35,418 nt of DNA from Oscillospiraceae bacterium (lineage in GTDB: Bacteria > Bacillota > Clostridia > Oscillospirales > CAG-382): the NCBI GenBank assembly GCA_015065225.1, contig SVQR01000011.1:1391-36808 (forward strand), written 5' to 3'. A model generated the notes under the pieces. That model made no database searches. It was given only the letters and a program-made list of their open reading frames with translations, and was not told the DNA's origin. A program made the translations under genes and the position numbers. This document shows positions 1 through 35,418 of this stretch, one piece after another; the first letter of the stretch is position 1; every line of letters begins with the position of its first letter.

Positions 1-498
1 GGTGGTGCTATTCCGAAGGAATACATTCCTGCAGTTGACGCAGGTATCCAGTCCGCAATGAACAGCGGTGTTCTTGCAGGCTACCCTGTAGTTGACCTCA
101 AGGTTACACTTTACGACGGTTCTTACCACGAAGTCGACTCTTCTGAAATGGCGTTCAAGATTGCCGGCTCTATGGCACTCAAGGAAGCCCTCAGAAAGGC
201 AGATCCCGTACTCACAGAGCCTATGATGAAGGTTGTTGCGGTTGTTCCGGACGACTACATGGGCGATGTTATCGGTGACTTCAACTCCAGACGTGGTCAG
301 ATCGAAGGTATGGATCCCATCTCCGGCGCACAGCAGATCAGAGCTTTCGTTCCGCTTGCTAATATGTTCGGATATGCAACAGACCTCCGTTCCAAGACAC
401 AGGGTCGTGGTCAGTACGTTATGGAACCCAGCCACTATGCTGAGGCTCCCAAGTCCATCCAGGACGAAATCATTGCAAAGCGCGGTAAAAATAACTGA
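1..498 (+). CDS. fusA: Elongation factor G, C-terminal part (truncated by window start)
   Basis: Frame 1 is open from base 1: [63 protein letters not shown]..., the classic EF-G domain IV/V motifs, followed directly by tuf. Confidence 0.97.
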
Positions 499-612
499 TT
501 TTGCTTCTGCAATATGACAAAAGTCATTAAATAGACGAGGATGGGGTGCGATACCCTGTCCCGTCAACAAAATATTTAATAAAAAATAATTTATTTAAGG
601 AGGAAACTCAAA

Positions 613-1818
613 ATGGCAAAGGCTAAGTTTGAAAGAACAAAACCCCACGTTAATATTGGTACAATCGGTCACGTTGACCACGGTAAGACAACTCTTACAG
701 CTGCTATCACAAAGACACTCTCCCTCGGTAACGGTTCCGTTGAAGCTCTCGCATACGACCAGATCGACAACGCTCCCGAAGAAAAGGCAAGAGGTATCAC
801 AATCAACACAAGACACGTTGAGTACGAAACAGAGAACAGACACTACGCTCACGTTGACTGCCCCGGCCATGCTGACTACGTTAAGAACATGATCACCGGT
901 GCTGCTCAGATGGACGGTGCTATCCTCGTTGTTGCAGGTACTGACGGTCCTCTCCAGCAGACAAGAGAACACATCCTTCTCGCTCGTCAGGTTGGCGTTC
1001 CCGCAATCGTTGTATTCATGAACAAGTGCGACATGGTTGACGATGACGAACTCCTCGACCTCGTTGAGATGGAAACAAGAGATCTCCTCTCCAGCTACGA
1101 TTTCCCCGGTGACGATATTCCGATCATCAGAGGTTCCGCTAGAGAAGCTCTCCTTTCCGAAAGCACAGATACATCTGCTCCCGAATACGCTTGTATCCTC
1201 GAGCTCATGAAGAATGTTGACGAATACATTCCTACTCCCGACAGAGCTGCTGACCAGCCCTTCCTTATGCCTGTCGAAGACGTATTCTCCATCTCCGGCC
1301 GTGGTACAGTTGCTACAGGTAGAGTTGAAAGAGGTACACTTAAGCTCAACGATACTGTTGAAATCGTTGGTCTCGCTGACGAAGCTAAGCAGACAGTTAT
1401 CACAGGTATCGAAATGTTCCACAAGCTCATGGACAGCGCTGAAGCAGGTGACAACGTAGGTTGCCTCCTCAGAGGTATTGACAAGAAGGGTATCGAAAGA
1501 GGCCAGGTTCTTGCTAAGCCCGGAACAATCAACCCCCACACAAAGTTCGTAGCTCAGGTTTACGTTCTTACAGAAAAGGAAGGCGGACGTCATAAGCCCT
1601 TCTTCTCCAACTACAGACCTCAGTTCTACTTCAGAACAACTGACGTTACAGGCGTTATCACTCTTCCCGAAGGCACAGAAATGTGCAACCCCGGTGACCA
1701 CGTTGATATGACTGTTGAACTCATCACTCCTATCGCTATCGAAAAGGGTCTCAGACTCGCTATTCGTGAAGGCGGCAGAACTGTTGGTTCAGGCGTTGTT
1801 GCTGAAATCCTTGGCTAA
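613..1818 (+). CDS. tuf: Elongation factor Tu
   Basis: [33 protein letters not shown]..., G1 [41 protein letters not shown] aaggagg upstream. Confidence 0.99.
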
Positions 1819-1923
1819 GATTTTTGAAGCATAGCTTCAAGATTTGAAGTTTGCTTTGCAAGCTTCCCAATGATATATCCCGTTTGGGATGCATGACAAT
1901 TAAGTAAATTAATTTGTCTCTAC

Positions 1924-1972
1924 ACTTGGGCGGAGGCGGGTAACTTCCGCTTCTCGCCCGAGTTTTGCTTTT
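1924..1972 (+). terminator. Probable intrinsic terminator after tuf
   Basis: cttgggcggaggcgggtaacttccgcttctcgcccgag followed by ttttgctttt; long GC-rich stem plus T-rich tail. Confidence 0.7.
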
Positions 1973-2012
1973 GTGAAGTTTTTGACGACTTTGTGAAAAA
2001 TGCATATAAACC

Positions 2013-2189
2013 ATCTTTTAGGGCGGGGCGAGGAAAAACCAATGAGTAATTCTTAGTTGTTTTCCACTTCCCCACCGGCGGTAATGCAGCTTTGCTGTTA
2101 GTCCGAGGGAGAAAAATTGCTTAAAAAGCACTTTCTTTGATGCGGTGTGATCCCGCAACCGACGGTATAGTCCGGATAAAGTAAAAGAT
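2013..2189 (+). promoter_or_regulatory. FMN riboswitch (RFN element)
   Basis: Signature segments agggcggggcga...ccccaccggcggtaat...gttagtccgag...gatgcggtgtgatcccgcaaccgacggtatagtccggat; closing stem P1 atctttta (2013-2020) / taaaagat (2182-2189); directly upstream of ribU. Confidence 0.95.
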
Positions 2190-2265
2190 ACCGCAAGATT
2201 TGAATTTGACGGAACAAGTGTCAAAGTGACAGAAATTCCGATGAATTCGGATCTTACGGTTGTTC

Positions 2266-2300
2266 GCCCGAGGGTGTCGACAGACAGCTTTGGGTTTTTA
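2266..2300 (+). terminator. Candidate expression-platform terminator of the FMN riboswitch
   Basis: cccgagggtgtcgacagacagctttgggttttt: stem then T tract, between aptamer and ribU start. Confidence 0.5.
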
Positions 2301-2368
2301 CTTTACATTTTTGAATCAACCCCGAGAGAACAGACTTTGAATTTCAAAATGTGAAAGTGAGGTTACTT

Positions 2369-2944
2369 ATGAAAAACAATGAAAGAAAGAGTATCATAGA
2401 TACTAAGACTATAGTTCTTGTAGGCGTACTTTCGGCACTGTCATATGTTCTGATGCTTTTCCCGAAGATACCGGGAGTAATTGCGGCATTTCCCTGGCTC
2501 GATATTGATTTTTCCGATGTCCCCGCACTTCTTGCTTCGGTCGGAATTTCACCTATTGCGGGCGTGCTTGTTGTCGCTATCAAAAATATACTTCATCTTA
2601 CTGTTACAAGCACCGGTGCTGTAGGTGAGCTTTCAAACTTCATCTGCGGCGCAGCGCTCGTGCTTACCTGCGGACTTACGACAAAATATCTCTTCAAGAA
2701 AATGCTCAACCGCGTAAAGCTTCTCATAACCCTTCCCATTGCCTGCGTTGCTCAGGTAATTGCGGCGATACTTGGAAATTATTATCTGATGATCCCGCTT
2801 TACGGAATTCAGGCTGGAGCGAAGGAATACATAATCGGCGGCGTTATCCCCTTTAACCTTATTAAGGATGTTGCTGTTTGTGCTGTATTCTACCTTATCT
2901 ACATACTTGTTTATCCCAAAATTCAGAAAAGGCTTTATGTATAA
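2369..2944 (+). CDS. ribU: Riboflavin ECF transporter S component RibU
   Basis: MKNNERKSIIDTKTIVLVGVLSALSYVLMLFPKIPGVIAAFPWLDIDFSDVPALLASVGISPIAGVLVVAIKNILHL, typical RibU family; FMN riboswitch upstream; start chosen at the ATG after gtgagg. Confidence 0.92.
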   Translation: MKNNERKSIIDTKTIVLVGVLSALSYVLMLFPKIPGVIAAFPWLDIDFSDVPALLASVGISPIAGVLVVAIKNILHLTVTSTGAVGELSNFICGAALVLTCGLTTKYLFKKMLNRVKLLITLPIACVAQVIAAILGNYYLMIPLYGIQAGAKEYIIGGVIPFNLIKDVAVCAVFYLIYILVYPKIQKRLYV

Positions 2945-3879
2945 TGACAAAAGACCAATCTTTTTCTATCACCGCAAAGCTGACAGGAAAGATATCGACT
3001 GAAAATCCGGTATATGACTTTACGTCAAAGGAAATAAAGACGGAAAAAAGAAAATTCTCCGAGGAGGAGCTTGATACCCTTCGTAAAATGGGGTGGCTCG
3101 GTGATGACTTCGAGACCTTCCTGGTCATTCTTTCCTTCCTCGACGACAGCGGTATCATGGATGATGTGCCTGATTCATACATCGCCGAGGTGTTCTGTAA
3201 TGCGAGAAAGTTCGGTGTCGGTGAGTTTTATGACGATCCGTATATCAAAAATGTAAAGTTTGATGATGTCAAAAAGGGAAAATTCCTTCTTACTACCGCT
3301 GTATATGAAAAAGGCGAGCTGTTTCTTTACGATGCCCCCGACTTTTCAAAGGATATCATTGTTCCAAAGATAGGATTCTTTACCGGCAAAGTCACCTTTC
3401 CAACCTTTTATGAGGGAAGTATGCCGTGGATGTCTGTGTGTCCGTCTGAGATAAATTCCATGAAAGCTCAGATGGATGCGGCCCACGGTAGAGTTCTTGT
3501 TCTGGGATGCGGACTTGGCTATTATCAGTATGTCGTATCAGAAAAGGAAAATGTTGAGTCTGTGACAATAGTAGAGATATCAGAGGAGATAGCCGAAATT
3601 TTCAAAGAGCATATCCTTCCGAATTTTTCGAACAAGGAAAAGATCAATATAATCTGTTCCGATGCGATAAAGTACATGGATACGGTAAAAGACGGCGACT
3701 ATGATTTTGTCTTTGCGGATATATGGGAAGGCATAATCGACGGTGCGGGACACTATAAGAATATCAAGCCTCATGAGAATAGGCTGAAGAACACCGAGTT
3801 CACCTACTGGATAGGTGATCAGATAGAGTATTACCTTGAAGGTGACTGCGAGGATGACGAACCTCGCAGAGAATCATGA
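2944..3879 (+). CDS. SAM-dependent methyltransferase / spermidine synthase-like protein
   Basis: Rossmann motif RVLVLGCGLGYYQYVVSEKENVESVTIVEIS, acidic loop CSDAIKYM...DYDFVFADIWEG; ATG overlaps ribU stop (TAATG). Confidence 0.7.
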   Translation: MTKDQSFSITAKLTGKISTENPVYDFTSKEIKTEKRKFSEEELDTLRKMGWLGDDFETFLVILSFLDDSGIMDDVPDSYIAEVFCNARKFGVGEFYDDPYIKNVKFDDVKKGKFLLTTAVYEKGELFLYDAPDFSKDIIVPKIGFFTGKVTFPTFYEGSMPWMSVCPSEINSMKAQMDAAHGRVLVLGCGLGYYQYVVSEKENVESVTIVEISEEIAEIFKEHILPNFSNKEKINIICSDAIKYMDTVKDGDYDFVFADIWEGIIDGAGHYKNIKPHENRLKNTEFTYWIGDQIEYYLEGDCEDDEPRRES

Positions 3880-4057
3880 GATTTTTGCATTATTTATAGA
3901 ATGTAAAAAGATACGTCAAATCAGATAAAAATCAAAGCCGTTTTATTATCATGAAAGCTGCATTTTTGTTGATATCGGACAAACACACGGTCATTTTCAA
4001 CAACAACGGTTTTCGTTAGTAATTAACAGCAATTCATAAACATTTAAGGAGCTTCCG

Positions 4058-4960
4058 ATGACAAACAACTCCATCCTTGACGGGAGTACCGTCTTTGATC
4101 CGGGCAGGGTAAAAATAACCTCAACGGAGCATTCCCACAATACCCCTTTTTTCTTTCATGTGCAGAAATTTTGGGAATTTATATATGTTGACAGTGGCTT
4201 TGCACTTCTTGGCGGCAGCGGTGAATCTGTGCTGCTCTCCGGCGGAGATATGGCTGTCGTTGCGCCCGGCGAAAGGCATTCGCTGATATGTCCGGGAAGC
4301 ACCGTTATGCACTGTCTTCTTTTTGAGGACAAAGAGCTTGGCAGCATGAAGGACGAGATATTTACTCTTCCCGGCTTTGTTGAGCTGTCACTTCGTGCAA
4401 GAGTGCTTGAGGACGAGCGTGCAAGAGCCAAAAATGCAAGATATGAGAGCATCCGCCTTGACTATTCGGAACGTGGTGAATTTATTCGCCTGTGCCGAGG
4501 TATACGTACCGAACGCGTGAACAAGGGCAAGGGTTGGCAGCAGCTTGTCAAGAGTTATCTATGTCAGGTAATGGTGTTTTACTCAAGGTTGGATATCGCC
4601 GCAAAGCGTACGGAAAAGACCGCTGAGGGCACGAAATCCCTTTATGCTCGGATAATAAAGTATCTTGAAGAGAATTATCGCAACAACATCACGGGCGTTG
4701 AGCTTTCCCGTGAGCTCGGACTTTCGCAGGAGCATCTTGCAAAGCAGTTCCGCAGTGAGCTTGACATTACACCTGCGGATTACATAAGGCGGTACAGAGT
4801 TGCCAAGAGCATGGAACTTCTGTGTGGTACGGATATGCCTGTAAACGAAGTCGCTCAAAGCTGCGGATTTGTTGATATGAGTGCGTTCTCCCGCGTGTTC
4901 AAGATGTTCGAGGGAGATACTCCGTCCAATTTCCGCAAGAGACAGAAGTTTGGAAAGTAG
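4058..4960 (+). CDS. AraC family transcriptional regulator (cupin + HTH)
   Basis: C-terminal double HTH: IIKYLEENYRNNITGVELSRELGLSQEHLAKQFRSELDITPADYIRRYRVAKSMELLCGTDMPVNEVAQSCGFVDMSAFSRVFKMFEGDTPSNFRK. Confidence 0.92.
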   Translation: MTNNSILDGSTVFDPGRVKITSTEHSHNTPFFFHVQKFWEFIYVDSGFALLGGSGESVLLSGGDMAVVAPGERHSLICPGSTVMHCLLFEDKELGSMKDEIFTLPGFVELSLRARVLEDERARAKNARYESIRLDYSERGEFIRLCRGIRTERVNKGKGWQQLVKSYLCQVMVFYSRLDIAAKRTEKTAEGTKSLYARIIKYLEENYRNNITGVELSRELGLSQEHLAKQFRSELDITPADYIRRYRVAKSMELLCGTDMPVNEVAQSCGFVDMSAFSRVFKMFEGDTPSNFRKRQKFGK

Positions 4961-5116
4961 GATCCGGGGAACGCGAACTTTTTGTGTATGCAATAGTAAA
5001 GGCGGTTTTATCTATCGGTTTTCCGAGACTGCCTTTATTGTTTTTGTAAGTCGGATTGCATTTGAGCATCAAGGCGATCTTTTGCAGAGTGATCCGATTG
5101 TTTTGGAGGTGGAAGT

Positions 5117-5914
5117 ATGATGCTCGGAACGTGTACAAAATCCTTTGGTGGGATGAGTGTTGCGGAAACAGCGGAGATATTTGAGGTATCGGGACTTGAC
5201 TATGCCGAGCTTTGCTTTTGTCAGAAGGAACTTACCGGATGGAAGTACAATCTGTGCGGTTATGAGCCGCTCCCCTTCTCTTCGGAGGTTGCCGCGGCGA
5301 TGGACATTTTCCGCTCACACGGCGTAAGTATCTGCGCACTTGGCGTTTATAATTGCCTGTGGCAGGGATCATCCTCGGACTGTGTTGATTCACTAAGGAT
5401 CTTTCGTGAATACTGCGATATCGCTTTTGAAAACGGTATAGCAATACTTGCCACCCATACGGGAACGGTGCTTAACACCGCTAATGCCCGTAAAGGTGCG
5501 CCGGATATCAGGAAAAAGGTATTTGACAGCTTCACAATGGCGCTTACGGAGGCTGCAAAGCGCGGACTTACCGTAGCTGTGGAATGCTCTCCCTTTGATA
5601 TACTGACGAACTACAGCGACTTTTGCGAGCTTAAAGAACATATACAAAGGACTCTCGGAACAAGCAGTATGCTGAAATATATTGCGGTTCCCTCTTCGGA
5701 TGACAGGAATGTTGATATTTCCGATATCGCTCTGTACCATCTCAAGGATAAAAAACGCGGCGGAATGTTCTATGAACGCTTCGGTGAAGGTGATGCGGAT
5801 TTTTCCGATTTCTTTGCGGATATATGTAAGGCTTCGGATATCCCTGTCATACTGGAGCATGTAAACAGCGGAAATCTTTCCGAGACAGCGAGAAGGGTAC
5901 GGGAAAAGATGTGA
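5117..5914 (+). CDS. Sugar phosphate isomerase/epimerase-like TIM-barrel protein
   Basis: 265 aa; GLDYAELC..., GVSICALGVYNCLWQGSS, ATHTGTV..., AVECSPFDILTNYSD..., LYHLKDKKRGGMFYERFGEGDADFSDFFADI, xylose isomerase-like TIM barrel motifs. Confidence 0.75.
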   Translation: MMLGTCTKSFGGMSVAETAEIFEVSGLDYAELCFCQKELTGWKYNLCGYEPLPFSSEVAAAMDIFRSHGVSICALGVYNCLWQGSSSDCVDSLRIFREYCDIAFENGIAILATHTGTVLNTANARKGAPDIRKKVFDSFTMALTEAAKRGLTVAVECSPFDILTNYSDFCELKEHIQRTLGTSSMLKYIAVPSSDDRNVDISDIALYHLKDKKRGGMFYERFGEGDADFSDFFADICKASDIPVILEHVNSGNLSETARRVREKM

Positions 5915-5958
5915 TGTCGGCTTGCCGGACTGTCTTCATATTATCAGATATTCTTTTG

Positions 5959-5988
5959 AAAGGTAACTCATATGGGTTACCTTTTTTT
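5959..5988 (+). terminator. Intrinsic terminator
   Basis: aaggtaactcatatgggttacctttttttat: 7-8 bp stem followed by T run. Confidence 0.8.
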
Positions 5989-6122
5989 ATGCAAAATATG
6001 TGGAAAGAGGCATCCGGAAATGTTTTTTGTGTGTTGAGCCTTTGTGATAATAAAAGAACTCCGCCGCAAAGCCTTCAAATGGCGACCTTGAAGCGGAGAT
6101 GCTTGATGATATTAAGTTTTGA

Positions 6123-7310
6123 TCACTCTTTTATAAGATCCTTGACCGCGTCCCAGGAGGTGTAGATAGGTTTCAGGTATCTTTCGCCGAAATTCGGATC
6201 GTCGTAGGTGATCTCGGGCATTTCTGTGTCTGTAAGGGTATATATCTTCCACACATCGTCTTTTTCAATGCGATAGATATCAAGCGAGCATGACTCATAG
6301 GTCTCGTTGTACATCTCGGTGATAAGATAGTTTTTACCGCTTGACGATCTCGCGTGCCAGCTTTTCATTTCTGTGGCGAGTGTGGGGACGAAGGTGAATT
6401 CATCGTCATCGGAGACCTTGATAGTCAGTTCCTCGATAAAGCCGCTTTCGTAATCGGAATATATATAGAGATCCGCAATGAAACTGTCACCGTACTCATC
6501 GGTGAGATAGAGATATTCGTAGTTATTCACACGGCGCACAAAGCTGTTGTCGGAAACATTGGTGTACTTTGACTTAACAAGTCCGGGGTGATCATCGAAA
6601 TAAAGGGGGGCGGTGACCTGACCTGCCGCATATGATGCTATCTCATAGGTGCTGAAATTTATGTAAAGACAATCGTTTGTCATCGTCCACTGGAACTCGT
6701 TCGTATCATATTCGGTGAGTGTCTCGTAAACGTTGTACATATATTCATACTCATCGGGGTATTCTTTGCGAAGAGCGTTATCTATTATCCTTGCAAGATT
6801 GGCATCGCTTGTAAGCACATCGGAAAGCCCAAGCTCTTCGCCCGTTACGGGATCAACGTTGATGCAGGCGATGAGATCATATCCGTGAGCACCTCCCGCG
6901 TAACCGTAAAGGCTGTTCTTCATGCTGAAGATATTCTCGTCGCATCTGTAGATACGTGCCTTCTGTTCTTCATAGTAGGGGAGGCTGAAATACATCGCAT
7001 CCTCTTCTATATAAGAGACCATGTCGTTGAAGTTTTCCTCGGCATATTCGATTGTGGAAGCATTGAACTCCTCAAGATATTCGGCGAGCAGAGGGTATTC
7101 TTCGGATAAGCTGTCGCCGAGAATGACCGTATCGTATGTTGAATAAGCTATCTCGGTAGTTCCTTCGGTGTTCGGTATGCTGTCACTGTAGGAGTGCATT
7201 TCATTTTCGCACGTGTATACACCGATTTTCGGCTCGGACTGTACGGGAGTGAAGAAAAAGCTTAAAAGTGTGATGAATGCTATGAACGGACTGCCTAATA
7301 AACTATACAT
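6123..7310 (-). CDS. Exported protein with RsiV-type DUF3298/DUF4163-like domain
   Basis: N-terminal hydrophobic segment; YAGGAHGYDLIACINVDPVTGEELGLSDVL is the characteristic DUF3298/RsiV motif; RBS aaaggag 6 nt before ATG. Confidence 0.7.
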   Translation of the reverse strand: MYSLLGSPFIAFITLLSFFFTPVQSEPKIGVYTCENEMHSYSDSIPNTEGTTEIAYSTYDTVILGDSLSEEYPLLAEYLEEFNASTIEYAEENFNDMVSYIEEDAMYFSLPYYEEQKARIYRCDENIFSMKNSLYGYAGGAHGYDLIACINVDPVTGEELGLSDVLTSDANLARIIDNALRKEYPDEYEYMYNVYETLTEYDTNEFQWTMTNDCLYINFSTYEIASYAAGQVTAPLYFDDHPGLVKSKYTNVSDNSFVRRVNNYEYLYLTDEYGDSFIADLYIYSDYESGFIEELTIKVSDDDEFTFVPTLATEMKSWHARSSSGKNYLITEMYNETYESCSLDIYRIEKDDVWKIYTLTDTEMPEITYDDPNFGERYLKPIYTSWDAVKDLIKE

Positions 7311-7457
7311 AGTAAGCTCCTTTCTAACGGTATGTCAATTTCTTTGTTTATACTTACTTTTATCAAACTACTTGTTTATATTATACACTCTTTTTTTAAA
7401 ATGTCAAGCCAAATCAGAAAACAGCATAACGTTCCCTGAGCAGAGAAACCTGTAAAC

Positions 7458-7490
7458 GAAAAAGGCTACCCACAAAGGACAGCCTTAGTG
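7458..7490 (-). terminator. Intrinsic terminator downstream of rny
   Basis: Minus strand aaggctgtcctttgtgggtagcctttttc, stem plus T run just after the rny stop. Confidence 0.75.
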
Positions 7491-7498
7491 TTATTGAA

Positions 7499-9046
7499 TT
7501 ACTTTGCAAAGTCGGTCTTTCTGCTTTCTCTGATGAGATTTACCTTGATCTGACCGGGATATTCAAGCTCATCTTCGATCTTAGCGGCAATATCTCTTGC
7601 GAGAAGCGTCATATCGTCATCGGAAACCTTTTCCGGCTTGACCATTACGCGGATCTCACGACCTGCCTGGATAGCGAAGCACTTGTCAACGCCTTCAAAG
7701 TCTGTTGCAATCTCTTCGAGCTTCTGAAGTCTCTTGATGTAGGACTCGAGATTTTCGCGTCTTGCACCGGGACGTGCCGCTGAAACAGCATCTGCCGCCT
7801 GAACGAGCATAGCAACAACTGTCTGAGGTTCAACATCGTTATGATGCGCTTCGATAGCGTGGATAACATCCTTGCTTTCGTTGAAACGTCTTGCAATGTC
7901 AACACCGAGAGTAACGTGAGAGCCTTCGATCTCGTGGCTTGCCGCCTTACCGATATCGTGGAGAAGACCTGCACGCTTTGCCAGTGTGGAGTCAACGCCC
8001 AGCTCATCCGCCATAATACCTGCGATATGTGCAACTTCAATGGAGTGGATAAGTACATTCTGACCGTAGCTTGTTCTGTAACGGAGTCTTCCGAGCATAC
8101 GTACGAGTTCGGGATTGATACCGTTGACACCTGTTTCAAATGTAGCCTGTTCACCGGACTGCTTGATGATGGTCTCGACTTCACGGGTACATTTTTCAAC
8201 CATTTCCTCAATTCTTGAGGGATGGATACGACCGTCGCTGATAAGTCTTTCAAGAGCAAGTCTTGCGATCTCACGGCGAACCGGATCGAAGCAGGATACT
8301 GTGATGGCTTCGGGAGTATCGTCGATAATGATATCAACGCCCGTAATGGACTCGATGGACTTGATGTTACGTCCTTCACGTCCGATGATCCTTCCCTTCA
8401 TGTCGTCATTGGGAAGAGCGACTGTGGATACCGTTGTTTCGGCAACCTGATCGGATGCAAGTCTCTGAATTGCAAGGGAGATGATATTTCTTGCCTTTTC
8501 GTCTGCTTCATCCTTGGCCTGCTGTTCGAGCTCGTTGATCTTGACCGCCATTTCGTGGCGAACTTCGACTTCCACCTTCTGAAGGAGGTATTCCTTAGCC
8601 TGTTCGGTGGTGTAACCGGAGATCTCTTCCAGCTTTTCTCTCTGCTGTGCACAGAGTTCGTCTATTTCTTCGTACTTCTTGTCGCACTCAGCGATCTTTG
8701 CCTTGTACTTTTCTTCTGTCTGTTCACACTGTTCTATCTTCTTGTCCAGTGTTTCTTCCTTCTGCTGAGCTCTCTTTTCAAGGCGAGCGACTTCGTTTCT
8801 GCGTTCTTTCGCTTCACGTTCTGCTTCATTCTTGAGCTTGAGGGCTTCTTCCTTTGCTTCTATGAGCGCTTCTTTTTTCTTTGTTTCCGAATTCTTCAGC
8901 GCTTCATCAAGAATTCGTTTTGCTTCGTCTTCTGCGGATTTGATCTTCGCCTCGCCGATCTTTTTTCTGTATGCGTATCCGATAAGGACACCCAAAGCAG
9001 CTCCGACGACGAGACCGATGACGATCCCTAATACGATCTGCGTCAT
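7499..9046 (-). CDS. rny: Ribonuclease Y
   Basis: N-terminal TM, long coiled coil, KH domain ([49 protein letters not shown]), HD domain ([17 protein letters not shown]...[11 protein letters not shown]). Start at ATG 8 nt after ggagg. Confidence 0.98.
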
Positions 9047-9240
9047 ACGCACCTCCGTGATTTGAAAGCACGAAACACGGGGCAGAAGCGATATACATTT
9101 CTTTCGTAAGCGGGGACTTGCCTCGAATACCTTCTGACTTGGGATAGCACATACAAGGCCGACAGAATGCAGAGGATCTTTGCTTATTTTGCCGAAAGAG
9201 CCGTACAGGACTTCATCTTACAAAATATTATTCAATTTTC

Positions 9241-9507
9241 TTTCCCTGAGTGGGGGAAATATTATGGTATGAAACCATCCTCTTCGGGTGAGCGACCGAA
9301 GAATATCTTAACCGGCACCGCCGGGATAGAATAAAGAAGAGTATTTTAATAAGAGTGCACCGTAATTTGCGTGCAACTGAATAATGTTTTATCGGGTTTT
9401 TTCGGCATCATCAATGCTTTATGCGGCAAAAACATAAATCCGCAAAAGGCTTTCCGCTGCCGATATATAAATATGGGTGATTGCCCATAAAAAAAACTAT
9501 CCGATAA
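9241..9507 (-). ncRNA. Candidate unassigned structured RNA / long structured leader upstream of rny
   Basis: Complementary pairs read directly (+ coordinates): 9241-9246/9254-9259, 9264-9268/9274-9278, 9282-9287/9296-9301, 9312-9316/9320-9324, 9356-9360/9371-9375, and a nested domain 9389-9395/9501-9507, 9402-9407/9458-9463, 9422-9426/9440-9444, 9473-9477/9484-9488. Promoter-like TTGACA-17-TACAAT on the minus strand just upstream. Strand is inferred from the promoter. Confidence 0.5.
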
Positions 9508-9511
9508 TGAT

Positions 9512-9540
9512 ATTGTACAGCAAAAATTCATAATTGTCAA
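9512..9540 (-). promoter_or_regulatory. SigmaA-like promoter
   Basis: Minus strand TTGACA (9535-9540), 17-nt spacer, TACAAT (9512-9517). Confidence 0.6.
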
Positions 9541-9612
9541 GAGGATTGTGTTAATTTCGGGGACTTTTTTTGAAAAAATGGCGGTATTTAATAAAAATAT
9601 TCATAAGAATAT

Positions 9613-9643
9613 AAAAAAGACGCACATCGAAACGATGTACGCC
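9613..9643 (-). terminator. Intrinsic terminator after pyrBI
   Basis: Minus strand cgtacatcg-ttt-cgatgtgcg then tctttttta. Confidence 0.8.
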
Positions 9644-9716
9644 CGAATTCTATTCAAGTGTTCACTCGCGAAGGAGTTTTGCAAAACTATCTTGCACTTT
9701 GCATTGACAGGATCGC

Positions 9717-10139
9717 TCAATCATTTTTCGCCATGCTCTCACAATAAAGACATCTGTATACCTGCTTCTGTGCATCCGCAAGATAAAACTCGTGAGTCAG
9801 TTCCTGCTCGGTGGAGGTGATGCATCTGGGATTCTTGCACTTTATCACACCTGTAATACGCTCCGGCAGACGAAGCTTCTCGCGCTTTACCTTAGCACCG
9901 TTTTCTATTATGTTCACCGTGATGCCCGGATCTATGTAACCGAGTACGTCAAAGTCGAGTTCCATTTTCTGCGCGATCTTTATAATGTCCTTCTTGCCCA
10001 TCTTTACGCTGTCCGCGTTCTTGATGAGAGCGACACTGCAATCAAGACTGTCAAGTCCGAGGATGTTGTAAACCTGCATTCCCTTGCCGGCTGTTATGTG
10101 GTCAAGTACTATTCCGTCCTGTATCTGTCCTATTATCAT
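9717..10139 (-). CDS. pyrI: Aspartate carbamoyltransferase regulatory subunit
   Basis: GIVLDHITAGKGMQVYNILGL..., ENGKVKREKLRLPERITGVIKCKNPRCIT...CLYCE zinc cysteines; adjacent to pyrB. Confidence 0.95.
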   Translation of the reverse strand: MIIGQIQDGIVLDHITAGKGMQVYNILGLDSLDCSVALIKNADSVKMGKKDIIKIAQKMELDFDVLGYIDPGITVNIIENGAKVKREKLRLPERITGVIKCKNPRCITSTEQELTHEFYLADAQKQVYRCLYCESMAKND

Positions 10140-10153
10140 ATCTTGCACCCTCC

Positions 10154-11074
10154 TTACTTTACTTCAAGCTCAAGAAGCTTCATGATAAGTGCCATTCTCG
10201 CATACTTTCCGTAAAGCACCTGCTTGAAATAGCAAGCTCTCGGATCATCATCTACGGCTACCGCTATTTCGTTTACTCTGGGCAGCGGATGCATGATGCA
10301 GAGATCTTCCTTTGCCTTTTTCAGCTTCTCGGTGTCGAGAATATATGTGTCCTTGAGTCGTATATAGTCCTGCTCGTTGAAGAATCTTTCTCTCTGCACT
10401 CTTGTCATGTAGAGAATATCAAGCTCACCGATGTGATCTTCAAGGCTTCTGACTTCAACATAGTCACAGCCACCGGGAATAAGTACTTCATTCACAACAT
10501 ATTCCGGAACTCTCAGCTCTTCGGGAGAGATAAGCACGAACTTCACACCCTTATATCTTGCCATCGCGGAAATTAGCGAATGTACAGTTCTTCCGAACTT
10601 CAGGTCACCGCAAAGACCGATGGTAAGATTTTCAAATGTACCCTTTTCACGGTGGATTGTGAGAAGGTCGGTAAGCGTCTGTGTGGGATGATTATGACCG
10701 CCGTCACCGGCATTGATGACCGGAACGGAAGCACGCATGGATGCAACAAGAGGCGCACCCTCCTTGGGATGTCTCATTGCGATGATATCCGCATAACAGC
10801 TTACGGTCTTTGCCGTATCGGAAACGCTCTCACCCTTAGCCGCAGAGCTTGACTGAGCCTCGGAAAATCCGAGAACATTGCCTCCCAGCTCATACATAGC
10901 TGCTTCAAAGCTGAGTCTTGTTCTTGTTGACGGCTCGAAGAAAAGCGTTGCGAGCTTCTTGCCGTGGCATACTTCGCTGTACTTTTTAGGGTTTGCGATG
11001 ATGTCTTCTGCTACGGTGATAAGATCTTCTATCTCTTTTACCGTCAGTTCTTTTATGTCGATTAAACTTCTCAT
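10154..11074 (-). CDS. pyrB: Aspartate carbamoyltransferase catalytic subunit
   Basis: [69 protein letters not shown]. Confidence 0.98.
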
Positions 11075-11235
11075 AGTACTCCTTTCTACTTCATAACATA
11101 TTTATAAATATATCGTGTAATAAATTTCTGTCTTGCAGTTTGGTGTTGATTTGGAAAGTCGAATAAGTTTAAACCTATATGTTTTTTAGTTACACATTCT
11201 CAAGAGTTGTTTCCACCGTGAGTGTAGCTGTCTTG

Positions 11236-11596
11236 TCCTAGGTGCACATATGCGCACGAGTTGTTTCCTGCCCCTTGCCATCAAAAGGGCAGATCATCCT
11301 CGCCTTCAAGTCACATATGCGCACGAGTTGTTTCCAGATTGTCGGTCTTGTTAAGAAAATAATAAAGCCTTCAAGTCACACTCGTATACAAATTGCAACC
11401 TTTGTGGACAAGAGATGATAGATTTGGGATGAGCCTTCAAGTCACACTCGTATACAAATTGCAACAAGTATTCCGCATATGGTGTATATCGCTCCGTACC
11501 TTCAAGTCACACTCGTATACAAATTGCAACGTGGTGTGTTCGGGATCAAGAAGGATGTTCCGAACCTTCAAGTCACACTCGTATACAAATTGCAAC
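11236..11596 (-). CRISPR. CRISPR array: four identical 32-nt repeats, one chimeric and one degenerate distal repeat
   Basis: Repeat (minus strand) GTTGCAATTTGTATACGAGTGTGACTTGAAGG at 11565-11596, 11499-11530, 11434-11465, 11368-11399, with spacers of 34, 33 and 34 nt. Variant repeats GGAAACAACTCGTGCGCATATGTGACTTGAAGG at 11303-11335 and a decayed copy at 11236-11268, separated by 32- and 34-nt spacers. A further vestige may lie at about 11182-11214. Confidence 0.96.
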
Positions 11597-11597
11597 A

Positions 11598-11730
11598 GCA
11601 ATATTGCACAAAATAGTGACTCATGCACGGATTACTATGTGCATATTAACCTTCTCGAGTGTATTAACCGCTTGACAGAAGCCAAGTCTTACGCTCACTT
11701 TCTCGATTTGAGGACGTGAAGTCGCCCTAA
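11598..11730 (-). ncRNA. Candidate tracrRNA of the Cas12f-like system
   Basis: Minus strand between effector stop and first repeat: hairpin AGGGCG-ACTTCA-CGTCCT (11711-11728); TCGAGAAAGTG...ACACTCGA pairing (11702-11706 with 11654-11658) around an internal CTTG/CAAG hairpin; hairpin ATGCAC...GTGCAT (11623-11644); anti-repeat GAGTCAC (11616-11622) complementary to repeat GTGACTT, and TGTGCAA-U-ATTGC (11598-11610) complementary to repeat GCAATTTGTAT with G-U pairs and one bulge. Confidence 0.75.
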
Positions 11731-11753
11731 ATATGTGCGAAGCTATTGGATTT

Positions 11754-13067
11754 TTATGTCAGCTCCGGGTTCGCACCCAGATATTCATCAATTATCCTGT
11801 CTATATCTCTGACGGATAAATTCTGCGATGCGTTGAAGTCAGCGTTACATTTATACCCACACTTAATACATTCAAAGCTTTCTTGAGTTTTTCTGTTTTC
11901 GCTTGATATGTATCCGCATTTACTGCATCTTTGCGATGTATATTTCGGCTCAACAGCTATAACCTTAATTCCGTATTCCGCAGCCTTATATTCCATTTTG
12001 GTTCTCAAATCGTAATAAGTCCAATGAACAAGAACAGGTGAATAATCGCCTTTTTTCTCTATACTGTTATCCAGCTTTTCAAGCTGAATTGTTCCGTATC
12101 CGTTTTTTCGTGCATAGTCAACTATAGCCCTGCTGTATCTGTGGTTTATAGTATCCTGGAAATTCGATATCTTATCCCTGGCTTTATATACATCGGCAAC
12201 TCTTGTTTTTGTTCCGTGCCCGATCCTGCCGTCACCACACACTGTCGCTTGATTTTGAAGGGATTTTTTTCGCTTTTCAAGTCTCTTTATAAATTCTGTA
12301 ACCTCTCCGCCCTTTATTCTAAAGGAGCCATATTCTCCTATTGAGCTTGCATAAACAGCAAACTTGACTCCGAGGTCAACGCCAAGAATTTTATCCGGAT
12401 TGAGGTCGTTTTTCTTTTGGGTGAATCTATAAGCAAGAATTAAAAACCATTTTTTGTTATCGTAGATAAGCTGACTTTCGCTTATTTTATATATTTCCGA
12501 AATTACGTTTTCTATTATGGCTCTTTGCGTACCATCTTTGACACACAGCTTGAAATTTACAGCTGCCGGAAAACCATGCAAAGCCTTGAAACCATCAGAA
12601 AAAACCTTTAATCCCACCAAAGCACTTTCGGCATTTCCTCTGATTATTACATTTCTGTTATGAATTATAATAGGCTGATTACTTCTGTACGAAGGAAGCG
12701 ACATTTCACCGCTAAAGATTTTATTTTTTGCATCCTTGAATTTCTTATATGCCTTTCGAACTGTGGAATTTCGACAATCCGAATAAAAAATATTGTAATC
12801 TTCCTTTAATTCAGCATTGATATAATCAGCAACTGCTTTGTATTTGCTACCTGTAAGCTCCTTATCATCAAGCCATTGCCCGGTTTTATCGTGATGTGCA
12901 AACCTCTTGCACTCGAGCGCGTACCCCATCTGTATTGTTTTATTGAGTACCTCTCGAGTTTGCTTTTGTAATTCCCAAAGGTGCTTCTGCATTTCGGAGA
13001 ACTCACCTGCACCGTCAATATACCGAAGTTCGAACTTCATAACTTTTACAATTGTTTTTTCAGCCAT
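11754..13067 (-). CDS. cas12f: Cas12f1-like (type V-F) miniature RNA-guided nuclease, TnpB/OrfB lineage
   Basis: ~437 aa; RuvC-I ILGVDLGVKFAVYAS, RuvC-II YGTIQLEKLDN, zinc ribbon CSKCGYISSENRKTQESFECIKCGYKC, RuvC-III NADFNASQNL. By recalled comparison, collinear with AsCas12f1: GEMSLPSYR, SESQLIYDNKKWFL, GHG-K.R, RDKISNFQDTINHRYSRAIVDYA, WTYYDLRTKMEYKAAEYGIKVI, YTSQRCSKCG, NIDxIIxE-like C-terminus. Adjacent to a CRISPR array. Confidence 0.9.
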   Translation of the reverse strand: MAEKTIVKVMKFELRYIDGAGEFSEMQKHLWELQKQTREVLNKTIQMGYALECKRFAHHDKTGQWLDDKELTGSKYKAVADYINAELKEDYNIFYSDCRNSTVRKAYKKFKDAKNKIFSGEMSLPSYRSNQPIIIHNRNVIIRGNAESALVGLKVFSDGFKALHGFPAAVNFKLCVKDGTQRAIIENVISEIYKISESQLIYDNKKWFLILAYRFTQKKNDLNPDKILGVDLGVKFAVYASSIGEYGSFRIKGGEVTEFIKRLEKRKKSLQNQATVCGDGRIGHGTKTRVADVYKARDKISNFQDTINHRYSRAIVDYARKNGYGTIQLEKLDNSIEKKGDYSPVLVHWTYYDLRTKMEYKAAEYGIKVIAVEPKYTSQRCSKCGYISSENRKTQESFECIKCGYKCNADFNASQNLSVRDIDRIIDEYLGANPELT

Positions 13068-13136
13068 GATAATCACCCCTTCCTTTATTCAACAGTTACG
13101 AATTGGCAAAATCTTCAGCCGCAAATCGCGACCTGT

Positions 13137-13165
13137 ATTATATCAATGCGCCGTCCTTTATAAGC
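13137..13165 (-). promoter_or_regulatory. Possible promoter of the cas12f gene
   Basis: Minus strand perfect -10 TATAAT (13137-13142) overlapping the stop of the upstream oxidoreductase gene; the -35 (GCTTAT at 17-nt spacing) is weak. Confidence 0.35.
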
Positions 13166-14442
13166 CTTTCACGAAGCACTGCGGAATCAACCCTTCTCGT
13201 ATCACCGAGCTCTGTTGCCATAGCCGCAGCAGTCCCCGCCGCCTGACCTGTCATAAAGCACGCCGGCATAACACGCACCGTTGCTTCCATGCTCCTGTCA
13301 GTGCCGATACATCTTCCGGCGACAAGGAGATTGTCAAGTCCCACGGGACAAAGACTTCTGTACGGGATACCGTAGGATTCGCCATGCTTGTATTTCATGT
13401 TCTTTTCGTATTCCTCTCGGAAACGCTTGTATTCTTCTTCGCTGGTGTCCATGACATGGATATCAACGGGATAATTGTATCTTGCGATATCGTCCTTGAA
13501 TACCGATCTTTTAAGAAAGTCACCTGCGTTCAGCATATAGTCGCAGACGATACGCCTTGATTCGCGTATTCCAAGCACTTCGCCTGTGGAGAGCAGCTTT
13601 ATTTTTTTACATCCGTCCACATACTCTCTGTAGTAACGCTGATATTCGAGCATCATTTTTCTGCCGATTATCATCCCCTCCGTCAGAGATTCGTTTGACA
13701 AGGGATCGTTACCGAAGATGTGCCCGAGATTTCCTCCGCCGATGCCTTCAAGTTCTCCTTTTTTGTGGAAAAGCCCCGAAAGGTGTCTGTCGGGATATGT
13801 GAATATGCCGTCGGATATGGCTCTTTCAAGGGATTCCGAACCTGTTCCGGAATTTTTACCGCCATATTTCTTTATATTTATCCCACTCCATACCGAGCAA
13901 AGTGTCGGAGGCATAACGTTGCCGTTCTCATCACCGACCTCATACTTTGCTCCCGCAAAATATGCAAGCTCACCGTCGCCGGTACAGTCTATGTATATCT
14001 TCGCTTTAACCGCAAAAATACCTGTCTTGGATGTAAAAACGATATACTCTATATTGCCTTTATCGTCGGTCACCGCATCACACATCTTTGTGAAGAAAAG
14101 TATCTTTGCACCGGAGTCGGAGACTATTCTGTCATATTCGCGTTTCAGTTCTTCAACCTCGATGGGAGTCCAATATGTGGAAAGTGGGTAATCTTTTGAT
14201 ACATTCTTCCTGATCTCAAGTCCGATTCCACCGATAATTATATCATCGCCGTCGGTAAAAGGCGCAAACGACGGAACAAGTCCTGTTGTCCCCACACCAC
14301 CGAAGCATCCTCCGTTCTCACAGATCAGAACACTCTTTCCGCTTCTTGCCGCCGCAACCGATGCCGCAACACCTGCCGCACCGCCGCCGACTACGAGAAT
14401 ATCGACATTATATTTAACCGTAAGTTCTTTGGTATAAAGCAT
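13138..14442 (-). CDS. FAD-dependent oxidoreductase (FAD_oxidored family)
   Basis: N-terminal dinucleotide-binding motif VDILVVGGGAAGVAASVAAARSGKSVLICENGGCFGGVGTTGLV; C-terminal NLLVAGRCIGTDRSMEATVRVMPACFMTGQAAGTAAAMA. Confidence 0.92.
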   Translation of the reverse strand: MLYTKELTVKYNVDILVVGGGAAGVAASVAAARSGKSVLICENGGCFGGVGTTGLVPSFAPFTDGDDIIIGGIGLEIRKNVSKDYPLSTYWTPIEVEELKREYDRIVSDSGAKILFFTKMCDAVTDDKGNIEYIVFTSKTGIFAVKAKIYIDCTGDGELAYFAGAKYEVGDENGNVMPPTLCSVWSGINIKKYGGKNSGTGSESLERAISDGIFTYPDRHLSGLFHKKGELEGIGGGNLGHIFGNDPLSNESLTEGMIIGRKMMLEYQRYYREYVDGCKKIKLLSTGEVLGIRESRRIVCDYMLNAGDFLKRSVFKDDIARYNYPVDIHVMDTSEEEYKRFREEYEKNMKYKHGESYGIPYRSLCPVGLDNLLVAGRCIGTDRSMEATVRVMPACFMTGQAAGTAAAMATELGDTRRVDSAVLRERLIKDGALI

Positions 14443-14527
14443 AATATGACCTCAAATAAATATGTTATACGGACAAATAGTCTTTATTGCAAGAAAGGCG
14501 GACAAATCTGCCCGCCAACGATCTTAC

Positions 14528-15184
14528 TTACGCCTTTGCACCGTTAACCGCAAGATAGTTCTTTATTCTTGTAACGTTTTCTTCGTTCTTGGGATCTTCT
14601 TCAAGATACTCGATAATGTCATAAACATCAACGATGGAGTATACAGGGAATCCGAACTGCTCCTCGATCTCCTGCATAGCACCCTTTTCGCCCTGTCCCT
14701 TTTCCTTTCTGTCTACCATGATGAAGGTAGCGGCAACCTTTGTTCCTTCAAGGTGGGAGAGTATCTCCATGCTCTCACGGATAGCAGTACCTGCTGTGAT
14801 AACGTCTTCAATAATAACGATCTCCTCGCCCGCTTCGGGAACATATCCTACGAATACGCCGCCTTCACCGTGATCCTTTACTTCCTTTCTGTTAAAGAAG
14901 AAGGGAACATTGAGACCGTTCTTTGAAAGAGCAACAGCTGCGGAAACGGAAAGGGAGATTCCCTTATAAGCGGGGCCGTAAAGTACAGCCTGCTTCTTTC
15001 CGAGCTTTTCAAAATATGCCTTTGCATAGAACTCACCGAGTGTTGCGATATCGTTACCTGTCTTGATCATACCTGCGTTGATGAAATAGGGGATCTTTCT
15101 GCCGCTTTTTGCGGTGAAGTCGCCGAACTTGAGTACTCCTGCGGACTCAAGGAACTGTATAAATTCTCTCTTATAGCTTTCCAT
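14528..15184 (-). CDS. pyrE: Orotate phosphoribosyltransferase
   Basis: LKFGDFTAKSGRKIPYFINAGMIKTG, PRPP motif EIVIIEDVITAGTAIRES. Confidence 0.96.
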   Translation of the reverse strand: MESYKREFIQFLESAGVLKFGDFTAKSGRKIPYFINAGMIKTGNDIATLGEFYAKAYFEKLGKKQAVLYGPAYKGISLSVSAAVALSKNGLNVPFFFNRKEVKDHGEGGVFVGYVPEAGEEIVIIEDVITAGTAIRESMEILSHLEGTKVAATFIMVDRKEKGQGEKGAMQEIEEQFGFPVYSIVDVYDIIEYLEEDPKNEENVTRIKNYLAVNGAKA

Positions 15185-15216
15185 GATTAAACCTCCGTTT
15201 TAACTTATATCTTTTA

Positions 15217-15915
15217 TTAGCCTACAAACTCGGCAACGCATCTGTCATATGCCGCAACCGGATCTTCGGCAGCTGTGATGGGACGTCCGACAACAATGTA
15301 GTCCGAGCCGATCTCTTTCGCCTGTGCGGGAGTCATAACTCTTGCCTGGTCACCCTTGTCGCCGTCGGCAAATCTTACGCCGGGAGTGATGGTGAGGAAC
15401 TTCTCGCCGCAGAGGTCGTGTACCTTACCTGCTTCAAGAGGAGAACAAACAACACCGTCAAGTCCTGCTTCTGCAGCGTTCTTTGCATAGTGCATAACTA
15501 CCTTGTCGATGGGCTCACGAATCAGAAGATCCTGTTCCATTCTTTCCTGATTTGTGCTTGTGAGCTGTGTAACTGCGATAAGAAGCGGTCTTGTGCCGTC
15601 CTCACGGGTAAGACCTTCGAGAGCTGCTTCCATCATAGCCTTTGTGCCGCCTGCGTGAAGGTTTGTGATATCTACATCCAGATGTGAAAGAACAGCCATA
15701 GCTTTCTTTACCGTATTGGGAATATCGTGGAGCTTAAGGTCGAGGAATATCTTGTGACCTCTTGCCTTTATCTCACGAACTATGTCCGGACCTTCCGCAT
15801 AGAAAAGCTCCATACCGATCTTTACGAAAAGCTTTCTGTCGCCGAACTTTTCAAGAAATTCAATTACCTGTGCCTTGCCCGCAAAATCGCAGGCGATTAT
15901 TACGTCCTTACCCAT
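15217..15915 (-). CDS. pyrF: Orotidine 5'-phosphate decarboxylase
   Basis: [66 protein letters not shown]...[17 protein letters not shown]. Confidence 0.97.
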
Positions 15916-15974
15916 TTTTGTTTACCTCCAAATATATAAAACTTAATACTTAACCAAAGATAAACGGTACTTTA

Positions 15975-16886
15975 TCAATGTGCCGCACCGATAATATCGG
16001 AAAGCCTTTCAATCCCGTACTTCTCCATAGTTTCCGGCAACTTTTCAATGATAGTCTTGCTTGCAAAAGGATCAATAAGATTTGCAGCACCGATCTGGAC
16101 TGCCGTCGCACCTGCGAGCATCATTTCGATCACATCCTCGGCACTTGAAACACCGCCCATACCTACTATCGGTATCTTTACCGCATCGTATACCTGATAT
16201 ACCATACGAAGTGCCACCGGGAATATAGCCGCACCGGAGAAGCCGCCCATTTTGTTTGCGATAACGGGCTTTTTCTTTTTAAGGTCGATACGCATACCGA
16301 GAAGTGTGTTTATCATACTGATACCGTCAGCACCCTCAGCCTCACACGCCTTTGCTATCTCCGCGATATTGGTTACATTGGGCGAGAGCTTTATAAGAAG
16401 CGGCTTTTTTGTTACGGCTCTTACCGCTTTTGTTACGCTTGCCGCCGCCTCCGGACTTGTGCCGAATGCGATACCGCCGCCGTGAACGTTGGGACAGCTG
16501 ATATTCACCTCAAACCAGCCGATCTGATCTTCCGCATCAAGTTTTTCAACGGTGTATGCATATTCTTCAAGCGAGAATCCGGATACATTCGCCATAACAG
16601 GCTTGTGGAATACCTTCTTCATCTTCACAAGCTCTTCCGACATTACCTTTTCAACGCCGGGATTCTGAAGACCTACGGCATTTATCATACCGTTGGGAGT
16701 TTCCGCAATTCTCGGTGTGGGATTGCCGAATCTCGGATCTTTTGTCGTTCCCTTGAAGGAGAACGTACCCAATACATTTATATCATAAAGCTCCGCAAAC
16801 TCGTAGCCGAAGCCGAATGTGCCGCTTGCGGGAATGACGGGATTGTCCAGTTCTATACCGCAGAGGGTTACTTTTGTGTTTGTCAT
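15975..16886 (-). CDS. pyrD: Dihydroorotate dehydrogenase B catalytic subunit
   Basis: NPVIPASGTFGFGYEFAELYD, MINAVGLQNPGVEKV, EVNISCPNVHGGGIAFGTSPE, IPIVGMGGVSSAEDVIEMMLAGATAVQIGAANL. Confidence 0.97.
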   Translation of the reverse strand: MTNTKVTLCGIELDNPVIPASGTFGFGYEFAELYDINVLGTFSFKGTTKDPRFGNPTPRIAETPNGMINAVGLQNPGVEKVMSEELVKMKKVFHKPVMANVSGFSLEEYAYTVEKLDAEDQIGWFEVNISCPNVHGGGIAFGTSPEAAASVTKAVRAVTKKPLLIKLSPNVTNIAEIAKACEAEGADGISMINTLLGMRIDLKKKKPVIANKMGGFSGAAIFPVALRMVYQVYDAVKIPIVGMGGVSSAEDVIEMMLAGATAVQIGAANLIDPFASKTIIEKLPETMEKYGIERLSDIIGAAH

Positions 16887-16904
16887 TTTATTTCTCCATT
16901 ACAA

Positions 16905-16946
16905 TCTGAATTGTCAACTATCAATTATCAATTGTTAATTGTCAAT
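16905..16946. repeat. Short heptameric tandem repeat between pyrK and pyrD
   Basis: tgaattg-tcaacta-tcaatta-tcaattg-ttaattg-tcaattg: six 7-bp near-identical units. Confidence 0.7.
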
Positions 16947-17673
16947 TGAATATGATTTCCTCTTTAACCAGCACAGGTCCGTCCTTACAGATTCTCTTAT
17001 TGCCGTAAAGTGTCTTGCAAGAGCATCCCATGCAAGCACCGAAGCCGCAACCCATTCTTTCTTCAAAGCTGTACTGACCGCTTGTGACACTTGTGTTGTA
17101 AACAGCCTTCAGCATAGGCTCCGGACCACAGCAGTATGTGTATGTATAATCCATATTCTTGAGAGCATCGGTAACAAAGCCTTTTACACCGTAGCTTCCG
17201 TCAACTGTCGTAACAGTAACGCTCGCACCGAGAGCCTTGAATTCTTTCTCGTAGAATACTTCATCCTTGGTGTTGAAGCCGAGGATGACGGATACCTTTT
17301 TGCCCGCTGCGACAAGCTCCTTTGCAAGCATATACATGGGAGGAACACCCACACCGCCTCCGAGAAGAACGGGACAATCACCGCTTTCCGAAAGGCTGTA
17401 GCCGTTGCCGAGACCTGTGAGTATGTCAAGCTCTTTTCCGTTTTCGAGACCTGCCATATATTCCGTACCTGTACCTATGACCTTGTAGATTATTGTAAGC
17501 TCGCCCTCCTTGCAGTCGCACACCGAGATAGGACGGCGAAGGAAGAATCCGTCGAGCTTTATGTTTACAAACTGTCCGCACGCGATGCCATCGGTATCAC
17601 CGAGAAGTGTCATTTCATAGACATTGGATGTAAGCTTCTTCTGTTCTTTTATTGTGAATATTGTCTGTTTCAA
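16942..17673 (-). CDS. pyrK: Dihydroorotate dehydrogenase B electron transfer subunit
   Basis: FAD domain FFLRRPISVCD..., GGGVGVPPMYMLAKEL, 2Fe-2S cysteines CGFGACMGCSCK...KRICKDGPV. Likely TTG start at 17673 after aaggag. Confidence 0.93.
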   Translation of the reverse strand: MKQTIFTIKEQKKLTSNVYEMTLLGDTDGIACGQFVNIKLDGFFLRRPISVCDCKEGELTIIYKVIGTGTEYMAGLENGKELDILTGLGNGYSLSESGDCPVLLGGGVGVPPMYMLAKELVAAGKKVSVILGFNTKDEVFYEKEFKALGASVTVTTVDGSYGVKGFVTDALKNMDYTYTYCCGPEPMLKAVYNTSVTSGQYSFEERMGCGFGACMGCSCKTLYGNKRICKDGPVLVKEEIIFN

Positions 17674-17775
17674 GGTTGTTACTCCTTTTTTAAGATTGGG
17701 AGCGGATACTATCCGCATACGATATCTCGGATCTACCGCCCACCAATTCTTAATTATGAATTCTTAATTATTATT

Positions 17776-20700
17776 TCACTCTGCGTCTATAGTAGAAACC
17801 TGCATAGTAATTTCTTCGAGAACGTCAAGGAGAACTCTTGCGGTATCAAGGGATGTGAACATTGTAACTCCGCACTCAACGGCAAGTCTTCTTATCTCGT
17901 AGCCGTCCTTTGCGTGGTTTTCCTTGCTGATGTCGGCTGTGTTGAGAACATAGGCGATATGTCCCTGTCTCATTGCGTTGGGAATATCCTCACTGCCCTC
18001 GGAGATCTTAGCTCTGCTTCTTGTTCTTATACCGTGTTCTTTGAGGTACTTTGCAGTACCCTCTGTTGCTTCTATATTGAAGCCGAGCTTGTAGAATCTT
18101 CTTATGAGCTCAAGTGCTTCTTCCTTGTCACCGTCGGCGATGGTTGCAAGCACCGTACCGTAGTTCTGAAGATCCATGCCTGAAGCCTGAAGTGCTTTAT
18201 AGAGTGCACGGTTAAGCTGCTTGTCATAACCGATAGCTTCACCTGTAGACTTCATTTCGGGGGAAAGATATGCATCAAGTCCGCCTATCTTCGCAAAGGA
18301 GAATACAGGAACCTTAACGTACCATCTCTTCTTTTCCGAAGGATACATTTCTGTTATGCCCTGATCCTTCAGAGACTTACCGAGAATAACGTTTGTCGCA
18401 ATATCCGCAAGGCTGTAGCCTGTGGACTTTGAAAGGAAGGGAACTGTTCTGGAGCTTCTGGGGTTAACTTCTATGATAAATACCTTTTCTTCCTTGTCAA
18501 CAATAAACTGAATGTTGTAAAGACCGACTATGCCGAGTCCGAGACCGAGCTTCTTGGCATAGTCAAGGATGGTGTCCTTTACCTTCTGAGAGATGCTGAA
18601 AGAAGGATATACGCTGATACTGTCACCGCTGTGGATACCTGTTCTCTCAACAAGCTCCATGATACCGGGAACGAATACATCCTTACCGTCACAGATGGCA
18701 TCAACTTCGACTTCCTTACCGAGGATATAGTGGTCGACAAGTACGGGCTTGTCCTCATCCACTTCAACGGCTGTCTTAAGGTAGTGTCTGAGCTGAGCCT
18801 CCGTTGCAACTATCTGCATCGCACGTCCGCCAAGCACGAAGCTGGGACGTACAAGAACGGGATAGCCGATCTCTTTTGCAACTCTTACACCGTCTTCGAT
18901 GTTTGTAACCGCTTCACCCTGAGACTGGGGTATCTTAAGCTCTGTGAGTATCTTTTCAAATCTGTCTCTGTCCTCTGCATTTTCAATAGCATCGACAGTT
19001 GTACCGATAATGTTTACTCCGTTGTCGGAGAGACCGGGAGCAAGGTTGATGGCTGTCTGACCGCCGAGGGATGCTATAACATCGTTTGCATTTTCAAACT
19101 TCAGTATATTGAGTACATCCTCCTGTGTCAGAGGCTCGAAGTAGAGCTTATCGGATGTGGTATAGTCTGTGGATACCGTTTCGGGATTGTTGTTGATGAT
19201 TATAGCCTCATAGCCTTCACGTCTGATGGTGGATACTGCGTGAACGGTAGAATAGTCGAATTCTACACCCTGACCGATACGGATAGGTCCTGCACCGAGA
19301 ACCACTTTTTTCTCTCTGTCCGTAACAATGGACTTGTTCTCGCCTTCGTAGCTGGAGTAGAAGTAAGGAATGTAAGCATTTGTATGGCAGGTATCAACCA
19401 TTCTGTACACGGGAACAATATTGTTGTCAAATCTTTCGTCGCGTACTTCCTTTTCCGTAACATCCCAGAGCTTTGCAATGTACTTATCGGAGAAGCCGAT
19501 CTTCTTTGCTTCTTTAAGGATCTCGATATTACCCTTGTTGTCGGCAATTACCTTTTCGTAGTCGATTATCTTCTTGATTTCTTCGAGGAACCAGGGAGTG
19601 ATAGCCGTGATCTTAAAGAGCTCTTCAACGGACATACCCATTCTCATGAGCTTTGCTACAACAAAGATACCGTCATCGTGGAAGTCCTTGAGGTAGTCCA
19701 CAAGCTCTTCTTTGGTATAGGCGTCGAATTTAGCCATCCAGAGGTGGAAAACTCCGATCTCAAGTGAACGTACAGATTTAAGAAGACATTCGGAGAACGT
19801 GCTTCCGATACCCATTACTTCACCTGTAGCCTTCATCTGTGTACCGAGCTTGTTTGTGGCTGTGGCAAATTTATCGAAGGGGAAACGGGGCATCTTTGCA
19901 ACAATGTAGTCGAGACTGGGCTCAAATGCCGCATTTGTGTTTGCAATAGCGATATCCTCAAGAAGCATACCGACAGCAATCTTTGCGGTAACTCTTGCAA
20001 TAGGATAACCGGAAGCCTTGGATGCAAGTGCGGAGGAACGTGAAACTCTGGGGTTTACTTCGATAAGGAAGTATTCGCTTGTATGGGGATTGAGAGCAAA
20101 CTGAACATTACAGCCGCCTTCTATCTTGAGTGCCTTGATGATCTTTATCGCACTGTCGTTGAGCATCTTAAGATCGTGATCGTTAAGAGTAAGGATAGGA
20201 GCTACAACTATGGAGTCACCTGTGTGAACACCTACGGGGTCAACATTTTCCATGCCGCAGATGGTGATTGCATGGTCGGAGCTGTCACGCATTACCTCAA
20301 ATTCTATCTCCTTGTAGCCTCGAACGCTCTTTTCTATAAGCACCTGATGAACGGGTGAGAGCTGGAACGCTCCTCTGCCTATCTCACGGAGTTCAGCTTC
20401 ATTGTATGCAAAGCCGCCGCCGGTGCCGCCGAGTGTAAATGCGGGACGGAGAACAACGGGATAACCTATCTCTGCCGCAGCCTGTGCAGCCTCATCTACG
20501 CTGTATGTGATTCTTGAAGGGATGACAGGCTCACCGATCTGTTCGCAAAGCTCCTTGAACAGCTCTCTGTCCTCGGCTCTCTCTATGGATTCGCTGCTTG
20601 TACCCAGAAGAAGTGTGCCGCATTCCTTGAGAACGCCCTTCTTTTCAAGCTGCATCGCAAGATTAAGACCTGTCTGACCGCCGATACCGGGAATGATGGC

Positions 20701-20952
20701 ATCGGGGCGCTCGGAACGGAGGATGCGTGCAACATATTCAAGTGTCAGAGGCTCCATGTATACCTTATCCGCAATTGTTGTATCCGTCATGATGGTTGCG
20801 GGATTGGAGTTTACGAGTATTACCTCGTAGCCTTCTTCACGAAGAGCGAGACACGCCTGAGTGCCCGCATAGTCGAATTCGGCAGCCTGACCGATAACGA
20901 TAGGTCCGGAGCCGATGATCATTATTTTTTTGATGTCTGTTCTTTTTGCCAT
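17776..20952 (-). CDS. carB: Carbamoyl-phosphate synthase large subunit
   Basis: MAKRTDIKKIMIIGSGPIVIGQAAEFDYAGTQACLALREEGYEVILVNSNPATIMTD; duplicated ATP-grasp halves; 1058 aa. Confidence 0.99.
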   Translation of the reverse strand: MAKRTDIKKIMIIGSGPIVIGQAAEFDYAGTQACLALREEGYEVILVNSNPATIMTDTTIADKVYMEPLTLEYVARILRSERPDAIIPGIGGQTGLNLAMQLEKKGVLKECGTLLLGTSSESIERAEDRELFKELCEQIGEPVIPSRITYSVDEAAQAAAEIGYPVVLRPAFTLGGTGGGFAYNEAELREIGRGAFQLSPVHQVLIEKSVRGYKEIEFEVMRDSSDHAITICGMENVDPVGVHTGDSIVVAPILTLNDHDLKMLNDSAIKIIKALKIEGGCNVQFALNPHTSEYFLIEVNPRVSRSSALASKASGYPIARVTAKIAVGMLLEDIAIANTNAAFEPSLDYIVAKMPRFPFDKFATATNKLGTQMKATGEVMGIGSTFSECLLKSVRSLEIGVFHLWMAKFDAYTKEELVDYLKDFHDDGIFVVAKLMRMGMSVEELFKITAITPWFLEEIKKIIDYEKVIADNKGNIEILKEAKKIGFSDKYIAKLWDVTEKEVRDERFDNNIVPVYRMVDTCHTNAYIPYFYSSYEGENKSIVTDREKKVVLGAGPIRIGQGVEFDYSTVHAVSTIRREGYEAIIINNNPETVSTDYTTSDKLYFEPLTQEDVLNILKFENANDVIASLGGQTAINLAPGLSDNGVNIIGTTVDAIENAEDRDRFEKILTELKIPQSQGEAVTNIEDGVRVAKEIGYPVLVRPSFVLGGRAMQIVATEAQLRHYLKTAVEVDEDKPVLVDHYILGKEVEVDAICDGKDVFVPGIMELVERTGIHSGDSISVYPSFSISQKVKDTILDYAKKLGLGLGIVGLYNIQFIVDKEEKVFIIEVNPRSSRTVPFLSKSTGYSLADIATNVILGKSLKDQGITEMYPSEKKRWYVKVPVFSFAKIGGLDAYLSPEMKSTGEAIGYDKQLNRALYKALQASGMDLQNYGTVLATIADGDKEEALELIRRFYKLGFNIEATEGTAKYLKEHGIRTRSRAKISEGSEDIPNAMRQGHIAYVLNTADISKENHAKDGYEIRRLAVECGVTMFTSLDTARVLLDVLEEITMQVSTIDAE

Positions 20953-21008
20953 TTCCTTTTCCTCCGTAAATATATAACAGAATGTTTTTTACTGTATTTA
21001 TATGATTG

Positions 21009-22277
21009 TTATTTATTTGCAATATAAGCGATCTTACCGTTACAAATCGTCATAAGGCACTTGCCGTAGACTTCTTCACCCTCGAAAGGCGTGCTTCTTC
21101 CCATGGAAAGGAACTCCGCAGGATCGACCTTGTACTTTTCAGCAAAGTCAAACACCGTAAAATCTGCCCTGTCTCCGATTTCCGTGCCGCCGGTTGGAAG
21201 TCCAAAACGACGTCTCGGATTTGTATGCATAAGCTCCACAAGTCTTTCGGCGGTTATCTTTCCCGTTTTTACAAAGTTTGTATACATAACCGCAACTGCC
21301 GTTTCGATACCCACAACGCCCATGAGGCTCTTTTCAAGTCCTCTTGACTTTTCCTCGGCAGAGTGCGGTGCGTGGTCTGTTGCTATCATGTCTATCGTTC
21401 CGTCGAGTATTCCCGCAACGAGTGCTTCTCTGTCCTCGCTGCCTCTCAAGGGAGGGTTCATCTTGAATCTCGCATTTTCCTGTAAATCGGAATCATCAAG
21501 CACAAGATAGTGGGGACCTGTTTCGCAGGTGATATTTACTCCTTCAGCCTTTGCTTTTCTTATTATATCGACACTTTCCTTTGTGGAAATATGGCAGACG
21601 TGATATGCACATCCGGTTTCTTTTATAAGCTCAATGTCTCTTGCTATCGGCTTCCATTCGGACTCTGAACATATACCCTTGTGACCGTGAGCCTTTGCAT
21701 ATTCTCCGTCGTGGATATATCCGCCGTGAAGAAGGGAATTGTCCTCGCAGTGAGCTGCGATTATCTTTCCGCATTCTTTTGCCTTTATCATGGCGTTCTT
21801 CATCATCTCTCTGTCCTGAACGCCCTTGCCGTCGTCAGAGAAACCGATGCACAGCGGAGAAAGAGCTGTGATATCCGTAAGCACTTCACCTTTTTCGCCT
21901 TCTGTTATGCAGGCGTAAGGATAAACGTTTATGCAGGCATCATTTTTTATCGCTCTAAGCTGGACATTGATATTTTCCACGCTGTCGGGACAGGGGTTAA
22001 GGTTGGGCATTGAGCATACCGCCGTATAGCCGCCTCTTGCACTTGCCGCTGTACCTGTCGCAATGGTCTCTTTATACAAAAAACCCGGCTCTCTGAGATG
22101 CACGTGAACATCACAAAGTCCGGGAAAAAGGAATGCACCGCCACAGTCGATAATTTCGACGTCGGAAACATCTTCCATATCACTTGAAGAAACAACAATA
22201 CCGTCTTTAAGGAATAAATCACCCTTGGAAAATTTGCCCTGTCGGTATATGTTACAGTTTCTCAGAATGTAATTCAT
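21009..22277 (-). CDS. pyrC: Dihydroorotase
   Basis: FLFPGLCDVHVHLREPGFLYKETIATGTAASARGGYTAVCSMPN, DMIATDHAPHSAEEK. Confidence 0.97.
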   Translation of the reverse strand: MNYILRNCNIYRQGKFSKGDLFLKDGIVVSSSDMEDVSDVEIIDCGGAFLFPGLCDVHVHLREPGFLYKETIATGTAASARGGYTAVCSMPNLNPCPDSVENINVQLRAIKNDACINVYPYACITEGEKGEVLTDITALSPLCIGFSDDGKGVQDREMMKNAMIKAKECGKIIAAHCEDNSLLHGGYIHDGEYAKAHGHKGICSESEWKPIARDIELIKETGCAYHVCHISTKESVDIIRKAKAEGVNITCETGPHYLVLDDSDLQENARFKMNPPLRGSEDREALVAGILDGTIDMIATDHAPHSAEEKSRGLEKSLMGVVGIETAVAVMYTNFVKTGKITAERLVELMHTNPRRRFGLPTGGTEIGDRADFTVFDFAEKYKVDPAEFLSMGRSTPFEGEEVYGKCLMTICNGKIAYIANK

Positions 22278-22314
22278 ATTTTACTCCTATCTTTGCACTC
22301 GGAACAAGTTTTAC

Positions 22315-22441
22315 TCAAAAAAAGAGCCCTGTTTTCAAGGCTCAGAGCATGACTATCCGGCAGACTCCTGCTGTGTGCATAGCTCTGCTGTCCTTTGTGC
22401 ATAAAACCTTGTCGGCATCTCTGTACCGTCTTAAAAATCCT
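22315..22441 (-). promoter_or_regulatory. PyrR-like pyrimidine attenuator upstream of pyrC
   Basis: Minus strand AGACGGTACAGAGATGCCGACAAGG (resembles the PyrR binding loop ...CAGAGAGGCU...AAGG) followed by intrinsic terminator GAGCCTTG-AAAA-CAGGGCTC-TTTTTTT (22315-22343). Confidence 0.7.
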
Positions 22442-22450
22442 ATCTTATAT

Positions 22451-22479
22451 ATTATAGCACTTAACACTTATATTGTCAA
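22451..22479 (-). promoter_or_regulatory. Consensus sigmaA promoter of the pyr cluster
   Basis: Minus strand TTGACA (22474-22479), 17-nt spacer, TATAAT (22451-22456). Confidence 0.85.
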
Positions 22480-22672
22480 GTGGAAATTTATATAAATTGA
22501 AGATTTTGGCGAATTTGAGAGTATTTACCGAAATCCTTCGGTCGTCTTTATTTATTTTTCACTTACGGGCAAAAACACAAGGTAAATATGCACATCAAAA
22601 ACGGTCTGTCGCGTATATTTTCCGAAAAAACGGCAACAATACCATCGCATACAAAAAACGGAGGTAATGCAA

Positions 22673-23938
22673 ATGAGATTAAAACCCATATTGACATCCG
22701 CAGTCCTTGCGGTACTTTTCATTCTTCAGTCGGGAACTGCCGTGTCCGCACAGAGATACGACCTTTCCCCCGGTCTTGAGCTTCTGTCGGAAGGCATATC
22801 CATGTCAAAGCACACCGTCATGACAAAGGAGCTCAGATTTTCAAGGGAGGACTTCGAACAGACCTTTGGATGCCCCCTTGAATCTGTGACATTTACAAAG
22901 CTTCCTTCGGCGGATATAGGCGTTCTCAAGTACGCGGGAAGCGAGGTGTATGAAGGACAGACTGTTCCCAGTACAAATCTCGGTCTTCTGAAATTCACGC
23001 CATCAAGAAATGTCGGAAGCACGAGCTTTACCGTCTATGCCGACGATGCCGATGAGCTGTTTGCAAGCTGCAGTATAACGGTAACTGAAAAGCACAACAG
23101 CGCACCGACAGCGGGGAATGTCAGCGCAAGCCCCATATCCGGTATAGGCTACACGGGAAACCTTGACATCTATGATCCTGACGGTGACGGACTTTCCGTG
23201 GAGATATCCGCATACCCGGAAAACGGTGTTGTAAAGCTCGGAGAGAGTGGATTCGTTTATACTTCCATGCCGGGATTTTCCGGAAAGGACGGCTTCACCT
23301 ATGCTGTCCGTGACAAATACGGTAATGTATCCGAATGCGCAACCGTGACGCTCAATGTATCAAAGCCTGTGACGGATGTCCGCTATGATGATATGACAGG
23401 TCACTGGGGATATACCGGTGCACTTAAAATGACGGAGCTGGGACTTATGTCGGGAAGCGAGATTGACGGTACGACGGTATTTGATCCGGATGCTTCCGTA
23501 ACAAGAGGAGATTTTCTTGCAATGGCGATGATCTGTGCCGGTCTTGAGAGTGAGATAGAGCCCGGTGCCGTGACAACCTTTGCCGATGATACAAGTATTC
23601 CTCACAATATCAGAAGCTACGCATCCTATGCCGAAGCGGGCGGTATTATCAGCGGATACAGAAACGCCGACGGAAGAGCCGTCTTTGCAAGCGGTGATGA
23701 GATAACAAGAGCGGAAGCTGTGACCGTACTTGCAAATCTCATAGGCGATACTGATAAGGCGGGAGATTTCGACTATACCGATGCCGCCTCTGTTCCCGAA
23801 TGGGCAAGAGCGGATTTTGCATCGCTGACATCCCTCGGCATAATAAACGGTGATCCGAACGGAATGCTCAGACCGGGCACAACTCTTACAAGAGCGGAAG
23901 CCGCACAGATGCTTTGCAATATGAGAGAACTTCTCTGA
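22673..23938 (+). CDS. Secreted SLH-domain protein with Ig/cadherin-like Big_9-type repeat
   Basis: Signal peptide MRLKPILTSAVLAVLFILQSGTAVSAQ; NGVVKLGESGFVYTSMPGFSGKDGFTYAVRDKYGNVS; SLH repeats DMTGHWGYTGALKMTELGLMSG..., RAEAAQMLCNM. Confidence 0.85.
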   Translation: MRLKPILTSAVLAVLFILQSGTAVSAQRYDLSPGLELLSEGISMSKHTVMTKELRFSREDFEQTFGCPLESVTFTKLPSADIGVLKYAGSEVYEGQTVPSTNLGLLKFTPSRNVGSTSFTVYADDADELFASCSITVTEKHNSAPTAGNVSASPISGIGYTGNLDIYDPDGDGLSVEISAYPENGVVKLGESGFVYTSMPGFSGKDGFTYAVRDKYGNVSECATVTLNVSKPVTDVRYDDMTGHWGYTGALKMTELGLMSGSEIDGTTVFDPDASVTRGDFLAMAMICAGLESEIEPGAVTTFADDTSIPHNIRSYASYAEAGGIISGYRNADGRAVFASGDEITRAEAVTVLANLIGDTDKAGDFDYTDAASVPEWARADFASLTSLGIINGDPNGMLRPGTTLTRAEAAQMLCNMRELL

Positions 23939-23965
23939 AAAAACGACAAGGCTTAAATAACAAAT

Positions 23966-24020
23966 GGGACTGTACCTTGACCATGACACCGCAGAGATGC
24001 CGTGGGGATACAGTCCCTTT
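23966..24020. terminator. Bidirectional terminator between convergent genes
   Basis: gggactgta (23966-23974) / tacagtccc (24009-24017) followed by ttt on the + strand. Confidence 0.55.
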
Positions 24021-24050
24021 CTTATTTTATACCGGATTTACAATCAAGGC

Positions 24051-27000
24051 TTACTTTGCTTCAACAAAGTAGATATTGCAATTCTTGTCGCCGAGATTCT
24101 TTTCAATCACCTCACCGATATTTGCACTGTAGTTGTATGTGATCATAGGCGCACCGTGGATTATCGCCTTTCTGCCATAGTACTGTACAAAGGTGTTGTT
24201 GTCCCATGTGGGAAGCCACTGTGCGTATGTTGCACCGACATATATGAGGTTGCTTCTGCCTCTGTCAAAGATGTTGCCTTCGATATGGTAGTTATCCGCT
24301 CTGTTTGCACTGCCGCCTCTTATGTGAGCGTCGTTGCCCTTGTCAGGTCTCTGCTGACCGAAGCCGTAACCGCAGAGTCGGAGGATGTTGTCCTTGAAGA
24401 GAATATTTTCCATTCTTCTCTCAACCGTATCGTTTGCGCCTACGGCACAGAAGTATTCTATGTTATAGATACACTTTTCAATAACATTGTTGGAGTATGT
24501 AACATCCTTCATAAGAATGTTGTTTGTACCGCCGGAGGACTGCTGGTGAGTGATTCCTGCGTCGTAGCACTGATATACATAACAGTTGTCTATAAGATAG
24601 TAGTCGCATCCGCCGTAGATCTCGACACCGTTGCCGTATCTTGCACCGCCGTAGTTGCCGCCCTGGAAGGAGCCGCCTATCCAGCCGAATTCACAGTTTG
24701 TAACAACGAGATTCTTTGTTGTGGGTGCGGAGATACCATGGAAACCGAAGTGGATGAATTCAAGGTTATCAACAGTAATATTGTTGCCGTTGACTCTCAG
24801 ACCGTGGCTTCCTCTGTTGATAGCTATACTGTCATAAAGCTCACCGGGGTTGCCCTCGTCCCATCTGAGATAAACGATACCGGATTCAAGCTCGTGGAAG
24901 AAGTAATGGTTGTCCATAGAGCCTATGCCTGTCCAATCCTTCTTTGCGGTCTCATCGAATGACTTGTCCTTGTTGAGCTTTACCTTTATACCTTCAGCCT
25001 CATAGTCGGAGCCGTTTATATTCATAAAGATGCCGCCGATATCGCTTGTCATTGTCTGATGATATTTATACACATTGGGAGTATCTGTGAGTATCCATGC
25101 TTCTTTGTAGCCTGCGTTTTCGGGAGAACCGTTGATAACAGGCTTTTTGCCTTCTCCGTAAGCGGTGTAGGTAACGCCGGCAGCACCCTTTATAGCCTGA
25201 GTTGTTCTGAACTCATCGCCGCGTCTGAAGAATACGGCATCGTTGCTTGCAAGCTTTACGGTATTGAGCTTTTCTATGCTCTTCCAAGCCGTTTCGGGAG
25301 TTTTACCGTCGTTTTCGTCGTTACCCTCTGCGGAGAGATAGTAAGCCTGACCTGTAAACTCCACTTTCTTGTTGGGAGTATTTCTGATCTCATCTATCCT
25401 CTTTGCGGTAAGCTCATCAAGAGAAGCGACATACGCATCACCGGGAGTGAAGTCCTTGATGGTAAGACCGACTGTGGATTCCCATCTTTCGATACCGTCA
25501 TCGGCTGCCGCCTTGAGCTTGTGGCCTACGGAGGCTTCCATTACCTCGTAGTATGCCCAGTGAGTGCTGTCAATATCGTTGAATACTACGGGAAGTTTAA
25601 ATCCGGGAGTTACCTCGGTAACTTTTCTTCCGTGTGCATTGTTGATGACTTTTACGACCTCAGCTCTTGTTATGGTAGCATCCGGCTTAAAGCTGAATGT
25701 ACCGTTGCCGTTGTCGTATCCGTTTACAAGTCCCGCCTTTGCTGCTGCCATTATAACATCGTATCTCGGATGAGATGCGTCAACATCCGTGAAGGAAACT
25801 GCCTTTTCGCCATCCTTAGAAAGTCCCATGTTATAAATGAGCTCAACAAATTCGGCTCTTGTTATGTTCTGATTGGGAGCGAATGTACCGCTGTAGGCTC
25901 CAAGCCAGCCCTTTGCTTCGCAGTATGCGACATACTTCTTGAACCATGCATCGTTTGCAATATCGGTAAATGCGGTTGTACATTCCGCGGGTACACCGGC
26001 ATCGCTCTTGGCATCTATCCTTGCAGCGATGGTACAAGCTTCAGCTCTTGTCATTGTGCCTGCAGGTCTGAAGGTGTTATCCTCATAACCGCTGATATAT
26101 GCACCGTGAGAGCCTTCGCCCGGATATTCCTTGAAGAAGTCAAGCTGTGCTATGTACATAACATCGGAAGGATCAAGATCCGCTGTGGAGAGTGTACCGA
26201 AGGGATAAACGACACCCTGTCTGAAGATGTGGGATGCACCTTCCACAAAGAATTCTTCCATGCCCGAAATATCAAGTGTTGCGACCGCCCATGTTCCGAT
26301 CTGACAAGGTTCTTCCGCAAACACCTTTATACCGCCCGTAAATCTCTTTTCACCGGCGGGAGCAAAGGAGGTGATGTTGTAACCGATCTTGATATCACTC
26401 CTGGGATTGTCGGAAACGTATTTATAGGTTATCTGCATATATTTGTAAACATCAAGGTCTACCTTTGCACGATCGGCATATTCCCATCCGTTGAGAGAGG
26501 GAACGGAGTCCTTTTCACGGTTGGGATCGACCTGTGTACGGATAGCCTTCAGACCGTCTTCGGTTACGCTTGTGACTATCGCACCGACAGCCGCCTTGGA
26601 GTCGTTCATATGCATGGAAGGATACGAGAGGGATATAACATCCTTCTGCTCTGCCTTATATTTCCATTTTGCGGTAAATGATGTGAATGCTTCCGGGAAT
26701 ATAGCCTGTTCTCCGGGCTTGTAGACCTTGTTGTCATGAGACCAGAGCCAGCCTTCGAATTCCGCATTTTCCATGGTAAATGTACATTCCGGAACAGACA
26801 TGGGGTAGTTACCGACACACTTTACGGGCATCTGGCTTCCCTTTGCCTTTACGTCGCCGTTGTAGAAGGTGTGTGTGAATTCGTAATCGGGAGCGGGATT
26901 GTTTGTACATAGAGTGATGCTTTCAATGTACATAACGTCTGTGGATTTAAGATCCGCTCTTGATGTTGCACCGTAAGGTCTGAAATGTATCTGACGGAGC

Positions 27001-27512
27001 ATATGGGAGTCAATTTCCGGATTGAGCTTGGGCTCGGATGCGGAACCCATGCAGAAGGTAGCTGTTGCCCACTTGTTTGCAACGACATTTTCAAGGGATG
27101 TCATGTTGACGGTTCCCGTAAGTATCTTGCCGTTTGTAAGCATATTGAGCTGCATCCTGCCGCTGTATGACGGCTCGGCATCGCCTGTCTCGTATTTATA
27201 TGAAACTATCGCATATTTGAACTTATCAAGATCCCAGCCCTTGTTGCCGACATCCCAGCAGTCAAGAGTTACCGGATCGTTGATGGTGGATTCCTCATTG
27301 GGTATGACCTCGACACAGGTCCTGCCCTCATGGGTAACACCCTTTGCATACTTTGCCGTATCCCTGCTGTTTACAATGGCATTAACCAGTAAGCTGTAAG
27401 GGATAACGTGTGTTTCACCGAGATCGATCTGTGCTTCCTGAGCCGATGCCGTAAATGACATCGTGGAAAGCAGCAGTATCGAGCTTAAGATGACAGAAAA
27501 AAGCTTTTTCAT
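24051..27512 (-). CDS. Secreted SLH-domain right-handed beta-helix surface protein
   Basis: Start MKKLFSVILSSILLLSTMSFTASAQ; two CBM-like repeats, an InlB-B/Flg_new-like segment (AEFEGWLWSHDNKVYKPGEQAIFPEAFTSFTAKW), three SLH repeats, then beta-helix (YYLSAEGNDENDGKTPETAWKSIEKLN..., GGCDYYLIDNCYVYQCYDAGITHQ). Confidence 0.85.
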   Translation of the reverse strand: MKKLFSVILSSILLLSTMSFTASAQEAQIDLGETHVIPYSLLVNAIVNSRDTAKYAKGVTHEGRTCVEVIPNEESTINDPVTLDCWDVGNKGWDLDKFKYAIVSYKYETGDAEPSYSGRMQLNMLTNGKILTGTVNMTSLENVVANKWATATFCMGSASEPKLNPEIDSHMLRQIHFRPYGATSRADLKSTDVMYIESITLCTNNPAPDYEFTHTFYNGDVKAKGSQMPVKCVGNYPMSVPECTFTMENAEFEGWLWSHDNKVYKPGEQAIFPEAFTSFTAKWKYKAEQKDVISLSYPSMHMNDSKAAVGAIVTSVTEDGLKAIRTQVDPNREKDSVPSLNGWEYADRAKVDLDVYKYMQITYKYVSDNPRSDIKIGYNITSFAPAGEKRFTGGIKVFAEEPCQIGTWAVATLDISGMEEFFVEGASHIFRQGVVYPFGTLSTADLDPSDVMYIAQLDFFKEYPGEGSHGAYISGYEDNTFRPAGTMTRAEACTIAARIDAKSDAGVPAECTTAFTDIANDAWFKKYVAYCEAKGWLGAYSGTFAPNQNITRAEFVELIYNMGLSKDGEKAVSFTDVDASHPRYDVIMAAAKAGLVNGYDNGNGTFSFKPDATITRAEVVKVINNAHGRKVTEVTPGFKLPVVFNDIDSTHWAYYEVMEASVGHKLKAAADDGIERWESTVGLTIKDFTPGDAYVASLDELTAKRIDEIRNTPNKKVEFTGQAYYLSAEGNDENDGKTPETAWKSIEKLNTVKLASNDAVFFRRGDEFRTTQAIKGAAGVTYTAYGEGKKPVINGSPENAGYKEAWILTDTPNVYKYHQTMTSDIGGIFMNINGSDYEAEGIKVKLNKDKSFDETAKKDWTGIGSMDNHYFFHELESGIVYLRWDEGNPGELYDSIAINRGSHGLRVNGNNITVDNLEFIHFGFHGISAPTTKNLVVTNCEFGWIGGSFQGGNYGGARYGNGVEIYGGCDYYLIDNCYVYQCYDAGITHQQSSGGTNNILMKDVTYSNNVIEKCIYNIEYFCAVGANDTVERRMENILFKDNILRLCGYGFGQQRPDKGNDAHIRGGSANRADNYHIEGNIFDRGRSNLIYVGATYAQWLPTWDNNTFVQYYGRKAIIHGAPMITYNYSANIGEVIEKNLGDKNCNIYFVEAK

Positions 27513-27779
27513 TTTTCGTTCCTTTCTTAATGCTTTCGCATAGTATATTTTAACGTAAAAACTATACCATAATTTCGTCATTGTGTCAAGTCAAAATAAG
27601 TAAAATGCACGACAAAAATCACATTATGCACAAATATAGCAAAGGTTTTGAAATAGATATTTTAGTTAATTCCGTCATATTTGGGCATATTTTATTGTTT
27701 TTTTGTATTGATTTTATGGTTTTGATGTTATATAATTAAACTGTATATAAATTTACTATTTTTTGAAAGGAGCTCTTAT

Positions 27780-30566
27780 ATGAAAGCAGTAAGGTATCTA
27801 TTGCTGATAATTATATCATCTTTTGCGTTCGGAGCATTCACCGCACCGGCGCAGAGCTATATCGACGATGCGATAATTCTTGATTTTACGGATTACGCCA
27901 ACGGGATTGTAAACGGCAATAATTCGGCAACTCTGAGCAATGTCACAATCGACGGAAGATCCGCACTGAAGGTGGTACCGCTTCCCGAAAATGCGACATC
28001 CAAGCTGAAATACATTTCCGTTGACGGTTTTTCATATTTGAAAGCGGGAATTAATCTTGAAGAATACTGCTGGGTAGCATACGAGTATTACTATAAATCG
28101 GATAATCCCAAGGAACTTTATATGGAAGGGGATATGCTGACCTCAAAGACTCAAACCAATCCGGGGGTGATCACGGAGAGAATCGTGATAAAATCCGATA
28201 AGCCCGCCAAAGCAAATGCATGGTCTACGGTATTATTTGATTTTTCAGAGGTCAAGGAAAAGCTCGTCGAGGAAGCAGCAAACCACAACCTGAAACAGAT
28301 GCATTTTCGTCCGTTTGGAGCATATAACCTCGAATACCTGAATCCGGAAGACGAGATGTACATAAGCAAAGTAATGTTCTTCAAGGAAAAGCCGACTCTC
28401 AACTATAGAAATGCTTTTCTCAGCGGATATCCCGACGGCACATTCAAGGCAGGAAACATTCTTACCCGTGCGGAAGCCTGCAAGATGGTTGCCACAAGCC
28501 TTGAAGTAAACGACGATGATATAATCGGTGAGCCCACATATACTGATGCAAAAGACGAATGGTATTCAAGATATATCGGCTATCTTCAGAATAAGGGTAT
28601 ACTTTCCTTTGCCACAGGTAAGACTTTCAATCCCAATGCTCCCATTACAAAGACGGACTTTACAAAGCTCGTTATTTCCGGTGGCATAGTGCAGGATCTG
28701 GGAGATGTCAATCTTGAAAACTACTTCGGCAGCACCGCATCCGCAGAGTCCTCAGGTCAGGTCACAAGACTTCAGGCGGCAATGATGATAAATCAGCTTC
28801 GCGGTACTGTGATATCCGATTCCGATATTCCGGACTCTATTTTTGTCCTGTATCTCGATGTTGAAAGAGATGATCCGCATTTTGCGGAAATTGCCGAGGC
28901 ATCCTTTGATCACGTTTCCGACGGAACAAAATGGGTGTACGCTGCCGAGGATCCGGTGCAGTCTCTTATAGACAAGGTCGGTGAGGAGAAATTATACGAT
29001 TTTGAAGCCGGTAATGCCAAGGTAGCGGAGCTGGATGAGCTTGAAGAAGACAGAATAGCGGAAATAAGAGCTACCGAAAATATGAAGATAACAACGGATA
29101 AGGTGATATATGTTTCTTCCTCCTTAGGAAGTGATTCAAACGACGGTCGTTCGGAGGATTATCCGGTAAAGACCGTAGCAAAGGCGAACTCCCTTGTTAC
29201 GGCAAACGACGGTTGGGTGATACTTCTTCAAAGGGGCGATCTCTGGCGCGAAAGAATTGCCTGTGTTGCGGGAACGACATATTCCGCATACGGTTCGGGC
29301 GATAAGCCGAGGATATACGGTTCTCCCGAAAACGGAGCAGATCAGCACAAATGGACTCTTGTATATGAGAATAAGGAAACCGGAGCTCTCATCTGGAAGT
29401 ACTACCGTGAGGACTTCCTGGATGTCGGTACTCTGGTATTCAATAACGGTGAAGGCTTTGCCATGAAGGAAGTCCCCTCATGTGTCGGTGCTGACTATTA
29501 TGTGAGAGGTCAGGAAAATCTCCCCGTTGAGGAAAGAACACCTTACGATTACACCGTAGAGCTTGACAAGAATCTCGAGTTTTTCCATTCGGCAAATTCT
29601 GTGGTTAAAGCAAACAGCACCATCGGTGATTATATCGACATCAGTACTTCAACAGGTCCGCTGTATCTGCGTTGCGATAACGGTAACCCCGGTAAGGTAT
29701 TCACTTCCATAGAATTCAATACAAGACCTTCGGCGATTTCCGCAAAAGACAATGTTACAATTGATAACCTCTGCATCATGTATGCCGGCGTTCACGGCAT
29801 CTCCAGCGGAACCGTAAAGAATCTCAAGGTCACAAATTGCGAGATAGGCTGGATAGGCGGCTCGATACAAGGGTACACTGCTAACGGCAACACAAAGAGA
29901 ACGGCAACACGCCTCGGAAACGGTGTCGAGGTGTACGGCGGTTGTGACGGTTATACCATTGACAACTGTTATGTTTACCAGTGCTATGATGCGGGCGTTA
30001 CACATCAGTTTTCCAACCTTTCCTCCGGCAACTGTATTATGAACGATGTTACATATTCCAACAATGTCATAACGGAGTGCGTATACAGTATAGAATATTT
30101 CCTCGGAACATACGGTGAGGAGGATCAATATACACGTCAGGGTGACAACATCCTGTTTGACTCAAACCTTATGAGACGGGCGGGCTACGGCTTCGGTTCA
30201 TTCCGCCCCGACGGTCACAATCAGAGGCATATCCGTTCCTCCGACAGAAACAATCCCTTCACCAACTACAGAATAGTGAACAATATTTTTGACAGATCGG
30301 TTCATCAGCTTATTGCGGCGATAACAGACCGTGCCGAATGGAAGCCATCCTTTGACGGAAACACCTTTATCCAGGGCATAAACAACGGATTTTATTCCTT
30401 CGCATACTACGGCTCTGCAAATATGGATATTAATGCCAAAGAACTCACCGAAAAGATACTCGGTGACCAAAATGCAGAGGTATACTATGTAAACAATATA
30501 CCTTACTGGGAATACACCTACGCACCTGCAAATAAATATCCTGTCACAAACTCCGACAGAGAGTGA
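27780..30566 (+). CDS. Secreted SLH-domain right-handed beta-helix surface protein (paralogue)
   Basis: Signal peptide; SLH (FLSGYPDGTFKAGNILTRAEACKMVA); IYVSSSLGSDSNDGRSEDYPVKTVAKAN; VEVYGGCDGYTIDNCYVYQCYDAGVTHQ. Confidence 0.85.
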   Translation: MKAVRYLLLIIISSFAFGAFTAPAQSYIDDAIILDFTDYANGIVNGNNSATLSNVTIDGRSALKVVPLPENATSKLKYISVDGFSYLKAGINLEEYCWVAYEYYYKSDNPKELYMEGDMLTSKTQTNPGVITERIVIKSDKPAKANAWSTVLFDFSEVKEKLVEEAANHNLKQMHFRPFGAYNLEYLNPEDEMYISKVMFFKEKPTLNYRNAFLSGYPDGTFKAGNILTRAEACKMVATSLEVNDDDIIGEPTYTDAKDEWYSRYIGYLQNKGILSFATGKTFNPNAPITKTDFTKLVISGGIVQDLGDVNLENYFGSTASAESSGQVTRLQAAMMINQLRGTVISDSDIPDSIFVLYLDVERDDPHFAEIAEASFDHVSDGTKWVYAAEDPVQSLIDKVGEEKLYDFEAGNAKVAELDELEEDRIAEIRATENMKITTDKVIYVSSSLGSDSNDGRSEDYPVKTVAKANSLVTANDGWVILLQRGDLWRERIACVAGTTYSAYGSGDKPRIYGSPENGADQHKWTLVYENKETGALIWKYYREDFLDVGTLVFNNGEGFAMKEVPSCVGADYYVRGQENLPVEERTPYDYTVELDKNLEFFHSANSVVKANSTIGDYIDISTSTGPLYLRCDNGNPGKVFTSIEFNTRPSAISAKDNVTIDNLCIMYAGVHGISSGTVKNLKVTNCEIGWIGGSIQGYTANGNTKRTATRLGNGVEVYGGCDGYTIDNCYVYQCYDAGVTHQFSNLSSGNCIMNDVTYSNNVITECVYSIEYFLGTYGEEDQYTRQGDNILFDSNLMRRAGYGFGSFRPDGHNQRHIRSSDRNNPFTNYRIVNNIFDRSVHQLIAAITDRAEWKPSFDGNTFIQGINNGFYSFAYYGSANMDINAKELTEKILGDQNAEVYYVNNIPYWEYTYAPANKYPVTNSDRE

Positions 30567-30598
30567 CAAGTTAACAAAAGCTTTTCAAGGAGACCACT

Positions 30599-32719
30599 AT
30601 GTTTGATTTTGAAAAAGGCAGAAAAAAGATAGCAGAGCTTGATGCTCTTGAGGAAAAACGAATAAATGAGATAAGAAATACGGAAAGCGATCTTTCGGGA
30701 GTTACCGGAAAGCACATCTATGTTTCCGTAAGTGAGGGAAATGACTCCAACGACGGACTTTCCGAGGATACGCCGCTTTACAGTATAAGAAAGGCGACCA
30801 TGACCGCTTTGCCGGGAGATGCGGTGCTTCTTCGCAGAGGCGATCTTTTCAGAACTCCCTTTATGGCAAAGCCCGGCGTTACATATTCCGCCTACGGTAA
30901 GGGAGAAAAGCCGATAATATACGGTTCTCCAAAAAACGGTGCGTGTCCCGATGATTGGTTCCTCGTTTATGAGAATAAGGAGACGGGTGCGCTCATCTGG
31001 CAGTACAGAAACACACATATGACGGATGTCGGAGCGATATTCTTCAACGACTGCGAGGGCTGGGGCAGAAAAGAGCTTCCCGCCTGTGACGGTGCAAGGT
31101 TTGTGTACGCCAAAGACAAGAGCCGGGAATATGACTTCACCGTAAGTCTTGATGAGGATCTCAAGTACTTCCATGCGGCAAATTCCATTGTGTGCGGTAA
31201 GGAGATAGATGCGGCGGCATCGACGGGGCCTCTGTATCTGAGGTGCGACAACGGAAACCCCGGTAAAGTGTTCAACTCCATTGAATTCAACCCCAAGGTA
31301 CACGGCATAAAGATAGGCGGAGACAATATAACGATAGATAACATCTGCATAAAATATTGCGGTGCTCACGGTATTTCAGCGGGTAATGTCAAGAATTTTA
31401 CCGTCAGAAATTGCGAGATAGGCTGGATAGGCGGCTCGATACAGAGCTACAACGCCAACGGCACAAGCGGCAACTTTGCAACCCGCTACGGAAACGGTGT
31501 CGAGGTCTACGGCAGCTGTGACGGATATGTCATTGACAACTGCTACATCTATCAGTGCTACGATGCGGGCGTTACACATCAGTACAGCTACCTTTCAAGA
31601 AGCAACTGCCGTATGGATCATATAAGATACACAAACTGTATTCTTACCGATTCGGTATATAATATCGAATATTTCCTCGGACTTGTGGAAGGCTTTGACA
31701 GAGGAGGTAAGGATATCCTCTTTAAGAACACCATGTGCCGACGTGCGGGTTACGGTTTCGGCTCGGACAGACCAAACGGTCACAATCAGGAAAATATTCG
31801 ATCCGGCACTGCGGGAGTTACCAACAATCCTTTCACGGATTACAGGATAGAAAACTGCGTATTTGACAGAAGTGTCTATGAAAATGTGCAGATAAATACT
31901 CCTTTTGAAGAATCGCTTCCCAAAATGTCCGGTAATATCTATATTCAGGGTGTCGGAAACAAGTTTTGCTATTTCGGAACGACATCAAAGAATACCGACG
32001 AAGATACCGAAAATGTTGTAAAAGATATGATGGGAGATAAAGACGGCGAAGTGTATTTTGTCGAGAATATACCCTATTATCAATACGATTACAAGGTAAA
32101 CAGCAAAGTCCCCGTAACTGACGAGGACAGAGTCGTAAAGGAAGATTTTGAAGTTCCGGAAAAGGAAGAGAGCCGCGAAATACTGCCTCCGTTTTACATA
32201 AGAAGCATGAACAACGGTGATCTTTACTATTCAAAAAGAGATTGCGAGGATATCACCGAATGTTTGGAAGGGGATATGAAATACGCTCATATAATCCCCG
32301 TATGCCATAAATCCTTCATGCTGCTTGACTGTATAGGACTTCCCGAAACACCGATAACAGACAGAAAGGTCTACATAAAGCTCCTTGCAAGAAGCAACAG
32401 ACCTCTCGAATCTGCGGTGAAGCTCCATACCATGACGGATGTCTACGGAATAAAGGGCGGCTCCGGTGCGGGCTCTGCAACAGAGAACGGAAAGGGCAAC
32501 GGAGAATGGGAGGAAATAATAATCAAGATCACCGCAGGTGCCGACAGTGCAAGCTTCCGCCAGATACATCTGTATTTTGCCGGAACGATAAACGGTACAG
32601 CTCTTTTTGACGAGAACGGAAAACCGCTGTATCCCGATGCATATTTCGATGTTGCGGCATGGGCGCCGTTCCCGAATCTTGAGTCGGCAAAGAATTTCAG
32701 ACTTATTGATAATATATAA
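30599..32719 (+). CDS. Right-handed beta-helix protein lacking signal peptide and SLH domains (paralogue)
   Basis: MFDFEKGRKKIAELDALEEKRINEIRNTESDLSGVTGKHIYVSVSEGNDSNDGLSEDTPL... collinear with the post-SLH part of the upstream gene; VEVYGSCDGYVIDNCYIYQCYDAGVTHQ; extra C-terminal domain. Confidence 0.82.
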   Translation: MFDFEKGRKKIAELDALEEKRINEIRNTESDLSGVTGKHIYVSVSEGNDSNDGLSEDTPLYSIRKATMTALPGDAVLLRRGDLFRTPFMAKPGVTYSAYGKGEKPIIYGSPKNGACPDDWFLVYENKETGALIWQYRNTHMTDVGAIFFNDCEGWGRKELPACDGARFVYAKDKSREYDFTVSLDEDLKYFHAANSIVCGKEIDAAASTGPLYLRCDNGNPGKVFNSIEFNPKVHGIKIGGDNITIDNICIKYCGAHGISAGNVKNFTVRNCEIGWIGGSIQSYNANGTSGNFATRYGNGVEVYGSCDGYVIDNCYIYQCYDAGVTHQYSYLSRSNCRMDHIRYTNCILTDSVYNIEYFLGLVEGFDRGGKDILFKNTMCRRAGYGFGSDRPNGHNQENIRSGTAGVTNNPFTDYRIENCVFDRSVYENVQINTPFEESLPKMSGNIYIQGVGNKFCYFGTTSKNTDEDTENVVKDMMGDKDGEVYFVENIPYYQYDYKVNSKVPVTDEDRVVKEDFEVPEKEESREILPPFYIRSMNNGDLYYSKRDCEDITECLEGDMKYAHIIPVCHKSFMLLDCIGLPETPITDRKVYIKLLARSNRPLESAVKLHTMTDVYGIKGGSGAGSATENGKGNGEWEEIIIKITAGADSASFRQIHLYFAGTINGTALFDENGKPLYPDAYFDVAAWAPFPNLESAKNFRLIDNI

Positions 32720-32783
32720 TATCATCTGTCGGGGGGGGCACTGCATAGTGTTTCCCCGATATTTTTTTGCAGAAAAAGAAAAG

Positions 32784-32912
32784 GGGCTGTCTCAATAATC
32801 ATTTCTATGTATAAAAACACCGGAATTGTAGGGGCGATTCGTCTGCGGGACATTCGTGAATGTCACCTGCAAATGGAGGATATATACATATAAATGATTA
32901 TTGAGACAGCCC
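32784..32912. mobile_element. MITE-like element with 21-bp perfect terminal inverted repeats
   Basis: gggctgtctcaataatcattt (32784-32804) and its exact reverse complement aaatgattattgagacagccc (32892-32912); pairing extends inward (tatgtata/tatacata); inner hairpin gacattcgtgaatgtc. Confidence 0.65.
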
Positions 32913-32923
32913 GCAGATTAAAG

Positions 32924-33721
32924 TTAAAGCTTGTTCTTCCTTTTCAGCGGTGACGATCCGAGTACTTTCCTGTATGCTCTGTAAAAGGACGAATAATCAC
33001 CGAAGGAGTATTTTTCCGCCGCAAGAGACGGGGACATCCCCTTTTCGATATCCGATGCGGCACAGAATATCTTCTTCTGGTTTATATACTGCATAAGACC
33101 TATGTGCATCACCTGCGAGAAAATGTTCTGAACATAGGACCTGGAAAGAAACAGCTTCCCGGCAATTATATCCGCGTTTAGCTTTTCCGTGATATGACTG
33201 TCTATTATACCTATGATATCATGCACCTGTTTATTGCGGAAGGGAACAGAGTAAGCGGCATCCTTGGGCATATAGCTGAGAAATACAAGCAGTTCGCGGA
33301 TAAGAAGGGATGCACATTTTTCAAAATCCTCGCGACTGTAATTGTCATAATAAAAGTCAAGCCGTTTGAAAAAACCGCAAAGCTCGTGATCGGCACGGAT
33401 GTTTATTACATAGGGTGTGGAAAATATGCTGTCATATTGCGATGATGTGAGTATATCCTTTTCAAAACCCAGCACATAGTTTTCGTAAGGCTCACCGGCT
33501 TTTGGAATGAGGTAATGATATTTTGTGTCCGGTATAAGCAAAAGATCGTAGGGACGCGGACTATAGATCGTACCGTCAATGTTGAAATCGGCATTTCCGC
33601 ACATGAAAAGAAGTATCTCGCAATATGAGTGAACATGGTTGTTGTACTCTGCACCGTCAGGTTGTTCGACACGCTTGTGTGAGACCTCATAAAAGCCTTC
33701 GGGAATAGTCTGCTTGAACAT
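32924..33721 (-). CDS. AraC family transcriptional regulator (cupin + HTH)
   Basis: N-terminal cupin (NNHVHSYCEILLFMCGNADFNIDGTIYSPRPYDLLLIP); C-terminal HTH IIAGKLFLSRSYVQNIFSQVMHIGLMQYINQKKI...SFGDYSSFYRAYRKVLGSSPLKRK. Confidence 0.9.
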   Translation of the reverse strand: MFKQTIPEGFYEVSHKRVEQPDGAEYNNHVHSYCEILLFMCGNADFNIDGTIYSPRPYDLLLIPDTKYHYLIPKAGEPYENYVLGFEKDILTSSQYDSIFSTPYVINIRADHELCGFFKRLDFYYDNYSREDFEKCASLLIRELLVFLSYMPKDAAYSVPFRNKQVHDIIGIIDSHITEKLNADIIAGKLFLSRSYVQNIFSQVMHIGLMQYINQKKIFCAASDIEKGMSPSLAAEKYSFGDYSSFYRAYRKVLGSSPLKRKNKL

Positions 33722-33899
33722 GATATCACCTCATTGCGATTATAACATAAAAAAGTAAGATTTGCAATATTTTCGGTAAAATATGCGTTGTATATCAGAA
33801 TTTATTGTGTTATAATGGGCATATAACGTGAGCAAGCCCCTTATTGAAGACAGGATATCTGTTGGATTTCAAACTGTGCGCGGGCGTGGAAAGGATAAG

Positions 33900-35000
33900 A
33901 TGATGAAAAAACTGAGAGTTGCAATAATAGGACAGGGCAGAAGCGGAAAAGGTATACACGGTGCATTCTTCAAAAGCGATGAGAACGAGAAATACGAGGT
34001 AGCATATATCGTTGAAAAGTCGGCAAAAAGGAGAGACATCGCCGCAAAAGAATATGCGGGATGTACGGTACTTTCCGATTATACAGAACTTTTCGGCAAA
34101 AAGGATGTCGATCTTGTCGTAAATGCATCTTTTTCTCAGATGCACTATCCGATAACCAAGGATCTTCTCTCACATGGATTTAATGTTGTATGCGAAAAGC
34201 CCTTCGGACGAACTGTATATGAGTGTATGGATCTTATAAATACCGCAAAAAAGAACGGTGTTGTTGTCACGGCATTCCAGCAGTCGCTTGCGGCTCCCGA
34301 CTTTGAGACTGTAAAAAGGCTGATTAATACGGGAAAGATAGGTAACGTTCTTCAGATAAATATAAGATATCAGGGCTTTGCAAGACGCTGGGACTGGCAA
34401 ACGCTTCAGAGCTTCTGTGCCGGCTCGGTGTACAATACCGGACCTCATCCCATCGGTCAGGCACTTTGTCTTCTCGATTGGGACGATAAAGCAACGGTTG
34501 CATTCAGCTCGCTTGCAACAGCTATAACAAGCGGTGATGCCGAGGACTTTGCAAAAATAATAATCACAGCACCGGGCAAACCGTTTGTAGATATTGAGAT
34601 AACAAGCACAGACGCATACAATGACGGCTATCGCTTCAAGGTCATCGGAACAAAGGGCAGCATCAAGATCGCAGGCTCGGAATATGCAATGAAATATCTT
34701 GACGAAGAAAAGACAGCGCCGAGAGAGCTCATAAGAAGACCGCTTGAGAAGGAAAACGGAGATCCGCTTTTCTGCAACGAAACTATAGAACTTACCGAGG
34801 AGACGGGTATTTTCACGGGAAGCTCGTTCGACAGTGCGGTCAAGCGATTCTACGACATGATGTATGATGTGACAGTTGAAGGAAAACCTTTGAAGATCAC
34901 TCCCGAAATGGCAATGAAGGTCATAGGTATCATAGAAAAATGTCATGCGGACAATCCGCTCAAGGCAAGATTTGACGACAGAGTGGAATATCTCGACTAA
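33900..35000 (+). CDS. Gfo/Idh/MocA family oxidoreductase
   Basis: KLRVAIIGQGRSGKGIHGAFF..., VVCEKPFGRTVYECMDLINTAKKNGVVVTAFQQ; start chosen downstream of the GTG at 33828 because a TATAAT lies just before that GTG. Confidence 0.92.
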   Translation: MMKKLRVAIIGQGRSGKGIHGAFFKSDENEKYEVAYIVEKSAKRRDIAAKEYAGCTVLSDYTELFGKKDVDLVVNASFSQMHYPITKDLLSHGFNVVCEKPFGRTVYECMDLINTAKKNGVVVTAFQQSLAAPDFETVKRLINTGKIGNVLQINIRYQGFARRWDWQTLQSFCAGSVYNTGPHPIGQALCLLDWDDKATVAFSSLATAITSGDAEDFAKIIITAPGKPFVDIEITSTDAYNDGYRFKVIGTKGSIKIAGSEYAMKYLDEEKTAPRELIRRPLEKENGDPLFCNETIELTEETGIFTGSSFDSAVKRFYDMMYDVTVEGKPLKITPEMAMKVIGIIEKCHADNPLKARFDDRVEYLD

Positions 35001-35027
35001 TTTATATTAGAAAAGCGGAGTGATGCA

Positions 35028-35418
35028 ATGTTCAGAACAGCGATACTCGGTGTGGAAAACTCCCATGCCGTAACATTCCTTGAAGAATATAAAAGCGGAA
35101 ATGAATATGATATAGAGATAGTCGGCATCTATAGCGATGAGCCGGAAGCCGCAAAGATGCTTTCCGAAAAATACGGTGTCAGGATAATGGAAAGCTATGA
35201 TGAGCTTGCGGGAAAGGCTGACGGTATAATCATTACCGCAAGACACGGAGACAATCACTATAAGTATGCGAAGCCATACATAAAATACGGTATCCCGATG
35301 ATGATAGACAAGCCGATAACCTGCTCGGAGGAGGATGCTGTCGCCTTTATGAGGGAGCTTAAAGCCAATAATATCCCGGTCTGCGGAGGCTCGATAGTTC
35401 CGCTTGCGAGCAGGTTAT
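35028..35418 (+). CDS. Gfo/Idh/MocA-like oxidoreductase, N-terminal part (truncated by window end)
   Basis: MFRTAILGVENSHAVTFLEEYKSGNEYDIEIVGIYSDEPEAAKMLSEKYGVRIMESYDELAGKADGIIITARHGDNHYKYAKPYIKYGIPMMIDKPITCS. Confidence 0.8.
   Translation, partial: MFRTAILGVENSHAVTFLEEYKSGNEYDIEIVGIYSDEPEAAKMLSEKYGVRIMESYDELAGKADGIIITARHGDNHYKYAKPYIKYGIPMMIDKPITCSEEDAVAFMRELKANNIPVCGGSIVPLASRL

Follow-up and report, generated by a model that had tools for sequence, protein, structure and literature searches.

A type V-F CRISPR-Cas12f array that looks like two generations of its own repeat

The Cas12f cassette and its setting

The DNA analysed here (the window, a stretch of 35,418 nt from an Oscillospiraceae bacterium) carries an inserted cassette of 2,063 bp (11075..13137, minus strand) with cas12f, a predicted tracrRNA, and an array of repeats, all on the minus strand. 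The cassette lies within a pyr gene cluster, between a FAD-dependent gene and pyrB. In G001, a genome of the same genus, the same two flanking genes are 40 bp apart and the pyrB protein is 96% identical. The co-directional pyrimidine-synthesis cluster around the cassette (window 9717-22277, same strand) contains, as judged by sequence, pyrI, pyrB, the FAD-dependent gene, pyrE, pyrF, pyrD, pyrK, carB, and pyrC. Since the cassette sits inside this co-directional cluster, it may be co-transcribed with it. Elsewhere in the window, at 24051-32719, genes lying close together encode three large proteins that resemble one another, two of which have a signal-like start and S-layer-like parts.

The cas12f gene (11754..13076, minus strand) encodes 440 aa from a GTG start, with an in-frame ATG 9 bases downstream. 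Its product matched PADLOC Cas12f (1.4e-118), OsCas12f (PDB 9nzq; 1.3e-143), and the Pfam entry Cas12f1-like_TNB, and residues D234, E333, and D413 are invariant in alignment A1. The protein has the properties of a type V-F effector, with a length in the range of about 400-700 aa and both RuvC and zinc-binding C-terminal parts. An adjacent array with regular repeats and unique spacers, and a tracrRNA with an anti-repeat predicted to pair with the repeat, are likewise as found in this subtype. Going by these sequence features, the locus is an ordinary type V-F CRISPR-Cas12f system with an informative mosaic array. It resembles the Clostridia system OsCas12f1 of Oscillibacter, with an effector about 50% identical and the same order of gene, tracrRNA, and array. 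This order, cas12f followed by a tracrRNA region of ~120-300 nt and an array on the same strand, was seen in ~25 related loci, in which the tracrRNA region between cas12f and the array is conserved and the trailing repeats are decayed. The same genome (G000) also contains a Cas9 and Cas1 locus (L060, contig C43, 7079-12556) with an unrelated 36-nt repeat (GTTTGAGTCCCTTATTAAATTACACTACTCTCAAAC); its Cas1, the only one found in the genome, might serve acquisition in trans.

Two repeat types in one array

The coordinates and sequences that an earlier note had assigned to the repeats proved exact to the base, as did its division of the array into two types. The repeats R7 (11565-11596), R6 (11499-11530), R5 (11434-11465), and R4 (11368-11399) are identical 32-mers, here called type A (GTTGCAATTTGTATACGAGTGTGACTTGAAGG); R7 is leader-proximal and R4 adjoins the units of the other type, type B. 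R3 (11303-11335; GGAAACAACTCGTGCGCATATGTGACTTGAAGG) is an intact type B repeat of 33 nt, whose 3' 13 nt equal those of type A. R2 (11236-11268; GGAAACAACTCGTGCGCATATGTGCACCTAGGA) has an exact 24-mer in common with the 5' part of R3 and a decayed 3' end (6/13 positions), and R1 (11182-11214; GGAAACAACTCTTGAGAATGTGTAACTAAAAAA) is a worn type B copy at the trailer end, beyond a 21-nt spacer. New spacers are usually acquired at the leader end. If this applies here, R7, which adjoins the tracrRNA, is the newest repeat and R1 the oldest.

The spacers (34, 33, 34, 32, 34, and 21 nt) had no match in the phage and plasmid records searched for targets. One of them has a 7-nt seed match, preceded by CTTC, just upstream of cas12f, as might be expected if the divergent units were a functional regulatory element such as a crRNA-like guide repressing cas12f. 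This spacer, however, sits behind a normal type A repeat, and seeds of such length numbered 12 compared with 7.5 +/- 2.0 when loci were swapped, with no consistent site or PAM. With seed matches near chance level and no PAM-flanked seed, spacer autoregulation of cas12f was rejected, and a regulatory role of the divergent units in general is highly improbable.

The earlier note had described the 5' half of R3 as completely different. The half does differ, but this wording was too strong: in register with R4, 8/19 positions match, with one extra base. Most of the A-B substitutions in the 5' part (8/11) are transitions. When the A and B 5' parts were compared alone, their resemblance was not significant (shuffle p = 0.26), and descent of A from B is for that reason not established. 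The switch from R4 to R3 is abrupt, without intermediate repeats. Type B starts with GGAAAC and type A with GTTGCAA, the family consensus. An assembly chimera is an unlikely cause, because the identity at the border is just 13 nt and thereby too short for a k-mer join.

Stepwise drift would be one way to arrive at two such types, with point mutations in the leader-proximal repeat accumulating over many acquisitions and intermediate units being deleted later. The predominance of transitions fits this, internal unit loss has been described (PMC8047081), and in the related loci L007 and L004 older and newer units differ by one or two bases. The smooth A-B gradient that would have spoken against the earlier note's view was not found among the relatives, although the gradients in L007 and L004 show that stepwise change is possible. 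Drift would nevertheless require 11 substitutions and one indel inside 19-20 nt while the neighbouring 13 nt stayed unchanged, the loss of every intermediate unit, and several coordinated changes to turn GGAAAC into the family-consensus GTTGCAA. We therefore regard it as rather unlikely.

We also considered trailer-end degeneration. Leader-distal mutations and their spread by copying have been described (PMC4869251), as have 3' changes of terminal repeats and inter-repeat recombination (PMC8047081). The deviating repeats of the window array are at the trailer end too, and R2, when judged relative to type B, is a case of normal terminal decay, with the usual loss at the 3' end. Terminal decay in the relatives likewise hits the 3' side and spares the 5' side (L006, L007, L009, L011, L012, L014, L018, L022, L023, and L029). 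R3, in contrast, is an intact repeat whose deviation is on the other side: its 5' part is changed (8/19) and its 3' part kept (13/13). In agreement with the earlier note, the alternative 5' part common to R2 and R3 is thus not ordinary terminal decay. A second case with the polarity of R3 is the last repeat of L020 (2980-3011), which matches at 11/19 in the 5' part and 12/13 in the 3' part. Small 5' drift beside an intact 3' part was observed in L007, L018, L019, L023, and L025. In the nearest V-F arrays, in contrast to the window array, the repeats differ from one another only by terminal decay or by drift of one or two bases.

The 13 nt that A and B have in common at the 3' end turned out to be conserved family-wide. 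This part matches at 13/13 in L012, 12/13 in L014, and 11/13 in L006, L007, and L011, other species in which it stands beside quite different 5' parts, and the repeats of the nearest loci end in CTTGAAGG. Any type B repeat would accordingly be expected to contain it, and the proposal that R3 is a chimera is unneeded and was rejected. A crossover within a repeat would moreover leave a hybrid that reads as an A repeat (A 5' part plus an indistinguishable 3' part), not as R3. The B 5' part is itself family-like: its resemblance was significant to the repeats of L008 and L011 (p<0.001, 0/1000 shuffles), L007 (p = 0.005), and L009 (p = 0.008), and most of its differences from L008 and L011 are transitions. 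R3 is accordingly best taken as a repeat that is older but intact.

What remains of the fusion idea is that two V-F arrays were joined via the shared 3' 13 nt, an A leader side to a B trailer side, which would make R4 the hybrid and mean that the spacer separating R4 from R3 arrived with B. The abrupt boundary and the possible crossover segment within the repeat are features that the array has in common with recombinational rearrangement, for which inter-repeat recombination is a proposed route (PMC8047081), and a genome can have two Cas12f loci, as G694 does. On the other hand, no donor was identified. The 24-mer of R2 and R3 has no other site in the genome at <=3 mismatches (assembly 84.5% complete), and GAGTTGTTTCC, searched at <=1 mismatch, has 3 sites in the window compared with 0.55 expected, all within R1-R3. 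The earlier note had suggested looking in the genome for an independent source of B; the rest of the assembled genome (84% complete) contained no second V-F locus, no separate type B array, and no second anti-repeat for type B. The repeat of the Cas9 locus is unrelated and was rejected as a source. Among the relatives examined there was no B array, and thus no B array with a B-matched tail, and the empty congeneric site in G001 holds neither a B relic nor any other repeat relic. Furthermore, the boundary could also be explained if the first repeat was replaced and acquisition then went on as normal. Fusion is, in our judgement, unlikely.

Pairing of repeats with the anti-repeat tail

The predicted tracrRNA (11597..11728, minus strand; 5' end inferred from the conserved start GGGCGACTTCNCGTCC) matched no Rfam family. 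Its anti-repeat tail (TGAGTCACTATTTTGTGCAATATTGCT; 11597..11623, minus strand) abuts R7 directly, and in the nearest loci the anti-repeat also abuts repeat 1 without a gap. A nine-locus alignment of tail and first repeat gave three helices that pair the tail with the repeat; pairing in separate helices is likewise seen in the V-F systems of Clostridia. Over the whole structure, 8 pairs had changed on both sides, compared with 2.9 in shuffles (0/500), a result to be taken with caution as the sequences are related, and sliding the tail and repeat partners against each other destroyed the covariation signal. The 3' 13 nt of the repeat (the GTGACTTGAAGG side) face GAGTCAC of the tracrRNA, while the final 20 nt of the tail lie opposite the 5' half. 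The own repeat was the best partner of the tail in 6/9 loci, or in 7 with L006 and L007 taken as one because of their common tail.

We next compared how the two repeat types fit the present tail, using predicted duplex energies throughout. Type A reached -22.6 kcal/mol (p 0.002 and 0.005 in two runs against shuffled 5' halves) and type B -17.8 kcal/mol (p about 0.10). Scrambling the 5' half gave a repeat that paired no worse than B (-18.3), so the residual pairing of B is not specific. As the earlier note had stated, R3 retains the GTGACTT:GAGTCAC pairing and has lost the GCAAT:ATTGC pairing; it also keeps the predicted central stem TGCGCA:TGTGCA. On these predictions, crRNAs from R3 would be expected to work less well.

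Similar differences were predicted elsewhere. In L020, the energy is -14.5 kcal/mol (p 0.018) for the newer repeat and -9.7 (p 0.28) for the older one, a step of 4.8 kcal/mol that equals the A-B step of the window. Among ten arrays compared, pairing of the older variants is weaker by 1.8-4.8 kcal/mol in 4/10 (the window locus, L020, copy 5 of L007, and L004), older and newer units of the remaining arrays differ by at most 1 kcal/mol, and no older unit pairs better by >0.7 kcal/mol. A good fit between repeat and tail is not universal, since the repeat of L012 fits its own tail (-18.7 kcal/mol, p 0.10) no better than B fits the tail here.

The tail and R7 are together predicted to fold into a hairpin (-22.0 kcal/mol) that is nearly continuous and has a 4-nt loop. 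Such a quasipalindrome could have permitted a templated correction, in which a template switch during replication rewrote the 5' half of the first repeat from part of the tail and created A in one step; template switching in such repeats produces changes in clusters, and RNA hairpins can arise from it and be maintained by it (PMC8794818). Type A is, however, not an exact complement of the tail, their pairing including G-U pairs, a one-base bulge, and an internal loop, and its start GTTGCAA is the family consensus, which makes copying unnecessary. We consider this route very unlikely.

A probable joint change of tail and repeat

Altogether, the array looks like two generations of the locus's own repeat rather than one into which a foreign repeat was fused. 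Probably, the tail changed jointly with the 5' half of the first repeat, which it abuts, and newer repeats then copied the new form while older units kept the old one. New units would be copied from the leader-proximal repeat, such that R7-R4 would carry the current type A and R3-R1 the earlier type B. The 3' 13 nt, which pair with GAGTCAC of the tracrRNA, stay constant across the family. Being contiguous, the tail and the first repeat's 5' half form one unit of ~46 bp, which makes joint replacement possible: a short tract of exchange or conversion that ends in the conserved 3' part could replace both together, and every new repeat would thereafter be type A. A would then have replaced B in one event, with the tail changing along with the repeat.

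This joint change may be compared with structures of OsCas12f, in which stem 4 of the gRNA makes no protein contact and its removal (delta 106-125) raised interference tenfold (PMC13186708). The numbering suggests that stem 4 corresponds to the stem of anti-repeat and 5' repeat; if it does, these results fit a 5' half that is free to change. A tentative and on balance doubtful generalization would be that in Cas12f systems the 5' half of the first repeat makes up one evolutionary cassette with the tail beside it, swapped or rewritten in a single step. If this were true, a cassette swap would reset the identity of all future repeats and strand older immune memories with weakly matching repeats, and the window array and L020 would be direct fossils of such a swap. 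The evidence base here consists of two arrays (window and L020) and predicted energies. Repeat mutations have been studied by subtype in a dedicated work cited in PMC12638026, and we therefore claim novelty with caution.

The window array makes testable the question of how tracrRNA anti-repeats and CRISPR repeats can evolve jointly while immunity is preserved. With a past and a present repeat beside the present anti-repeat in one array, it can be asked whether the older unit still loads. The array also points to a half of the V-F repeat that may be free to change, a point relevant to the design of guide RNAs.

Several further observations were made in the related loci. In L012 (5463-5629), the repeat starts with GATCATCA instead of GTTGCAA, and the tail would pair better with type A of the window (-20.9 kcal/mol) than with its own repeat (-18.7). 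The tracrRNA region of L009 (5297-5417) is just 121 nt long, without the conserved middle and hairpin (CACTCGAAAAGGTTAAG...CCGTGCATGAG), and is accompanied by an array of about 11 near-identical repeats. At the two different Cas12f loci of G694 (L035 and L036), an array was detectable at one within the stretch examined. Finally, on the Ruminococcus albus plasmid pRUMAL01 (L037, 598-765), a short repeat array lies ~2 kb upstream of a Cas12f-like gene rather than adjoining it.
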